A DNA stretch of 64,000 bases from Maribacter ulvicola (GTDB lineage Bacteria; Bacteroidota; Bacteroidia; Flavobacteriales; Flavobacteriaceae), in NCBI RefSeq assembly GCF_900155985.1, contig NZ_FTMA01000005.1, forward strand, positions 62,001 through 126,000. The letters are read 5' to 3'. The translations under genes were made by a program, and so were the position numbers. Below are positions 1-64,000 of the stretch, in pieces (positions within the stretch are counted from its first letter, which is position 1; each line of letters opens with the position of its first letter). The notes under the pieces were generated by a model. That model was not told where the DNA came from, made no database searches, and saw only the letters and a program-made list of their open reading frames with translations.

Positions 1-90
1 ACCGTAATAGATGAAAATCATATCGGAATTCTGTACGAAGGGAATAAAGAACTATACTTTGAAAAGGTAAACATAAACGAGTTGTTTTAA
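1..90 (+). CDS. sialidase family protein, C-terminal end only (cut by window edge)
   Basis: An open frame enters from the left edge and stops with TAA at 88-90. The 29 visible residues read like the last strand of a sialidase propeller: an IGILYEGN stretch followed by LYFEKVNINELF. GH33 enzymes commonly end with a 'GxIGxLYE' strand carrying the last structural elements after the catalytic Tyr region. The stop is one base before the ATG of the sulfatase at 92, so the two are very probably cotranscribed. The family call rests on this short tail and on the presence of two more sialidases in the locus; the catalytic residues are outside the window. Confidence 0.6.
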   Translation, partial: TVIDENHIGILYEGNKELYFEKVNINELF

Positions 91-91
91 G

Positions 92-1591
92 ATGAAAAGT
101 TTACGAATCGCATCCGTCATGTTTATATTGGTTTTTGGGTTCAATTCCTGTAAAACTATTACTGAAAATGAACCTAAACAACCAGAGGAGTTACCAAATA
201 TTATATTGGTAATGGCCGATGATTTGGGTTGGGGCGATGTCGCTTACAACGGTAATAAAACGGTAAAAACACCTCATTTAGATCAAATGGCTGCTGAGGG
301 TCTAAAATTGAACAGGTTTTATGCTGCTGCTCCAGTATGTTCCCCTACAAGGGCCAGTGCTCTTACGGGTAGACATCCTTATAGGGTAAAGATACCTTGG
401 GCCGGAGACGGCTTTATTCATCCAAATGAAGTGACCATCGCTGAAATGCTAAAAATTAAGGGATATGCTACTGGCCATTTTGGCAAATGGCATGTGGGCG
501 GATTGAGCAAGAGTTTTAAACAGAGTTATTTTCCTGGCCCCATAACTACATACTCTCCACCTTGGGAAAACGGTTTTGATGTCTCATTTTCTACAGAATC
601 CATGATGCCCACTTACAATCCATATTATCATGTTGGAGGAAACTATGGCGAAGAAGATTATAAAATGATTCAAACTGAGGCTGTAGGCCAAGGACAAGAA
701 ACTGGAGGACATAAGTGGAGGGACGTCTATTGGACCGGTCCTGGTCAATTTTTGGACAATAATCCAGGGGGTGACGATGCCGAACTTGTAATGGACAAGG
801 CATTGGAATTCATAAAAGAAAAAGTAGAAACACAAGAAAATTTCCTATCCCTAATTTGGTTTCATAATGTTCATACCCCGGTGGTAGCAGGTAATAAGCA
901 TCGAGAACTATACAAGGACCTAACCACCGAAGAACAGCATTGGTATGGCGGAATATCCGCTATGGACGATCAAATAGGTCGTTTAAGGGCAGAATTGAAA
1001 ATAATGGGTATCAGCGAAAATACCATCATTTGGTTCTGTAGTGACAATGGTCCTTCCTACGTACACGATCTAAACTCTGCGGGGCCTTATAGAGGAAAAA
1101 AGTCGGAATTATTGGAAGGAGGAATAATAGTACCCTCCATTGTAGAATGGCCTGCGAAATTTAAATCTCCTGCTTCAATAAACACACCAATGGTAACGAG
1201 CGATTTCTTTCCTACTTTATTGGAAATAAGCGGTGTAGATTGGAAAGGGCAGGCACATATAGACGGAGAAGATGTCTTATCAATTTTAATGGGCGATAAA
1301 ACACAAAGAGAACGCCCCATTGGATTTAGGTCCCCCCTTCCCTCTAGATTGAACCAGGAAAAAACGCTGAATGCCGAACAATGGGCCTATTTAGACCAAA
1401 ATTATAAACTTATATCTATGGATAATGGCAAGTCTTATCAATTGTACGACCTATCCACGGATGTTCAGGAAAGCAAGGATCTCTCTGAACAACTACCAGA
1501 TTATAAACAAAAGTTGTTAGAAGGGTTATTAACTTGGTCCCGTTCGATTGACACGGAATTGGAAATGCAAAATAGTACCTATGAAGAATAA
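92..1591 (+). CDS. sulfatase (S1 family, formylglycine type), lipoprotein
   Basis: Predicted to hydrolyse sulfate esters on a glycan. The N-terminus has a hydrophobic stretch ending in a lipobox-like FNSC (Cys20), so the enzyme is probably a membrane-anchored lipoprotein. The metal-binding Asp pair lies in MADDLGWGD (residues 41-49). The S1 sulfatase signature C-S-P-T-R is at residues 83-87; Cys83 is the residue matured to formylglycine by an anaerobic or FGE-type maturase not present in this window. Later signatures GKWHVGG and a C-terminal region with YQLYDLSTDVQE are also typical of the family. 499 residues is a normal length. The start follows the preceding sialidase stop by one base and the 3' end overlaps the next gene, so this is an operon member. 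The exact sulfate position cannot be read from sequence. Confidence 0.93.
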   Translation: MKSLRIASVMFILVFGFNSCKTITENEPKQPEELPNIILVMADDLGWGDVAYNGNKTVKTPHLDQMAAEGLKLNRFYAAAPVCSPTRASALTGRHPYRVKIPWAGDGFIHPNEVTIAEMLKIKGYATGHFGKWHVGGLSKSFKQSYFPGPITTYSPPWENGFDVSFSTESMMPTYNPYYHVGGNYGEEDYKMIQTEAVGQGQETGGHKWRDVYWTGPGQFLDNNPGGDDAELVMDKALEFIKEKVETQENFLSLIWFHNVHTPVVAGNKHRELYKDLTTEEQHWYGGISAMDDQIGRLRAELKIMGISENTIIWFCSDNGPSYVHDLNSAGPYRGKKSELLEGGIIVPSIVEWPAKFKSPASINTPMVTSDFFPTLLEISGVDWKGQAHIDGEDVLSILMGDKTQRERPIGFRSPLPSRLNQEKTLNAEQWAYLDQNYKLISMDNGKSYQLYDLSTDVQESKDLSEQLPDYKQKLLEGLLTWSRSIDTELEMQNSTYEE

Positions 1592-2354
1592 GATAAGACC
1601 GTACGTTTTAGCAGAAAATAATTGGAAATCGGTAAAGGAAATAGAATACACCGTAGCGGTATTACCCTGGGGGGCTACTGAAGCACACAACTACCATTTA
1701 CCTTACGCCACAGACAACATCTTGTCTGAGAATGCAGCAATAGAAAGTGCGAAATTGGCTTGGAAAAATGGAGCAAAGGTGGTGGTCCTACCAACTATTC
1801 CATTTGGCGTAAATACAGGGCAAATGGATGTAAAACTATGCATAAACATGAATCCGAGTACCCAGTACGCTATTTTAAAGGATACGGTACAGGTATTGGA
1901 CACGCACGGGATAAACAAATTAGTTATTGTAAATGGCCACGGGGGAAACGATTTTAAACAGATTATCAGAGAGTTAAGCTTACAGTTCCCTAAAGTGTTT
2001 GTGTGTGCATTAAATTGGTGGGGCAGTCTGGATTCCAAAGCTTATTTTAAGGAACCTGGGGATCATGCTGGCGAATTAGAAACCGCAGCAATGATGCACT
2101 TGAACCCTGAATTGGTCTTACCACTTTCTGAAGCGGGACCAGGATCAGCCAAATCCTTTAAATTAAAAGGACTTAAACAAGGATGGGTCAAGGCACAACG
2201 CAAATGGACCAAAGTAACCGAGGATACGGGTGTTGGCAACCCTAAACATGCCAACAAAGAAAAGGGAAAGATATTTTTTGAACATTCCGTTAAGAACATA
2301 GGTGTGTTTTTGGAAGAACTTCATGAAACAGATTTAGAGGATATTTATGAATAA
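1581..2354 (+). CDS. creatininase family amidohydrolase
   Basis: Member of the creatininase/creatinine amidohydrolase superfamily, metal-dependent enzymes that open cyclic amides or remove formyl/amide groups. The N-terminal signature LPWGATEAHNYHLP carries the Glu and His metal ligands, NGHGGND is the second family motif, and DHAGELETAAMM holds a later acidic ligand. I start at the ATG at 1581 (257 residues), which overlaps the sulfatase stop by 11 bp; a longer frame would need a TTG at 1548. Its substrate here is unknown. Its place between a sulfatase and a sialidase suggests it acts on a sugar amide, for example an N-acyl or lactam form of a nonulosonic acid, but that is inference. A second, more divergent family member is at 6407. 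Confidence 0.85.
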   Translation: MKNKIRPYVLAENNWKSVKEIEYTVAVLPWGATEAHNYHLPYATDNILSENAAIESAKLAWKNGAKVVVLPTIPFGVNTGQMDVKLCINMNPSTQYAILKDTVQVLDTHGINKLVIVNGHGGNDFKQIIRELSLQFPKVFVCALNWWGSLDSKAYFKEPGDHAGELETAAMMHLNPELVLPLSEAGPGSAKSFKLKGLKQGWVKAQRKWTKVTEDTGVGNPKHANKEKGKIFFEHSVKNIGVFLEELHETDLEDIYE

Positions 2355-2391
2355 CAAAAAATATGAATATTAAGCAATTAAATTATAAAAC

Positions 2392-3534
2392 ATGAAAAAA
2401 GCTATTATTGGACTATTTTTAATTACCGGGTCATTCGCATTGGCCCAAAACAAGGCACATCAAATTGCCGAAGGCGTTAAGGTGCATCAAGACTTATTCA
2501 ATTCATCCATGGCGGAAGGGGTAGCCTGTTACAGAATACCAGCAATTGTAACCGCCCCTAATGGAGATGTCATTGCGGCCATAGATGAAAGAGTGCCTTC
2601 CTGTGGCGATCTTAAATGGAGCAAGGATATCAATATCGTAATAAGAAGAAGTAGTGATAATGGTAACACATGGACACCAATAGAAACAGTAGTGGATTTA
2701 CCATTTGGGAAATCGGTATCCGATCCCTCAATGATTGTTGATGAGACGACCAAAGAGATATTTATGTTTTACAATTATATGGATTTGGATAAAGAGCGTG
2801 ATATCTATTACTTTCATGTCGTAAAAAGCTCGGACAATGGAAAAACCTGGAGTAAACCGCAAGACATTACAGATCAGATAGCTAAAGTGGATTGGCGAAC
2901 TGATTTTAAATTCATAACGTCTGGGCGTGGAATTCAAACCAAGTCTGGGAAATTATTGCATACTATGGTAAATCTCAATAGTGGCCTACACCTCTTTGCA
3001 AGTGATGACCATGGAAAATCTTGGTATTTAATTGACACCCCTATACAACCTGCCAATGAATCTAAAGTAGTAGAATTAGTCGATGGACGCTGGATGATCA
3101 ATTCTAGAGTTAATAAAAGTGGTATGCGTTATACTCATATTTCTAGCGACGAAGGAAAAACATGGACTTCTTCCCCAGAACCAGGACTAATAGATCCTGG
3201 TTGTAATGGCAGTATAATAAGGTACACTTCCATTGAGCAAGGGTTTAAAAAAAATAGATTACTCTTTTCGAATGCAAAGATGGTAAAAGGAAGAGAAAAT
3301 ATGACAGTTCGTATAAGCTATGATGAAGGTAAAACCTGGTCTGAAGGTAAAACTATCTACACTGGTGGTTCAGCCTATTCCTCTTTGACCGTTTTAGAGA
3401 ATGGGGACATCGGATTGTTTTTTGAAAAAGATGGTTATAAGGAGAATCCTTTTATAAGTTTCTCTTTAAAATGGCTAACTGAAGGTGAGGATAAATGGAA
3501 AAAACCTTCTTCAAAACGGAAAGCAAAATCTTAA
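2392..3534 (+). CDS. exo-alpha-sialidase (GH33)
   Basis: Releases terminal sialic acid from glycans. The signal peptide (about residues 1-19, ending FALAQ) sends it to the periplasm or cell surface. The GH33 F/YRIP motif is YRIP at 47-50, with Arg48 as first member of the substrate carboxylate-binding Arg triad. Five Asp-box repeats of the S-x-D-x-G-x-x-W type follow (SSDNGNTW, SSDNGKTW, SDDHGKSW, SSDEGKTW, SYDEGKTW), as expected for a six-bladed propeller. The C-terminal AYSSLTVLENGDIGLFFEKD contains the probable nucleophilic Tyr. At 380 residues it is a minimal single-domain sialidase. It is the last gene before a strong terminator at 3566-3615. Confidence 0.93.
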   Translation: MKKAIIGLFLITGSFALAQNKAHQIAEGVKVHQDLFNSSMAEGVACYRIPAIVTAPNGDVIAAIDERVPSCGDLKWSKDINIVIRRSSDNGNTWTPIETVVDLPFGKSVSDPSMIVDETTKEIFMFYNYMDLDKERDIYYFHVVKSSDNGKTWSKPQDITDQIAKVDWRTDFKFITSGRGIQTKSGKLLHTMVNLNSGLHLFASDDHGKSWYLIDTPIQPANESKVVELVDGRWMINSRVNKSGMRYTHISSDEGKTWTSSPEPGLIDPGCNGSIIRYTSIEQGFKKNRLLFSNAKMVKGRENMTVRISYDEGKTWSEGKTIYTGGSAYSSLTVLENGDIGLFFEKDGYKENPFISFSLKWLTEGEDKWKKPSSKRKAKS

Positions 3535-3565
3535 ATACCATATTTGAATAGAATTAAATAATTAC

Positions 3566-3615
3566 AAACTGGACTTGTAAGATGGCTATCAACCACTACA
3601 AGACCAGTTTTTTTT
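3566..3615 (+). terminator. intrinsic terminator of the sialidase operon
   Basis: Long inverted repeat AAACTGG-A-CTTGTA (3566-3579) and TACAAG-A-CCAGTTT (3597-3610), one A/A mismatch, loop of 17 nt, followed by a run of T to 3615. It ends the rightward operon and abuts the stop codon of the convergent AraC gene. Confidence 0.85.
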
Positions 3616-4466
3616 TATCCTAGTTGTTTTATATACTCTCGAGGACTGCAGCCGACCACCACTTTAAATTGTTTATTAAAGTTGGAAATACTCTGAAAAC
3701 CACTTCTAAAACCTACTTCGGTGATATTAAACTGGCCTTCATTCAAAAGCTTACAAGCACAGCCCGTACGGTACTCGTTTAAATATACAAAAAACGTCCG
3801 TCTTGTAATTTTCTTGAAATACCTACAAAATCCCTGATTAGTCATATTTACAAGGCTAGCTACCTCAGTCAATGAAATCTCTCTATTAAAATTTAAATGA
3901 ACGAAGTTATAGATCAAATTGATTTTCACGTAATCATTTTCCCTGTAGCCCGGCAAATAAGCAGGGCTAGCAATATATTCATAAGATTGACTTCTCCCCA
4001 ATGACTCAAAAATGGATAAGATATCTATGACGTTTTGCATGGGTTTAGAACCCTTTGAAATTTGAAACATCTTCTCAGCAATAGCAAAATTGTTATTGCC
4101 TATAAATTTAAGACCTCGCAAGGATTTTTTAAAAAGCAGCTTCAACTCGCTAAGCTCTTCTCCTTCCAACCATTCTCCTTTCCACAAAGCACTGTTCAAT
4201 TGTATCACCAAAGATTGGGAAGGTTGGCGAACTGAATATGTACTTTCCCATGAATGAGGAAGGTTAGGTCCTAAAAAGAAGAGATCTCCACGACTAAATG
4301 TAACCATCCGATCACCAACAAAGCTTCGCCCACTTCCTTGATGAATGTAGGTAAGCTCGAATTCGGGATGGAAATGAAAGAGGCCATCAAATTTTGGAAC
4401 CTTATTATTTTTAATAACAAAAAGGCGTTCCTTATGAATTTCTATCTTTTGATATAATGGCTTCAT
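3615..4466 (-). CDS. AraC family transcriptional regulator (cupin + HTH_18)
   Basis: Two-domain AraC regulator. The N-terminal cupin sensor includes HFHPEFELTYI and GDLFFLGPNLPHSW, the usual ligand-binding pattern. The C-terminal region has two helix-turn-helix units: ISLTEVASLVNMTNQGFCRYF and ITEVGFRSGFQSISNFNKQF, followed by the GCSPREYIKQ signature. I use the ATG at 4466 (283 residues); the longer frame would start with TTG at 4487. It is divergent from the PhyH/AKR/creatininase operon. The 136-bp intergenic region holds two 10-bp direct repeats spaced exactly 21 bp (4522-4552), a typical AraC dimer site, so it probably controls that operon. The effector is likely a sugar of this locus. 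Confidence 0.9.
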   Translation of the reverse strand: MKPLYQKIEIHKERLFVIKNNKVPKFDGLFHFHPEFELTYIHQGSGRSFVGDRMVTFSRGDLFFLGPNLPHSWESTYSVRQPSQSLVIQLNSALWKGEWLEGEELSELKLLFKKSLRGLKFIGNNNFAIAEKMFQISKGSKPMQNVIDILSIFESLGRSQSYEYIASPAYLPGYRENDYVKINLIYNFVHLNFNREISLTEVASLVNMTNQGFCRYFKKITRRTFFVYLNEYRTGCACKLLNEGQFNITEVGFRSGFQSISNFNKQFKVVVGCSPREYIKQLG

Positions 4467-4521
4467 AGTACCACAAAAATAACACAAAAAAACTAATACT
4501 CACGCCAATTAAGTTAATATA

Positions 4522-4552
4522 GTAGCAGTATCCTATCATATTGTTGTAGTAT
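4522..4552 (+). promoter_or_regulatory. predicted AraC-type direct-repeat operator
   Basis: GTAGCAGTAT (4522-4531) and GTTGTAGTAT (4543-4552) match at 8 of 10 positions and are offset by exactly 21 bp, two helical turns, as AraC-family dimers usually require. The second half-site contains a possible TTG -33 (4544-4546), 23 bp before CAATTTTG (4570-4577), a one-mismatch version of the Bacteroidota -7 TAnnTTTG. The layout fits activation of the gene starting at 4603. Binding is predicted only. Confidence 0.5.
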
Positions 4553-4602
4553 AATGCTCTTAATCTGCCCAATTTTGTACGTATAATTTTAATCACAACT
4601 TT

Positions 4603-5385
4603 ATGAAACGCATGGATGATTTAAATGATAAAGTCTTTAGTAACAAGCTAAGACAAGATTTTTTAAGTGACGGATATATTCTATTCCCAAAATTCCTTCA
4701 GCAAGATGAAATTGACATGGTCAATAAAAAAATCCAAGAATTTATTGCTACCAAGGTCCAAGATATGCCCACCAAGCAAGTGTATTATGAGGATATTACT
4801 AATAAAGATACCCTTAAGCAATTACAGCAACTGTTTGCATATGACCCTTTCTTTTTTGATATGATGTTTGGCAGTCGCTTTCAAAAATTGGCATCCATCC
4901 TTTTGGACGACAATGTTGTGGGCAAAAATATACAGTATTTCAATAAGCCAGCAAAGATTGGACAACCTACCCCTCCTCATCAAGACGGCTATTATTTTAT
5001 GCTCTCCCCAAATGAAGCTGTTACAATGTGGATGGCATTGGAACCGGTAGACCAGGAAAACGGCTGTGTTAGATATGTAAAAGGGTCTCATAGATATGGC
5101 ATCCGTAGTCATGGCAGAACGGGCACCTTAGGATTTTCACAGGGAATAACGGATTTTGGTTGCCCAAATGACCTAGAAAATGAAGTTTTTTTCCCAACAC
5201 AGGCTGGCGATTTACTTGTCCATCATTCATTGACTATCCATAGGGCCGACGGCAACCAAAGCGAACGTTCCAGAAAGGCCATGGGATTCATTTACTACGC
5301 TGAGAAAGCACAAGAGGATAAAGCAGCTCATGTAGAGTATGCCAAGAATTTAGCAATAGAATTAGCCAAGGATAAAAAAATTTAA
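4603..5385 (+). CDS. phytanoyl-CoA dioxygenase (PhyH) family Fe(II)/2-oxoglutarate oxygenase
   Basis: Predicted mononuclear iron, 2-oxoglutarate-dependent oxygenase. The double-stranded beta-helix ligands are readable: His126 and Asp128 in PPHQDGYYF, and the distal His213 in LTIHRADGNQS, with Arg224 in RSRKAM as probable 2-oxoglutarate anchor. 260 residues is normal. No signal peptide, so cytoplasmic. It is the first gene of a three-gene operon (30 bp to the AKR gene). PhyH proteins hydroxylate or O-/N-dealkylate many small molecules; in a sialidase/sulfatase locus an oxidative demethylation or hydroxylation of a modified sialic acid is an attractive but unproven role. Confidence 0.88.
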   Translation: MKRMDDLNDKVFSNKLRQDFLSDGYILFPKFLQQDEIDMVNKKIQEFIATKVQDMPTKQVYYEDITNKDTLKQLQQLFAYDPFFFDMMFGSRFQKLASILLDDNVVGKNIQYFNKPAKIGQPTPPHQDGYYFMLSPNEAVTMWMALEPVDQENGCVRYVKGSHRYGIRSHGRTGTLGFSQGITDFGCPNDLENEVFFPTQAGDLLVHHSLTIHRADGNQSERSRKAMGFIYYAEKAQEDKAAHVEYAKNLAIELAKDKKI

Positions 5386-5415
5386 AAGTCAATTTGTTTA
5401 ATTTTTAATGAGCGT

Positions 5416-6399
5416 ATGGAGTATAGAACATTTGGAAGGTCGGGTTGGAAGGTAAGTGAAATAGGCTTCGGTGGTTGGCAATTGGGAGGCACCTGGGGAA
5501 AGGTGGACGACAAAAATTCCATAGAGACTCTTTTGTATGCCTTTGAAAATGGGGTGAATTTTGTAGACACGGCCTTTGCCTACGGAAATGGCCATAGTGA
5601 AAAAGTTATAGGAAAAGCACTCGATCAATGGAGTTCAGGGAAGATATATGTGGCTACCAAGATCACCCCAATAATGAATAAAAGTAAATCCTTAAACCTA
5701 GATAATAATCCTTCTATTAAAGATTGCTATCCAAGTTGGTATATCCGAGAAATTATAGAAGGAAGCTTAAAAAGGTTAGGAACAGAGCGGCTAGATTTGA
5801 TACAACTTCACCTATGGTTTGAAGATGGAATTACAAATCTTGAATGGCTCAATACGCTAACTATCCTTAAAAAAGAAGGCAAAATAGATAAGATTGGGGT
5901 ATCACTAGCCGATATTAGGCCTGAGCAGGGTTTGGAATTGGCGAAAAAAGGATTAGTAGACAGCATACAAGTCTTGTTCAATATGTTTGAACAAGAACCC
6001 GCTGACTTATTATTTCCTGAAAGTTCAAAAACAGGAACAGCCATCATCACAAGAGTACCATTGGATTCCGGTGCATTGACAGGTACTTGGACTGATAATA
6101 CAATTATGGAATGGGACAAAAACGACAAGCGACGTTTAATGTATAGAGACAATAGATTTAAGGAAACTTTACAAAGGGTAGAAGACTTAAAGAAACTATG
6201 CAATCCATATTACCCCACACTGGCCGAAGCGGCCTTAAGGTATTCCTTATATCGAAAAGAAGTGGCAGTGGTTATTCCAGGTATGCGCAACAAACGCGAG
6301 GTAGACCTTAATCTGGCCATTTCTGACGGAAAAAAATTTGATAGTGAACTTGTTGAAATGTTAAGACCTTATAGGTGGAAACACGAATTTTATAATTAA
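5416..6399 (+). CDS. aldo/keto reductase
   Basis: NAD(P)H-dependent oxidoreductase of the AKR superfamily (TIM barrel). The catalytic tetrad is visible: Asp51 and Tyr56 in FVDTAFAYGNGHSE, Lys82 in VATKI, His132 in LIQLHLW. The N-terminal MEYRTFGRSGWKVSEIGFG is the usual first strand. 327 residues, no signal peptide, hence cytoplasmic. It is sandwiched between the PhyH gene (30 bp) and a creatininase-family gene (7 bp) and so belongs to one operon. It could reduce or oxidise a sugar carbonyl, or an aldehyde released by the neighbouring oxygenase; the substrate cannot be told from sequence. Confidence 0.9.
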   Translation: MEYRTFGRSGWKVSEIGFGGWQLGGTWGKVDDKNSIETLLYAFENGVNFVDTAFAYGNGHSEKVIGKALDQWSSGKIYVATKITPIMNKSKSLNLDNNPSIKDCYPSWYIREIIEGSLKRLGTERLDLIQLHLWFEDGITNLEWLNTLTILKKEGKIDKIGVSLADIRPEQGLELAKKGLVDSIQVLFNMFEQEPADLLFPESSKTGTAIITRVPLDSGALTGTWTDNTIMEWDKNDKRRLMYRDNRFKETLQRVEDLKKLCNPYYPTLAEAALRYSLYRKEVAVVIPGMRNKREVDLNLAISDGKKFDSELVEMLRPYRWKHEFYN

Positions 6400-6406
6400 A
6401 AAATAT

Positions 6407-7132
6407 ATGGCAACCAATTCTCTAAAACATTTACAAATTGAAAGGTTGAATCCCTTGGAAATTGACAAGGCTATACACCAAAAATCATTGGTATTCATTC
6501 CATTGGGAGCTATTGAATGGCATGGATTACATTTACCTATTGGACTAGATAGCTTAACTTCTCATGGGATATGCTTACAAGTGGCACATAAAAGCGGGGG
6601 ACTTGTCATGCCTCCTTTCTATTACGGCATGTCCGGGAGTATATGGCATCACCCATATACAATACTTATAGAAGAAGAACTCGTATTCTTAAAAATAATA
6701 AAAACTACCTTGGTCCGTTTGGAAGCGAGCGGCGTACAAAAGGTTGTCATTTTTACAGGCCATTTTTCTTTAAAACAATTACAAGCATTAGACACCTTAA
6801 AACAAGACTGGCTAATTATTCGGAATTCTTTAGATTTGTCCATATTCTCCATTAGCGATTGTCCAACCGTAGAGATGGAAGCCGACCATGGTGCAATTTT
6901 TGAGACTTCAGTTTTAGCAGAAATACATCCAGAGTTAGTGAAATTGCAAAATTTACCTTCGAAAGAAATTTTCCCTTCAAATGATCCTAACGGAAATAGT
7001 AAAGGGGACCATAGATGTGACCCAGATAATGTGCTTTTTGGAATTTTTGGTGATGACCCTAGAAATTACAATAAGCAGAGAGCAGAAATTATTATTCGCA
7101 AAATTATTGATTGGTTAGTTCAATCGGTATAA
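6407..7132 (+). CDS. creatininase family protein, divergent paralogue
   Basis: Second creatininase-superfamily protein of the locus (241 residues). The first motif is clear: IPLGAIEWHGLHLPIGLDS, containing Glu, His and Asp metal ligands, and a later EADHGAIFETSVL supplies His and Glu. The middle motif, NGHGGN in the paralogue at 1581, is reduced to TGHFSLKQ here, so one conserved loop has changed while the metal site may persist. It ends the PhyH-AKR operon, 7 bp after the AKR stop. The next gene (GntR) converges with only 9 bp between stops and no hairpin is seen there. Substrate unknown; probably an amide or lactam of the sugar handled by the locus. Confidence 0.82.
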   Translation: MATNSLKHLQIERLNPLEIDKAIHQKSLVFIPLGAIEWHGLHLPIGLDSLTSHGICLQVAHKSGGLVMPPFYYGMSGSIWHHPYTILIEEELVFLKIIKTTLVRLEASGVQKVVIFTGHFSLKQLQALDTLKQDWLIIRNSLDLSIFSISDCPTVEMEADHGAIFETSVLAEIHPELVKLQNLPSKEIFPSNDPNGNSKGDHRCDPDNVLFGIFGDDPRNYNKQRAEIIIRKIIDWLVQSV

Positions 7133-7141
7133 AGAATTAAA

Positions 7142-7858
7142 TTATTTTCTAAATATTCTATCAAAATGTGGTTCAAGGTGTCTTCTCATAGCTGTCCTGA
7201 AAGTCTCTGGCGTACCCACCTTTAAATTATCCAACAACATTCGATGTGTAACAAACTGTCCACTGGAATATTCATATTCCTTTGACAATAAGTCCGAACT
7301 ATTCATATAAACAAATTCAAAAACAGGAAGAAGAAGATCCTGAAATTTCTTTAAAGTATCATTGTTTGACATTTCATAGAGTTTTCCATGGAATGCAATT
7401 TCCTTGTCCAACGAGAAGACCGCTTTATTGAAATAGGTCTCTTCTTCCAATACCACAATTTCTTCCAATTCCAACATATCTTTAACCGTTTTGTGTTCAA
7501 AAAGAAAGTCGGCCATTCCCATTTCCATAATTAGGCGAAATTCAAATAAATTCTTAAGCGTATCCGACGCCAGAAGGGTAGGATCTAACATACGCTGAAA
7601 ATTGTTCATAATATCAGGGTTTGTAAGAATCATTCCCCTATGCTTTTTAGATTCAATAATACCAAAAGTTCTTAATCTCAATATTGCTTCCCTAATCACA
7701 GTCCTACTTACCCCTAAGGAATTTGCAAAATCAAGCTCTTTCGGTATTGGATCTCCAGCTTTAAGCTTGTTTTGTTTAATATACTCCAGCAATCGGACCT
7801 CTACCTTATCTACCAATGAAGATGTTTCAATGGGCTCAATTTTTGTGCGTTTTTTCAT
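7142..7858 (-). CDS. GntR family regulator, FadR subfamily (FCD domain)
   Basis: Transcriptional repressor candidate for the sialoglycan genes. The N-terminal winged helix-turn-helix has DKVEVRLLEYIKQNKLKAGD and LGVSRTVIREAILRLRTFG; the C-terminal all-helical FCD domain keeps the metal-binding His pattern (EIAFHGKLYEMSNND, VTHRMLLDN, MRRHLEPHFDRI). I choose the ATG at 7858 (238 residues); the upstream alternative is a TTG. It is divergent from the AGE gene. FadR-type proteins bind TnGTnnnACnA-like palindromes; the sequence TATGTnnnACAT(A/T) is present four times in the locus at promoters (8006, 9293, 21064, 21417), making this protein the best candidate to bind them. The ligand would be a sugar acid or an N-acetylmannosamine-like intermediate. 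Confidence 0.92.
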   Translation of the reverse strand: MKKRTKIEPIETSSLVDKVEVRLLEYIKQNKLKAGDPIPKELDFANSLGVSRTVIREAILRLRTFGIIESKKHRGMILTNPDIMNNFQRMLDPTLLASDTLKNLFEFRLIMEMGMADFLFEHKTVKDMLELEEIVVLEEETYFNKAVFSLDKEIAFHGKLYEMSNNDTLKKFQDLLLPVFEFVYMNSSDLLSKEYEYSSGQFVTHRMLLDNLKVGTPETFRTAMRRHLEPHFDRIFRK

Positions 7859-7994
7859 AAGCTTAATGCAAATATTCAATTATGGACTAAATTAACCAAA
7901 CAACAAAAGTAATATTGTTATCCGTTATTTAACAATGAATTTTAAAGTATATCATTTTTACGTAAAAATGTTCACTAATATAATAAAAAACCTC

Positions 7995-8018
7995 TAAATT
8001 AGCATTATGTATAACATA
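7995..8018 (+). promoter_or_regulatory. AGE gene promoter -7 with GntR palindrome
   Basis: TAAATTAG (7995-8002), one mismatch from TAnnTTTG, is followed after 3 bp by the palindrome TATGT-ATA-ACATA (8006-8018), 14 bp before the ATG at 8033. The palindrome would cover the transcription start. It matches three further copies at 9293, 21064 and 21417. No convincing TTG -33 is seen. Confidence 0.6.
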
Positions 8019-8032
8019 TATTTTTTTTTATT

Positions 8033-9202
8033 ATGAAATATTCGGAAATCTATAAAAATACGCTTTTCAATGATATACTCCCTTTTTGGGAAAAGCATTC
8101 CCTAGACAATGAAAATGGCGGTTATTTTACTTGCTTGAACCTTAAAGGTAGCGTTTATGATACGGATAAATTTATTTGGTTACAAGGCAGACAAGCTTGG
8201 ACGTACTCCATGCTCTATAACAAGGTGGAAAAAAACAGTAAATGGTTAGAAATCTCAAAATTGGGAATAGATTTTATTAGAAATCATGGGATGGACAAGG
8301 ACGGGAATTTCTATTTTGCCGTTACCAAGTCAGGTAAGCCTCTAGTACAACCCTATAATATTTTTTCCGACTGTTTTGCTGCAATGGCTTTCAGTCAATA
8401 TGCAACGGCCATGGAAGATGAAGAAATAAAATCCCTGGCAAAAAAAACGTATTACAATATTCTAAGAAAAAAGGATAACCCAAAGGGCGGTTATGAGAAA
8501 AATACAGATACCCGCCCACTAAAAGGCTTTGCCCTTCCCATGATACTATCTAATTTAGTTTTGGAACTTGAAGATGTCTTGGATGCAGAGGAAGTGGAAA
8601 AAACCATCAATAATAGTGTAAATGAGGTGATGGAGGTGTTTTGCCAAAAAGATTCTGGTATTATATATGAATTTGTAACACCGGACGGTAAGCTTGAAGA
8701 TAGCTTTAATGGAAGACTATTAAATCCCGGCCATGGAATTGAAGCCATGTGGTTTATGATCGATATAGGTGTCAGAAATAATGATAACGGCCTCATAAAA
8801 AAAGCAACGCAGATTATCATTAATATTTTAGAATACAGCTGGGATAAAGAATATGGAGGCATTTTTTATTTTATGGATGCCCTGAACAAACCCATGCAAC
8901 AACTGGAATGGGACCAAAAGTTATGGTGGGTACATTTAGAAACCTTAGTTGCATTGGCAAAAGCCTACGAACATACCCAGAATGAAGAAACGTGGCAATG
9001 GTTCCAAAAAGTACACGAATATGCTTGGAGCAATTTCTCCGACCCTGAGAATGGAGAGTGGTTTGGATATCTAAATAGACAAGGGAAACCATTGAATAAC
9101 CTTAAAGGCGGAAAATGGAAGGGATGTTTTCACGTACCTAGGGCGATGTATCAATGTTGGAAAAGTTTGGAGCAAATTGAGCGTATTCATAATATAAAAT
9201 AG
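8033..9202 (+). CDS. N-acylglucosamine 2-epimerase (AGE/renin-binding protein family)
   Basis: Alpha/alpha-barrel epimerase family; AGE converts N-acetylmannosamine to N-acetylglucosamine, the step after sialic acid lyase in Bacteroidota. Typical features are the N-terminal [18 protein letters not shown], the barrel motif [15 protein letters not shown], the central [16 protein letters not shown] and the C-terminal [18 protein letters not shown]. 389 residues is the family length and there is no signal peptide, so cytoplasmic. It is the first gene after the divergent GntR regulator and carries the GntR-type palindrome in its promoter. Related AGE-superfamily enzymes act on mannose or cellobiose, but the sialidase context favours ManNAc 2-epimerase. 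Confidence 0.9.
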
Positions 9203-9282
9203 TACTTATGAATTTTCCAATGGTTACAATAAAGCTTCAAACCCATACTAACTTTACTGGGTTGGCTATGAACAGTTCAAAA

Positions 9283-9305
9283 TAAAAATACATATGTCTT
9301 ACATA
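9283..9305 (+). promoter_or_regulatory. GntR palindrome and possible promoter of the Kelch-symporter gene
   Basis: TATGT-CTT-ACATA (9293-9305) lies 16 bp before the ATG at 9322. A weak -7-like TAAAAATA (9283-9290) precedes it by 2 bp, with TTG at 9262-9264 giving an 18-bp spacer. The palindrome has the same arms as the other three copies of the locus and only its central three bases differ. Confidence 0.55.
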
Positions 9306-9321
9306 ACATTAAACACTATAT

Positions 9322-11928
9322 ATGAAAATTTATAAATTCATACTCTCCTTAGTAGCCTTTCTGCTCTTTTACCCTTTCATGTTCTCACAGAACTCCAACA
9401 ACATCAAAGTTTCCTATGAGTCTGACCTACCCCCTTTGGGTAATTCAGAAATTTCCTTGGGATACGCTGGTATGATGGGAGGTGTACAGAATAATATTGT
9501 GATAGCAGCAGGCGGGGCTAACTTTCCTAACGGAATGCCATGGAAAGGCGGGCAAAAAGAATGGTACGATTCTATATATTGGTTAGAGAACGGAAAATGG
9601 ACCCTCTCCCAGCAAACTCTGCCCAGACCCCTGGCATATGGCGCCTCAGTTTCCACCACAAAAGGTGTATTGCTCATTGGAGGTAATAATAAGGAGCTAG
9701 TTAGTGACCAAGTTATACTTGTTTCTTTTAATCCATCCAAGAAAGAAATTGAATTGGAACACTTTCCAAATTTGCCCGAACCTTTGGCCTACACTAATGC
9801 AGTATTGGTCGAAGGATTTGTTTATGTTGCTGGGGGAATGAACGAAAAGTCTAGCTCTAATTCCTTTTATCGAATACACTTAGAGAATAAAGATCATTGG
9901 GAAAAACTAAACGACTTCCCAGGAGAACCACGCGCCGTACATTCCATGGCGGTCCAAGAAACATCTAAATCCAAAAGTATTTTCGTCATTGGGGGAAGAA
10001 ATCAGAAAAAAGATCAGGTTTCAACCCATTTTACCAATTTTCTTTCCTACGACCTAGCAAAGCAAGAATGGAAAAATGAAGGCGAAATAATGCTCAATGG
10101 CTCCAAGAAAGTAATCATGGGTGCCTCGGCAGAGCCATCTGGATCAATGCATATTCTAGTATACGGCGGATCAGATGAGGTATTGTTCAAGCAATTGGAA
10201 TCGCTGGCTATAGAAATTAAGATGGCGAAAAATGATAGTATCGCACAACATTTAACCGAAATAAAAAATGAAATCCTCTTAAATCACCCAGGTTTCAGTA
10301 GTGAGGTCCTTGCTTATAACGCGATGACTAGTAAATGGTTTGTATTTGATTCCTTGGACATTAAATTACCTGTCACCACATTAGGCATTAAGCTTGAGGA
10401 CAGTTTTTTACTCGTTTCAGGTGAAGTTTCCCCCGGAATCAGAACTCCAAACGTATTTAAATTTCAAGACGCAGAGGCGACCCATGTTTTTGGTTTCCTT
10501 AATTATGTTGTGTTAATTCTATACCTGTTGATTTCCCTATTCATAGGCGTATTTTTCGCGCGAAAACAGAAGTCAACGGATGATTATTTTTCAGGTGGCG
10601 GTAGAATTCCATGGTGGGCGTCTGGATTAAGTGTCTTTGGCACCCTATTGAGTGCAATAACTTTTATGGCCATACCAGCGAAATCTTTCACAACGGACTG
10701 GTCCTTCTTTATGCTGAATATAGCCGCTATTGCAATTACCCCACTTATAGCATTTATTTTTATACCATTTTTTAATCAATTACATATTTCAACTGCATAC
10801 GAATATTTAGAGAAAAGATTCAATTATTTGGCCCGGGCATTTGGCAGTATTTCTTTTATCATTTTTCAATTAGGAAGAATAGGAATTGTACTTTTATTGC
10901 CTTCATTGGCAATTTCGATAGTTACAGGCATCTCCGTTGAAACGTGTATCTTATTAATGGGACTATTATGTGTTCTATATACTACTTTTGGTGGTATCGA
11001 AGCAGTAATATGGACGGATGTACTGCAAGTTATTGTACTAATGGGCGGAAGTATAGTCGCAATAGTCTGGATTCTTATGCATACGGATTCTTCTATCAAC
11101 GAAATAATAACCTATGCTTCTGAAAAGGAAAAGTTCAATATAATAAATTTCGACTTTAATTTTACGGAATCCACGTTTTGGGTAGTCTTTTTAGGAGGTT
11201 TGGCCTCTGCAATGGTCACCCAAGGAACCGATCAAACAGTGGTGCAACGATTTTTGACCAGCAGTAATGTAAAGGACTCCCAAAAGACACTTTACACCAA
11301 TGCCATTCTTACACTACCGGCCACAATCATTTTTTTCGGGATAGGAACATTATTGTTTATTTTTTACTCCGAAATGCCTGAAAAACTCTCTCCTGCCATT
11401 TCCAATAATGATTCTCTATTTCCATGGTACATTGTAAAAGAACTTCCAATGGGCGTATCGGGATTATTGATTGCAGGGATCTTTTCTGCAGCAATGTCCA
11501 GTATCAGCAGCAGTCTAAATTCAGTTTCCACAGCCTTTTGCAACGATTTGTACGAACGCTATAACCCTAATATACCGGATATAAAACTTCTTAGGGTCGC
11601 TAGAATAACAACAGTTTTTATCGGGATATTCGGAGTCTTGTTGGCTTTATGGATGGCAAACTCCAATATTAAATCCCTGTGGGACCAATTTTATAGGTTT
11701 TTAGGATTGTTTACTGGAGGATTGGGAGGGATGTTCTTATTGGGGATGCTTACCAAGCGTGCCAATTCTACAGGAACTATGATAGGTTTAGTGCTAAGTG
11801 CTATTTTATTATGGTATGTTAGTGTTTATACACCTATAAATTTTCTGATGTACTCACTGATAGGAGTCGGTTCCTGTTTTATTTTCGGTTATATATTCAG
11901 TTTAATCTTTAAAGACAAAAAGCAATAA
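9322..11928 (+). CDS. fusion of NanM-like Kelch epimerase domain and sodium:solute symporter (SSS)
   Basis: Single 868-residue frame with two modules. Residues about 1-23 are a signal peptide; about 30-385 form a Kelch propeller like the sialic acid mutarotase NanM/YjhT (VIAAGGANFPNGMPWKGG, LAYGASVSTTKGVLLIGG, VYVAGGMN, IFVIGGRN, LVSGEVSPGIRTP). From about residue 389 it is a sodium:solute symporter with about 13 membrane helices, starting LNYVVLILYLL and carrying the SSS motif STDDYFSGGGRIPWW. SSS proteins include sialic acid carriers (SiaT type). The layout implies that a periplasmic propeller interconverts sialic acid anomers or 2,7-anhydro forms and hands the product to its own inner-membrane transporter. 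A GntR-type palindrome lies 16 bp upstream. Substrate is inferred from the locus and from the NanM homology. Confidence 0.9.
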   Translation: MKIYKFILSLVAFLLFYPFMFSQNSNNIKVSYESDLPPLGNSEISLGYAGMMGGVQNNIVIAAGGANFPNGMPWKGGQKEWYDSIYWLENGKWTLSQQTLPRPLAYGASVSTTKGVLLIGGNNKELVSDQVILVSFNPSKKEIELEHFPNLPEPLAYTNAVLVEGFVYVAGGMNEKSSSNSFYRIHLENKDHWEKLNDFPGEPRAVHSMAVQETSKSKSIFVIGGRNQKKDQVSTHFTNFLSYDLAKQEWKNEGEIMLNGSKKVIMGASAEPSGSMHILVYGGSDEVLFKQLESLAIEIKMAKNDSIAQHLTEIKNEILLNHPGFSSEVLAYNAMTSKWFVFDSLDIKLPVTTLGIKLEDSFLLVSGEVSPGIRTPNVFKFQDAEATHVFGFLNYVVLILYLLISLFIGVFFARKQKSTDDYFSGGGRIPWWASGLSVFGTLLSAITFMAIPAKSFTTDWSFFMLNIAAIAITPLIAFIFIPFFNQLHISTAYEYLEKRFNYLARAFGSISFIIFQLGRIGIVLLLPSLAISIVTGISVETCILLMGLLCVLYTTFGGIEAVIWTDVLQVIVLMGGSIVAIVWILMHTDSSINEIITYASEKEKFNIINFDFNFTESTFWVVFLGGLASAMVTQGTDQTVVQRFLTSSNVKDSQKTLYTNAILTLPATIIFFGIGTLLFIFYSEMPEKLSPAISNNDSLFPWYIVKELPMGVSGLLIAGIFSAAMSSISSSLNSVSTAFCNDLYERYNPNIPDIKLLRVARITTVFIGIFGVLLALWMANSNIKSLWDQFYRFLGLFTGGLGGMFLLGMLTKRANSTGTMIGLVLSAILLWYVSVYTPINFLMYSLIGVGSCFIFGYIFSLIFKDKKQ

Positions 11929-12000
11929 TCTACCAGTTATATCAGGACATAAGATAATAAATCAAACTACAAATAAATCCCACCGGAAAAAAAATTGCCA

Positions 12001-13170
12001 ATGATAGCCGATATAGTAGCAAATATTCCCGTTAAAAAAGGCCTTAACGGCTGCTATACTGGAATCCACAATGGTGTCATGCTAGTGGCAGGAGGAGCAA
12101 ATTTCCCTAATAAAGAGCTTTGGGAGGGCGGAAAAAAAAAATGGTACAACTCCATATTTGTTCTCAAGAAGCCGAAAGGGGATGTGACCTACAAATGGGC
12201 TGCTGATTTAATCCTACAATTGCCTGAACCACTTGCCTACGGAGCATCTGTTACAACAAAATTAGGTGTCCTATGCATAGGTGGGGAAAACGGGAAGAAT
12301 GTAGTCAATAACGTGTTTCTTTTGCAATGGGATAAGTCTACAAAGCAGGTATGTTTAAAGAAAATGCCCTTTCTCCCTATCCCCTTGTGTAATATGTCCG
12401 CTTGCGTAATAAATGATGTAGTTTATGTAGTTGGGGGGCAAACCTCTTTAGGAGGAGAAGCTACTAGTCATATTTTTACTTTAGATCTCAACTTAACACC
12501 GGAAAATCAAAAATGGGAATCCTTGGTAGGATTTCCTGGTCCAGGTAGAAACCAAGCTATTGTAACAGGCCAATACAAAGGTGCCAATATTCATTTGTAT
12601 GTCATGAGCGGCGTCTATTTTAACCGTGAGCAATATCCAAACACAAAAATGTTGTCCGATGTATATGAGTTTGACATAATAAACCGAAAGTGGACACAAA
12701 TGAAAGACGTTCCCAATAATAACACACCTTTATTTCCAGATGGGTTTATCGCTGCAGCCCCTGTATTACCCATAGAGAAGACCAACATAATAATTTTTGG
12801 AGGTGCAGGTGGTGAACATCAACCTCTGGCCCAGAAACAAGAATTGGAACAGGAAATTGAAGTGATAAAAAGTAACAATTATGGTAACAAAGTAATTCTG
12901 CTAGAAAAAATAAAAACCTTAGAAAATGAGAGTATCTCACTTTTAAGGAGCACTACCTTCTCAAGAATTTTGTGGTCTTATAATACAGAAAAAGATAGTT
13001 GGATTAAATTGGGAACATTGCCTAAAAACCCACAAATTGTAACCAATGCATTGTATTGGGATAATGCCATTTTTATCCCAGGTGGAGAAATAAGCCCTGG
13101 TGTAAGAACTGCCGGGATTTTAAAAATATCGATCAATAATATAGCCTTAAATCATAGTCTTCAAATATAA
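12001..13170 (+). CDS. cyclically permuted Kelch mutarotase family protein (NanM-like)
   Basis: 389-residue Kelch propeller closely resembling the propeller of the preceding fusion protein: MLVAGGANFPNKELWEGG, LAYGASVTTKLGVLCIGG, VVYVVGGQTS, IIIFGGAGGEHQP and a final IFIPGGEISPGVRT. Proteins of this type are cyclic permutations of the E. coli sialate mutarotase NanM, which speeds alpha/beta anomer conversion of Neu5Ac. I start at the ATG at 12001 because the frame before it would need TTG. No clear signal peptide is seen, unlike the fusion protein, so this copy is probably cytoplasmic. It lies 72 bp downstream of the symporter and is likely cotranscribed. Two propellers in different compartments would be unusual if both are mutarotases. 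Confidence 0.85.
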   Translation: MIADIVANIPVKKGLNGCYTGIHNGVMLVAGGANFPNKELWEGGKKKWYNSIFVLKKPKGDVTYKWAADLILQLPEPLAYGASVTTKLGVLCIGGENGKNVVNNVFLLQWDKSTKQVCLKKMPFLPIPLCNMSACVINDVVYVVGGQTSLGGEATSHIFTLDLNLTPENQKWESLVGFPGPGRNQAIVTGQYKGANIHLYVMSGVYFNREQYPNTKMLSDVYEFDIINRKWTQMKDVPNNNTPLFPDGFIAAAPVLPIEKTNIIIFGGAGGEHQPLAQKQELEQEIEVIKSNNYGNKVILLEKIKTLENESISLLRSTTFSRILWSYNTEKDSWIKLGTLPKNPQIVTNALYWDNAIFIPGGEISPGVRTAGILKISINNIALNHSLQI

Positions 13171-13177
13171 TTATTGG

Positions 13178-13315
13178 ACTGTCACTTATAATCTTTCTCC
13201 TTCATTAAAAATAACAGCCTCCAGACCTTCACCTTCGTCAGCCAAAAATGCTAAAGAAGATGTGATAAGCTTAAAAGGTCTAGCAACACTGATTAAGGAG
13301 CAGGTACTTTAATCT
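13178..13315 (+). pseudogene. possible 3' remnant of a lost gene
   Basis: After the NanM-like stop, a frame without stops runs to TAA at 13313-13315, with amphipathic residues such as AKNAKEDVISLKGLATLIKE near its end and no start codon. It looks like the last helix of a protein whose body is missing, but I cannot name a family and chance is possible. The 144-bp gap between the convergent genes shows nothing else. Confidence 0.2.
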
Positions 13316-14826
13316 CAATTTGGAATGAAATATTCTGGATAACTCCATTTAAAATCCTTATTCTTGGAATAAGAATGGTTTGGAAAATGTTTATTTATGG
13401 AATCTATTTCCTTATTAAATCTTGCGAATTTTATGGGATCGGCCAAGGGATCATTAGTTTCGGCCTGCCAAGTTTCCAAGGCAGCAATCATTCGGCCCAA
13501 AATACCTTGATACACCATATCTTCTGATAGGTTATTAAATTCGTAGGGGTCGTTTTGCAAATCGTACAACTCATATTTTGGTGGATTTTTCCATATTTTA
13601 TAGGCATTAATTACCTCTGTTGATGCATTATTAATTTCCGCCTCTTCTGTCCCAGCATCAAAATGACCATTTACATGTGTTTCATAAAAGGCATAATGTG
13701 GATTTTCCTTTCCATGCAGCATGTTTAATATTAATTTATATCTATCACCCCTTACGCTTCTTCGCGGATAATACAATAGACTTGTGGAGCCGTTACCCCC
13801 AGCGAATACATATTCTCTAAAGTTTTTCATATGAGCTCCTTCTAATAAAGGCAATAATGACTTTCCTGGAAGAGTTTTTGGGGAATGGACTTGGGCTATA
13901 TCCAAGAAGGTAGGAAGCAGATCGATCGAATTTACCAATTCGTTTTGTCGAACACCCTTTCCCTTTACGGTAGGATCTTTAATGATCAGGGGTATACGTA
14001 ACCCCGCCTCATAGTTACTACATTTCCCTCGTGAGAATTGAGCTCCATGATCACCCAAATAGATGATTATGGTGTTATCTGCTTTCCCTGAACCCTGAAG
14101 CTCATTCAGCAGCATCCCTACAGATTCATCCAGTCTATTCATACTGTTATAATAATTAGCAGTATACTCCCTTATCCGTTCACTATCAGCCCCTACAAAT
14201 GGCAATGAACCCTCTAAATCGGCACCATCCATAGGATTTTTGGGCATCCCTTCAACTTGTTTTTGCAAAGGGAAATGGGCATCGGGATAATTCACCATTA
14301 GAAAGAAGGGCTTATCCGAACCTTTAATGAAATTAGATGCTTCCTCTGCATATTTCTTAAGATTCTTCTTCCCGAAATTACTCCCTGGAATTGCGTTAAA
14401 ATCAAAAGGAAATTCCTTTTCGGGGTTTACATGAAGCTTACCGATGATACCCGTGGAATACCCCGCTTCATTCAAATATTTCGGTAAGGTTTTAATGTTA
14501 TTGTACATTGTGAACTTGTGTGTCGCCAAGCCTATATGTCCGTTTTGATGCGGATATAATCCAGTAAAAATGACCGCTCTGGAAGGACTACATACACTAT
14601 AAGGAACAAAAGCTCGCTCAAATAGTACCCCTTCCTGCGCCAAATTATCCAGGTTTGGCGTGCTTACCTCTTTAACACCGTAGCAACCGAGATCTGGACC
14701 ATTATCCTCTGACACGATCAACAAAATATTCGGGCTATTCGTTTCTAATTTTTTGGATGAATTACACCCTAATAAAAACAAAGAAAATACAAAAAAGGTT
14801 ATTAATTTAATTATTGGGATTTTCAT
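13315..14826 (-). CDS. sulfatase (S1 family, heparan N-sulfatase-like), lipoprotein
   Basis: Formylglycine sulfatase. The N-terminus MKIPIIKLIT... ends in the lipobox FLLGC (Cys21), so it is a lipoprotein. The active-site signature is C-S-P-S-R at residues 79-83, after metal ligands in VSEDNGPDLGCYG. The motifs YLGDHGAQFSRGK and KLHVNPE, and the SEDNGPDLG variant of the first metal loop, resemble the N-sulfoglucosamine sulfohydrolase (SGSH) branch. I use the ATG at 14826 (503 residues), 10 bp after the stop of the upstream sulfatase; a longer frame would overlap it. Together with the upstream gene it forms a leftward sulfatase pair downstream of susCD. The true target may be an amino-sugar N- or O-sulfate. 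Confidence 0.92.
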   Translation of the reverse strand: MKIPIIKLITFFVFSLFLLGCNSSKKLETNSPNILLIVSEDNGPDLGCYGVKEVSTPNLDNLAQEGVLFERAFVPYSVCSPSRAVIFTGLYPHQNGHIGLATHKFTMYNNIKTLPKYLNEAGYSTGIIGKLHVNPEKEFPFDFNAIPGSNFGKKNLKKYAEEASNFIKGSDKPFFLMVNYPDAHFPLQKQVEGMPKNPMDGADLEGSLPFVGADSERIREYTANYYNSMNRLDESVGMLLNELQGSGKADNTIIIYLGDHGAQFSRGKCSNYEAGLRIPLIIKDPTVKGKGVRQNELVNSIDLLPTFLDIAQVHSPKTLPGKSLLPLLEGAHMKNFREYVFAGGNGSTSLLYYPRRSVRGDRYKLILNMLHGKENPHYAFYETHVNGHFDAGTEEAEINNASTEVINAYKIWKNPPKYELYDLQNDPYEFNNLSEDMVYQGILGRMIAALETWQAETNDPLADPIKFARFNKEIDSINKHFPNHSYSKNKDFKWSYPEYFIPN

Positions 14827-14836
14827 AGACTTATCA

Positions 14837-16237
14837 CTATTGGTTATGAATGTAAGGGGCTTCAAGCATCACGTCCTTGTGCGAAGCAATCAACGCTTTT
14901 TTTAATTTTTTAAAAACTCTAGGTTCCATTTCTGAAATATCTTTCTCCTGATGAAGGTCATTTTTTATATTATATAATTTGAAATCTGTGAGTTTTCCAC
15001 TTTTTATGATAGCTACCTCCTTTGGGTGGAACCTACCATTTTTATGAAAATCACCCACATTCCACTGGGCGCCTAAAATAAAATCACCTTCTCTTAGTAA
15101 AGATTGTGGTCCTCCCCAGGGGTCGTAAAAGTGCCAATTCAAAGCTTTCTTTCTATTAATCTTTTCATTATAAAAAATTGGACCTATGTCCGTTCCGTCA
15201 AGTATTAAACCCTTGGGTATTTTAATTTCTGCTAAATTGGAGAGCGTAGGAAAAAGATCGGTGTTTGAAATAGGCGTTTCATTGATTTGTCCGGGAGCAA
15301 TGGTCCCCTTCCACCTAAATATACCTGGGACCCTTATGCCTCCCTCAAACATATGGCGTTTGTAACCCTTAAAAGGTCCCGCTGAACCATGGGACTTATT
15401 AAAATAGCCGTTTGGAGTGTATTGGGCCGGGCCATGGTCTGACGTAAAAAATATCAATGTATTTTCTGACAAATTTAATTCATCCAGTTTTTTAATTATT
15501 CGTCCAACGGCCTGATCTAAGTTGGCAACATTGGCATAATATTCAGCCTTCTTCCCGTGCTCTTTATACTCTTCTGTTAAACTGGGTGGAGAAAATATAG
15601 GTTCATGAGGCTCTAGAAATCCAATATACTGAAAAAATGGTAGGCCTGGAGCCCTATGTTGTTCCAACCAATCTATTGCTTCATCCGCAACAATATCAGC
15701 TGCATAGCCGTTTGTTGTTACAGCTTCTCCATTTCTAAAGAATCCTTCAGGATCAACATGTTTTAGGCTATATTGACAACCAAACCAATAATCAAATCCA
15801 TGATCGTTTGGTTGTGGTTGATCTGGAATATTAAATTTTCCATTCAAATGCCACTTGCCAATACTTGCTGTTTGATATCCTTTTGTTTTTAAAAGGGATG
15901 CTATGGTGACTTCTTCTTTTGGGAGATACATTGTTGAATCAGGAGCAATCCAATCATAAACACCTGTTCTGTAAGGTGTTCTTCCTGTTAACAACCCCGC
16001 TCTAGATGGGGAACACATCGGGGATGAGGCATAACAGTCAGTCATTTTTATGCCCTCTTCGGCCAACTTGTCGATATTAGGTGTTTTTATGAACTTGTGG
16101 CCATAACTTCCCACATCCCCATACCCTAAATCATCAGCAACAATAATTACTATGTTTGGTGGATTTATCGATTGTGCACCGAGCATTGGTGCTAACAAAT
16201 AACTAATAATACACAATATTTTTAAATGGAATTGCAT
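14837..16237 (-). CDS. sulfatase (S1 family, arylsulfatase A-like), exported
   Basis: Formylglycine sulfatase with a signal peptide (MQFHLKILCI to LLAPMLGAQS). Metal ligands are in VADDLGYGDVGS, the formylglycine signature is C-S-P-S-R at residues 75-79, followed by GLLTGRTPYRTG and IGKWHLNG, and the later FFTSDHGPA. The ATG at 16237 gives 466 residues; upstream in-frame starts are TTG and would overlap a terminator hairpin. It sits between susD (upstream, separated by that terminator) and the SGSH-like sulfatase (10 bp downstream). It probably removes an O-sulfate from the exported glycan before or after import by SusC. Confidence 0.92.
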   Translation of the reverse strand: MQFHLKILCIISYLLAPMLGAQSINPPNIVIIVADDLGYGDVGSYGHKFIKTPNIDKLAEEGIKMTDCYASSPMCSPSRAGLLTGRTPYRTGVYDWIAPDSTMYLPKEEVTIASLLKTKGYQTASIGKWHLNGKFNIPDQPQPNDHGFDYWFGCQYSLKHVDPEGFFRNGEAVTTNGYAADIVADEAIDWLEQHRAPGLPFFQYIGFLEPHEPIFSPPSLTEEYKEHGKKAEYYANVANLDQAVGRIIKKLDELNLSENTLIFFTSDHGPAQYTPNGYFNKSHGSAGPFKGYKRHMFEGGIRVPGIFRWKGTIAPGQINETPISNTDLFPTLSNLAEIKIPKGLILDGTDIGPIFYNEKINRKKALNWHFYDPWGGPQSLLREGDFILGAQWNVGDFHKNGRFHPKEVAIIKSGKLTDFKLYNIKNDLHQEKDISEMEPRVFKKLKKALIASHKDVMLEAPYIHNQ

Positions 16238-16264
16238 TAAGTGCTTTATAAGGATTATTAAACT

Positions 16265-16296
16265 AAAAAAAAGGGAAGACAACTACACCTTCCCTT
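16265..16296 (-). terminator. intrinsic terminator between susD and the sulfatase pair
   Basis: Perfect 8-bp inverted repeat AAGGGAAG (16271-16278) / CTTCCCTT (16289-16296) with a 10-nt loop; on the minus strand it is followed by a run of T (complement of the A tract at 16265-16272). It lies 36 bp after the susD stop and before the sulfatase ATG at 16237, so it should attenuate read-through from susCD into the sulfatases. Confidence 0.8.
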
Positions 16297-16332
16297 TCCA
16301 AACTAACTAACACAACTATTCAAACAGACCTC

Positions 16333-17814
16333 TTAGTAGCCTGGATTTTGGTCGATCAACCCATTTAAACTTATGGTTTCTTGCGATATTGGGAATAGCT
16401 TTTTATGTTCCGGCTCTCCTACCAAAGTCGGCACCAATTCAAAGGCCTTACCAAATCTTAATAAATCATACCATCTTTTACCCTCGAATGACAATTCGAA
16501 CAAACGCTCTTGTAAAATAGCAGCATCATTAGCTTCTAGTGTTCCACTGACAAATTCATGACCCGGATAGTTTGCACCATATGCCCTTTGTCTTATCAGG
16601 GTCATTTCTGCTGTTGGATCTTGGCTCAAGGCATTTTTGGCTTCAGCAATCATTAAAAGTACATCTGCATATCGGTATAGGACAATATCATCCATATATT
16701 TCCTGGTCCCTGCATCCACAAATCCTCTATACTTTATCACTGCAGAGGCATAAAACTGATCATAAACACCTGGGTTATTAGGGTTTTCTGTGTTCATTAA
16801 AACATAAGTTGCATTTTTACGGGTATCATCATCGGTCCATTGATTCCTGAACACTTCTGACGGAGCCCACCTATTCAATCCACCACCTTCTCCCAATAAA
16901 GCTTTAGCAATTGGGTCACCATTGGATGGAATTTGGTCTCCACGGATATAGATGCCACTATTAAAATTATTACCAGATTCTAAATCCTCATAATGGATAG
17001 CCATAATAATTTCTTTGTTCTCTTTATTGTTATATCTAAAGATATCATCGTAATTAACAAGTAAATCCACATCAGCAGTTCGAACACTTTCCAATGACGT
17101 CAAAGCGGTTGTGATATCAGAAGCACCACCTCCCATTAGCTTTCCAGTCCATAAATAGACATCTCCCTTAAGTGCATTTACTGCAGGTTTAGACCACTGA
17201 GATCTTCCGTTAGAAAATGTGTTGTCTGAGAACAACCCTAGCGCTGCTTCTATATCAGATTTAACTAAGCTTATTACCTCAGTAACATTATTACGTGCCT
17301 TAAAACTGTTCACTGGATCAAAGCCCTCGGTAGGCTCTGTATTCACTGGAGCATCTCCCCATACCTTGGCTATAATAAAATAACAATACGCTCTCATGGC
17401 ATGTGCTTGAGCTAAGGCAATATTTTTCTTGGTTTCAGAATCAAAATCAATAGCTGGCGTATATTTCAATATTAAATTTGCATCATGAATTACTGTATAC
17501 AGATTCTTCCAATCCGGTCCGGCAGCATCTTGATCTAAAGTATTCTCAAAATATCTTTCCCTGCCCTCTGATGCTTGTAAACCATAGCTCATAACTTCTG
17601 ACCGGGCTTCTCCCCATGAAAATAAATTATCATTGGCATCTGATCGGAATCTTACATACATTCCATTGACGTAAGACTCCACATCGCCTTGATTCTTCCA
17701 ATAAGAATTGGCGCCAATAACACTTTCAGGAGTGAGGTTCAGATCCTTTTCGCAAGATGTAGCCACCAACATAAATGGAAGCACTATCATTGCTATTATT
17801 CTATATGTTTTCAT
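16333..17814 (-). CDS. susD: SusD/RagB-like glycan-binding lipoprotein
   Basis: Outer-membrane surface lipoprotein that caps the SusC channel and binds glycan. The start at 17814 (493 residues) puts a signal peptide of 20 residues directly before lipobox Cys21 (MLVATSC), followed by EKDLNLTPE, the usual SusD N-terminus. TPR-type helices (AQAHAMRAYCYFIIAKVWGD) and the C-terminal LQERLFELSFEGKRWYDLLR and LFPISQETISLNGLIDQNPGY are diagnostic. Upstream in-frame Mets exist but would bury the signal peptide. The gene follows susC by 32 bp. Ligand specificity is not readable, but the sialidase/sulfatase context suggests a sialylated or sulfated glycan. Confidence 0.96.
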   Translation of the reverse strand: MKTYRIIAMIVLPFMLVATSCEKDLNLTPESVIGANSYWKNQGDVESYVNGMYVRFRSDANDNLFSWGEARSEVMSYGLQASEGRERYFENTLDQDAAGPDWKNLYTVIHDANLILKYTPAIDFDSETKKNIALAQAHAMRAYCYFIIAKVWGDAPVNTEPTEGFDPVNSFKARNNVTEVISLVKSDIEAALGLFSDNTFSNGRSQWSKPAVNALKGDVYLWTGKLMGGGASDITTALTSLESVRTADVDLLVNYDDIFRYNNKENKEIIMAIHYEDLESGNNFNSGIYIRGDQIPSNGDPIAKALLGEGGGLNRWAPSEVFRNQWTDDDTRKNATYVLMNTENPNNPGVYDQFYASAVIKYRGFVDAGTRKYMDDIVLYRYADVLLMIAEAKNALSQDPTAEMTLIRQRAYGANYPGHEFVSGTLEANDAAILQERLFELSFEGKRWYDLLRFGKAFELVPTLVGEPEHKKLFPISQETISLNGLIDQNPGY

Positions 17815-17846
17815 AATGTTTAAGTTTTTATTTTTTCTGTTCATCA

Positions 17847-20800
17847 TTATAATGATACATTTAATCCTAATAAAAAGGTTTGTGGATTTGGATATCTACC
17901 ATTATCAATTCCTCCGTCCTCAGGTAATAATCCCCTATAATTGGTGATGTAACCCAAATTACTTCCCGTAGCATATAATCTAAGATTGGATATACCCAGT
18001 TTTGCAACTCCAGGTGTTAATGGAAGATTGTAGCTCAATGTAATTTCTCTTAATGCCAAATAATCACCTTTTTCATAGAAATCTGAATTCATTGCTATGT
18101 TTTGACCTCCTCCAGTCCTAAAGTTATTATTTTGTGCCAGTTGATCCGCCCAGTAGTATCGTGGAATATCGGTAACATCTCCTTCATTTTCCCAAGACCT
18201 TAATACTTCCTTGGTTATACCTATATCACCTTGCCATTGCCCTAAATACACTCCGTGCATTTGATTGACAATAGTATGGCCTATGGAGAAATCAGTACGC
18301 ACTGTCAAACTAAGATTCTTGTAATTGAACGTATTGGTAAACCCACCGGTCCAGTCCGGAAATTCATTACCAACATATACCCTATCCAAGGTATTGATAA
18401 CTCCATCATTGTTCACATCCCTAAAGATAATGTCACCACCTTGCTTACGTTTATCCGATCCAGCTACCAACTCATCTATGGGTCCGGCCTCAGCTTCCGC
18501 CGTGGTTGCATATACGCCCAAAACTTCATAGGTATAAAGATCCCCCATTGTCTGACCTTCTTGTAATCCAGCAACCCATCTTGTACCCCCATTTACTGGG
18601 TCAGCCACCTCATAACCACCTATCCTATTATTGTCATTGCCGTTTTCAGGTAATTTGGATATAGTATTTTTATTATGTGATAGATTAAGCGCGGAGACCC
18701 ACCCAAAATTATCATTTTCAATTATACGGGCATTTAGCTCCAATTCCACTCCTTCATTGTTTAAGTCGCCCAAATTGGTCAGGATACTTGAAAATCCTGT
18801 CACTTTAGGCAAGGTAAAACTGGTAATCAAATTATGAGTGTCCCGATTGTAATAATCAAACAACAAGGTCACTCTATTATTAAAAAGACCTAAGTCGAAA
18901 CCTGCACCAATAGCTTCAGTTTGTTCCCACTGAAGTGCATCATTTGAAAGAGAGCTATTAAGTACCGCTGCTTTTCTATTATACTTGTTTCCGACCCCAT
19001 AAACTCCTTGGTATTTATAATCTTCAAGTTCCCCTATATTACCTGTCACCCCGTAACTAGCTCTAAATTTCAGCGAACTAAAGGTGGAGGTGCTTTCGCC
19101 CCAGAAACCTTCCTTATGAACGTTCCATCCAGCAGAAACACCTGGGAAGGTTCCCCATTTAAAATCGGCTCCTAAATTAGATGCTCCATCATGTCTGATA
19201 CTTGCCGTTAGGAGGTATTTCCTCTTATAGTCATAATTAACCCGCCCGAAAAAACCAATTATATTCCTAGAGGAAAAAGAACTAGTAACGTTTGTAGGTT
19301 CCGCAGATGCGTTCAATGTGGGAATCAAATCTGAAGATGCCCCCCTACCATCGGCGCCTAAAATGTATGCCTCCCTGCTTACCCTAGAAAAACCTGCTTT
19401 AGCATTTAAGGCATGTTCGTCTTTCATAATTTTAGCATAGGTAAAAACACCTTCTATCTGCGTGGTTATATCCTGCTCAAAATCGGCACTTGCATTTCTT
19501 GAGTCATTAAATGACGTTGCCGTATTAAAATATGATTTCTGGAATGCATTATCCAAATCTTGCTCCTGAGAATAGGAAAAGAACGGGGAGAATGTCAAAT
19601 CCGAAAAAATTTGATAATCCAAACCGATAGAAAGTGACAATCTATAGTCTCGGCGCTCCTTATCAAATCTACCTAAGTGATATACCGGATTACCTATACC
19701 CCTATTTTGACCTGGAGCTAACGTACCATCCTCAAAAGCAAATTTTGCAGTTGGAGGCAAACCTAACGAACGTTGAAAAATCTGATTAGAACTAAAGACT
19801 TGATTATTGTTTGCGGTACTGTAGTTAACACGACCCCATACCTTAAAGTTATCCCTTATATTGAATCCTCCATACATTTTTGCAGTATATCGCTCATAAT
19901 CAGTCTTTAGTGCCACTCCTTCACTTTTAAGATACCCTACACTTACATCATATTCGGCATCCTCGGTGCTCCCAGAAAACGAAAGGTGATGGTTGGTGGT
20001 CAATCCAGTTTTGAATAATTTATCCTGCCAATCTGTTCCTTTAAATATAATAGTTTTATTAGAATCTAGAGGATCTGGCATACTTTCCCATCCTTCATTT
20101 AATTTATGGTCATTAACCCCAGGCTGTAGATATTGTGTTGTAAAACTAGTATTGTTCGTTAAATCGTTTCCAATCCCTGCACCTACAGGCAAGTCTAACC
20201 TGGAAAGACGTTCAGGATGTTTTTCCCCCGTGGCCGCAATACCCAATCTACCATAATAAATATAGTCTCGAGCTGAAACCAAATCGTATGTCTTACCAAT
20301 TTGCGACATGCCCGTTGTCACATTATAACTTATTTTAGGCTTTCCCTTCCCTGTTTTGGTAGTTACGATGATAACCCCGTTAGAAGCCCGTGAGCCATAA
20401 ATAGATGCTGCAGCTGCATCTTTCAACACCTGTACCGACGCTATATCAGCCGAGTTAAGGTCGTCCATATTATCCCTAATTATACCATCGATAATGTACA
20501 AAGGCCCTGCACCATCAGGGTTATTGATAGAGGTACCACCACGAATAATTATTCGTGTTCCCGCACCTGGTTGCCCAGAGGTTTGTTGAGCCCTAATTCC
20601 CGCAATGGACCCTTGCAAAGCTTGTGTTGCATTAGCAAACGGTACGTTCTCCAAGACTTTCGTGTCTAATTTCGATATAGACGAAGTTAGTGTTTCCCTT
20701 GATTGAGATCCATAGCCCACTACCACTACCTCATCCAATTGGGACGCATCTTCCTTAAGGATAATGTTGATAACGGATTGGCTCCCTACCGTAATTTCTT

Positions 20801-21050
20801 TTTTGGAAAAACCGATATAACTGAAGACCAAAACATCTGCCGATGTTGCACTGATGGAAAAATTACCATCAAAATCACTTTGCACACCATTGGCAGTATT
20901 CTTCACCAAAACGTTGGCTCCTGGAAGAGGTTGATTAGAATCATCCGTGATAGTCCCCGTAATTATCTTTTCTTGCCCATGAACCCCCGAGAACAGCAAA
21001 ATAGCCGCTAAAGTGAGTACCCCATTTAAAAATTTGTTTTTTCGTTTCAT
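17847..21050 (-). CDS. susC: SusC/RagA family TonB-dependent outer-membrane transporter
   Basis: 1067-residue TonB-dependent importer of oligosaccharides. A signal peptide (about residues 1-25) is followed by a CarboxypepD_reg-like domain (ITGTITDDSNQPLPGANVLV), the TonB-box region with DEVVVVGYGSQ, the SusC signature plug domain (SIAGIRAQQTSGQPGAG, LKDAAAASIYGSRASNGVI) and a long beta-barrel ending in LLGLNVSL. It is the first gene of the susCD unit. The promoter carries a GntR-type palindrome at 21064-21076, 13 bp before the ATG, right after a -7 element, so import is probably induced together with the AGE and symporter genes. Confidence 0.97.
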   Translation of the reverse strand: MKRKNKFLNGVLTLAAILLFSGVHGQEKIITGTITDDSNQPLPGANVLVKNTANGVQSDFDGNFSISATSADVLVFSYIGFSKKEITVGSQSVINIILKEDASQLDEVVVVGYGSQSRETLTSSISKLDTKVLENVPFANATQALQGSIAGIRAQQTSGQPGAGTRIIIRGGTSINNPDGAGPLYIIDGIIRDNMDDLNSADIASVQVLKDAAAASIYGSRASNGVIIVTTKTGKGKPKISYNVTTGMSQIGKTYDLVSARDYIYYGRLGIAATGEKHPERLSRLDLPVGAGIGNDLTNNTSFTTQYLQPGVNDHKLNEGWESMPDPLDSNKTIIFKGTDWQDKLFKTGLTTNHHLSFSGSTEDAEYDVSVGYLKSEGVALKTDYERYTAKMYGGFNIRDNFKVWGRVNYSTANNNQVFSSNQIFQRSLGLPPTAKFAFEDGTLAPGQNRGIGNPVYHLGRFDKERRDYRLSLSIGLDYQIFSDLTFSPFFSYSQEQDLDNAFQKSYFNTATSFNDSRNASADFEQDITTQIEGVFTYAKIMKDEHALNAKAGFSRVSREAYILGADGRGASSDLIPTLNASAEPTNVTSSFSSRNIIGFFGRVNYDYKRKYLLTASIRHDGASNLGADFKWGTFPGVSAGWNVHKEGFWGESTSTFSSLKFRASYGVTGNIGELEDYKYQGVYGVGNKYNRKAAVLNSSLSNDALQWEQTEAIGAGFDLGLFNNRVTLLFDYYNRDTHNLITSFTLPKVTGFSSILTNLGDLNNEGVELELNARIIENDNFGWVSALNLSHNKNTISKLPENGNDNNRIGGYEVADPVNGGTRWVAGLQEGQTMGDLYTYEVLGVYATTAEAEAGPIDELVAGSDKRKQGGDIIFRDVNNDGVINTLDRVYVGNEFPDWTGGFTNTFNYKNLSLTVRTDFSIGHTIVNQMHGVYLGQWQGDIGITKEVLRSWENEGDVTDIPRYYWADQLAQNNNFRTGGGQNIAMNSDFYEKGDYLALREITLSYNLPLTPGVAKLGISNLRLYATGSNLGYITNYRGLLPEDGGIDNGRYPNPQTFLLGLNVSL

Positions 21051-21063
21051 TTTAGTTTGATGT

Positions 21064-21111
21064 TATGTATTACATAATCCAATATTAAACATAAAATACT
21101 TTTTAACCAAA
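21064..21111 (-). promoter_or_regulatory. susC promoter with GntR palindrome
   Basis: On the minus strand TTTG (21111-21108), a 20-bp spacer and TAATATTG (21087-21080) form a Bacteroidota-type promoter. After 3 bp the palindrome TATGT-ATT-ACATA (21076-21064) covers the expected start site and ends 13 bp before the susC ATG. Repressor binding there would block initiation. Confidence 0.68.
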
Positions 21112-21405
21112 TTTTAAGAACTTTTTTAGTGTTAAATCTACTGAAGCCTCAACACTTATATAAAACAACACCATAAATGGGATATTCCGATTATTTATAT
21201 GCTAAACCATATACATACTCATAAAAAGACCTATAAAGTTTATAATTTCAATAGCTGTACTAAAAAGAATCTGTACAGGTGTTTTATATTAATGTTACTA
21301 AGACCAAAAATGAAACTCATTAATATCATGACCTTGTTAATTGCATTTATTTTAAATTTTAGCAACCTGCCTCTTAAATTTTTAGGAAAATCCATAAAAT
21401 TAATG

Positions 21406-21429
21406 TAAAATTGCCTTATGTATAACATT
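21406..21429 (+). promoter_or_regulatory. lrgA promoter -7 with GntR palindrome
   Basis: TAAAATTG (21406-21413), one base off TAnnTTTG, then 3 bp, then TATGT-ATA-ACATT (21417-21429), one mismatch in the palindrome. The geometry is the same as at susC and the AGE gene. The lrgA start codon is 168 bp downstream. A -33 is weak (TTTA near 21381). Confidence 0.55.
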
Positions 21430-21596
21430 AAAAACATATAGGTTGACATCATTATACTATATTAAAGATATAGAAACTATGATCGGCATTGTTGGAAATT
21501 TAAAACAATTATGATAATCATCCACTAGATTAATATACAGCTCTATACTATAACCATAAGGTCGAACTCCAACTATGATGCACAAAAAAAATAAAA

Positions 21597-21935
21597 ATGT
21601 TTAAGGGAATTTTATATATATTTTCATTCCTAGCACTCGGGGAAATTCTAGTGTACCTATGTAATCTTCCTATTGCAGGCAACATTGTGGGAATGGTAGC
21701 AATATTCATAGCCTTAAAATTAAAGTTGATAAAATTGAATGATGTAAAACCCGCCTCTGATCAGTTTATAAAGTATATGGTTTTATTTTTCGTGCCTTAT
21801 GGGGTAGGCCTAATGACCTTTTATGACATTCTAAAGATTCATTGGCTTGCAATTGTTGTCAGCACAGTTGCAAGCACTATTCTGACACTATACATAACTG
21901 GTATCATATTACAAAAATTTGGAAAGGGTGAGTGA
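21597..21935 (+). CDS. lrgA: CidA/LrgA family membrane protein
   Basis: Small membrane protein of 112 residues with four predicted helices (ILYIFSFLALGEILVYLCNL, AGNIVGMVAIFIALKLKLI, FIKYMVLFFVPYGVGLMTFY, LAIVVSTVASTILTLYITGI); the PYGVGLM region is typical of LrgA. With LrgB it forms a two-gene membrane system first described as holin-like; the Bacillus relatives PftA/PftB act as a pyruvate carrier and the plant relative PLGG1 carries glycolate/glycerate. Sialic acid cleavage yields pyruvate, so pyruvate traffic is a sensible role here. It shares the GntR-type palindrome and overlaps the next gene by 8 bp. Confidence 0.87.
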   Translation: MFKGILYIFSFLALGEILVYLCNLPIAGNIVGMVAIFIALKLKLIKLNDVKPASDQFIKYMVLFFVPYGVGLMTFYDILKIHWLAIVVSTVASTILTLYITGIILQKFGKGE

Positions 21936-22620
21936 GATCTATCAACAACCCCTTTTTGGAATTTTTATTACACTATCGGCATTTCAATTGTCACAGATAA
22001 TCGGTCGTAAATGGAAGTTTGTACTCTTTAATCCGGTCTTGCTTTCTGTGGTATCCATAATTTGCTTTTTAGTCATTTTTGAAATTGATTTTGAAGCCTA
22101 TAACATTGGTGGGCAATATCTAGGATTTTTATTAGGACCTACGGTCGTAGCCCTAGGGGTTCTCTTTTATGAAAAATTTGAGCAAATAAGAGAAAATATA
22201 ATGCCTTTTTTATCCGCCGTTGTTATTGGAGGGGTAATGAGTATTATTTCTGTTAGTACCATAGCTATCACTTTAGGTGCTTCTGAACCAATTATAAGAT
22301 CTATCGCTCCAAAATCTGTCACCACCCCAATTGCATTGGAAATCGCAAAAATGATTGGCGGTGTACCCTACATAACTGCCGGTATAGTGATAGCAGTAGG
22401 AATCTTTGGAAATGCATTTGGCCCTGTAATTTTACGCTGTTTAGGAATAAAGAACAAAAACGCAATAGGCGCCGCCTTAGGAACCGCCGCCCATGGTATC
22501 GGTACCGCAAGAGCATTGGAAGAAGGAAAACTACCGGGGGCCTATGGTGGATTGGCCATGTGTATAAACGGGTTATTGACAGCCATCATCACGCCATATA
22601 TCGTAAACGTAGTAATATGA
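21928..22620 (+). CDS. lrgB: LrgB family membrane protein
   Basis: Polytopic membrane protein of about 230 residues, partner of LrgA. Typical LrgB sequences are QYLGFLLGPTVVALGVLFYE, SVTTPIALEIAKMIGG (the conserved KSVTTPIA motif) and GAALGTAAHGIGTARALEEG. I start at GTG 21928, overlapping the lrgA stop by 8 bp; TTG at 21919 is the alternative and no ATG is available. The tight overlap suggests translational coupling. In staphylococci LrgB modulates murein hydrolase release, in Bacillus the homologous pair transports pyruvate; position inside a sialic acid locus favours transport. Confidence 0.9.
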   Translation: MSEIYQQPLFGIFITLSAFQLSQIIGRKWKFVLFNPVLLSVVSIICFLVIFEIDFEAYNIGGQYLGFLLGPTVVALGVLFYEKFEQIRENIMPFLSAVVIGGVMSIISVSTIAITLGASEPIIRSIAPKSVTTPIALEIAKMIGGVPYITAGIVIAVGIFGNAFGPVILRCLGIKNKNAIGAALGTAAHGIGTARALEEGKLPGAYGGLAMCINGLLTAIITPYIVNVVI

Positions 22621-22645
22621 CTTAATAACTAAAACAATTGATATA

Positions 22646-25456
22646 ATGAAGAAAGATATTTTATGCGGACTAATTCTCTTACTCTGTATAGGTTATGGTT
22701 CACTTTGGGGACAACAAGGCTTAGCATCTAAACAATCCCTACTTTTCAAAGTCAGCACTTTGTTTGACCCACAGACCGATAAAATGGGATATCACAATTA
22801 TCGCATCCCGTCTCTCCTGGTTACCAAAAAGGGGACTACTCTTGCAATTATGGAAGGTCGTGAAGACATGAACCACGATCATGCAAAAAACGACATTGTT
22901 CTCAAACGAAGTACGGATAGTGGAAATTCATGGTCTACACCCAAAGTTATCGTTTCGGAAGGTGACAATGTGGTGATGAATCCTGTGTTGGTACAATCGC
23001 AAAATGGAACAATTATTTTAACCTATATTTATTTTCCCGAGAAAAGACATAGCAGTGATAGATCCCATGGAGTTAAGCAAGTGGAACCGGGATTGGAAGG
23101 GAATGATATAGAAAAGATTTTTATGGTCAAAAGCCAAGATGAAGGGTTAAACTGGTCCGATCCAGAGGAAATAACCCATATTGCAAAATCCAACAAGCAT
23201 AGCCTGCACGCTATAAGTGGCCCTGGTGTGGGTATTAGACTAGAGCATGGGAAGTTCAAAGACCGAATTATCATCCCGATGTCCGAGACATGTTTAAGAA
23301 ATGGAAAGAAAACTTCCAACAACTACGCTCTGTATTCCGATGATAATGGAAATAGCTGGAAACACGGGAAATCCATGCCAGCCTCCGTTAATGGAAAATC
23401 TGGGGGGAATGAAATTCAAATGGTAGAGCTGGAAGATGGAGTGGTCATGGCTTCCATTAGAGATAAAGGTCATCGGCTGATATCCAAGAGTTATAATGGA
23501 GGAAAAACATGGAGTAGATTATTAGCACATCCAGAATTAATCGATACTGGCAGTATGTCACCCTTATTGCGATATCGATTTAAAAATGGCAACATTCCCG
23601 GAGTATTGATCTATGTAGGCGTTACAGGCAGGTTGGATGGCAATAAAAGAGGAAAAGCCGAAATTGCTTTGAGTTATGATGATGGAGACACATGGCCTGT
23701 TCAAAAGGCATTGTACAAAGGAAAATTTGACTATTCTTCCTTAGCCATTTTACCTGATGGTACAATTGGTATGTTGGCGGAATACGATTTTAATGGAGAT
23801 CGAGCTAAAATACAATTAGTAAAATTCAATTTGGAATGGATTGAAGATCCGAATGCAATTTCCTTATCATTGGATAAAAAAATAATAAAACCTGATAAGT
23901 ATTTTAAAACGCATCCCGATCATATTGTTCCGGACGATATGGTTATTCAAAAATTCCAAGTAAAAATGAAAATTCAGACTCATGGGTCTCAAGCTGACCT
24001 TGATTATAAATTCGAACTGATTGAAGCCCAAGGTGAGTCACACTTGCTGGGCTTGGATAATTTAAATAAATTCTCCACTTCCAACAAAAATATTTTTGTC
24101 GCTGATTGGTATGGTCCAAATATAATAAAGGTGACAGCAAAGAATAAAAATGATAAAACTGTAGCTGTAATCTTGGATACAGTCTTTGTGCATTTTTCTC
24201 ATAGCCAGGTGGCAGGAGGTGATATTAACAAACTAGATAAAAAGTACACTGGAAAAGAACATATAACTGGAAAAATCATTAATGACACCCTGGTTTATAC
24301 TGGAATGCGCTTTTTACCTAATGACATTTCTAAAGGAGACCCTCGTTACGAGGGTACTAAATTTGGCGCCTACGAGACCAAAGAACCACGAATGCTCGCT
24401 CTAGACAATGGGATTTTAATAGCATCATATCATTTTCAAATTAAAGGTGTTAATGATGCCCCTCCTGGCCTTACCCTTGTAATGACAAGAAGTATTGACG
24501 GTGGCAAAACATGGATAGACGAACAAATCCTAATGCAAGATATTAATGGAGTGGCTGCTTATACCTCTATGGTTCAATGGGGAGATGAGATTCATTGCTA
24601 TTTTTCAGGTGGCCATAGTTCTCACCCCCAAGCAAATAAATATATGGGCGTTTACAAAACTACCAGTACTGATCAGGGTAAAACGTGGTCCCATCCAGTA
24701 TCTATTAATGAAATAACCAAACTTCTTACTTCAAAGATAGATACTATTGCCCCCAACCAATCCCCATCCACAAATGCGCTTTTTATTCCTGATATGGAAT
24801 GGAAAGGTAAAAAAGAAGATGCTTACATTGTTCCTTTTTATGTTGACCCGGTTAAATTTCTGATTACTTTGGACGGTGGAAAATCATGGGATATATTCTA
24901 CGATGTTCTAAACTACCCTGAGTTTATGGGAGAACTGAACGAAATTTCTTGGGCTCTACTTGAGGATCGAACTATTTATGTTGTCTCAAGGCGACAAAGC
25001 AAGATCGGCTATAAGAACGAAATGCTATTTGACCTCAAAGGAAACCCAACTTTTATAGGTCAAACTCGAAAAAATCATAAAGCTAGAAGATGTCACCAAG
25101 GGGCCGTTGCTGTCCCTGAAGGACCTTTTAAAGGGAGGATTGCGGTAGCCAGTAATTTTAGTGATGATCGGGAAGAAGCTACAATCGCCATTTCAAATAC
25201 AGTATTGGGACAAAAATTCACAACTAAGTTCTTAACTACCAATGCTGGTTGGGGGTATTGTCATATTGATTGGAATCCCAAATTAAATGGTTTTGTACTA
25301 ATAGGAGAATCGGAGCCTTTTGACGAAAATGAACAAGTAGTTAATATGGATGATGGCCCTGATAGAAATGAACGATATTCATTAGAGGTTTTTGCTTTTA
25401 GCCCTGAGTTTTATGATACTTTGATAGAAGCGAATATTAATTTGATATCAAATTAA
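22646..25456 (+). CDS. tandem sialidase: GH33 domain plus second sialidase-fold domain
   Basis: 936-residue exported protein. After a signal peptide (about 1-22) an N-terminal GH33 propeller spans about residues 33-405: YRIP with Arg53, Asp boxes STDSGNSW, SDDNGNSW, SYNGGKTW and SYDDGDTW, and the Tyr motif FDYSSLAILPDGTIGMLAE. A beta-rich linker follows (about 430-525, possibly an Ig-like or binding module). A second propeller-like region (about 540-930) has Asp boxes SIDGGKTW, STDQGKTW and TLDGGKSW but its first Arg context is KEPRMLAL rather than FRIP, so its activity is uncertain. It follows lrgB by 25 bp and is probably in the same transcription unit. The gene ends near the IS element; the end looks intact. 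Confidence 0.9.
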   Translation: MKKDILCGLILLLCIGYGSLWGQQGLASKQSLLFKVSTLFDPQTDKMGYHNYRIPSLLVTKKGTTLAIMEGREDMNHDHAKNDIVLKRSTDSGNSWSTPKVIVSEGDNVVMNPVLVQSQNGTIILTYIYFPEKRHSSDRSHGVKQVEPGLEGNDIEKIFMVKSQDEGLNWSDPEEITHIAKSNKHSLHAISGPGVGIRLEHGKFKDRIIIPMSETCLRNGKKTSNNYALYSDDNGNSWKHGKSMPASVNGKSGGNEIQMVELEDGVVMASIRDKGHRLISKSYNGGKTWSRLLAHPELIDTGSMSPLLRYRFKNGNIPGVLIYVGVTGRLDGNKRGKAEIALSYDDGDTWPVQKALYKGKFDYSSLAILPDGTIGMLAEYDFNGDRAKIQLVKFNLEWIEDPNAISLSLDKKIIKPDKYFKTHPDHIVPDDMVIQKFQVKMKIQTHGSQADLDYKFELIEAQGESHLLGLDNLNKFSTSNKNIFVADWYGPNIIKVTAKNKNDKTVAVILDTVFVHFSHSQVAGGDINKLDKKYTGKEHITGKIINDTLVYTGMRFLPNDISKGDPRYEGTKFGAYETKEPRMLALDNGILIASYHFQIKGVNDAPPGLTLVMTRSIDGGKTWIDEQILMQDINGVAAYTSMVQWGDEIHCYFSGGHSSHPQANKYMGVYKTTSTDQGKTWSHPVSINEITKLLTSKIDTIAPNQSPSTNALFIPDMEWKGKKEDAYIVPFYVDPVKFLITLDGGKSWDIFYDVLNYPEFMGELNEISWALLEDRTIYVVSRRQSKIGYKNEMLFDLKGNPTFIGQTRKNHKARRCHQGAVAVPEGPFKGRIAVASNFSDDREEATIAISNTVLGQKFTTKFLTTNAGWGYCHIDWNPKLNGFVLIGESEPFDENEQVVNMDDGPDRNERYSLEVFAFSPEFYDTLIEANINLISN

Positions 25457-25510
25457 TATTTTAATACTAAAAGTATATGATAAAAGGTTTTTTAATGTTT
25501 TTTGGATAGG

Positions 25511-25555
25511 GCGGTCAAAGTGAGCCACCTCGGGCGGATGAAAGTGAGCATAGCA
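25511..25555 (+). repeat. IS21 left terminal repeat
   Basis: GCGGTCAAAGTGAGCCACCT followed by a second unit CGGATGAAAGTGAGCATAGCA. It is the imperfect reverse complement of 27982-28027; the inner part GAAAGTGAGCATAGCA is identical. Confidence 0.8.
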
Positions 25556-25593
25556 AATCAGTTGCTCAAAATCGATTCTATAGAAGTTTAAAA

Positions 25594-26325
25594 TTAGTGT
25601 TTATTTCTTAGTTTTTTACGCATTGATTCTCCTTTGATGTTAATTCGATGAGCAGAATGCACCAATCTATCTAAAATGGCATCTGCTATAGTTTGTTCTC
25701 CTATAATTTCATGCCAGGCCTCTACGGGTAATTGAGATGCAATGATAGTTGACCTTTTACCATGTCTATCTTCAATAATTTCCATAAAAGAATGTCTGTT
25801 TAGTGTGTCTAAAGCTTTTAGCCCAAAGTCATCTAGTATTAATAAGTCTTGTCTTTCTAACCTGTTTATTTGCTTTACATAAGAGCCATCTGCCTTTGAT
25901 GTTTTGAGCATGGTAAAGAGTTTACTAGCATTAAAGTACATTACTTTAAAACCTTGCGAACAGGCCTGATGTCCTATTGCGGATGCAATATAGCTTTTAC
26001 CTGCACCTGTACTTCCTGTAATCAAGATGTTTTCTTTACCCTTAATAAAATCACAACTTGCAAAACGTTGCACTTGATTTTTGTCAAGGTTTCTAGTATT
26101 ATCATAATCAATATTTTCCATCACGGCGCTGTACCTAAATCTAGCGGCTTTGGTTAATCGTTCTATCTTTCGGTTCTGCCTATCATCCCACTCAGATTGC
26201 ATTAGGTAAGCTATCAGCTCATCATTTGTGTAGCCAATGCTATCTGAGGATAAGCTGGTGTTAAAGGCTCTAATCATACCGTGAAGCCTTAATTGTTTCA
26301 TCTGTTCCAATGTTTGCGTATTCAT
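25594..26325 (-). CDS. istB: IstB, AAA+ ATPase helper of IS21 transposition
   Basis: 243-residue DnaA/DnaC-like ATPase that assists IstA in target selection. Walker A is GSTGAGKS (residues 104-111), Walker B is DLLILDDFG, and sensor-type residues follow in RSTIIASQLP. The N-terminal MNTQTLEQMKQLRLHGM is the usual IstB start. It lies 25 bp downstream of istA and appears intact, so the element may be mobile. Confidence 0.96.
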   Translation of the reverse strand: MNTQTLEQMKQLRLHGMIRAFNTSLSSDSIGYTNDELIAYLMQSEWDDRQNRKIERLTKAARFRYSAVMENIDYDNTRNLDKNQVQRFASCDFIKGKENILITGSTGAGKSYIASAIGHQACSQGFKVMYFNASKLFTMLKTSKADGSYVKQINRLERQDLLILDDFGLKALDTLNRHSFMEIIEDRHGKRSTIIASQLPVEAWHEIIGEQTIADAILDRLVHSAHRINIKGESMRKKLRNKH

Positions 26326-26350
26326 ATATTTAGTTTTTATTTATTGATTC

Positions 26351-27904
26351 CTATTTATAATAATGACCTCCCCTGATATTGTCGTGGTTAGGTATTTCAA
26401 TATTTTCTTCAGGGTTTTCATCTAGTTTGTCCCAACCTTTTTGTAAGATTCTATTGACCATATTATAATTGTAAGCTTGATAGCCCAAAGCCCTTTTACA
26501 GGCATTGTTCAATCGTTCATTTCCTGCTTTCTTAGCTAGGTGTAGTATACCAAGGCAAGATTTATAAGACTGCTCGGGGTGTTGTTTTTTATCCAAGATT
26601 ACCATTATATATGCTCTACAATGAGAGCCAATAATACTTGCCCATGCTATGAACTTCTCAGAATTCCATTCACTTACAAACTGATGATGTGAAGGCATGT
26701 GCTCTTTTAAAGTAGTGTAACCGTATTTCTTTCTCTGGCGAGTATGCACGGTAAGTCGTTCTTCTTTATGAAATACCTCTACCAAACTATTGGAGAATAT
26801 GACCTTAACGTGTTTGCCTATGTGCTGATAGGGTACGCTGTAATAATGCTTGTCTTTGCTTAAATAGATATGACTGTTCTTGTGGACGGTAGCTTTTGCA
26901 TATGACTTGATTTCATAACGCTTTACGGGTAATGGTTTGAGTTCAATACTTTCTATTTCCTTGAACAGGGAATATCTTGAATACTCTCTACCTCTAAAAG
27001 ACATTTTGTTATGTACATCTAAAAGTTCTAGAATAGCTTTGTTGATGTCTTTCTGAGTATGAAAGGTTTGATTTCTAAGCGGAGCAAATACCCTTGTATA
27101 AATAATTCGCACCGCATTCTCAACAATAGCCTTATCTCTTGGTTTGTAAGCTCTTGTTGGTAGTACGGCCGTTTCATAATGTTCTGCGAAGTCTGCAAAG
27201 GTCTCGTTTACCTTAGGCTCATAGCGACTACTTTTAGTAACTGCAGCTCTAAGATTATCCGGCACTAAGGCCTCGGGAACACCGCCATAATACCATAGGG
27301 CATTTTCTACACAGGAAATAAAATCTTCTTTCTTTTGGCTCTCACGAGCCTCCACATAGGTATACTGACTGCTGCCCAGTACGCATACAAACACTTCTAA
27401 GTTTTGTATTTCTCCGGTATGTTTATCTACAATATGAAGCTTCTTTCCTGTATAATCAATGAAGAGTTTATCGCCAGCTTTATGTGTAAAGTGCATTACT
27501 GGTGATACGTCTTTGCACCACTCGCGATACCAATATCTGAACTGAGATAGTTTAAAGCCTTCAGGGTGCTTGGTGTAGTATTCTTGCCATAACAACTGCT
27601 TGGTTACACCTGTCTTGCGAAGCTCTTTATCAAAGTATGGAAAGTACTTTTCTAAAGTCAACAACTGATGACTCTTTGGCTTTTGGTCTGATTTGAACAG
27701 CTTATGAAGCTCTTCTAAAGTCATTTCTGACACTTCATAAACGGTATAAACGGTAAGCTCGTAACGCTTAAAGAAGGCGATATACTTGGTTACCGTATTT
27801 CTGGAGAGTCCAAGCTGTTTACTTATCTGGCGCTTACTTACACCAGCACTATATAACTTGAATATTCGTTTTACTTTACGCATTTCTATTTGTGTGTTGG
27901 CCAT
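26351..27904 (-). CDS. istA: IstA, IS21-family DDE transposase
   Basis: 517-residue transposase. The N-terminal helix-turn-helix has GVSKRQISKQLGLSRNTVTK. The integrase core keeps the DDE triad: Asp150 in KLFIDYTGKK, Asp216 in LVPDNLRAAV and Glu262 in DKAIVENAVR, with the usual spacing. The C-terminal part contains the Mu-transposase-like beta domain (HYYSVPYQHIGKHVKVIF). Complete and without frameshift. Confidence 0.96.
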   Translation of the reverse strand: MANTQIEMRKVKRIFKLYSAGVSKRQISKQLGLSRNTVTKYIAFFKRYELTVYTVYEVSEMTLEELHKLFKSDQKPKSHQLLTLEKYFPYFDKELRKTGVTKQLLWQEYYTKHPEGFKLSQFRYWYREWCKDVSPVMHFTHKAGDKLFIDYTGKKLHIVDKHTGEIQNLEVFVCVLGSSQYTYVEARESQKKEDFISCVENALWYYGGVPEALVPDNLRAAVTKSSRYEPKVNETFADFAEHYETAVLPTRAYKPRDKAIVENAVRIIYTRVFAPLRNQTFHTQKDINKAILELLDVHNKMSFRGREYSRYSLFKEIESIELKPLPVKRYEIKSYAKATVHKNSHIYLSKDKHYYSVPYQHIGKHVKVIFSNSLVEVFHKEERLTVHTRQRKKYGYTTLKEHMPSHHQFVSEWNSEKFIAWASIIGSHCRAYIMVILDKKQHPEQSYKSCLGILHLAKKAGNERLNNACKRALGYQAYNYNMVNRILQKGWDKLDENPEENIEIPNHDNIRGGHYYK

Positions 27905-27981
27905 TATCTTTTTAACAAAAAAAGACTATTGACTTAACCTTCAAATAGAATCGATTTTTAGTGGTTCACTTTCATCCGCCG

Positions 27982-28027
27982 TGCTATGCTCACTTTCACC
28001 CGCTCTGGGTGGTTCACTTTAATCCGC
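27982..28027 (+). repeat. IS21 right terminal repeat
   Basis: TGCTATGCTCACTTTC, then a CACCCGCTCTGGGTGG stretch and TTCACTTTAATCCGC, the reverse complement counterpart of 25511-25555. A third related unit, GTGGTTCACTTTCATCCGCC, lies just inside at 27961-27980. Confidence 0.8.
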
Positions 28028-28040
28028 CGCAGGTGGTATA

Positions 28041-28472
28041 CTATATCCGTTTTTTGCAGCTTTGGGTAGTATAATAGTTCTTTTGGGTACCCCTTTTCAA
28101 TTTACCCTTCATATCCTCATTATGATAGGCGATAATGTCCAAAATAGAATGATTGTTTTCATCCTTTCCTAAGTATCGAGCTTTTATAGCCTGCGCGGTA
28201 ATTAACTTGTTACCGGCCATCAAATCCCGATAAGAATTAAAAAGATGGTTATAGGTTTCGTCCAAATAGCTGTTAAGTATTCTCGATTTTTGGCTAGTCC
28301 CTTTAGCTCGGTTTTTATGGACGTCCCAATCCGAGATTAAAACTTTTCGTTTTAAACTGATGACCGCCCGTTTGCCATTTACCGTGATTCTAGCATAAAG
28401 TGATGCCTGATTGTCCTTAACTCTGGAAAAATCTGCCCATAAGAGAATACTGAATGTTGAAGATGTCTTCAT
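28041..28472 (-). pseudogene. tyrosine recombinase/integrase, N-terminal fragment cut at the IS21 edge
   Basis: The 143-codon frame begins with the Arm-DNA-binding domain of Bacteroidota tyrosine recombinases (FSILLWADFSRVKDNQASLY, ARITVNGKRAVISLKRKVL, WDVHKNRAKGTS) and enters the SAM-like core-binding domain (MKGKLKRGTQKNYYTT), then stops after six unrelated residues right at the IS end. About two thirds of a normal integrase, including the catalytic R-H-R-Y domain, is missing. The other side of the IS (25457-25510) does not continue the gene, so an IS-linked deletion is likely. It lies next to a tRNA-Pro 3' end, the classic position for an island integrase. Confidence 0.88.
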
Positions 28473-28546
28473 GATTTCGTCTTTTAGTTAACATTTATTT
28501 TGTTATCAGACGAAAGTCAAATCACTTATAAAGATACATTTATTTA

Positions 28547-28619
28547 GTCAACGCATTTGGCGTTTTAACAAATAGGTCAACACTTTTACAGTTTTAAATT
28601 TGTTGACCGATTTGTTGAC
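28547..28619. repeat. cluster of four GTCAAC/GTTGAC motifs
   Basis: GTCAAC at 28547 and 28576 and its reverse complement GTTGAC at 28602 and 28614; the middle two form GGTCAAC...GTTGACC. They lie between the integrase start and the tRNA-Pro gene. They may be recombinase arm sites or an operator for the integrase gene. The rest of the 250-bp gap shows only the terminator at 28666. Confidence 0.4.
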
Positions 28620-28664
28620 ATTTTTATTGGGATTAAATGATTTGTTTTGATATCCCTAAAAACG

Positions 28665-28699
28665 AAAAAACCTGATAATCATACGATTAACAGGTTTTT
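28665..28699 (-). terminator. intrinsic terminator of the tRNA transcript
   Basis: AAAAACCTG (28666-28674) and CAGGTTTTT (28691-28699) form a 9-bp stem with a further inner AATC/GATT stem; on the minus strand T residues follow. It ends the leftward tRNA-Ser/tRNA-Pro transcript 25 bp past tRNA-Pro. Confidence 0.8.
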
Positions 28700-28723
28700 G
28701 TTATAGATTGATACTATAATTTG

Positions 28724-28798
28724 TCGGGGTGGCAGGATTCGAACCTGCGACCTCCGCGTCCCAAACGCGGCGCGATAACCGGGCTACGCTACACCCCG
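28724..28798 (-). tRNA. tRNA-Pro (TGG)
   Basis: Read on the minus strand: acceptor stem CGGGGTG pairs with CACCCCG plus discriminator A; anticodon stem CCGCG / CGCGG encloses loop TTTGGGA with anticodon TGG; the T arm contains GGTTCGAATCC. CCA is not encoded. The 3' end faces the truncated integrase, making it a probable island attachment site. Confidence 0.95.
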
Positions 28799-28837
28799 AA
28801 TTGGTTATCAAAATATATGTCTCTCAACATATTGTTG

Positions 28838-28926
28838 CGGAGAGACAGGGATTCGAACCCTGGGTAAATGTTTCCACCTACGACGATTTAGCAAACCGCT
28901 CCTTTCGGCCACTCAGGCACCTCTCC
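28838..28926 (-). tRNA. tRNA-Ser (GCT)
   Basis: Read on the minus strand: acceptor stem GGAGAGG pairs with TCTCTCC, discriminator G; D arm GCCTGAGTGGCCGAAAGGAGC; anticodon loop TTGCTAA gives anticodon GCT; a long variable arm (GTAGGTGGAAACATTTACC) is typical of serine tRNAs; T arm GGTTCGAATCC. It precedes tRNA-Pro by 39 bp, probably one transcript. Confidence 0.95.
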
Positions 28927-29038
28927 AGTAATTCTTCAAAGAACCGTTGTTCTCAATAACGGATGCAAATGTAGTAAGTATTACCGATTCTACACAACTA
29001 TTTTTAATGTTTTTTTTGATAAAAAAAGTACACCACTG

Positions 29039-31075
29039 TTACTCAGGATATTCCACCCGTAAATGATAAATATTTATGAGCTTTTGTTTGAATATTTTCT
29101 TGATTGTTTCAATTTCTTTAAACGTAATGTCTGCATTCAAAAATTGATTTGCCTTCATTTGACCTGATATTATTTTATCAACAAACTCATCAATTATCAA
29201 AAAAGTAGGATTTTTTAAACTCTTTGATGCCGCCTCTACGGAATCTGCCATCATTAATATGGCTGTTTCCCTAGAAAATGGCAACGGACCAGGATACCTA
29301 AAATCTTCTACGTTTACATTTTCTTCCATTTCTTTCTGTTTTTTATAGAAATAAAATACCAAAGTAGTACCATGATGAGAACGTATAAAATCTATAACGC
29401 GATCAGGTATGTTGTTCTTTCTAGCTATTTCTATCCCTTTTATTACATGATCAATAATAATACGCGCACTGTCTTTTGGACTAAGCTCATCATGCGGATT
29501 TACATTGGTTACCTGATTTTCCGTAAAGTAGGTGGGATCGTTCATCTTACCTATATCATGATACAATGCCCCTACCCTAACCAACATGGCATTTGCTCCA
29601 ATTTCATTTGCGGCCGCTTCAGCCAAATTAGCGACTTGTAATGAATGATGAAAAGTTCCCGGAGCCTTATTAGACAATTCCTTTAAAAGCTTAGAATTGG
29701 TATCTGACAACTCTAATAACGACACATCTGACACCAGCCCGAAAACTTTTTCGTAGATATATATTAATGGCTGCACAAAAAGGGTTATCATACCATTTAA
29801 TAGAAAAAGTCCCAATGTATACCACTCAATATCACTTAAATCTCCTTCATGTATGGTATGAAAAGCTAAATACCCTATTATATAAATAAGCGTTATTTGA
29901 CCAACACTGACAAAAAGGTTTGCCCTTTTGTATAGTTCAGATACAGTCAAAATTGTAACAATACCCGTAATGATCTGTAGAAATATATACTCAAAACTAT
30001 TAGGGACTACAAAACCTAAAATCAGTATGGTCAGTACATGCACAAACAACCCTAATCTTGCATCAAAAAATGTTTTTAAAATCAACGGAAGTATACATAA
30101 AGGCACAACAAATACCAACTGGTCATTGTATTTTATTACCATAGTAGTAATAAATACCATTAATAAAATATTGAAAAATATAAAGGTGACCTTTACATTA
30201 TTGTCATAAACCGTTCTTCTATATTTTTTCAAAAACAAGAACAGCATAATAAGCACTAATGCAACTAGTACGGTATAACCGATCAGTATATAATAATAGT
30301 TGTTTGCAGTCCATAATTCTGATTCGTATTCAGATTTTAGCGACTCTAAAATCTTAAGGTTTTCAGCCTCCACGACTTCTCCTTTAGCAATGATCAATCT
30401 TCCTTGATCTACTGTTCCTCTTGTATACGATAATTTCGATAATGCTTCTGCCCTGGCTTTTTGGGTTAGACTATTATCAAAACTTACATTAGGAGCAATA
30501 ATATCAAAAAACAAAGCTTGGGTTTCTTTCTCAAAGGCAGATAAGTTATTTTCCGAAAGAATTTTACTCACCAGGCTGTTGACCTCATTTACTCTATAAA
30601 AACCTGAAACCCTAACCTTTCTTGCTTCATGGTCCTTAACCAAAAAAATAAAATTACGCTGAAATTGTTTGCCATTGTTTTGTAAAATCCCCTCAGTATA
30701 TACCGAGTCTAAGACTACTTTTGAAATTTGTTTTAATCGTGTTTTTAAATTTTCCCCAAGTGCCGTTCCACTCCACTTATCTTCAAATTTCTGCTCAAAT
30801 TCTTCTGTAACCCTTGCCACTACAGCCTGATCATACCTGTAATACGGCAATTGATTGCTTTCTATAACTTGTTTTTCCTTGGCTATTTCCACATCGGTTT
30901 TTTTAATGGAAAAATCAAAAGGAGCATATAGGTTCTCAAATTGCCAAGGTTTCCCTTTTTGAAACTCATACTTAAACTTCCCTCCCTTAGGTAAGAAAAA
31001 CACGATGAAAGCAACCGCTATAAAATAGAGTATATATTTAAAAATGAGCGATTGCTGTTTGTAAAGATTATCCAA
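29039..31075 (-). CDS. pgpH: 7TM-HD family phosphohydrolase (PgpH-type cyclic di-AMP phosphodiesterase)
   Basis: 678-residue membrane protein. An N-terminal helix (about 13-30) is followed by an extracytoplasmic 7TMR-HDED sensor region (about 35-260), seven membrane helices (about 270-460) and a cytoplasmic HD domain with the metal signature GALYHDIGKMNDPTYF and the downstream FIRSHHGTT. In Listeria and other bacteria PgpH hydrolyses c-di-AMP to pApA and thereby affects osmotic and wall homeostasis; most flavobacteria carry one copy. It is divergent from the thiolase gene with a 121-bp spacer. Core gene, no oddities seen. Confidence 0.93.
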   Translation of the reverse strand: MDNLYKQQSLIFKYILYFIAVAFIVFFLPKGGKFKYEFQKGKPWQFENLYAPFDFSIKKTDVEIAKEKQVIESNQLPYYRYDQAVVARVTEEFEQKFEDKWSGTALGENLKTRLKQISKVVLDSVYTEGILQNNGKQFQRNFIFLVKDHEARKVRVSGFYRVNEVNSLVSKILSENNLSAFEKETQALFFDIIAPNVSFDNSLTQKARAEALSKLSYTRGTVDQGRLIIAKGEVVEAENLKILESLKSEYESELWTANNYYYILIGYTVLVALVLIMLFLFLKKYRRTVYDNNVKVTFIFFNILLMVFITTMVIKYNDQLVFVVPLCILPLILKTFFDARLGLFVHVLTILILGFVVPNSFEYIFLQIITGIVTILTVSELYKRANLFVSVGQITLIYIIGYLAFHTIHEGDLSDIEWYTLGLFLLNGMITLFVQPLIYIYEKVFGLVSDVSLLELSDTNSKLLKELSNKAPGTFHHSLQVANLAEAAANEIGANAMLVRVGALYHDIGKMNDPTYFTENQVTNVNPHDELSPKDSARIIIDHVIKGIEIARKNNIPDRVIDFIRSHHGTTLVFYFYKKQKEMEENVNVEDFRYPGPLPFSRETAILMMADSVEAASKSLKNPTFLIIDEFVDKIISGQMKANQFLNADITFKEIETIKKIFKQKLINIYHLRVEYPE

Positions 31076-31196
31076 AAGAAAATTGTATTAGGTACTTCAA
31101 AAATAGAAAATAATAAACTGATAACTAGTAATTGAAACGATATCCCTTAGGTTGCCCTAGAATTTAGTAATTTCGTATGATCAAATAATTCATAAC

Positions 31197-32372
31197 ATGA
31201 AAGAAGTCGTTATCGTATCAGCTGTTAGAACTCCAATAGGAAGTTTTATGGGTGGATTGTCAACAGTTCCAGCTCCAAAATTAGGCGCAATTGCTATTGA
31301 AGGCGCATTAAAGAAAATCAATCTTTCACCTACATTGGTAGATGAGGTTATCATGGGAAATGTGGTACAGGCAGGTACAGGCCAAGCACCTGCTAGACAA
31401 GCAGCTATATATGCCGGCATACCAAATACTGTCCCCTGTACTACGGTCAATAAAGTTTGTGCCTCAGGTATGAAATCAGTAATGCAAGCCGCACAAGCAA
31501 TTACCTTAGGCAATGCCGATGTTGTCGTTGCAGGAGGAATGGAAAATATGAGCCTTATCCCTCATTATGTACACATGAGAAATGGTACAAAATTTGGTCC
31601 TTCTACCCTAGTTGACGGTATGCAAAAAGACGGGTTGGTAGATGCTTACGACCAAAATGCGATGGGTGTTTGTGCCGATGCATGTGCTACTAAATACGAA
31701 TACAGCAGAGAAGACCAAGATGCTTACGCTATTCAGTCGTACAAAAGATCTTCTGATGCATGGGAAAACGGAAAATTTGATAATGAAGTAATACCAGTTG
31801 CAGTACCACAAAGACGTGGAGAACCTAAAATGGTTATTAAAGATGAAGAATACAGCAATGTTTTTATTGATAAGATTCCTAATTTAAGACCTGCCTTTTC
31901 AAAAGAAGGAACCGTTACCGCTGCCAATGCATCTACCATTAATGATGGTGCCGCGGCATTGGTTTTAATGAGTAGGGAAAAGGCAGAAGAGCTAAACTTA
32001 AAACCATTGGCCGTTATAAAGAGTTATGCCGATGCTGCTCAAGAACCTGAATGGTTTACTACTGCACCAGCCAAAGCACTACCAAAAGCTTTAGCTAAAG
32101 CTAATTTAAAATTAGAAGAGATCGACTTCTTTGAATTTAACGAAGCTTTTTCTGTAGTAGGTCTTGCCAATATGAAAATCTTGGGCTTAGATGACAAGAA
32201 TGTCAATGTTAACGGAGGCGCAGTTTCCTTAGGACACCCCTTAGGATGTTCTGGCGCTCGTATTCTAATAACTTTACTGAACATACTAGACCAAAATAAC
32301 GCTAAATTAGGGGCAGCAGCTATTTGTAATGGCGGTGGCGGCGCTTCTGCTATAATTATTGAAAGGGCATAA
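31197..32372 (+). CDS. acetyl-CoA C-acetyltransferase (thiolase)
   Basis: 391-residue thiolase that condenses two acetyl-CoA or cleaves acetoacetyl-CoA. The nucleophilic Cys88 is in NKVCASGMKSV; the C-terminal catalytic His and Cys motifs are GGAVSLGHPLGCSGAR and AAICNGGGGAS; NEAFSVVGLANM carries the conserved NEAF loop. Cytoplasmic. The NlpC-like gene begins 18 bp downstream, so both may be cotranscribed. Sequence alone does not decide between biosynthetic and degradative thiolase. Confidence 0.95.
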   Translation: MKEVVIVSAVRTPIGSFMGGLSTVPAPKLGAIAIEGALKKINLSPTLVDEVIMGNVVQAGTGQAPARQAAIYAGIPNTVPCTTVNKVCASGMKSVMQAAQAITLGNADVVVAGGMENMSLIPHYVHMRNGTKFGPSTLVDGMQKDGLVDAYDQNAMGVCADACATKYEYSREDQDAYAIQSYKRSSDAWENGKFDNEVIPVAVPQRRGEPKMVIKDEEYSNVFIDKIPNLRPAFSKEGTVTAANASTINDGAAALVLMSREKAEELNLKPLAVIKSYADAAQEPEWFTTAPAKALPKALAKANLKLEEIDFFEFNEAFSVVGLANMKILGLDDKNVNVNGGAVSLGHPLGCSGARILITLLNILDQNNAKLGAAAICNGGGGASAIIIERA

Positions 32373-32389
32373 ACGCTTAAAATAATTAT

Positions 32390-33142
32390 ATGCAATACGG
32401 TATTTGTCAATTAAGTATTATCCCCGTCAGAAGTACACCCGCCGAGGCATCTGAAATGATTACCCAACTGCTGTTCGGTGAACATTATAAGATTTTGGAA
32501 AGTCGAAAAAAATGGTCTCGCATAAAAACCATTTTCGACAAGTGCGAAGGCTGGATTATGAACAGTCAATTGATTTTTATACCTGAGGATGAGTTTGTTA
32601 TTTTAGAAGCTAATTCCAACCCTAAATATGTTTCAGAATTAATATCTTTTGCCCAAGATTTAAATAAAATAGTAATTCCAATATTGATTGGCTCATGTAT
32701 ACCTGACACACCATCATTGTCAGTTAATTTTGAAGGAACTGTTCTTAATGCCGGTCAACCAAAGGAGAACCTAATTAAAACTTCATTGCTTTATTTAAAT
32801 TCACCAGAATTAAAAGGAGGTAAATCCCCTTTTGGTATTGACAGCGCAGGATTTACCCAAATGGTTTATAAAATAAATGGATATCAACTTTTAAGAACGG
32901 CAGCGGGACAATCTACCCAAGGCGAAGCATTAAGTTTTGTAGAAGAAAGTGAAGCTGGAGATTTAGCTTTTTTTGATGATACCAACGGAGAAATTGATCA
33001 TGTTGGCATCATTATGGAAAACAACTATGTTATTCATGTTCATGGAAAAGTCAGAATTGACCGATTAGACCATACAGGCATTTTCAATAATGACCTCAGA
33101 ACATACACCCATCAATTAAGGGTCATTAAAAAGATTGTATAA
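32390..33142 (+). CDS. SH3/NlpC-P60 (C40) family protein with catalytic Cys replaced
   Basis: 250-residue protein with N-terminal SH3-like modules (SIIPVRSTPAEASEMITQLLF, YKILESRKKWSRIKT) and a C-terminal NlpC/P60 fold (about residues 120-250). The family motif D-C-S-G-F is D-S-A-G-F here (Ser152 in PFGIDSAGFTQMVY), while the His region AFFDDTNGEIDHVGIIM and the final VIHVHGKVRID are kept. The Cys-to-Ser change predicts a weak or non-hydrolytic murein-binding protein unless Ser acts as nucleophile. No signal peptide is evident, also unusual for a wall hydrolase; flavobacterial relatives are often annotated as C40 peptidases. It follows the thiolase by 18 bp and ends at a bidirectional terminator. 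Confidence 0.85.
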   Translation: MQYGICQLSIIPVRSTPAEASEMITQLLFGEHYKILESRKKWSRIKTIFDKCEGWIMNSQLIFIPEDEFVILEANSNPKYVSELISFAQDLNKIVIPILIGSCIPDTPSLSVNFEGTVLNAGQPKENLIKTSLLYLNSPELKGGKSPFGIDSAGFTQMVYKINGYQLLRTAAGQSTQGEALSFVEESEAGDLAFFDDTNGEIDHVGIIMENNYVIHVHGKVRIDRLDHTGIFNNDLRTYTHQLRVIKKIV

Positions 33143-33173
33143 AAAAAGGCCCTGATCAGGGCCTTTAATTTTA
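33142..33173. terminator. bidirectional intrinsic terminator
   Basis: Perfect palindrome AAAGGCCCTGATCAGGGCCTTT (11-bp arms) flanked by A's on the left and T's on the right, between the convergent NlpC-like and TPR genes; it can serve both. Confidence 0.88.
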
Positions 33174-33187
33174 TCTAGAGTGTTTAA

Positions 33188-34450
33188 TTACTCCCCCAAT
33201 AACTTCTTCATTTTCGTGAAGTTTTCAGTATCACCCATTGCTCCGTAAATATTTTTAAGCTGGGTCATAATATTTTCGTTTTCCGGATTATTTTTCAACG
33301 CATCTTCCAATACATCTGCACCTTGCTTGAACAAAGCATCTTTCTCCTCTTTAAGCTCATCATATTTTGCTATATCAGCTCTAGAATTACCCAAAGAATT
33401 CATTTCATCAATTAATGCATTACCCTCATTAACATATGTTGTTGAAAGATTTAAATATGCATTAGTATACTCAGGATTAAGTTCTATAGCCTTTTTATAA
33501 GAGGCACGTGCATCTTCATAATTATTTTGCTCCATACTAATTACACCAACATTATAATGAAGATCAGGATTATCTGGGGCCAAAGCAATTGCTTCTGCCA
33601 TCAATTCCTTAAACTTATCCTTATTACCTTGATTAAAGTACAAATTGGCTTCGTTCAAAATTAGATTTACATCTTCTGGATCGTTCTTTCTTGCCGCTTG
33701 ATAAGCTTCTAACGCTTTTTCATCTAAACCTAATTGCGTATATATTAACGCTGTATTTTTAACGATCTCAGCTTTTTTAGATGGTGTTTTTTCATCCACT
33801 GGGTTTGAATATGTACCAGATTTTACCATAAGATCACGTTGCACCTTATCCATCTCCTCTACTTCGCCAGAAGCAGCATTAGTAGCTTTATAAACAACCC
33901 CGCTACCATCATAACCTACCTCTTGCAGCTTATTGTAATATTCTAAAGCCATTTCATAATGCCCTCCATTTACAGCACTACCGGCAGCATAATACAAATA
34001 AGATGTATCTTTAGGACTAAGCGTATAACTCATATACAACTTTTCAGCAGCCTCCTTAAATTTACTGTTACTATTGTCACTAACTGCAGAGTTTACAAGA
34101 TCAGCTGTTAATGCCGTCATATACTGGTTTGTTTCAGAAGTAAACTTTTTCTTACCAGAAGCTTCTTCCAACTCAATAACCTTCTTAAAAGAAGTTACAG
34201 ATTTTTCAAATGCATCATTATTTCCTTTTTTGGCCAAATCACTATAAATTTTACCTCTAGTAAAATAATATTGCGCCTGGAGCTTCTCATCTGCAGCACC
34301 TATAGTACCAGATGCAGCTTCAAGAGCTGTTTGTGCAGCAGCTGAATCACCTGATTTCAATGCTTTTTCTGCAGCTTTTATTTCATTTTTTTGAGCAAAA
34401 CCGACCATCGTAAACGCCAGTGCCGCCACAAGTAACAATCTATTTTTCAT
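33188..34450 (-). CDS. exported tetratricopeptide repeat protein
   Basis: 420-residue protein with signal peptide MKNRLLLVAALAFTMVGFAQ. Several TPR units are visible, for example TALIYTQLGLDEKALEAYQAARKNDPED, followed by units with LILNEANLYFNQGNKDKF, LHYNVGVISMEQNNYEDARASY and TNAYLNLSTTYVNEGNALID. Probably a periplasmic scaffold; no specific function can be assigned. It lies 40 bp downstream of gyrA and could share its transcript. Confidence 0.88.
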   Translation of the reverse strand: MKNRLLLVAALAFTMVGFAQKNEIKAAEKALKSGDSAAAQTALEAASGTIGAADEKLQAQYYFTRGKIYSDLAKKGNNDAFEKSVTSFKKVIELEEASGKKKFTSETNQYMTALTADLVNSAVSDNSNSKFKEAAEKLYMSYTLSPKDTSYLYYAAGSAVNGGHYEMALEYYNKLQEVGYDGSGVVYKATNAASGEVEEMDKVQRDLMVKSGTYSNPVDEKTPSKKAEIVKNTALIYTQLGLDEKALEAYQAARKNDPEDVNLILNEANLYFNQGNKDKFKELMAEAIALAPDNPDLHYNVGVISMEQNNYEDARASYKKAIELNPEYTNAYLNLSTTYVNEGNALIDEMNSLGNSRADIAKYDELKEEKDALFKQGADVLEDALKNNPENENIMTQLKNIYGAMGDTENFTKMKKLLGE

Positions 34451-34490
34451 TTTTAATATATTAATTATTAGTGTTTATTATTTAACGATA

Positions 34491-37049
34491 TTAACTATCA
34501 GCCTCAGAGTCGTCAGTCTCTGTGTTTTCTTCAGAGTCAGAATTATCAATCTTCGTGCCATCTTCAACATCCACCTCAATATCAAGTATCTCCGCTTCTT
34601 CCAGATCATCTTCATCTTTCATTACTTTAGCAACGGCAGCAATAGAGTCATTACCTTTTATATTGATCAGTCGTACACCTTGTGTTGCTCTACCCATAAC
34701 ACGTAAATCCTCTACGCTCATACGAATTGCTATTCCAGACTTATTGATAATCATTAAATCATCAGAATCAGTAACGTTTTTAATAGCTACAAGACCGCCC
34801 GTTTTATCGGTTACACTTATAGTCTTTACTCCTTTACCTCCTCTATTGGTAACTCTATAATCCTCTATACTGGAACGCTTTCCATACCCCTTTTCAGAAA
34901 CAACTAATATTTCATCTTCAAAATTATGTACCGAAACCATTCCTATTACCTCATCATCGTCATTCGCCAAAGTAATACCACGCACACCAGAAGCATTTCT
35001 ACCCATTGGCCGTGTTTTACTTTCTTCAAAACGTATTGCCTTACCAGATTTAAGACCCAAGAAAATTTCACTTGAACCTGTAGTCAACTTAGCTTCTAAA
35101 AGCTCATCTCCATCACGAACGGTAATGGCATTTATTCCATTTTGACGCGGTCTTGAATACTGCTCTAAAGATGTTTTCTTAACAACACCCTTTTTAGTAG
35201 CCATAATTACAAAGTGTGCATTAATATACTCTTCATCTTTTAAATCTTGCGTACAAATGAATGCTTTTACACTATCATCTTGCTCTATATTAATAAGATT
35301 CTGTATTGCTCTACCTTTAGATGTTCTACTTCCTTCCGGAATTTCGAATACGCGCATCCAGAAACATTTTCCTTTTTGAGTGAAGAACAACATATATTGA
35401 TGATTGGTACCTACGAACAAATGTTCTAAGAAATCTTCATTTCTTGTAGAAGAAGCTTTTTGACCCACCCCTCCTCTATGTTGCGTTTTATATTCTGAAA
35501 GCGGAGTCCTTTTAATATAACCTGCATGAGAAATGGTAATGACCACTTGCTCATCTGGTATCATATCTTCCATGCTCAAATCACCACCCGCAACATTAAT
35601 TACAGATCTTCTCTCATCACCATACTTATCTTTAATCTCAAGAAGTTCATCTTTGATGATGTCCATTCTACGCTCTTTCTTATCAAGAATATCTTTCAAG
35701 TCAGCAATTAGAAGCATTATTTCATCATACTCGGTTCTAAGCTTGTCTTGCTCCAGACCCGTAAGTTGACGCAGCCTCATTTCTACAATTGCCTTAGCCT
35801 GAATCTCACTTAGCTTAAAGCGCTCGATCAAATTTGCCCTTGCCTCGTCAGCATTGTTAGAAGCCCTAATTATTGCAATTACCTCATCTATATTATCAGA
35901 AGCTATGATCAACCCTTCTAATATGTGAGCGCGATCTTCAGCCTTCCTTAATTCAAACTGCGTACGCCTAACTACAACTTCATGCCTATGCTCAACAAAA
36001 TAATGAATCATTTCCTTCACATTCAATAACTGCGGCCTACCATTCACCAAGGCGATGTTATTTACACTGAAAGAAGTTTGTAGTGCCGTATACTTAAACA
36101 GCATATTCAAAACAATATTAGGAATTGCATCTCTCTTTAAGATGTAAACGATACGCATACCGTTACGGTCAGATTCGTCTCTAATATTAGAGATACCTTC
36201 TATTTTCTTATCATTTACAAGATCAGCAGTCTTCTTGATCATATCTGCCTTATTGACCTGATACGGAATCTCGGTAACTATAATACATTCTCTACCTTGA
36301 ACTTCTTCAAAAGTAGCTTTGGCACGCATTTTCACACGGCCCCTACCAGTATGAAAAGCTTCCTTTACGCCATCATAACCATATATAACACCTCCTGTTG
36401 GAAAATCTGGTGCCTTAATATGTGTTATAAGCTCATCAATTTCAATATCATTATTGTCTATATAAGCAACCGTCCCATCAATAACCTCAGATAAGTTGTG
36501 TGGCGGCATATTGGTCGCCATACCTACAGCAATACCAGATGCACCATTTACCAACAAACTAGGAACCCGTGTAGGGAGCACTGTTGGTTCTTTCAAAGAA
36601 TCGTCAAAGTTCAATTGATAATCAACAGTTTCTTTTTCAATATCAATAAGCATATCATCCGCAATCTTTCGCATACGGGCCTCCGTATAACGCATTGCCG
36701 CAGGGCTATCGCCATCTATAGATCCAAAGTTACCTTGACCATCTACAAGCATATAACGTAAGCTCCATTCCTGAGCCATACGAACCATGGCATCATAAAC
36801 AGAAGTATCACCATGCGGGTGGTACTTACCTAAAACTTCACCAACAATACGCGCAGATTTTTTATGTGAGCTATTACTTCTAACTCCTAATTCATGCATT
36901 CCAAAAAGAACTCTTCTGTGTACAGGTTTTAACCCATCCCTGACATCTGGCAGGGCTCGTGACACAATGACCGACATTGAGTAATCAATGTAGGCAGATT
37001 TCATTTCCTCTTCAATATTAATGGGAATCAATTTTTCACCGTCAGCCAT
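34491..37049 (-). CDS. gyrA: DNA gyrase subunit A
   Basis: 852-residue type II topoisomerase subunit that introduces negative supercoils with GyrB. The N-terminus [20 protein letters not shown] is typical; the catalytic Tyr121 lies in [10 protein letters not shown]. The quinolone-resistance region reads [15 protein letters not shown], with Thr82 and Asp86 at the positions equivalent to E. coli Ser83 and Asp87. The C-terminal beta-pinwheel contains [11 protein letters not shown]-type GyrA boxes, confirming gyrase rather than ParC, and the acidic tail ([15 protein letters not shown]) is common in the phylum. Single core gene; start codon clear. Confidence 0.97.
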
Positions 37050-37309
37050 TTTAAAATCTTCAGTTTTTTTAATTAGTAAAAAAGCATGCCAATATACTTA
37101 AATCCTAGGCGTTTCAAGAATAAGTAGATTTAATAATATTATTTTTTATTAACACTTGGCATAGTTATGTTAATTTTTACAATAAATGATTAAATCACTC
37201 CTTTAAAAGCCACATTTAATAGGTTTTACAATAACTTTAACGATTATAGGTATGGTATTTGCCATTGATTGAATCATATTTAGTAATTTTATAGTAGATA
37301 ATAAAGTAT
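37050..37309. other. intergenic region between gyrA and clpC
   Basis: 260 bp between divergent genes. Very AT-rich, must hold both promoters; TTTG near 37258 and TAATTTTA near 37283 could serve clpC, but spacing is at the long end and I give it little weight. Nothing else seen. Confidence 0.4.
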
Positions 37310-39862
37310 ATGGATGATAATTTTTCCCCAAGAGTAAAGGATGTAATTGCTTATAGCAAGGAGGAAGCATTGCGGCTTGGTCACGATTTTATCGGTACCG
37401 AGCACCTCATGCTTGGGCTTCTTAGAGATGGAAACGGGAAGGCCATTAGCATTTTAGATGCTTTGGAGGTTGATTTAGAACATCTACGTAGAAAAGTAGA
37501 AATTTTAAGCCCTTCTAACCCTAACGCTACTGGTATACAAAAAGATAAAAAGAACTTACATTTAACAAGGCAGGCAGAGCGTGCATTAAAAACTACATTT
37601 TTAGAAGCTAAACTTTTTCAAAGTTCTTCTATAAATACTGCCCACCTTTTACTTTGTATTCTTAGAAATGAAAACGACCCCACCACTAAGCTTTTACATA
37701 AGCTAAAGGTTGATTATGATGGAGTTAAGGAACAGTTTAAATTTATGATCACAAGTGACGACGATATAGTAGATGGCCCAACGGCCGAATCTTTCCCTAG
37801 TGATTCTGAAGAAACAAATGAAGGTAAGGAAAGCACATTTGGTGCCGCTTCTAGTCCAAAAGGTGCAAAAAAATCCAAGACCCCGGTATTGGATAATTTT
37901 GGTAGAGACCTTACCCAAATGGCAGAGGAGAATAAATTAGACCCTGTTGTTGGTAGAGAGAAAGAAATAGAAAGAGTTTCTCAGATTCTTAGTAGAAGAA
38001 AAAAGAACAACCCATTACTTATAGGTGAGCCCGGTGTTGGTAAAAGTGCCATAGCAGAAGGTCTTGCCCTAAGAATCATTGATAAAAAAGTTTCTAGAAT
38101 TCTTTACAACAAAAGAGTTGTGACTCTTGATCTTGCTTCTTTAGTTGCCGGCACAAAATACCGCGGGCAGTTTGAAGAGCGAATGAAAGCTGTTATGAAC
38201 GAGCTAGAAAAAAATGATGATGTCATTTTATTTATTGACGAAATTCATACTATTGTCGGTGCAGGTGGAGCTACAGGAAGCTTAGATGCCTCAAACATGT
38301 TTAAACCCGCATTGGCTAGAGGCGAAATTCAATGTATTGGTGCAACTACCTTAGATGAATACAGACAGTATATTGAAAAAGATGGTGCTTTAGAAAGGCG
38401 TTTTCAAAAGGTTATTGTTGAACCAACTTCTGTTGATGAGACTATAGAAATTCTTCATAATATAAAAGGAAAGTATGAAGACCACCACAATGTAACCTAC
38501 ACTGATGAAGCTATTGAAGCTTGCGTTAAATTGACAAATAGGTACATGACTGACCGTTTTTTACCGGACAAGGCCATTGATGCCCTTGATGAGGCTGGCT
38601 CACGTGTACACATTGTAAATATGGATGTTCCAAAACAAATCCTTGAATTGGAAAAAAAATTGGAAGACGTTCGCGAACTTAAGAACAATGTAGTTAAGAA
38701 ACAGAAGTATGAAGAAGCCGCAAAGCTGCGTGATGACGAAAAAAGTCTAGAAAAAGATCTTGCCATTGCCCAAGAACGATGGGAAGATGATAGCAAGCTT
38801 AACAAAGAGACAGTTAGCGAAGATAATGTTGCCGATGTTGTCTCTATGATGAGCGGCATTCCAGTCAATAGAATTGCCCAAACAGAAAGCAACAAATTAG
38901 CAGGCTTACCAGAACTAATCAAATCTAACGTCATTGGTCAAGACGATGCAGTTGCGAAGGTATCTAAAGCAATACAAAGAAATAGAGCCGGACTAAAAGA
39001 TCCCAATAAGCCAATTGGCTCCTTTATATTCTTAGGCCAGACAGGTGTTGGTAAAACACAGTTGGCAAAAGTACTGGCAAAAGAACTTTTTGATTCTGAA
39101 GACGCACTTATTAGAATAGATATGAGTGAGTATATGGAGAAGTTCGCCATCTCTAGATTAGTAGGCGCACCTCCAGGATACGTTGGTTACGAAGAGGGCG
39201 GTCAACTAACTGAAAAAGTTAGAAGAAAACCTTACTCCGTAATTCTTTTAGATGAAGTTGAAAAAGCGCACCCAGATGTATTCAATATGCTATTACAAGT
39301 ATTGGATGATGGCTTCTTAACGGATAGTCTTGGTCGTAAAATTGACTTTAGAAATACTATTATTATAATGACTTCTAATATTGGCGCAAGACAATTGAAA
39401 GACTTTGGCCAAGGTGTAGGTTTTGGCACTGCAGCAAAAAAATCACAAGAAGATTCTCATCAAAAAGGAGTAATAGAAAATGCGCTGAAGAAAGCTTTTG
39501 CCCCTGAATTCTTAAATAGAATTGATGATGTGATCGTTTTCAATGCGCTAGAAAGAGAAGACATTCATAAGATCATTGATATTGAATTAGCAAAATTGTT
39601 CAAAAGAATCAAGGACATTGGTTACCACTTGAACCTTACTGATGAAGCTAAGGACTATATTGCAGAGAAAGGCTTTGACAAACAGTATGGTGCCAGACCG
39701 CTAAAAAGAGCAATACAGAAGTACATTGAAGATGCACTTGCTGAAGAAATCGTAAATTCTAAACTTAAAGAGGGCGATAGTATTTATATTGATCTTGACA
39801 AGAAAACTGAAGAATTGACTATAAAAATTGAAAAAACAGAGGAAGAATCACCTAAAACCTAG
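37310..39862 (+). CDS. clpC: ATP-dependent Clp protease ATP-binding subunit ClpC
   Basis: 850-residue HSP100 unfoldase that feeds ClpP. Order of domains: Clp_N double repeat (about 1-145), first AAA+ module with Walker A GEPGVGKSA (about 237-245) and IDEIHTIVGAG, middle domain with UVR-type KQKYEEAAKLRDDEKSLEKD (about 465-485) that marks ClpC, second AAA+ module with Walker A GQTGVGKTQ (about 575-583) and ILLDEVEKAHPDV, and the D2-small domain ending KQYGARPLKRAIQKYIED. Full length, followed by a strong terminator. Confidence 0.96.
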   Translation: MDDNFSPRVKDVIAYSKEEALRLGHDFIGTEHLMLGLLRDGNGKAISILDALEVDLEHLRRKVEILSPSNPNATGIQKDKKNLHLTRQAERALKTTFLEAKLFQSSSINTAHLLLCILRNENDPTTKLLHKLKVDYDGVKEQFKFMITSDDDIVDGPTAESFPSDSEETNEGKESTFGAASSPKGAKKSKTPVLDNFGRDLTQMAEENKLDPVVGREKEIERVSQILSRRKKNNPLLIGEPGVGKSAIAEGLALRIIDKKVSRILYNKRVVTLDLASLVAGTKYRGQFEERMKAVMNELEKNDDVILFIDEIHTIVGAGGATGSLDASNMFKPALARGEIQCIGATTLDEYRQYIEKDGALERRFQKVIVEPTSVDETIEILHNIKGKYEDHHNVTYTDEAIEACVKLTNRYMTDRFLPDKAIDALDEAGSRVHIVNMDVPKQILELEKKLEDVRELKNNVVKKQKYEEAAKLRDDEKSLEKDLAIAQERWEDDSKLNKETVSEDNVADVVSMMSGIPVNRIAQTESNKLAGLPELIKSNVIGQDDAVAKVSKAIQRNRAGLKDPNKPIGSFIFLGQTGVGKTQLAKVLAKELFDSEDALIRIDMSEYMEKFAISRLVGAPPGYVGYEEGGQLTEKVRRKPYSVILLDEVEKAHPDVFNMLLQVLDDGFLTDSLGRKIDFRNTIIIMTSNIGARQLKDFGQGVGFGTAAKKSQEDSHQKGVIENALKKAFAPEFLNRIDDVIVFNALEREDIHKIIDIELAKLFKRIKDIGYHLNLTDEAKDYIAEKGFDKQYGARPLKRAIQKYIEDALAEEIVNSKLKEGDSIYIDLDKKTEELTIKIEKTEEESPKT

Positions 39863-39887
39863 GCATTCATACTTTACCGTTTTATAA

Positions 39888-39916
39888 GAAAAGAGCCCTT
39901 TAAGGGCTCTTTTTTC
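39888..39916 (+). terminator. intrinsic terminator of clpC
   Basis: AGAGCCC (39892-39898) and GGGCTCT (39904-39910), loop TTTAA, extended by A/T pairs and followed by six T, 26 bp after the clpC stop. Confidence 0.9.
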
Positions 39917-40068
39917 GTACAATTTATTTTCTAGGTTGTAAGAATTAAAATACACTCTACCATTGCCATTAGCAGTACGAACGATATTTTCGCGTTTAAA
40001 CTAAAAATTTATCGCATAAAAGTAGTTCCATATACTTTCGCTTCAGACACTATATTAATACGAATAGA

Positions 40069-40467
40069 ATGAAAGTTGGATCTACCAAGAAAAAGGTAAT
40101 TGTGCGGGAGTACGAATTAGAAACAGGAAAAATTCAAGTATATGAAAACTACATGGTATCTATCTTTGACGAAGGAACCACGTTAACACTAGAAAGAGCA
40201 TATCAAATTATTGGGATAGCTGAGATTCATTTTAGAGACAGAAACTTTGGCTTTATTAGTCTACGGAAAAATTCATTTGCTATTGATCCAACCATTTATA
40301 ATTACCTTAAACAACTAGACAACCTTAAAGCTTTTGCAATTGTCTCTATAAAAGAGATAGACATGCATAACTTTAAGATTGAAAAACTGTTTTACAAAAA
40401 ACCCATGAAGTTTTTTATTGAATTTGATAATGCCTTAAAATGGGTTAAAAGAAGAGTCAATTCTTAA
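40069..40467 (+). CDS. conserved flavobacterial hypothetical protein
   Basis: 132-residue soluble protein without signal peptide or membrane helix. It begins VIVREYELETGKIQVYENYM, has a central RAYQIIGIAEIHFRDRNFGF and ends with basic WVKRRVNS. The alternating strands and helices (IDPTIYNYLKQLDNLKAFAIV, FFIEFDNALKWV) resemble a small STAS-like or SpoIIAA-like fold, but that is only an impression. The gene is convergent with the NAD(P)HX repair gene (6 bp between stops). Function unknown. Confidence 0.7.
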   Translation: MKVGSTKKKVIVREYELETGKIQVYENYMVSIFDEGTTLTLERAYQIIGIAEIHFRDRNFGFISLRKNSFAIDPTIYNYLKQLDNLKAFAIVSIKEIDMHNFKIEKLFYKKPMKFFIEFDNALKWVKRRVNS

Positions 40468-40473
40468 AGAAAA

Positions 40474-42021
40474 TCAATTTTGTTGATTTTCTTTCTCCAC
40501 TTCGGGTGGTTCGGGCATCTTAAACAAGTCTATAAACGCACCAGCTAAATTAGCTATAAGATGAGATGCCGTTAATGACTGAAAACCTGTAGATTCTACC
40601 GCAATATCACCTGATCTACCATGCAAATAGACTCCAAATATTGCTGCATCTAAGGCAGGATAACCCTGAGCTCTTAAACCTGTAATTATACCCGTTAACA
40701 CATCACCACTTCCCGCAGTAGCCATACCAGGATTACCGGTTGTATTTACGTATCCTTTTTCACCGTGAACTATAATTGTATGGGCACCCTTAATAACCAC
40801 TATACATTTATACTTTTTTGAAAATTCCTTAACCTTCGCAAGTTTTTCAAAATCATCTTTCCAATTACCAATTAATCGTTCTAACTCTTTTGGATGTGGA
40901 GTTAAAATGGAATCTTCGGACAAGTCTTTTAATAACGCTTTATTCTTAGATAAAATATTAAGAGCATCTGCATCTATTACTAAAGGTAGCTTATTACTTT
41001 TTAAGAAACTAGATAGCGCTTTTATGGTAACTTCACTAGTTCCGATACCAACCCCTACCCCAATAACCGAAGGCTCTAAATTAAACTTTATGTCCGTAAG
41101 TTCATTTTCATCGGTATCGGTCAAAACCATAACTTCAGGTAATGATGTTTGCAAAATTGAATAGCCAATTTTTGGAACAAAGGAGGTTACTAATCCGCTA
41201 CCGGCATGCAGAGCCGCTCTAGAAGACAAACATACAGAGCCTATTTTTCCATAACTACCGCCAATTATCAATGAATGGCCATAGGTGCCTTTATGTCCAT
41301 ATTTCTCCCGAGGTTTATACATTGTAAGAACTTCATTCTTTCCAATTAATTCATAATCGGTTTCCGTGACCCGTAGGTATTCTGGATCCAAGCCTATATC
41401 CAATACTTCCCATTGCTCAATAAACGTACCTGTTTCTGGTAAAAAGAAGACTAATTTTGGAGTTTGAAAACTTAAAACATAATTTGATTTAATTATTGCT
41501 TGAAAATTATCCGGACCTTGATCTGTAAATAATCCCGAAGGGATATCGATAGAAAGAATAAAAGCCTTAGAATTATTTAAATGTTGAATTATCTTAACAA
41601 CCCATTCATCTGGTGTTCTGTTTAACCCTATTCCAAAAATACCGTCTACAATAATATCTTCCCCGCCAATTTGTGGTAGCTCATCATCAGAATTCATAAA
41701 GTGAGGCCAAACCTTACGGTCTTTTAATCGATCTAGATTTATTAAAAAGTCTTTTGATCGTTTCTCACTATAGTTCACTACATATACTTCTACGTTATAA
41801 CCGTGATCTACTAGATGTCTAGCTAGAGCTATACCATCTCCGCCATTATTACCAATACCACAGAATAAATGTATTTTCACCGGGGCTCCCTGCATTCGTA
41901 AATGCATCCAATTAAAAAGCTGCAAAGCAGCACGCTCCATTAACTCATTACTACCTATCTCCTCTTTTTTAATTGAAATCTGATCTGCCTTATAAATCTG
42001 TTTTGCACTATATAATTTCAT
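40474..42021 (-). CDS. nnr: bifunctional NAD(P)H-hydrate epimerase / ADP-dependent dehydratase
   Basis: 515-residue metabolite-repair enzyme that restores hydrated NADH and NADPH. The N-terminal YjeF domain (about 1-215) epimerises NAD(P)HX and has HLFCGIGNNGGDGIALARHL and DIIVDGIFGIGLNR. The C-terminal ribokinase-like dehydratase (about 225-505) has GHKGTYGHSLIIGGSYGKIG, ILTPHPKELERL and the catalytic TGNPGMATAGSGDVLTGIITG. Cytoplasmic core enzyme of normal size. Confidence 0.95.
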   Translation of the reverse strand: MKLYSAKQIYKADQISIKKEEIGSNELMERAALQLFNWMHLRMQGAPVKIHLFCGIGNNGGDGIALARHLVDHGYNVEVYVVNYSEKRSKDFLINLDRLKDRKVWPHFMNSDDELPQIGGEDIIVDGIFGIGLNRTPDEWVVKIIQHLNNSKAFILSIDIPSGLFTDQGPDNFQAIIKSNYVLSFQTPKLVFFLPETGTFIEQWEVLDIGLDPEYLRVTETDYELIGKNEVLTMYKPREKYGHKGTYGHSLIIGGSYGKIGSVCLSSRAALHAGSGLVTSFVPKIGYSILQTSLPEVMVLTDTDENELTDIKFNLEPSVIGVGVGIGTSEVTIKALSSFLKSNKLPLVIDADALNILSKNKALLKDLSEDSILTPHPKELERLIGNWKDDFEKLAKVKEFSKKYKCIVVIKGAHTIIVHGEKGYVNTTGNPGMATAGSGDVLTGIITGLRAQGYPALDAAIFGVYLHGRSGDIAVESTGFQSLTASHLIANLAGAFIDLFKMPEPPEVEKENQQN

Positions 42022-42048
42022 TCTTTATTTTTTTTACAGCTAAAAAGT

Positions 42049-42078
42049 AACGATTCCGTAAAAAATTGTGGAATCGTT
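42049..42078. repeat. inverted repeat upstream of the thr promoter
   Basis: AACGATTCC (42049-42057) and GGAATCGTT (42070-42078) with a 12-nt spacer. Its right arm touches the -33 element of the thr promoter. It could be an operator; no T tract follows on either strand that would make it a good terminator. Confidence 0.5.
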
Positions 42079-42107
42079 TGATTAAGATATCAAATGTACT
42101 ACATTTG
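42077..42107 (+). promoter_or_regulatory. thr operon promoter (Bacteroidota -33/-7)
   Basis: TTTG (42077-42080), 19-bp spacer, TACATTTG (42100-42107): an exact match to the Bacteroidota consensus TTTG-N19-TAnnTTTG. The predicted start site is near 42113, 15 nt before the leader peptide ATG. The -7 element lies within a perfect inverted repeat ATCAAATGT-ACT-ACATTTGAT (42089-42109). Confidence 0.82.
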
Positions 42108-42127
42108 ATTTTCAACCATTAGTATTT

Positions 42128-42220
42128 ATGGACTGCTATAACACAGACATAACATTAGATTTCACTTCAGCTACTATTTCTTATAGTACAACTACGGCAT
42201 GTTTCACCCCTTGGGGTTAA
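42128..42220 (+). CDS. thrL: thr operon leader peptide (attenuator)
   Basis: A 30-codon frame between the thr promoter and thrA encodes MDCYNTDITLDFTSATISYS followed by TTTACFTPWG. Eight of 30 codons are Thr, with a TTT run at residues 21-23, and two are Ile. Thr-rich leader peptides are the hallmark of ribosome-mediated attenuation of threonine biosynthesis. The start is close to the predicted transcription start and the stop is 69 nt before thrA. Known enterobacterial thrL has a different sequence; this is assigned by position and composition, not by homology. Confidence 0.75.
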   Translation: MDCYNTDITLDFTSATISYSTTTACFTPWG

Positions 42221-42246
42221 ATACTATATAACTCCGTACCTGTGTT
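42140..42246 (+). promoter_or_regulatory. possible alternative RNA helices of the thr attenuator
   Basis: Helix A: TATAGTA (42182-42188) with TACTATA (42222-42228), enclosing ACCCC-TT-GGGGT (42206-42217). Helix B: TACGG (42193-42197) with CCGTA (42234-42238). Helix C: AACACAG (42140-42146) with CTGTGTT (42240-42246). A and B use overlapping intervals and would compete depending on ribosome position at the Thr codons. No T-rich run follows a GC-rich hairpin, so a classical terminator is not evident. Confidence 0.4.
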
Positions 42247-42289
42247 TAATTACACCATATCTTAATTTACAAAGTCAATATTTCATCAC

Positions 42290-44731
42290 ATGAAAGTTCT
42301 AAAATTTGGTGGTTCATCTGTAGCCAAGCCTGAAAATATAGTTAAAATTAAAAATATTATCTCTAAGTATAACGACCCCATTATCTTGGTTGTTTCTGCT
42401 TTAGGGGGTGTAACCGATTTATTATTAGAAGCTGGTTCAATGGCTTCTAAACAAGATCAATCTTACAAAGAAATTCTAAGCACATTAGAAGAGAGACATT
42501 TATCTACTATAAAAGAACTAATACCTGTTACGGCACAGAGCCAAGTACTAAGCAAGGTTAAAAGTGAGTTCAACGTATTGGAAACCCTTTTAGAAGGTGC
42601 CTTTTTTATAGGAGAAATCACTCCAAAATTATCTGATAAAATTGTAAGCTACGGCGAACTTCTTTCTTCCTACATTATTAGCGAATACCTAATCAGTGAA
42701 AAACTAGACGCTGAATTTAAAGATAGTAGAGAACTTATAATAACAAATAAGGTTAATGCCAAGAGTGTAGTTAATTTTGTAAAAACCAATGCTAATTGTG
42801 TGGATTTTTTCAAAGACTCCAATAAAAAAGTAACTGTTTGTCCAGGATTTATAGCTACTTCTGAAAAAGGTGCTTCCACCACTCTAGGTAGAGGTGGTTC
42901 TGACTTTACAGCTGCAATTTATGCTGCTGCTATTGATGCTGATATTTTAGAAATATGGACAGATGTTAGCGGGATGTATACTGCAAACCCTAAAATGGTA
43001 AAACAAGCCAAAGCAATTGCACACATTTCATATGAAGAAGCTATGGAATTGTCTCATTTTGGAGCAAAGGTACTTTATCCACCAACGATACAACCCGTAT
43101 TATCTAAAGGGATATCCATTGTAATAAAAAACACTTTCCGCCCTAATGAAGCTGGAACCTTAATTACAAAATCTAAAAACGAAAAAGGAAAGACCGTTCG
43201 TGGAATAAGCCATATTGGAAATATTGCACTTCTTTCTTTAGAAGGTCCAGGAATGGTTGGTATACCTGGAATTTCGAAACGTTTTTTTGAAGTACTCTCG
43301 CAAGCGGATATTAGTGTCGTATTAATTACACAAGCCTCTTCCGAACATTCCATTTGTGTAGCCATATCTGCTGATGATGTTGAAAAGGCGGTAACTATTG
43401 TTAATGAAGCTTTTGAATATGAAATTGAAAGAGGTCGTATAAAAGAAGTAATTCCTGAAAAAGATTTAGCTATTGTTGCCCTTGTTGGAGATAACATGAA
43501 AAGCCACCAAGGTTTAAGTGGTAAAATGTTTAGCACGCTTGGCAAAAACAATGTAAACATTAGAGTTATTGCACAGGGTGCATCTGAAAGAAACATTTCG
43601 TGTATCATAGATGAAAAGGATGTGAAAAAAGCGCTGAATGCATTGCACGAAGAGTTTTTTGAAGAAAACATTAAGCAACTAAACCTATTTGTAATGGGTG
43701 TTGGTAATGTAGGCGCAAAGTTTCTTGAACAGATTAAAGAGCAGCGTAAATTCTTAAAAGAGAATTTAAAATTGAATATTAGAGTAATAGGAATGTCCAA
43801 CTCCAGAACTATGCTATTTGATGAAAAAGGAATAGACTTGAAGAACTGGTCTTCTAAACTCGCAGCAGGTGAAAAAGCTGATAAGGTTAAGTTCTTAGAG
43901 ATAGTACATAGCTTAAATTATAGAAATAGCATTTTTGTTGATAACACAGCAAGTGAAGAAGTATCTAAAACGTATAGCGAATATTTAGGCAATAGTATTT
44001 CCGTGGTTACTTGTAACAAAATTGCATGTTCTTCTACATTTGAGAATTATGCTCATTTAAAATCTTTGGCTAGGACCTATAATGCTCCTTTCTTATTTGA
44101 AACTAATGTTGGTGCAGGTTTACCTATTATAGATACTTTAAAACACTTAATTGCATCCGGAGATAAAATCTTGAAAATTCAAGCAGTATTATCAGGTAGT
44201 TTAAACTTTGTATTCAATAATTTCGATGACAAAACTACTTTCCGTAATGTGGTAAAACAAGCTCAAGAAGAGGGATATACAGAACCTGACCCAAAAATAG
44301 ATTTAAGTGGGGTTGATGTAATGCGTAAAATATTGATTTTAGCTCGTGAAAGTGGAAATCAATTGGAAATTAGTGATATTGTCAATAATCCGTTTTTACC
44401 AGAAGAGAGTTTAAATACAGCAAACAACGATGAATTCTTTGCCTCCTTAGTACAAAATGAAGCTCATTTTCAATCTTTATTTACTAGTGCAAAAAACGCA
44501 GATAGTAAACTAAAGTATGTTGCTCAATTTGATAACGGTAAAGCAAGCGTTGGCTTACAGGAAATACCAAAAGGTCACGATTTCTATAATCTGGAAGGCA
44601 GTGACAATATTGTTCTTTTCTATACAGAAAGATATCCCAATCAGCCAATGATAATAAAAGGTGCAGGTGCAGGTGCCGCAGTAACTGCTTCTGGTATTTT
44701 TGCAGATATTATCCGTATTGGTAATTTCTAA
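42290..44731 (+). CDS. thrA: bifunctional aspartate kinase / homoserine dehydrogenase I
   Basis: 813-residue fusion enzyme for the first and third steps from aspartate to threonine and methionine. The aspartokinase part (about 1-290) has KFGGSSVAKPENI at residue 5 and GRGGSDFTAAIYAAAI; two ACT regulatory modules follow (about 310-455); the homoserine dehydrogenase part starts near 462 with the NAD(P) loop FVMGVGNVGAKF, and continues with NKIACSSTFENY and VLSGSLNFVFNNF. The fused form and order thrA-thrB-thrC are common in Flavobacteriia. Feedback by threonine through the ACT domains is expected in addition to the leader peptide. Confidence 0.96.
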   Translation: MKVLKFGGSSVAKPENIVKIKNIISKYNDPIILVVSALGGVTDLLLEAGSMASKQDQSYKEILSTLEERHLSTIKELIPVTAQSQVLSKVKSEFNVLETLLEGAFFIGEITPKLSDKIVSYGELLSSYIISEYLISEKLDAEFKDSRELIITNKVNAKSVVNFVKTNANCVDFFKDSNKKVTVCPGFIATSEKGASTTLGRGGSDFTAAIYAAAIDADILEIWTDVSGMYTANPKMVKQAKAIAHISYEEAMELSHFGAKVLYPPTIQPVLSKGISIVIKNTFRPNEAGTLITKSKNEKGKTVRGISHIGNIALLSLEGPGMVGIPGISKRFFEVLSQADISVVLITQASSEHSICVAISADDVEKAVTIVNEAFEYEIERGRIKEVIPEKDLAIVALVGDNMKSHQGLSGKMFSTLGKNNVNIRVIAQGASERNISCIIDEKDVKKALNALHEEFFEENIKQLNLFVMGVGNVGAKFLEQIKEQRKFLKENLKLNIRVIGMSNSRTMLFDEKGIDLKNWSSKLAAGEKADKVKFLEIVHSLNYRNSIFVDNTASEEVSKTYSEYLGNSISVVTCNKIACSSTFENYAHLKSLARTYNAPFLFETNVGAGLPIIDTLKHLIASGDKILKIQAVLSGSLNFVFNNFDDKTTFRNVVKQAQEEGYTEPDPKIDLSGVDVMRKILILARESGNQLEISDIVNNPFLPEESLNTANNDEFFASLVQNEAHFQSLFTSAKNADSKLKYVAQFDNGKASVGLQEIPKGHDFYNLEGSDNIVLFYTERYPNQPMIIKGAGAGAAVTASGIFADIIRIGNF

Positions 44732-44754
44732 ACTTCATAACAATAGTACTCATT

Positions 44755-45681
44755 ATGAACAAAAACGAAATTAAAGTATTTTGTCCTGCAACAGTTGCAA
44801 ACGTTTCATGCGGGTTTGATGTTCTAGGCGTAGCCTTAGATTCTGTAGGTGATGAAATGATAGTTAGAAAAGTACCTCAAAAGGGTATTAAAATCACCAA
44901 ACTTACTGGACAGGATTTACCTAAAGAGACCTTAAATAATGTTGCTGGTGTTGCCGGTAACGCATTTTTATTAGCTTCTGACTACGATGGTGGGTTTGAG
45001 ATTGAAATCGATAAAAAAATTAAGCCAGGTAGTGGTATAGGTAGTAGCGCGGCTAGTTCTGCGGGTGCCGTTTGGGCCATGAATCACTTATTAGGAAACC
45101 CTTTCAGTAAAACTGAATTGGTAAAATTTGCCATGGAAGGTGAACGTTTGGCAAGTGATGTAGCCCACGCAGACAATGTGGCTCCTGCCCTATTTGGTGG
45201 TTTTACACTTGTGCGTAGCTATAGCCCGTTAGACATTATTGATATTCCTGCACCGTCAGAATTATATATAACCATAATCCATCCGCAGATAGAAATAAAA
45301 ACTTCAGATTCTAGAAAGATTTTGAAAACGACTATTTCTATGGAAACCGGCATTAAACAATGGGGAAATGTTGGCGGCTTAGTAGCAGGACTTTTCAAAA
45401 AAGATTATGATTTAATAGGTCGTTCTCTTGAAGATCATATTGTTGAACCAATACGTTCTATCTTAATTCCTGGTTTTGATGAAGTTAAAAAAGTGTCTTT
45501 AGAAGCTGGTGCACTAGGTTCTGGAATTTCAGGGTCTGGACCATCAATTTTTGCATTTAGCAAAGGGGAAGTAACGGCTACAAAAGTTGGCGATGCCATG
45601 AAAACCGTTTACAACAAAATTGGCATTGATTACGAAATTCATGTCTCTAAAATAAATAGGGAAGGTGTTAAACTTTTATAA
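44755..45681 (+). CDS. thrB: homoserine kinase
   Basis: 308-residue GHMP kinase that phosphorylates homoserine. The N-terminal KVFCPATVANVSCGFDVLG, the ATP loop KIKPGSGIGSSAASSAGAVW and the C-terminal GAGALGSGISGSGPSIFAF-type motif are diagnostic. It begins 23 bp after the thrA stop. Confidence 0.96.
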   Translation: MNKNEIKVFCPATVANVSCGFDVLGVALDSVGDEMIVRKVPQKGIKITKLTGQDLPKETLNNVAGVAGNAFLLASDYDGGFEIEIDKKIKPGSGIGSSAASSAGAVWAMNHLLGNPFSKTELVKFAMEGERLASDVAHADNVAPALFGGFTLVRSYSPLDIIDIPAPSELYITIIHPQIEIKTSDSRKILKTTISMETGIKQWGNVGGLVAGLFKKDYDLIGRSLEDHIVEPIRSILIPGFDEVKKVSLEAGALGSGISGSGPSIFAFSKGEVTATKVGDAMKTVYNKIGIDYEIHVSKINREGVKLL

Positions 45682-45720
45682 GTTTAAATGTCCTTACATT
45701 AACCGTTAAAAAATTACATC

Positions 45721-47016
45721 TTGAAATTCTATAGTTTAAATAACAAAGCACCTAAAGTTTCTTTTGACACTGCGGTTATTAATGGCATTGCCCCAGACAA
45801 AGGCTTATATTTTCCTGAAGAAATTACTCCGTTACCTAAATCTTTTTTCGAAGAAATTGAAAACCTTTCTAACGAAAACATTGCGTTTACCGCAATTCGT
45901 CAATTCGTAACAGAAGTGGTGCCAGATGATGTATTGAAAGACATTTTAAAGGAAGTATTAGATTTTAATTTTCCCGTTGTTGATATTACAGATAACGTAG
46001 GAACTTTAGAACTCTTTCATGGACCAACCATGGCTTTTAAAGATGTTGGCGCTCGTTTTATGGCACAATGTTTAGGCTATTTCTCTAGAGCTACAAAAAG
46101 CGAAGTTACCGTTCTAGTAGCTACCTCTGGCGATACCGGTGGCGCTGTAGCAAACGGATTTTTAGGTGTTGACGGTGTTAATGTTGTTATTCTTTATCCA
46201 AGTGGTAAAGTGAGTGACATCCAAGAACGACAACTAACTACCTTAGGGCAAAATATTACAGCGCTTGAAGTTGATGGTATGTTCGATGATTGCCAAGCAA
46301 TGGTAAAAAATGCTTTTTTGGACAAGGAGCTGCTTGACCATATGAAATTAACTTCTGCCAACTCCATTAATGTGGCTCGTTGGTTACCGCAACTATTCTA
46401 CTTCCTTTTTGCATACAAGCAAGCGAAATCAAAAGGTAAGGAAATTGTATTCGCTGTACCTTCAGGTAATTTTGGTAATATTTGTGCGGGCTTAATGGCA
46501 CAACGGTTAGGTATGCCGGTAAAATACTTTGTAGCTGCAACCAATGTTAATGACACTGTACCACAGTTTATGCTAACTAAACAATACACGCCTAAACCAT
46601 CTACCGCAACAATTTCTAATGCAATGGATGTTGGTGACCCTAGTAATTTCATTAGAATTAGGCATTTGTTTAAAGATGATTTTGATGCCTTAAAAGAAAA
46701 CCTTTCTTCTTATGCTTTTACAGATGAGCAGACCAAGGAAGCCTTAAAGGAAATTTACAATATTAATGGATACATTCCTGATCCGCATGGCGCTGTTGGA
46801 TATTTAGGCCTTAAAAAATACCAAGAACAACATCCTGATACGTATGGTATATTCTTGGAAACTGCTCACCCGGTTAAATTTTTAGATATTGTTGAGGAAA
46901 CCCTAAATGAGAAATTAGAAATTCCGTCGCAAATAGAAAAAGTAATGGGTAAAACTAAAAAATCGACTAAGATTTCAACCTATGAAGGACTTAAGGATTT
47001 TCTTTTAAAATCTTAG
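45721..47016 (+). CDS. thrC: threonine synthase
   Basis: 431-residue PLP enzyme converting O-phosphohomoserine to threonine. The PLP Lys is in GPTMAFKDVGARF (about residue 107), the phosphate-binding loop is VATSGDTGGAVANGF, and the C-terminal part has TAHPVKFLD. The start is TTG at 45721: translation from it gives MKFYSLNNKAPKVSF, which matches the family N-terminus, and no in-frame ATG lies nearby, so a rare start codon is likely real. It ends the thr operon, 39 bp after thrB. Confidence 0.95.
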   Translation: MKFYSLNNKAPKVSFDTAVINGIAPDKGLYFPEEITPLPKSFFEEIENLSNENIAFTAIRQFVTEVVPDDVLKDILKEVLDFNFPVVDITDNVGTLELFHGPTMAFKDVGARFMAQCLGYFSRATKSEVTVLVATSGDTGGAVANGFLGVDGVNVVILYPSGKVSDIQERQLTTLGQNITALEVDGMFDDCQAMVKNAFLDKELLDHMKLTSANSINVARWLPQLFYFLFAYKQAKSKGKEIVFAVPSGNFGNICAGLMAQRLGMPVKYFVAATNVNDTVPQFMLTKQYTPKPSTATISNAMDVGDPSNFIRIRHLFKDDFDALKENLSSYAFTDEQTKEALKEIYNINGYIPDPHGAVGYLGLKKYQEQHPDTYGIFLETAHPVKFLDIVEETLNEKLEIPSQIEKVMGKTKKSTKISTYEGLKDFLLKS

Positions 47017-47065
47017 TCCTCAATTAAAGATTACAATATTTTCCCAAATGAAGGTCTAGCCACAT

Positions 47066-47093
47066 TTGCTTCTATTTATTTTCAATAAATTTG
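47066..47093 (+). promoter_or_regulatory. gcvT promoter
   Basis: TTG (47066-47068, in ATTTG), 17-bp spacer, TAAATTTG (47086-47093), an exact -7 match, 22 bp before the gcvT ATG. No glycine riboswitch is seen in the short leader. Confidence 0.65.
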
Positions 47094-47115
47094 TATTGTC
47101 AATAAACAGAAGAAG

Positions 47116-48201
47116 ATGAAAAATACTGCGCTTACTACAGCACACGAATCCCTTGGTGCCAAAATGGTTCCATTTGCCGGTTATAACATGCCCGTTTCTT
47201 ACGAAGGTGTAAATGCCGAACATGAAACAGTACGTAACGCTGTTGGAGTTTTTGATGTATCGCACATGGGCGAATTTTTAATTTCCGGACCCAATGCGTT
47301 AAATCTAATTCAAAAAGTATCCTCAAACGACGCCTCTAAATTGACCATTGGAAAAGCACAATATAGCTGCTTACCTAATGAAACTGGTGGCATAGTAGAT
47401 GACTTAATCATTTACAAAATAAAAGAAGAACAATACTTATTGGTCGTAAATGCCTCTAATATTGAAAAAGACTGGAATCATATTTCATCTTACAACACAG
47501 ATTTAAATGCAGATATGCAAAATATCTCTGAGGGATATTCGCTTTTGGCCATTCAAGGTCCTAAAGCAGTTGAAGCTATGCAATCCTTGACCTCTGTTGA
47601 TTTAGCTACTATTAAATTCTACCATTTTGAAGTTGCTGATTTTGCAGGTATAGACCATGTAATAATTTCTGCCACTGGATATACAGGTTCTGGCGGATTT
47701 GAAATTTATTGTAAAAATGAGGAGGTAAAACAAATATGGGACAAGGTATTTGAAGCGGGAGCAGATTTTGGAATAAAACCAATAGGACTAGCGGCAAGAG
47801 ATACCTTACGCCTAGAAATGGGATATTGTCTTTACGGAAATGATATTGACGATAACACCTCCCCTTTTGAAGCTGGTTTAGGATGGGTAACAAAATTCTC
47901 CAAAGAATTTGTAAACTCTCAAGCTTTGGAAAAAGAAAAACAACAAGGACCGGCACGAAAATTGATAGCGTTTGAATTGGATGATCGCGGAATTCCAAGA
48001 CATGGTTACGATATTGTTGATGAAAATGGAAAAACTATAGGTTTAGTAACCTCGGGGACCATGTCACCTTCAATGGGAACCGGAATAGGATTAGGTTATG
48101 TTCCTCCAATTTTTACAGCAGTAGGCAGTAAAATAAATATCCAAATTCGGAAGAAAGCAGTATCGGCAACTGTAGTAAAATTACCATTTTACAAAAAGTA
48201 A
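47116..48201 (+). CDS. gcvT: aminomethyltransferase, glycine cleavage T protein
   Basis: 361-residue tetrahydrofolate-dependent T protein of the glycine cleavage system, releasing ammonia and forming methylene-THF from the aminomethyl-lipoyl H protein. Typical motifs are [15 protein letters not shown] at the start, [24 protein letters not shown] with [15 protein letters not shown], and [19 protein letters not shown] at the end. The other gcv genes are not here, which is common in flavobacteria. The next gene starts at the base after its stop. Confidence 0.96.
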
Positions 48202-49116
48202 ATGATAGATTTTCAAAGTATTCTTACCTCTATTAATGAAGCCGTAATTCATGAAAAAGATAAAGGTAAGATTGCAGACTATATACCAGAATTAGCCAAA
48301 ATTGATATCAATAATTTTGGCATTCATCTTATAGATAGCCAACAAGAAAACTATGCTGCCGGTAATTCAGATGAACAATTTTCCATACAAAGTATTTCTA
48401 AAGTTCTAAGCCTGTCCATGGTATTGGGACTTATTGGTGAAAAAGTTTGGAAACGTGTAGATGTTGAACCTTCTGGAGACCCGTTTAACCATCTATCGTT
48501 GTTAGAATTGGAAAATGGAATTCCTAGAAATCCGTTGATCAATCCCGGAGCTATTGTCATTGCGGATATTTTGGTCTCTCAATTAGAAAATCCTAAAGAA
48601 GAATTTTTAGCGTTCGTTCAAAATATAGCCAACGACTATACTATTGATTATGATAAAGAGGTAGCGAAGTCCGAAAAACGTACAGGGTTCATGAATTTTG
48701 CAGCAGCCAACCTTTTAAAATCGTATGATAATTTAAATAATGATGTAGATGTAGTCTTAGACTTTTATTTTCACCAATGTTCACTTTCAATGAGCTGTGC
48801 ACAATTAACACATATCTTTTATATGTTTATGAACCATGGTAAATGTAGAAGAAACAAAGCATACCTGACATTATCTCAAGTAAAACGGATTAATGCTATT
48901 ATGCTTACATGCGGATTCTATGATGAAGCCGGTGAATTTGCTTTTGAAGTTGGTCTACCTGGTAAGAGTGGCGTTGGTGGCGGTATTGTTGCATTACTAC
49001 CAAATAAATTCTGCGTTGCTACATGGTCTCCAGGACTCAACCCTAAAGGGAATTCTAAATTAGGAATGTTAGCCCTAGAAAAATTAACTACACAAACAGA
49101 ACTTTCTATTTTTTGA
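48202..49116 (+). CDS. glsA: glutaminase (class A)
   Basis: 304-residue serine-dependent glutaminase, hydrolysing glutamine to glutamate and ammonia. The beta-lactamase-like S-x-x-K is in FSIQSISKVLSLSM; NPLINPGAIV, NFAAANLLKSYDN and GKSGVGGGIVALLP are family signatures. It directly follows gcvT (TAA-ATG adjacency) and its stop overlaps the TTG start of the next gene, so gcvT-glsA-epimerase are translated from one message. Confidence 0.95.
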   Translation: MIDFQSILTSINEAVIHEKDKGKIADYIPELAKIDINNFGIHLIDSQQENYAAGNSDEQFSIQSISKVLSLSMVLGLIGEKVWKRVDVEPSGDPFNHLSLLELENGIPRNPLINPGAIVIADILVSQLENPKEEFLAFVQNIANDYTIDYDKEVAKSEKRTGFMNFAAANLLKSYDNLNNDVDVVLDFYFHQCSLSMSCAQLTHIFYMFMNHGKCRRNKAYLTLSQVKRINAIMLTCGFYDEAGEFAFEVGLPGKSGVGGGIVALLPNKFCVATWSPGLNPKGNSKLGMLALEKLTTQTELSIF

Positions 49117-49940
49117 AATTAGACTCTAAAAAAATATTGATTCTTGGCGGAAGCGGATTCATAGGTAATGCTATTTACAAAGAGCTTTGTAATTATTTTG
49201 ATACCTATGGCACCTATTGCCATGCTGCAAATTCATTTTCATCTAACAAACAGTTTGTACATTACAATCTGGAGGAAGATGATATTGTTGAAGTTTTAGA
49301 AGAAGTTAAGCCACAAATCATTGTTTCTGCTCTACGGGGAAATTTTGCAGCCTTGGTTATTGCCCATAATCATATTGCCGAGTACATTTTAAAAGAAGAT
49401 TGTAAAGTTTACTTTATTTCATCTGCCAATGTTTTTGATGCCTATAGCAAATATCCATCATACGAAATGGATAAAACTTTATCTGAAAGTGTATATGGAA
49501 GGCTAAAAATCAAAATCGAAAATATGCTGCTCAGATTACCAAAAGATAAAATGGCTATCTTAAGAGTACCTATGGTCTTTGGTAACAGCTCTCCAAGAGT
49601 GAAGGTTATGAAAAAAGCCATTATAGCCAATGAACCTGTAGAGGTTTTTCCTAATTTGATATTAAATGTTACCAATGATGATAAGCTAACCCAGCAAATT
49701 CATTATCTTATAAATAGAAATAAAACAGGTATCTATCATTTAGGAAGTAATGACTTAACACATCACGAAGATTTTATAAAGGAAATATTGGAACGTGTTG
49801 GCAATTTTAACCCTATTATAAAAAGAGTGTATACGACCAATGAAGATAGATATTTGGCCGTTTTACCAAAAACTAATACATTACCTAAAAATTTACAGTT
49901 TACTTTTCAAGATATTATTGACCATCATGTTTTAAATTAG
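49113..49940 (+). CDS. NAD(P)-dependent epimerase/reductase (RmlD-like SDR)
   Basis: 275-residue extended short-chain dehydrogenase. The Rossmann loop is ILILGGSGFIGNAIY near the start. The YxxxK motif is not as clear as in sugar epimerases: SESVYGRLKIKIENML gives Y-x-x-L-K, compatible with RmlD-type dTDP-4-dehydrorhamnose reductase relatives. The start is TTG overlapping the glsA stop (TTGA), with no better ATG, which suggests coupling. Substrate unknown; it is not in a sugar-nucleotide operon. Confidence 0.8.
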   Translation: MKLDSKKILILGGSGFIGNAIYKELCNYFDTYGTYCHAANSFSSNKQFVHYNLEEDDIVEVLEEVKPQIIVSALRGNFAALVIAHNHIAEYILKEDCKVYFISSANVFDAYSKYPSYEMDKTLSESVYGRLKIKIENMLLRLPKDKMAILRVPMVFGNSSPRVKVMKKAIIANEPVEVFPNLILNVTNDDKLTQQIHYLINRNKTGIYHLGSNDLTHHEDFIKEILERVGNFNPIIKRVYTTNEDRYLAVLPKTNTLPKNLQFTFQDIIDHHVLN

Positions 49941-49948
49941 TAGCAATT

Positions 49949-50248
49949 ATGAAAGAAATGGAAAAATTTACAGACGAGCAAATAGCGGATTATTTGGGTC
50001 AACTTGACGGATGGGAATTTGTGGATGGTGCCATAGAAACCACATTTGAATTTAAAAATTTTAAAGAGGCCTTTTCCGTAATGACAAGAATTGCATTTGA
50101 GTGTGAAGCCCAAGGTCATCACCCAGATTGGAGCAACGTTTATAACACCTTAAATATTCGTTTAAACACTCACGATGCTAATGGTGTAACCGAAAAAGAT
50201 TTTGTTCTGGCTAGAACTATAGAAGATATTATAGAAAGTGAATTTTAA
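49949..50248 (+). CDS. 4a-hydroxytetrahydrobiopterin dehydratase (pterin carbinolamine dehydratase)
   Basis: 99-residue PCD/DCoH fold protein. The active-site motif is CEAQGHHPDWSNVYNTL with the conserved His-His-Pro-x-Trp, and NTHDANGVTEKDFVLA completes the family pattern. It recycles the pterin cofactor of aromatic amino acid hydroxylases, or acts in molybdopterin-related metabolism in bacteria without them. 8 bp after the SDR gene, so end of the gcvT operon. Confidence 0.92.
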   Translation: MKEMEKFTDEQIADYLGQLDGWEFVDGAIETTFEFKNFKEAFSVMTRIAFECEAQGHHPDWSNVYNTLNIRLNTHDANGVTEKDFVLARTIEDIIESEF

Positions 50249-50344
50249 TAACCAATACTAATAGTTGAAAATGGTATTCACGGAATTCATTTAATGATTT
50301 CTGAACATTGACCGTTTTTGTACATTTGTTTAAAATAATTTACC

Positions 50345-51055
50345 ATGGGAAGAGCTTTTGAGTTTAGAAAAGCACGTAAAATGAAAAGATGGTCAGCAAT
50401 GTCCAAAGCCTTTACTCGTATAGGCAAAGATATAGTAATGGCCGTAAAAGAAGGCGGACCAGATCCTGATTCAAATTCAAGACTAAGAGCAGTTATACAA
50501 AACGCCAAGTCTGTTAACATGCCAAAAGACAATGTGGAACGCGCTATTAAAAGGGCGAGTGACAAAAGTCTTGGTGACTATAAAGAAGTTCTTTTTGAAG
50601 GATACGCTCCTCATGGTATTGCTGTATTGGTAGAAACAGCCACTGACAACAACACAAGAACTGTTGCCAATGTTAGAAGTTATTTCAATAAATGTAATGG
50701 TAACTTAGGTACTTCGGGCTCTGTTGAATTTATGTTTGATCATACTTGTAACTTCCGTATTCCAGCAGAAGGCTTAGACCCAGAAGAAATAGAGTTAGAA
50801 TTAATTGATTTTGGAGCAGAAGAAGTTTTCGTAGACGATGATGGTATTCTGATTTACGGCCCTTTTGAAAGTTTTGGTGCCCTACAAAAAGAATTGGAGA
50901 ACCGTGAAATTGAAATCTTATCATCAGGTTTTGAACGTATACCGCAAGTGACAAAAGCACTTAATGAGGAGGAAGCAGCAGATGTAGAAAAGCTTCTAGA
51001 AAAATTAGAAGAGGATGATGATGTGCAGAATGTATATCATTCTATGGAAGAATAA
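50345..51055 (+). CDS. yebC: YebC/PmpR family DNA-binding regulator
   Basis: 236-residue member of the YebC/TACO1 family. The N-terminal MGRAFEFRKARKMKRWSAMS is the flavobacterial form; AVKEGGPDPDSNSRLRAVIQ, KSVNMPKDNVERAIKRA and EVLFEGYAPHGIAVLVE are family signatures. YebC proteins act as transcription regulators or as translation factors relieving polyproline stalling; the present sequence does not decide. Followed by an intrinsic terminator. Confidence 0.95.
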   Translation: MGRAFEFRKARKMKRWSAMSKAFTRIGKDIVMAVKEGGPDPDSNSRLRAVIQNAKSVNMPKDNVERAIKRASDKSLGDYKEVLFEGYAPHGIAVLVETATDNNTRTVANVRSYFNKCNGNLGTSGSVEFMFDHTCNFRIPAEGLDPEEIELELIDFGAEEVFVDDDGILIYGPFESFGALQKELENREIEILSSGFERIPQVTKALNEEEAADVEKLLEKLEEDDDVQNVYHSMEE

Positions 51056-51076
51056 CAAAATTATCTAGTTCTAAGT

Positions 51077-51106
51077 AAAGCTACCTATATTGGTAGCTTT
51101 TTTTTA
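51077..51106 (+). terminator. intrinsic terminator of yebC
   Basis: AAAGCTACC (51077-51085) / GGTAGCTTT (51092-51100), loop of 6, followed by a T run, 22 bp after the stop. Confidence 0.92.
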
Positions 51107-51107
51107 T

Positions 51108-51209
51108 ATGAACAAGTTAATTAATCTACTTACTTGTTCAATGCTAATTTTATGTATAATCATTTTAACAATTTTCTGTATTTATAAATACTTACTCAAA
51201 ATCTTATAG
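51108..51209 (+). CDS. possible small hydrophobic peptide (33 aa)
   Basis: ATG at 51108 directly after the yebC terminator opens a 33-codon frame: MNKLINLLTCSMLILCIIIL followed by TIFCIYKYLLKIL. It is a single predicted membrane helix with a Lys near each end. A second terminator follows at 51339. No ribosome site or promoter is obvious and its low-complexity AT-rich DNA makes chance likely, so this is only a candidate. The rest of the 403-bp gap (51056-51458) shows nothing else. Confidence 0.25.
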   Translation: MNKLINLLTCSMLILCIIILTIFCIYKYLLKIL

Positions 51210-51338
51210 ATTTCGTTTCTATAATCCAAGTACCTATAAATAAAACACATGCCCCCTGGTATAACCCATTAACAGGAAGCTTTATTTCATTTTCACATAA
51301 CCGTAGTAATTGCTACAGTTAAAAACTATTTTAATTAC

Positions 51339-51366
51339 AAAAGCCACTCAAATGAGTGGCTTTTTC
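51339..51366 (+). terminator. intrinsic terminator downstream of the small ORF
   Basis: AAAGCCACTCA (51340-51350) / TGAGTGGCTTT (51353-51363), 11-bp stem, followed by further T. It points rightwards, although no annotated rightward gene lies between it and the yebC terminator; it could serve an RNA or the 33-codon frame. Confidence 0.8.
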
Positions 51367-51458
51367 TATGCTATCAATCTACATTTTTAAATTATACTAT
51401 TCTCTATGCTAATGAGGTTACAACGTATTTTAAATAATAATCACCAATTCTAAACCTA

Positions 51459-54400
51459 TTATTTCCTTATAATTTTTAAAGTTTCGGTTCCAAACACAGA
51501 AGTCATACGGACAAAGTAAAATCCTTTAGGTATTTCTCCTGTATTCAAATTAATATCATTATCGCCTTTCTTAAAAGCGTATATCCCAAAATCCTGAAGT
51601 TTTTGTCCAATACCATTGTACAATGATAGTGTTCCATTCATATTTAATGGAGACTCTATGTTAAGATTTAAATGATCCCTGAACGGTATAGGATAAGCTG
51701 TTAATTGTAACTGCGTTATAGATTTAAAACTATCTGTGCCGTTTGGACAAACATTGGCATGAAGCACTACATAGAATTTATCCGAATTCCCAACATTTAC
51801 ACTTTCAAATGTAAAGGTATTAAAGTCTCCCTCAATGGTATCGCTAAAAGGATACTGACCTGGAGCAGTAGTGAATCTACCGTTATTATCCGTTGGCAAA
51901 ATATCTGCACCTACATATAATTGGGCTACCGTTATTTTATAACCAGGTAAGGTAGAAACCATTACTTCTACAGCACTATTAGCATAAGTAACCTCAACAT
52001 TTCCTACCAGAGTGCCGTTAGATATAGTACACTGACCTGCTGCCGCATATAAATCCATTTCATAAGTACCATTGGTAGCTGGGAATTCATTCATCCACCC
52101 CCAACGATTTCCAGAGACATTAGGTATATCTACAAAACATGTTCTTACATTTTCATCTTTAGATCTAGCAAAAGCTGTTTCACATTGGTCAATAGCTCCT
52201 AAGTCGCAATCATTATTATTTTGATAAACATCCCAGTTACATGTTTGTGCGTTCCACTCAGCAGTTTCGTTACATGCTGTATTCGGTATTTCTGGCTGTT
52301 CACCCATAACATCCCAACGACATGTTTGCTCGTTCCATTCTGCTATTTGATAGCATTCTATCATAGGCTCCATGGCCTTCTCACCATTGATCTCCCAGTC
52401 GCAGATTTGATCGCTCCAGACCGCAGTTTGGTAACATAATGTACTAGGCATCTCTGGTTGTCCGTCCAAAATATCCCAAATACATGTAGCTTCATTCCAT
52501 ACAGCAGTTTCATAACATTCCGTTACTGGTTCCAAAGGTTTCTCTCCATAGATCTCCCAATCGCAGATCTGATCGCTCCAGACCACAGTCTGGTAGCAGA
52601 GTGTCATAGGCATCTCTGGCCGTTGTCCATCTATTATATTCCATGTACACGTAGTACCATTCCATTCTGCTGTTTGGTTGCATTCTGTTATTGGTTGCAA
52701 GGGTTGCTCACCAGAGATAATCCAACTACAGGTTTGCTCGTCCCAAACTGCAGATTGATAACATGCTGTCATTGGCTTATCAACTTTTATGCAGATAGTA
52801 TCATCACATGCATCTGGAATTCCATCATTATCCATATCCACATGGTCATCACCTTTATCACAGGTATCAAAACAATCTGCAACACCATCACTGTCCATAT
52901 CAAAACCTTCGTCTATCTGACCATCGCCATCGTTATCTATACCGTCACAAACCTCTTGGTTCGGTTCGGTAATTGATATACTACATTGAGATGTTGCCCC
53001 GGTAGCATCTGTAATGGTTACGTAATGGGTGCCAGAACCTAAATTATTATTTAATTGCTCTGTTGAACCATCGTCCCATACATAGGTGTGTGGTCTATAG
53101 CCACCGTTACCGTGAACCATGGCAGATCCATCCTTTGCGTCGTGCACACTAACATGGTTATAAAGGTTTATCCAACAGTACAGTTCTTTCGCTATATCTA
53201 TTTGAGCAATGCTGACACATCCTGCAGCATCGGTTACCGTAACGCTATGTATGCCATAAGTTATTTTAGTAGCGGTCTGGGTGGTCTCTCCATTGTCCCA
53301 TAGATACGTATAGTGGCCAGTACCTCCTTTCGGATATACTGTTGCAACGCCATCTGTAGTCTCATGGTCGGTGGTTAATTTAACTTGTACAATATTGGAC
53401 GTAAAGTCGTTACAGTTCCCAGTATTCGGCTCAGTAATAGTCACACTACATTGAGATGTTGCCCCCTTGGCATCGGTAATGATCACTTCATGAGATCCTA
53501 CCGTTAACGCCGTATTCAGCTCATCCGTAGAACCATCGCTCCAAAGATAGGTGAAAGGCTTAAAACCTCCATGTCCATGTACACGGGCAGCTCCATCCTT
53601 GCCGCCACGCACGCTAACATTTTGTACCAAATTGGTCCAACAATATAATTCTTTAGCTATATCTATCTGACAAGTGGTCTTACAACCGTTAGAATCGATG
53701 ACCGTTACACTATGCATACCATACGTTAATGCAGTAGCTGTCTGTGTTATTTCACCATTGTCCCATATATAGGTGAATTGATCCGTACCGCCTTCAGTAT
53801 TTACGGTGGCAACACCATCTGCCGTCAAATGATTTGTACTCAATACATCTTGTTGAATAGAACACACCAACGGTTGATTATTGGTAACCGTGAAGGTTTC
53901 CGAGGTCATCGTACACCCATTTTCATTAGTCACCTCTACGGTGTAGCTACCCTCCAGAGCGGTGATAGTCTGTGTAGTCTCCCCACTAGGAAACCATAGG
54001 TAACTGGAATACCCCGCACCGGCATCAAGGACCACCCCATCACCGTCATGGCAATAGCTTTTATTTCCTTCAATTTCAACTAAAGGTGTAGGATTCACCG
54101 TCAAGGTCGCCACTTCACTAATAACCGAACAATCATCGGTATCATCGTCTGGAGTACCGTTGTCCGAAGTTACTATGACCCTATACTGGTTGCCATTTGC
54201 TATTGTACCTGGTCCTGTGAAAAGCCAGTTTGGCAAGTCTCTATTTAAATTGGAAAAACTACCAGTACCTTGAAAATTTAATTGCCATTGATAGCTCAAA
54301 ATACCATTACCAGTAGCCTTTATAAAAATCTCCCCTTCATTACCACTACATAATGATATATCTAGAGGTTGTGTTTCAATGGCTACGCTGCACGGTTCTA

Positions 54401-57400
54401 CCTCATGTTCTACCGTTACCGTTGATGTACAGATGGCCACATTACCTGCTTCATCTACAACAAGTAGTTCCACTACATTGGTTCCAATATCGGCAGCTGT
54501 AAAGTCTATACGCTGTGGCAACATCCCAGGTGCTCCTCCATTACCGACTACTATGGTAATCTTGGTTTCACCTACGTTGGCACCGCTGCCGTCAAATGCT
54601 TTTAAGTATATCTCATAGGTACCATCTACATTTGGATCAAAGGCCTTACCGGCCTGTTCATTGAAGAAATCAAGGTTCCATGAGTTCTGTGCAACATTGT
54701 TTGCTGCCAATAATCCTACATAAGATGCTGGGCCCGCAGCCGTAGTACCGCCGCCATTGACCGTCATATTATTACCAATGGCATGGTCTGCTAAAGGTAA
54801 ATTAATAGGATCAAATATATAATAATCAGTGCCCGTACTGGCATCATAATCAATACCCATTTCATAGGTAAGACCGTTTAGCTTATTACCCAAAGTGCCC
54901 GTAGGGTCTGTGTTTATGCTCCACTCAAAATTCCAACTTGCCCTGGTCAACGATGTTCCGCCCGCTATGGCTGCATGTAAGTATGTACCATCTCCGTTGC
55001 TATTAAATGTGTTCTGTGGACTTGGATAACGCACCTTTGCCCGAAGCCCTAGTTCCACACTGCCCGTTTGATTCACTGTAAAACCGCCGTTTGCATTCCC
55101 GGACCCGAAAATGACCTCCGGAACAATGTTCTTGTCAAATACTCTTGCTACCCTACGCTGAACGCCGTATGAAACAATGGCAACATTATCTGTTGAACCG
55201 TTATCTATTTGTGAAATTTCCAAGGTTGCATTGTCAAATTCGTCAAGCACAACGGTAACGTCCTGGCACGCAGCCATTGGGGGAATGTTATCTATTGGCG
55301 CAACAGTTGTAAAGTGCCAATCAACCCCTGCATTTAAACCTCCAAAACCATTGCCTTCTACATCTTCAAGTGCTCCAGCTGACACCCCCACCGATATATT
55401 AGCATTTGCTGGCAGATCTAACTCTGGATCTATAGTTAAGACATTTCCACTTATAGTCACTTGAGAATCGGTTAAAGGAATAACTCTAAGCAAACCTGCA
55501 TCTTGATAAATTGAAATAACTCCTCCAGCTCCCTGTATGGACTCATTAAAAGTAATTATTAAATTAGCATCAACGGCAACATCGATTGCTCCGTTTAAAG
55601 GAGAAAGGGATACAACCGTGGGTGGCGTAATGTCTACACTACTTACTACAACATCAAAAGAACAACTATACGTTCCACTGGTCATGGTCACTGGTGTAGT
55701 ACCTAAACCAATTGACGTACCTGGTGCAGGAGATTGTACAAGTGAGCCCAATATCATAGTACTGGTGACCTCTTGTCCAAAAGCAAGTGACCATAGGACC
55801 CAACTAGGTTCAGTACTGACTGTAGTTGCCCCTGCCCCAAAGTCTACCGTCACTAAATGGGTAAAATCAGGTAATGCCACCGTACCGCTTGCATCGGCAT
55901 AAAGGCTTTGGTTATCGGGACAAATTAAATTTCTATCGGTTATTATAACTGTTATCAGTTGAACACAGCTTGAAGAATTTCCATTAGTATCAGTGGCGGT
56001 CCAAGTTCTAGTTAAAAGGCTTTCAGTAGTCCAGCTATCGGAATTGGTGACAGTAAGCACTCCGGTGCCACCAGTTGCGGTTGCCGTTCCTATACTGGAA
56101 GGATCTATTGAATCGCCCACATTTACAGTAACATTGGTTGGACATATAATTATAGGGGAATTGTTAATAACGTGAAAGGTCAGCACCACATCCTGCTCTT
56201 CCTTAAGGCTCACCCTAACTCCGTTTGTAATTGGATTGGTTGTAGCACCAACACTTACATCAATCAGATCTATTTCCCAATTTACTGGTAAAGCGGTTGT
56301 TATATCGTAATCCCCAACCACAAGTGACAAAATTTGAATATTATTAGTACGCGTTGGGTTCGAGGTATTATCATCATCCAAGATAACATTCACATCGCTA
56401 AGACCGGGTCTTGTTAAATTAAAAGGAAAGTCCGTTCCATCAGAAGGTGTTGATTCTAGCAATACACGTATGCTCCCCAATTCCACAACATTGGTCACCG
56501 TAATTAAAATATTCTGAACTTTATTTAAGCCTCCGCTATCGGTCACAGTTACCTGAACCTCATATACATTATCGCCAGATGCATCAGTTGGTATTTCAAA
56601 GTCAGGGCTGCTATTAAACGTTATAATACCTGTATCGGCATCAATGGTAAAAAAAGCTTGATCTGCACCGCCTGATAAATTATAAGTTAAACCTGCACCT
56701 TCTGCATCATTATCATCTGTTGCGTTTATATCAATAGCTCCTACTTGGTTTTCTTCCGCATTTGCAGTATCTAAACTTGTTACTAAAGGCGGTGTATTTA
56801 CTGGACTTACGGTTATTGCTCCTAGATTAACATCTATTGTTCCTGGAAATACATTATCATTATCACTAATCCAATTTGCGGGATTATGCAGAATAGCACG
56901 TATCTCTTCAAGAGTTCCTGTCAATGGACATAAACCTATGGAACAACTAAACTGCCAATTATCTTGTTCTATAGGAAACCGTATTGCTGTATCACCAGTA
57001 GTCAGCGCATCTGGTAAAGCTGATGTTGTATTGGTCGTTGCAGCACCGTCCCAATTAGCATCGTCACTACCATTATCAACAACATTTAAATGTAGTCCCG
57101 CAACAAAAATAGGGTTAGCTATTGTACCTTGGATAGCGAACAGTTGGTCTCCCCTAACAGTAAACGCAGCTGCTGGTGGGCTTAAATTCTCAAAACTCAG
57201 AATTACAACCTCACCAGCACTAAATGCAGACTCAGCTGTCCAAGTAAACTCACCATCACCACGTGCTAAGGGTTGTACAAAGCCCGAACCATCATTCCAA
57301 CCCCTATCCGTAAAGGTTATGGTAGTGTTAGTTGCTATGTCTTTTAGTATTACAAACGCGAAAAAATCGTTAAAATCTTGATCACCATCCGTGCTTACGC

Positions 57401-57494
57401 CTATAAAAGCTATGTCGCCTGCAGATAACGAAGTCTGCGCAAATGCAATGCATGTAGTTAGGCAAAATGCCAATAATAACATAATATTTTTCAT
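51459..57494 (-). CDS. giant multidomain surface adhesin, type IX secretion substrate
   Basis: 2011-residue exported protein. Signal peptide MKNIMLLLAFCLTTCIAFAQ; N-terminal lamin-tail-like domain (about 22-230); cadherin-like repeat (about 235-335, DNVYEVQVTVTDSGG); HYR-like region (about 440-520); Big_5 Ig-like domain (about 625-725, FNESIQGAGG); immunoglobulin-like region near 1060-1150; two copies of a two-domain SprB-like unit (about 1195-1520, each with ELYCW and CSVTITEP/CSISITEP); Ca-binding thrombospondin-3-like repeats (DNDGDGQIDEGFDMDSDGVA); seven Cys/Trp repeats (about 1575-1760); and a C-terminal T9SS type A sorting domain (about 1930-2011, ending GTETLKIIRK). Role: adhesion or gliding at the cell surface, by analogy with SprB. 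Last gene of a three-gene leftward unit with the tail-collar and intradiol-like genes. Confidence 0.93.
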   Translation of the reverse strand: MKNIMLLLAFCLTTCIAFAQTSLSAGDIAFIGVSTDGDQDFNDFFAFVILKDIATNTTITFTDRGWNDGSGFVQPLARGDGEFTWTAESAFSAGEVVILSFENLSPPAAAFTVRGDQLFAIQGTIANPIFVAGLHLNVVDNGSDDANWDGAATTNTTSALPDALTTGDTAIRFPIEQDNWQFSCSIGLCPLTGTLEEIRAILHNPANWISDNDNVFPGTIDVNLGAITVSPVNTPPLVTSLDTANAEENQVGAIDINATDDNDAEGAGLTYNLSGGADQAFFTIDADTGIITFNSSPDFEIPTDASGDNVYEVQVTVTDSGGLNKVQNILITVTNVVELGSIRVLLESTPSDGTDFPFNLTRPGLSDVNVILDDDNTSNPTRTNNIQILSLVVGDYDITTALPVNWEIDLIDVSVGATTNPITNGVRVSLKEEQDVVLTFHVINNSPIIICPTNVTVNVGDSIDPSSIGTATATGGTGVLTVTNSDSWTTESLLTRTWTATDTNGNSSSCVQLITVIITDRNLICPDNQSLYADASGTVALPDFTHLVTVDFGAGATTVSTEPSWVLWSLAFGQEVTSTMILGSLVQSPAPGTSIGLGTTPVTMTSGTYSCSFDVVVSSVDITPPTVVSLSPLNGAIDVAVDANLIITFNESIQGAGGVISIYQDAGLLRVIPLTDSQVTISGNVLTIDPELDLPANANISVGVSAGALEDVEGNGFGGLNAGVDWHFTTVAPIDNIPPMAACQDVTVVLDEFDNATLEISQIDNGSTDNVAIVSYGVQRRVARVFDKNIVPEVIFGSGNANGGFTVNQTGSVELGLRAKVRYPSPQNTFNSNGDGTYLHAAIAGGTSLTRASWNFEWSINTDPTGTLGNKLNGLTYEMGIDYDASTGTDYYIFDPINLPLADHAIGNNMTVNGGGTTAAGPASYVGLLAANNVAQNSWNLDFFNEQAGKAFDPNVDGTYEIYLKAFDGSGANVGETKITIVVGNGGAPGMLPQRIDFTAADIGTNVVELLVVDEAGNVAICTSTVTVEHEVEPCSVAIETQPLDISLCSGNEGEIFIKATGNGILSYQWQLNFQGTGSFSNLNRDLPNWLFTGPGTIANGNQYRVIVTSDNGTPDDDTDDCSVISEVATLTVNPTPLVEIEGNKSYCHDGDGVVLDAGAGYSSYLWFPSGETTQTITALEGSYTVEVTNENGCTMTSETFTVTNNQPLVCSIQQDVLSTNHLTADGVATVNTEGGTDQFTYIWDNGEITQTATALTYGMHSVTVIDSNGCKTTCQIDIAKELYCWTNLVQNVSVRGGKDGAARVHGHGGFKPFTYLWSDGSTDELNTALTVGSHEVIITDAKGATSQCSVTITEPNTGNCNDFTSNIVQVKLTTDHETTDGVATVYPKGGTGHYTYLWDNGETTQTATKITYGIHSVTVTDAAGCVSIAQIDIAKELYCWINLYNHVSVHDAKDGSAMVHGNGGYRPHTYVWDDGSTEQLNNNLGSGTHYVTITDATGATSQCSISITEPNQEVCDGIDNDGDGQIDEGFDMDSDGVADCFDTCDKGDDHVDMDNDGIPDACDDTICIKVDKPMTACYQSAVWDEQTCSWIISGEQPLQPITECNQTAEWNGTTCTWNIIDGQRPEMPMTLCYQTVVWSDQICDWEIYGEKPLEPVTECYETAVWNEATCIWDILDGQPEMPSTLCYQTAVWSDQICDWEINGEKAMEPMIECYQIAEWNEQTCRWDVMGEQPEIPNTACNETAEWNAQTCNWDVYQNNNDCDLGAIDQCETAFARSKDENVRTCFVDIPNVSGNRWGWMNEFPATNGTYEMDLYAAAGQCTISNGTLVGNVEVTYANSAVEVMVSTLPGYKITVAQLYVGADILPTDNNGRFTTAPGQYPFSDTIEGDFNTFTFESVNVGNSDKFYVVLHANVCPNGTDSFKSITQLQLTAYPIPFRDHLNLNIESPLNMNGTLSLYNGIGQKLQDFGIYAFKKGDNDINLNTGEIPKGFYFVRMTSVFGTETLKIIRK
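52215..52775 (-). repeat. seven tandem Cys/Trp repeats inside the adhesin
   Basis: Seven units of about 27 codons with pattern C-Y-x-T-A-x-W-x-x-x-x-C-x-W-x-[IV]-x-G-E-x-P. Units 3 and 5 (WSDQICDWEI) and 4 and 6 are more alike than neighbours, so a two-unit block was duplicated. Conserved Cys pairs suggest one disulfide per unit. Confidence 0.88.
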
Positions 57495-57578
57495 ATTGTT
57501 GGGTTTAGGTTGGTGAGTTGAACTCTTTTTTTAGCTTCTGGATGGAAATATGCCTACTACTGCTATAATAAAGTTTAC

Positions 57579-58043
57579 CTATTGATATGGTTGCATATTA
57601 TTTACTGGTTGATTACCACCCACATTATTTTGTGGCAAAGCCCCCATTATGGTATCTGAAATGGTACCGAAACCATCAAAACCTGCACCTGCTATAAAGT
57701 TATTAGCAGGTACTTCCGCATTAGCCTCTTCTTTCGCAGGCAAGGATACAGCATGGTTATGTGCCGGTAACTGATTTTCATTTAATATATTTATTTCAGC
57801 CCCTGATTTCTGTCCTAACGGTCTTGGTACCAAGCCTGGTCCTTGGCCTGCATGCATAGGAAGCCTACCTCGCAAATCTGGGAGTCCGAATGTAGTTCTT
57901 CCGTCACCTCCATAGATGGTCCCCAATATTGAAAAAAGTGCCGTGTTTGAATTAATAGCTAAAAGTTGCCCGTCACATAGTGCCCAACCTCTTGGTGCAA
58001 AGTTTCCTGCGAACATGATTATTGTTCCTAAAATAGGGTCCAT
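57579..58043 (-). CDS. phage tail-collar domain protein (microcystin-dependent-protein-like)
   Basis: 154-residue protein of the Tail_Collar/MdpB family: MFAGNFAPRGWALCDGQLLA, LFSILGTIYGGDGRTTFGLP and DLRGRLPMHAGQGPGLV are diagnostic. Such proteins resemble short tail fibres and occur as non-phage genes in many Bacteroidota, function poorly known. No signal peptide. No other phage genes are nearby; it lies 12 bp after the intradiol-like gene and 84 bp before the adhesin, suggesting a role in a surface structure rather than a virion. Confidence 0.92.
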   Translation of the reverse strand: MDPILGTIIMFAGNFAPRGWALCDGQLLAINSNTALFSILGTIYGGDGRTTFGLPDLRGRLPMHAGQGPGLVPRPLGQKSGAEINILNENQLPAHNHAVSLPAKEEANAEVPANNFIAGAGFDGFGTISDTIMGALPQNNVGGNQPVNNMQPYQ

Positions 58044-58055
58044 AGTTATTTAGAT

Positions 58056-58616
58056 TTAATGGTTAATTGTAAAATTGAAATTGATTATTGATTTATTTAA
58101 GACAGTAGAGAACGTAGGAAAACGCATATTTTCAGCTAATTGCTGATTATTCTCCCAGTGTTCTCCAGTAATATGTGCCCCCAGATCACTAAACAACAGT
58201 TCTGTAAACATGCTTCTACCTTCATGTGAAACTTTAAAATAAATACGGTGTTTTTTTCCTGGTTCCCGGTTGGGCCAATCCGTAATAAATGTATAGGCAC
58301 CATCATCATCTGTAAACATTTTACCGCGATGTCTGTAAACCATCTTTTCCGGAGATAAATGCCATACCTCTATCATGGCATTTGGAATAGTAGTTTTTCC
58401 TGTGGCATCATATAATTTACCGTATACCGATACTTCTTTACTTAAATTAGATGTTCGTAAATCTGTTTTTACATCTGTATACGAGGTATAACCCTTAAAT
58501 GGTAAGCTATTAGCTCCTATTTCTTTTGCTATTGCTCTGGTTGGAACACAAATAAGACCTGTTGCCATCAACAAAGACTTACCAAGAAAAAGACGTCTTG
58601 GGTAATTTTTTTCCAT
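58056..58616 (-). CDS. intradiol ring-cleavage dioxygenase-fold protein with altered metal site
   Basis: 186-residue protein with a Tat-like N-terminus (RRLFLGKS then a hydrophobic stretch) and the protocatechuate 3,4-dioxygenase beta fold: VYGKLYDATGKTTIPNAMIE, EVWHLSP, TDDDGAYTFIT. Active intradiol enzymes bind Fe(III) by two Tyr and an H-x-H pair. Tyr94 (MVYRHRG) may be the first Tyr, but the H-x-H motif is R-I-Y here (124-126) and the second Tyr is not apparent, so classical activity is unlikely. It may be a structural transthyretin-like module. First gene of the unit leading to the giant adhesin. Confidence 0.82.
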   Translation of the reverse strand: MEKNYPRRLFLGKSLLMATGLICVPTRAIAKEIGANSLPFKGYTSYTDVKTDLRTSNLSKEVSVYGKLYDATGKTTIPNAMIEVWHLSPEKMVYRHRGKMFTDDDGAYTFITDWPNREPGKKHRIYFKVSHEGRSMFTELLFSDLGAHITGEHWENNQQLAENMRFPTFSTVLNKSIINFNFTINH

Positions 58617-59146
58617 TCTAGTTAATTTAGGTTAATAGATAACTAGACCAATTTCAAGGATGATGTGGGTTTAAAATAAAATATGCATAAACAAGTCCAT
58701 CGAATTATGGAAGGAGGGAAAAACCAGTTCTAAATAGTTTAATTTAATTATTCTGAATTTAACATTAAAAAAGTGTACCCTAATGACCAAAAGATGTATT
58801 TTTCGACGAACGGCTCATAAAACAAGTTGAAAAACATGTCTTAGAAGTAATAATTCCACTTTTCCAAAAAACAAAAACCATTAGGAATTCTGATTAAATA
58901 AAATTACCCCGCTGTAGCACAATTTTTGTAAAGCACCCTGAATTAAGTTAACATAGGCGTTATAAACGACTAAATAAGCATAGCAAAGAAACTCAGGACA
59001 AGCTCGCGAGGCATGAAATTGAGAACATAATTAATATTTCCAAGGAAGCGTCTGAGAATTTACATCTCAATTATCAAGTAAAAAATGGTCGGTCAAAAAA
59101 GTTATAAGTCTAGCTGCTATAAAACATCTTAAAAGCACATATGGAA
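58617..59146. other. 530-bp intergenic region
   Basis: Between the leftward intradiol-like gene and the 3' end of the acyltransferase gene. It should contain the promoter of the adhesin unit near its left side. In plus frame 2 two stop-free stretches (58793-58897 and 58952-59107) without starts may be a decayed gene; nothing else stands out. Confidence 0.5.
58793..59107 (+). pseudogene. possible decayed coding remnant
   Basis: Plus-strand frame with stops at 58895 and 58943 but otherwise protein-like: DVFFDERLIKQVEKHVLEVI, then HSKETQDKLARHEIENIINI. No start codon and no family recognised. Both segments are in the same frame, which favours one decaying gene over chance, but evidence is thin. 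Confidence 0.22.
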
Positions 59147-59674
59147 TCAATGTTTTCCTTCTACTCCATTAAAAAAAGCATGGTACTTTTTGAAATCGGC
59201 TTCCTTATCTTCTGTTGGGAATAGAGGTTCTGACAATTTTATTTCTTTCTTGCCGTAGTCAAAAGCAACAAGTAAAATAGGGACATTGGCGGTTTTGGCT
59301 ATATAGTAGAATCCTGTTTTCCATTTTTCTACTTTTTTTCTGGTTCCTTCCGGAGAAAGTGCCAACCTAAACTTTTTTCTTTGGCTGAAAATCTCTGCTG
59401 TAGCTTTTACTGTGTCATTAGTTTTCCTGCGATCTATAGGTGCACCGCCTGTACACCGAAAAAACCAACCAAAAGGTGCCTTGAACAAGCTCTTCTTTCC
59501 TACATAATTTATTTCTTCATCCCAAACTGCACGTACTAATAATCCCAAGAGAAAATCATACCAGCTGGTATGTGGCACTACAATAGCTACAAATTTATCT
59601 AAATAGGATGGAAAGGTTCCTTTCAGCTCCCATCTCAAAATTTTAAAATAAATAAATTTAGCTATTTGCTTCAT
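59147..59674 (-). CDS. 1-acylglycerol-3-phosphate acyltransferase-like protein (PlsC family)
   Basis: 175 residues from ATG 59674 (a GTG at 59695 is the alternative). The acyltransferase motifs are HTSWYD (H-x4-D) and SPEGTRKK, with GAPIDRR between them. One N-terminal amphipathic helix (MKQIAKFIYFKILRW). Smaller than typical PlsC; this short form is common in Bacteroidota and may acylate lysophospholipid or an envelope lipid. It is the last gene of the kdsB-kdnB operon, 65 bp after kdnB, which suggests an envelope-lipid role. Confidence 0.88.
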   Translation of the reverse strand: MKQIAKFIYFKILRWELKGTFPSYLDKFVAIVVPHTSWYDFLLGLLVRAVWDEEINYVGKKSLFKAPFGWFFRCTGGAPIDRRKTNDTVKATAEIFSQRKKFRLALSPEGTRKKVEKWKTGFYYIAKTANVPILLVAFDYGKKEIKLSEPLFPTEDKEADFKKYHAFFNGVEGKH

Positions 59675-59739
59675 ATAATTAAAATGAGGATCCACCTATT
59701 AAACAACCCCTACCGATTAAATAACCGAAGCCAAACGCT

Positions 59740-60873
59740 TTAAATTTTTTGATAAATAGTTTTTAGCTTTTCGGGGGTAATTATGGATTTCCACTGTTTG
59801 CCTAATGCATTTTCCCATAAAGGCTCCATACCTAAGGCAACTGTAGTCATCGTATTCATTTCTTCATCAGACAAGTTAGCACAAACTCCTTTTGGCAACT
59901 TTACTTGATGTTTTTGGAGCATTTTATTAAAAATTTCTACTCCCTCTGAATAAAATTCTTCTAAATATTGAAAAACCAAACAATTACCTATGCCGTGTTT
60001 TACTCCCAACACATACCCCAAACCATAACTCATTGCATGCGCTACACCAACTTGCGAATAGGCTATGCTCATACCACCATGCCAAGATGCCATCATCAAC
60101 TTCTCTCTACTTTCAGATTCTTCTATATCTTCTAAAAATACTTCTTTACAGAGTTCTAACGATTTCTCTCCATAACTTTGACTGAACGCATTTAAAAATG
60201 TTCCATTTAGTGATTCAACACAGTGAATGTAACAATCCATACCAGTATAAAACCATTGTTCTTTTGACACTCCCTTAGTTAAATCTGGATCTAATAAAAC
60301 CTGATCAAAAGTAGTATAATCTGAGTTTATTCCTAATTTCTTATCTGGCCCCAATAACACCGTAGTTCTGGATACTTCTGCTCCAGTGCCACTTATAGTT
60401 GGTATACCTACATGATAGATTGAAGGTTTATTGACCAAATCCCACCCTTGATATGCTGATGCACTACCCTTATTGGTTAGCATAATTGCAACCGCTTTTG
60501 CCAAATCTAACAAGGTACCGCCGCCAATACCGATAATACCCGATGGCAATTCAGTAAACTTTTCTTGTATCATTTTAACAAGAGCATCTACTTGTTCTGT
60601 TTTTGGCTCTTCTTCAGCAGAAATCAAAATAATTTGATCACAAAAAATGCTAGGTATTCTACCAATAAGTTCCGTATTTTCAAAAACATCATCTACCAAA
60701 TAAATCATTGGTGCTTCAGAATGTTTTCGTTTTGTCATTAAAATATCGCCTAGAGTGTTAAAACTTCCTTTACCATAGACAACTCTTGGTACCATTGGGA
60801 AATTTCTAAACTCTTCAGAAGCCTTTGTTGGTATTTTCTTCAATGCCATTTGTTTATTCACGTCCATTTTCAT
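59740..60873 (-). CDS. kdnB: iron-containing alcohol dehydrogenase, KdnB-like Kdo 8-oxidase
   Basis: 377-residue type III alcohol dehydrogenase. Nucleotide loop GIIGIGGGTLLDLAKAVA, then PTISGTGAEVSRT, and metal ligands in GMDCYIHCVES, VGVAHAMSYGLG and GVKHGIGN. Its location two genes from kdsB and its sequence suggest KdnB, which in Shewanella oxidises C8 of Kdo as the first step to 8-amino-8-deoxy-Kdo; the partner aminotransferase KdnA is not in the window. The ATG overlaps the upstream HAD stop (ATGA), implying coupling. A general alcohol dehydrogenase is the alternative. Confidence 0.85.
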   Translation of the reverse strand: MKMDVNKQMALKKIPTKASEEFRNFPMVPRVVYGKGSFNTLGDILMTKRKHSEAPMIYLVDDVFENTELIGRIPSIFCDQIILISAEEEPKTEQVDALVKMIQEKFTELPSGIIGIGGGTLLDLAKAVAIMLTNKGSASAYQGWDLVNKPSIYHVGIPTISGTGAEVSRTTVLLGPDKKLGINSDYTTFDQVLLDPDLTKGVSKEQWFYTGMDCYIHCVESLNGTFLNAFSQSYGEKSLELCKEVFLEDIEESESREKLMMASWHGGMSIAYSQVGVAHAMSYGLGYVLGVKHGIGNCLVFQYLEEFYSEGVEIFNKMLQKHQVKLPKGVCANLSDEEMNTMTTVALGMEPLWENALGKQWKSIITPEKLKTIYQKI

Positions 60874-61571
60874 TTAACATATTCCAAAATATCCATCAAC
60901 GTAGATATCGTAATATATCCTTTATTCTCTACCGGTGCGTTTACCTCTTCATGTTCCCATGTGGTATGAAATGGTACATGTACAGCTCTCGCTCCTATTT
61001 CAACTAGCGGTAAAACGTCTGACTTTAACGAATTTCCTATCATTAAAAACTCACTTGGTGCTATTTGCAAATGTTCTAGCAGATCGGTATAATTCTTTTC
61101 CTTTTTATCACTCAGCACTTCTACATGATGAAAATATTCTGATAATCCTGACCGTTCTAATTTTCGTTCTTGGTCTAAAAGGTCTCCTTTTGTCAAGACA
61201 ATTAATCTGTATTTACCTTTCAAGCTATTCAAAACATCTTCTACTCCATCCAATAATTCTACAGGCTGAGTGATCATTTCTTTGCCTAAATCTAAAAGCG
61301 CTCCAATGGTTTTTGATGATATCTGATTGTTTGAAAGCTCTAAAGCACATTCAATCATGGAAAGCACAAAACCTTTTATTCCATAACCATATAAATCTAA
61401 ATTCTTTATTTCTGTTCTAAAGAGCTCTTGATCTATTTTATTTTTGGTTTCGTACTTTTCTAACAAATTGGCAAACTTATCTTCAGTATCCCTAAAATAG
61501 GTTTCGTTTACCCACAGGGTATCATCTGCATCAAAACCAATTACATTAATTCCGTCAAAATTTATTTCCAT
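60870..61571 (-). CDS. HAD superfamily hydrolase
   Basis: 233-residue haloacid dehalogenase-like phosphatase. Motif I is GFDADDTLW (nucleophile Asp), motif II is LIVLTKGD, motif III/IV is [20 protein letters not shown]1-type cap is inserted after motif I. It overlaps kdsB by 10 bp upstream and kdnB by 4 bp downstream, so it is translated with them; it could be a sugar-phosphate phosphatase (a KdsC-like role), but KdsC proteins are shorter and lack this cap, so the substrate stays open. Confidence 0.9.
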
Positions 61572-62290
61572 GCCGCTTGAGCTTTCTTTAAGTCCTCAGG
61601 AGTATCTATTTCTATGCCCTGAACATTCGTTTCTACCATTTTAATCTTCTTACCATATTCTAAATAACGAATGGCTTCAATTTTCTCCGTTGCTTCTAAT
61701 TGTAACATTGGTAAACGTTGAAAATCCATTAAAGCACTTTTTCTAAAGGCATATATACCTTTATGCTTATAATAAACGGTGTGCTCACTTTTTGCTCTTG
61801 GATAAGGTATAGGTGACCGTGAAAAATATAATGCAAAATCTCTATTATCTACTATTACTTTTACGGTATTAGGGTTATTAATTTCTTCATCATCCGTGAT
61901 TTTAACCATTAAAGATGCCAAATCAATTTCTTTATGAACGTCATCTTCAAAAACCTTCATTACCCCTTCTAAACTTTCTCTATCCGTAAATGGTTCATCT
62001 CCTTGTACATTGACAATTATGTCGACATCCATCTGCATTACGGCCTCTGCGATACGATCACTACCACAATCATGTTCTTTTTTACTCATGATTGCCAAAC
62101 CACCTGCTTTAATGATAGTGTCATAGATAACATCACTATCTGTTACCACGTACACTTCATCAAATAATTTGGTATGCACTGCAGCTTGATATGTTCTTAA
62201 AATGACCGGTTTACCAGCTAAATCTTGCATTAGTTTTGCAGGAAATCTAGAGGCCGCATAACGGGCAGGTATCATTGCTATTTTCTTCAA
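61562..62290 (-). CDS. kdsB: 3-deoxy-manno-octulosonate cytidylyltransferase (CMP-Kdo synthetase)
   Basis: 242-residue enzyme activating Kdo (or 8-amino-Kdo) with CTP for lipopolysaccharide core synthesis. [21 protein letters not shown] is the N-terminal nucleotide-binding signature, with [23 protein letters not shown] and [13 protein letters not shown] further on. Given the adjacent kdnB, it may accept the 8-amino sugar, as the Shewanella KdsB does. 11 bp after DUF4126 and 10 bp overlap with the HAD gene. Confidence 0.96.
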
Positions 62291-62301
62291 CTACTTCTAT
62301 T

Positions 62302-62871
62302 TTATGTTTTTGCCTTTGGTCTTAAGCTTCTATATATCCTAAAAACGATCACCAAGATGATAATCACCAAAACCGCTGCTAAGATAGGTGCAAATATTGA
62401 GGCGACCGACACTACTACTGCGGTAGCGGTTTCTACCGTTGTTATCACCGGGTTAGCCAAGCCACCTGTTGTGGCGGTAGATGCCAATCTACCTGTTGCA
62501 CCAGCTCCTTTTATAGCCGTTGCAGTTCCTCCACCGGCAATTATTGCCAATGACCAAGTAATTACAGGGTCTAAATCCGCTACTGTTGAAACCATTACCG
62601 CAGTACCTGCTATTGCTGCTAAAGGTACTGCTATACTATCTAACAAATTATCAAACCAAGGGATAAAATAGGCGAATATCTCTAACAATGTAGCTATTCC
62701 TAAAGTTAGTACAGCTACCAGACTTCCTATCCACTGCCAATGATCATTTAACTCCCATACGCCAAAATAGGAAGCCAAACTCAAGGCAAACAATGGTAGA
62801 AATACCCTAAACCCAACAGATGCGGCCAACCCTATCCCTAAAAATATACTTAAAACCGTATCTGTTGTCAT
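62302..62871 (-). CDS. DUF4126 family membrane protein
   Basis: 189-residue inner-membrane protein with about five helices (ILSIFLGIGLAASVGFRVFL, WIGSLVAVLTLGIATLLEIF, ILAAVLVIIILVIVFRIY) and the Gly/Ala/Thr-rich GGGTATAIKGAGATGRLAST typical of DUF4126. Function unknown. It leads the kdsB operon. Confidence 0.88.
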   Translation of the reverse strand: MTTDTVLSIFLGIGLAASVGFRVFLPLFALSLASYFGVWELNDHWQWIGSLVAVLTLGIATLLEIFAYFIPWFDNLLDSIAVPLAAIAGTAVMVSTVADLDPVITWSLAIIAGGGTATAIKGAGATGRLASTATTGGLANPVITTVETATAVVVSVASIFAPILAAVLVIIILVIVFRIYRSLRPKAKT

Positions 62872-62934
62872 ATGCTATTTGTTATTGGGGAAATATTTTT
62901 TTTAGGCATCATTAATTACTAAAATAACGTTTTC

Positions 62935-64000
62935 TTAATCAAGAAAAAAATCGTCCTTAAAACCAATGAGATACAATTTACTCTTTGCCCTAGTAACTGC
63001 AGTATACAACCAACGCAAGTATTCTTTATCTATACCATTTGGCAAATAAGGCTGTTCTATAAAAACGGTGTTCCATTGTCCCCCCTGAGATTTATGACAG
63101 GTTATGGCATACGAGAATTTTACCTGTAAACCATTAAAATACTTGTTATTCTTAACCCCCAAAAACTTCTTGTATTTAGAACTCTCATGGGCAAAATCTT
63201 TCATTACTTCTTGGTACAGCCTATTACCATCTTCATAAGATAAGGAAGGAGATTCTGCGGTAATGGTATCTAACAACAATACTGTTTCAAACGGAGCCAT
63301 GTTAGGGTAATCTACCATTTTAACTTTTACCTCTGCAAACTTAAAAGTGTAGATTTCCTTAATATCGAATATTTCCAGAATCTCAATAATATCTCCGTTT
63401 GCAATAAACCCCGCTTCTGTGCTTGGCTTTAACCAATAGTAGTTATTCTTAACTACCATCATAAAATCGCCAACGGCAATATCGTTCTCTAAAAACAGTA
63501 TACGTTCTCTTATATTCTGATTGTAAAGATTTGCACGTTTATTGGAACGTACAATAAATGCCGTTTCCTCTTTCCCGTTTTCTGAATACGAACTATCAAT
63601 GGCTTCTTGTATTTCATTACCATCAATTAATCGTACTATATCGGTAAAGGGATCTACATCAAATTTAAAATCTTCAAAGAAATCACTTTGCAATTGCTCT
63701 CTTAATAAGGTAGCATTTGCCAATATTCCAGAATCACCAGCTTGCCTTACTACTTCATTCAACTCTAGATGAACCACTTCTTTATTATAATTCAAGGATA
63801 GTTTATCGCCATCTAATGCTGGACTCAACACCAAATGAACAGGTGGCAATTGTGCGGTATCCCCTATTAATAATAATTTACACTTGTGACCAGAATACAC
63901 GAACATCATTAAATCATCTAATAAAGAACCGTTCTCAAATAGTTTAGAATCGGCAGCCGTATCCGGTATCATAGATGCTTCATCTACTATAAATAAGGTA
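62935..64000 (-). CDS. ATP-dependent RecD-like DNA helicase, C-terminal part (cut by window edge)
   Basis: The frame is open through the right edge; the first visible residues TLFIVDEASM are the Walker B motif (DEAS) of a superfamily 1B helicase. Further motifs: LLIGDTAQLPPV (motif III), NEVVRQAGDSGI, and the C-terminal UvrD_C_2 module with SYAITCHKSQGGQWNTVFIE (motif V) and LYTAVTRAKSKLYLIGF (motif VI). The Walker A lies outside. Flavobacterial genomes carry one such exodeoxyribonuclease-V-alpha-like helicase, presumably for DNA repair. Confidence 0.92.
   Translation of the reverse strand, partial: TLFIVDEASMIPDTAADSKLFENGSLLDDLMMFVYSGHKCKLLLIGDTAQLPPVHLVLSPALDGDKLSLNYNKEVVHLELNEVVRQAGDSGILANATLLREQLQSDFFEDFKFDVDPFTDIVRLIDGNEIQEAIDSSYSENGKEETAFIVRSNKRANLYNQNIRERILFLENDIAVGDFMMVVKNNYYWLKPSTEAGFIANGDIIEILEIFDIKEIYTFKFAEVKVKMVDYPNMAPFETVLLLDTITAESPSLSYEDGNRLYQEVMKDFAHESSKYKKFLGVKNNKYFNGLQVKFSYAITCHKSQGGQWNTVFIEQPYLPNGIDKEYLRWLYTAVTRAKSKLYLIGFKDDFFLD

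Follow-up and report, generated by a model that had tools for sequence, protein, structure and literature searches.

A recurring palindrome as the predicted operator of a NanR-like GntR regulator at sialic-acid genes of Maribacter ulvicola and other Bacteroidota

The window analysed here is a stretch of 64,000 nt of Maribacter ulvicola DNA (GCF_900155985.1, contig NZ_FTMA01000005.1, positions 62,001 to 126,000). A gene for an FCD-type, NanR-like regulator of the GntR family (7142..7858, minus strand) lies divergent to a gene for an N-acyl-D-glucosamine 2-epimerase (AGE; 8033..9202, plus strand; NCBIfam NF052547, 648.8 bits at a cut-off of 600), which is followed on the same strand by genes for a NanM-like Kelch domain fused to a sodium:solute symporter (9322..11928; PF24996, PF00474) and for a NanM-like Kelch protein (11995..13170; PF24996). 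The minus strand encodes a NanU-like lipoprotein of the SusD family (16333..17847; PF07980, PF14322), whose best NCBIfam model is NanU with 306 bits, below the cut-off of 425, and a SusC-family TonB-linked receptor (17847..21050; TIGR04056, 833.8 bits), which is NanO-like by position. On the plus strand, lrgA (21597-21935) and lrgB (21919-22620) belong to the LrgA and LrgB families (PF03788, PF04172), and a BNR-repeat, sialidase-like protein is encoded downstream of lrgB (22646..25456; PF13088, PF13859). Another protein of this kind belongs to the same cluster (2392..3534, plus strand; PF13088), and its homologs adjoin nan genes in relatives. The cluster also contains two AraC genes, one at 3615-4487 and one before nanA.

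The regulator consists of 238 aa counted from the ATG at 7858, a start that is consistent with the aligned homologs. It carries a GntR winged helix-turn-helix (PF00392, 48.3 bits at a cut-off of 27) and a C-terminal FCD domain (PF07729, 44.8 bits at a cut-off of 24.3), which confirms the FCD-GntR gene annotated at this place and assigns it to the FadR subfamily. Its top NCBIfam model is NanR (NF003011), yet the score of 84.9 bits stays below the cut-off of 260. With Escherichia coli NanR, as described in PMC8012715, it shares the combination of a winged helix-turn-helix with an FCD-type domain, the connection to sialic-acid genes, three histidines and one acidic residue at the metal site (E153, H157, H205 and H227) and, in the alignment, an arginine at the position of Arg128. 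It differs in that Glu replaces Asp as metal ligand, in an N-terminus that is 17 residues shorter in the alignment, and in that most E. coli NanR residues touching Neu5Ac are not conserved. The effector may therefore differ, and an attempt to predict it from the E. coli contacts was unproductive. In a tree, 19 Bacteroidota rows grouped in a single clade that excluded six E. coli regulators as well as the two paralogous FCD regulators of the genome (on contigs C8 and C14), with long branches that leave the deeper order unsure. In E. coli, three NanR dimers occupy GGTATA repeats, whereas the predicted operator of the Maribacter regulator is a symmetric palindrome. Within the window, outside of which the nanA promoter lies, a single pair of GGTATA repeats was found, at 19681-19700 in the susC ORF, and none in the promoters considered here. 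Given the low model score, the separate clade and the absence of a GGTATA operator from these window promoters, an identity with E. coli-type NanR was rejected.

The initial annotation had described four palindromes in front of the AGE gene, the Kelch-symporter gene, susC and lrgA, all of which were recovered by direct inspection of the sequence. The predicted operators are located in the divergent gntR/AGE gap (TATGTATAACATA, 8006..8018, plus strand, matrix score 19.2; ATG of AGE at 8033), ahead of the Kelch-symporter gene (TATGTCTTACATA, 9293..9305, plus strand, 15.0; ATG at 9322), at the susC promoter (TATGTATTACATA, 21064..21076, minus strand, 22.2; ATG at 21050, minus strand) and at the lrgA promoter (TATGTATAACATT, 21417..21429, plus strand, 14.5). 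The last is a one-sided operator, imperfect on one side (ACATT), and the ATG of lrgA at 21597 follows 167 bp beyond it. The count of four applies to the window only; a fifth palindrome is found 5.3 kb before it, ahead of nanA, the gene for sialate lyase. A literal fit of the core to TnGTnnnACnA, as had been claimed, fails since the core is ATGTnnnACAT, a sequence that agrees with the general GntR layout GT-N3-AC. GT and AC at a distance of 3 nt are typical of the FadR subfamily and are shared with the operators of DgoR, ExuR, FadR, GlcC, LldR and PdhR as given in PMC4494728. The boxes of the Maribacter sites are ATGT/ACAT, in contrast to the TKGT/ACMA boxes given there, which are a tendency of the subfamily but not its definition. 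The counts presented in that survey include 0 Bacteroidetes regulators of the FadR subfamily.

Conservation of the palindrome was assessed in 40 homologous regions (1.60 Mb), which contained 108 strict copies compared to a Markov-1 mean of 2.5 and two matches of the reversed pattern. All 108 copies have a spacer of 3; in the same regions, any of the other lengths between 0 and 8 yielded only 0-4 sites. Of 110 distinct homologous loci, 95 carry a strict copy in the 400 bp ahead of the neighbouring FCD-type gntR, although copies shared by related genomes do not count as independent events; among the other 15, seven have a one-mismatch site in this interval and eight lack even that. For genes that do not belong to the nan set, the background rate over this distance is 21 of 1309. 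Sites also occur ahead of the NanA, AGE, SusC and Kelch-symporter genes of the homologous loci, the last with a strict site within 400 bp in only 14 of 50 cases, and no site was found between AGE and the Kelch-symporter gene of the near relative Arenibacter troitsensis L164. Within the genus, four genomes with the regulator contain 8, 7, 7 and 8 strict palindromes, compared to a mean of 3.7 in 32 genomes without it. In Capnocytophaga canimorsus, gntR-like, putative N-acylglucosamine epimerase and sialidase (siaC) genes stand side by side according to PMC2533406, which describes the genes only. This arrangement resembles our locus G286, where no palindrome was found near gntR.

Could AT-rich DNA simply give rise to such palindromes everywhere? 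Some totals would fit: exact TATGTNNNACATW is not enriched genome-wide (30 strand hits versus 45 for the reversed control), TATGTNNNACATW with one mismatch occurs at chance level in the whole window (18 versus 16.4), and an extended 19-bp pattern with three mismatches was discarded as unspecific (107 places genome-wide versus 98 in the control). Random occurrence across the genome had been named beforehand as evidence against a regulon, and the genomic total is indeed at chance; yet the places cluster at this locus. Five of the 22 distinct genomic places of TATGTNNNACATW lie within C7:56655-83429 (binomial p = 1.8e-7), thus in 27 kb of a 4.5 Mb genome, while 14 of the remaining 17 are inside ORFs. 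In the window, TATGTNNNACAWA, the pattern that the initial annotation had proposed for checking, gave six strand hits (three places) compared to a shuffle mean of 0.70, with 0 of 100 shuffles reaching six; this pattern cannot match the fourth site because that site needs ACATW. A 21-bp matrix was also built from other genomes, with this one left out; in a scan of 100 kb, its top five hits were exactly the five sites, followed by a next score of 3.7. The best score among 20 simulated 100-kb sequences was 15.1 (reached by one of the 20), a value not exceeded by the Kelch-symporter and lrgA sites, and one place of this genome outside the nan genes (L001, inside an ORF) scored 16.8 and thus higher than two of the five sites. 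Clustering, conservation, the matrix trained on other genomes and the spacing to -7-like elements together contradict a chance origin, to which we assign a negligible probability.

As for this spacing, three -7-like elements had been claimed to end exactly 3 bp before a palindrome, and they do so at the AGE gene (TAAATTAG, 7995..8002, plus strand, before 8006..8018), at the susC promoter (TAATATTG, minus strand, before 21064..21076) and at the lrgA promoter (TAAAATTG, before 21417..21429). The proposed fixed promoter geometry consequently holds for these three sites, but not for the Kelch-symporter site, which lacks a -7 element 1-4 bp upstream. Among the 108 sites, 70 have a -7 element ending 1-4 bp before the palindrome, and the same count at ten anchors further upstream gave 8, 0, 0, 1, 1, 1, 0, 1, 1 and 1; the spacing was seen in Kelch-symporter promoters of 0 of 11 genera. 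With the -7 box placed at -12 to -5 (PMC9723704), a palindrome with the element 1-4 bp ahead would cover about -1 to +12. The core would hence overlap the start at the AGE, nanA and many susC promoters, which fits repression and renders it improbable that the GntR protein binds as activator or dual regulator, even if seven -7-like octamer matches 12-22 bp downstream of the palindrome, over 12 sites of the Kelch-symporter class, represent a position allowing activation. Still less probable, in our view, is binding by another regulator, with the linkage to gntR being incidental. The AraC proteins of the cluster and the two paralogous FCD regulators are candidates for such a role, and FadR-subfamily operators resemble each other in the examples given in PMC4494728; however, the palindrome accompanies gntR in many loci in which no such AraC gene was recognised, and the paralogs fall outside the regulator clade. 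One paralogous FCD gene has a palindrome at a distance of about 450 bp (C8:146209), which was rejected as a second operator as it lies inside an ORF.

The earlier proposal of one operator, an adjacent FadR-subfamily regulator and a set of sialic-acid genes is thus supported by conservation, the matrix from other genomes and promoter spacing. We put the probability at roughly 0.86 that the FCD-type GntR protein from the gene at 7142-7858 has the palindrome as its operator and acts as the NanR-like repressor of a sialic-acid regulon; by function, this assignment agrees with the operator-like sites that precede genes for the lyase, the epimerase and transport. Sites, conservation, spacing and gene linkage were obtained by computation, and from these we infer binding, repression, effector, start sites and the pyruvate role of LrgAB in the following model. 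The binding site of a regulator dimer would be the extended palindrome GTATTATGTnnnACATAATAC. At the AGE, nanA and many susC promoters, and at lrgA in this genome, the core would occupy the start region directly behind the -7 box, and the bound dimer would therefore block open-complex formation or promoter escape, while at Kelch-symporter promoters the palindrome would precede the likely -7 box. The regulator would be released once a sialic-acid signal, possibly Neu5Ac, ManNAc or another pathway compound, binds in its FCD domain. The predicted regulon comprises sugar release (sialidase-like proteins, esterases), outer-membrane import by SusCD, inner-membrane import by the Kelch-symporter, the lyase NanA and the epimerase AGE.

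The pair of regulator and palindrome recurs in several Bacteroidota families, where it probably acts as an off-switch for sialic-acid use. Bacteroides NanR also governs sialic-acid genes in this phylum: deletion of nanR in B. fragilis is reported to cause constitutive lyase activity (PMC3969230). BT0433 (NanR) of B. thetaiotaomicron is, however, listed as a member of the ROK family (PMC3878776), whereas the Maribacter regulator belongs to GntR. The pair would accordingly be distinct from both the FadR-type NanR of E. coli and the ROK-type NanR of B. thetaiotaomicron, and it is open to experimental testing. The promoters of this phylum are unusual, and the recurring -7 spacing provides a clear example of how start sites might be occluded there. 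With the motif, sialic-acid genes, possibly including lrgAB, become easier to annotate from sequence alone.

For lrgAB, membership in the regulon is plausible, but less certain. The pair belongs to the same LrgA and LrgB families as the LrgAB/PftAB pyruvate transporters, which were studied in B. subtilis (PMC5626966) as well as in S. mutans and S. aureus. As a probable member in the model, it may transport the pyruvate that the lyase produces. Only tentatively, at somewhat less than even odds, do we suggest that, in the family of this bacterium, the repressor controls LrgAB as a partner dedicated to sialic-acid catabolism, with the role of moving the pyruvate released by sialate lyase; if so, the name 'antiholin' hides a metabolic transporter bound to one sugar pathway. 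It appears rather unlikely that lrgAB stands outside the regulon and that its site matches the palindrome only by chance, although the site is imperfect and scores below the simulated best, all eight lrgA genes in homologous loci are without a strict site of their own in the 400 bp ahead, and three of four unlinked lrgAB copies lack one. No strict palindrome was found in 15-16 kb around 15 lrgAB loci from genomes without the regulator. Conversely, the -7 element stands at the exact spacing before the lrgA site, and LrgB is encoded by 11 of the 36 genomes that possess gntR versus 15 of the 361 that do not (p = 2.2e-6). Seven of 11 copies lie within 15 kb of gntR, six of these following AGE on the same strand, and a strict palindrome precedes the unlinked lrgAB of G065 by about 66 bp.

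The four palindromes reported by the initial annotation were confirmed at 8006 (before the AGE gene), 9293 (Kelch-symporter), 21064 (susC) and 21417 (lrgA). Three are perfect (TATGTNNNACATA); the one before lrgA has the ending ACATT. The check pattern proposed with them, TATGTNNNACAWA, is indeed in excess in the window (6 strand hits at 3 places; shuffle mean 0.70; 0 of 100 shuffles as high), but captures only three of the four sites; once one mismatch is allowed, the window shows no excess (18 observed vs 16.4 by chance). The core is ATGTnnnACAT and does not literally fit the suggested TnGTnnnACnA. The genome scan suggested at the same time gave a divided answer: in the 4.51 Mb genome, TATGTNNNACATW occupies 22 distinct places and its total does not exceed the control (30 strand hits vs 45 for the reversed pattern), but five places cluster inside C7:56655-83429 (binomial p = 1.8e-7; the window is C7:62001-126000). 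The other 17 comprise 14 within ORFs of at least 60 aa and three outside such ORFs. The fifth palindrome of the cluster lies 5345 bases before the window, upstream of a DHDPS-family gene (here nanA) for which the top NCBIfam hits are models of N-acetylneuraminate lyase, with scores below the cut-off; 3' of this gene follow a SASA esterase, a GDSL hydrolase and a BNR protein with a neuraminidase N-terminal domain.

Conservation in relatives ties the palindrome to the FCD-type GntR gene at 7142-7858 (minus strand). Close homologs of its product (E at most 1e-40) occur in 36 of 397 sampled family genomes and in 4 of 36 genomes of the genus (at least 68% identity), the own genome included in both counts. 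In 40 homologous regions from 39 genomes (G114 yields two; 1.60 Mb in total), we counted 108 strict palindromes; ten Markov-1 runs averaged 2.5, the reversed pattern gave 2, and the other spacer lengths from 0 to 8 gave 0-4 each. Their nearest targets are SusC (34), AGE (33), NanA (22), Kelch-symporter (12) and others (7). Addition of the best 80 of 535 confirmed stretches from a scan of named genomes gave 120 loci, 110 of them distinct (nine duplicates removed; L206 without a gntR call). Allowing up to 400 bp upstream and 30 bp into the gene, gntR carries a strict site in 95 of the 110 and a site with one mismatch in 7; neither was found in eight (G114b, G286, G163, L187, L188, L198, L214 and L222). 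When only sites strictly upstream were counted per gene in these loci, again including the best 80 of 535, rates were 93/111 for gntR, 77/120 for SusC, 35/57 for AGE, 30/99 for NanA and 14/50 for Kelch-symporter, with 0/8 for LrgA, 0/103 for SusD and a background of 21/1309 for genes outside the nan set. Among the same best 80, loci L189-L243, titled Sphingobacteriaceae, Chitinophagaceae, Pontibacter, Dyadobacter and similar (a few titles vague; one Arenibacter, L196), have a strict site at gntR in 45 of 54 cases, and most of these sites separate gntR from a divergent SusC-SusD-NanA run. The Capnocytophaga homologs of L187 and L188 (48-50% identity) stand in another neighbourhood, with no recognised nanA and no palindrome near gntR. 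In L230 (Niabella), a second gntR homolog (45%) adjoins a palindrome near NanA- and BNR-like genes.

A symmetrised 21-bp matrix was trained on 104 sites of other genomes, which were picked by the strict core, so that the matrix core is fixed by construction. Over 100 kb of the own genome, the five sites rank first (nanA 26.4, susC 22.2, AGE 19.2, Kelch-symporter 15.0, lrgA 14.5; next match 3.7). Since maxima in 20 simulated 100-kb sequences reached 5.0-15.1, the nanA, susC and AGE sites stand on score alone, whereas those of Kelch-symporter and lrgA need their position as support. Three of the 17 other genomic places also scored high (L001, within an ORF, 16.8; L014, 13.4; L021, 12.8), and matrix score alone is therefore no proof of function.

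The proposed promoter geometry held at three sites of the window: the palindromes at 8006, 21064 and 21417 each have a -7-like octamer that ends exactly 3 bp ahead of them. At the fifth palindrome, the octamer TATATTCG has this spacing too; the regular expression of the 1-4 bp spacing count misses it. With the loose pattern TA..WTWG, 54 of the 108 sites show this 3-bp spacing and 70 a spacing of 1-4 bp, compared to 8, 0, 0, 1, 1, 1, 0, 1, 1 and 1 at ten control anchors 10 to 55 bp further upstream. Counted by genus, the spacing occurs in 22/25 cases for AGE, 15/16 for NanA, 16/24 for SusC and 0/11 for Kelch-symporter. As the -7 box of Flavobacterium psychrophilum covers -12 to -5 (PMC9723704), the 13-bp core would span about -1 to +12. 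The first G of the extended consensus GTATTATGTnnnACATAATAC is also the end of the -7 box, an overlap that may itself set the spacing. The 12 sites of the Kelch-symporter class together have seven octamer matches located 12-22 bp downstream of their palindromes, and the predicted operator would thus sit near or above -33.

What kind of regulator would bind these sites? The protein has GntR and FCD domains, and its top NCBIfam model is NanR, at 84.9 far below the cut-off of 260. In a tree of 27 rows (19 Bacteroidota proteins, E. coli NanR, LldR, PdhR, UxuR, ExuR and GlcC, and two own-genome paralogs), the 19 group together on a long branch as one clade that excludes the six E. coli regulators and the two paralogs; the deeper order is unsure due to long branches. 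The Zn ligands of E. coli NanR (Asp172, His176, His222, His244; PMC8012715) correspond to Glu153, His157, His205 and His227, unchanged in 16 aligned homologs and 18 others of the tree. Arg128 of E. coli NanR matches Arg108, but Arg is present in all eight comparison proteins, and the other Neu5Ac contacts are mostly not kept. Gene context thus supports a regulator that works like NanR, whereas an E. coli-type NanR is not supported. One paper places NanR of B. thetaiotaomicron in the ROK family (PMC3878776), another describes nanR of B. fragilis as a putative repressor (PMC3969230), and the siaC locus of C. canimorsus holds a gntR-like gene and an epimerase gene (PMC2533406). A FadR-subfamily motif survey counts 0 Bacteroidetes regulators (PMC4494728); the strain Th78 (L179) genome paper mentions sialic-acid lyases and a TRAP transporter, with no occurrence of GntR (PMC4324048). 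None of the titles listed from an open-licence library describes this operator or regulon.

LrgB exceeds its cut-off in 11 of the 39 genomes with the regulator, and seven of the 11 copies, in five genera, lie no more than 15 kb from gntR. Across the family sample, 26 of 397 genomes encode LrgB, 11/36 with the regulator vs 15/361 without (Fisher p = 2.2e-6, ignoring kinship; both counts over the same 397 genomes, judged by shared handles). The window's copy aside, the six in-cluster lrgAB copies follow AGE on the same strand and lack a strict site of their own; lrgAB of Arenibacter nanhaiticus (L196) is likewise 3' of AGE and codirectional. Of the four unlinked copies, three lack a strict palindrome; in G065, one lies about 66 bp upstream of lrgA, and a divergent gene is found on the other side at a distance of 326 bp. 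LrgAB-type proteins are reported pyruvate transporters (PMC5626966) and pyruvate is a product of sialate lyase (PMC4324048); we infer that LrgAB may have a pyruvate-related role here. A creatininase-family hydrolase is encoded at 6407-7132, and family relatives recur beside lrgAB and BNR genes, among them 'x257' of G278 (PF02633, 198.4 bits).

Gene order around gntR (92-14865) matches that of Arenibacter troitsensis (L164), unlike that of congeners, and ten of eleven matched genes share 80-94% identity with their L164 counterparts (NanM 70%). NanA is also far closer to its counterpart in G406 (97%) than to those of the three congeners with the regulator (54-55%), a pattern that suggests horizontal transfer. 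Next to the cluster end (25594-28472) are ORFs for an IS21-type istB and transposase, together with one that carries an arm DNA-binding domain. Two AraC-type regulators, at 3615-4487 and, in the stretch L023 around nanA, at L023:11497-12387, may add a second control layer. Ahead of the nanA block, the opposite strand carries a second gene of the GlcNAc 2-epimerase family (L023:7601-8773).
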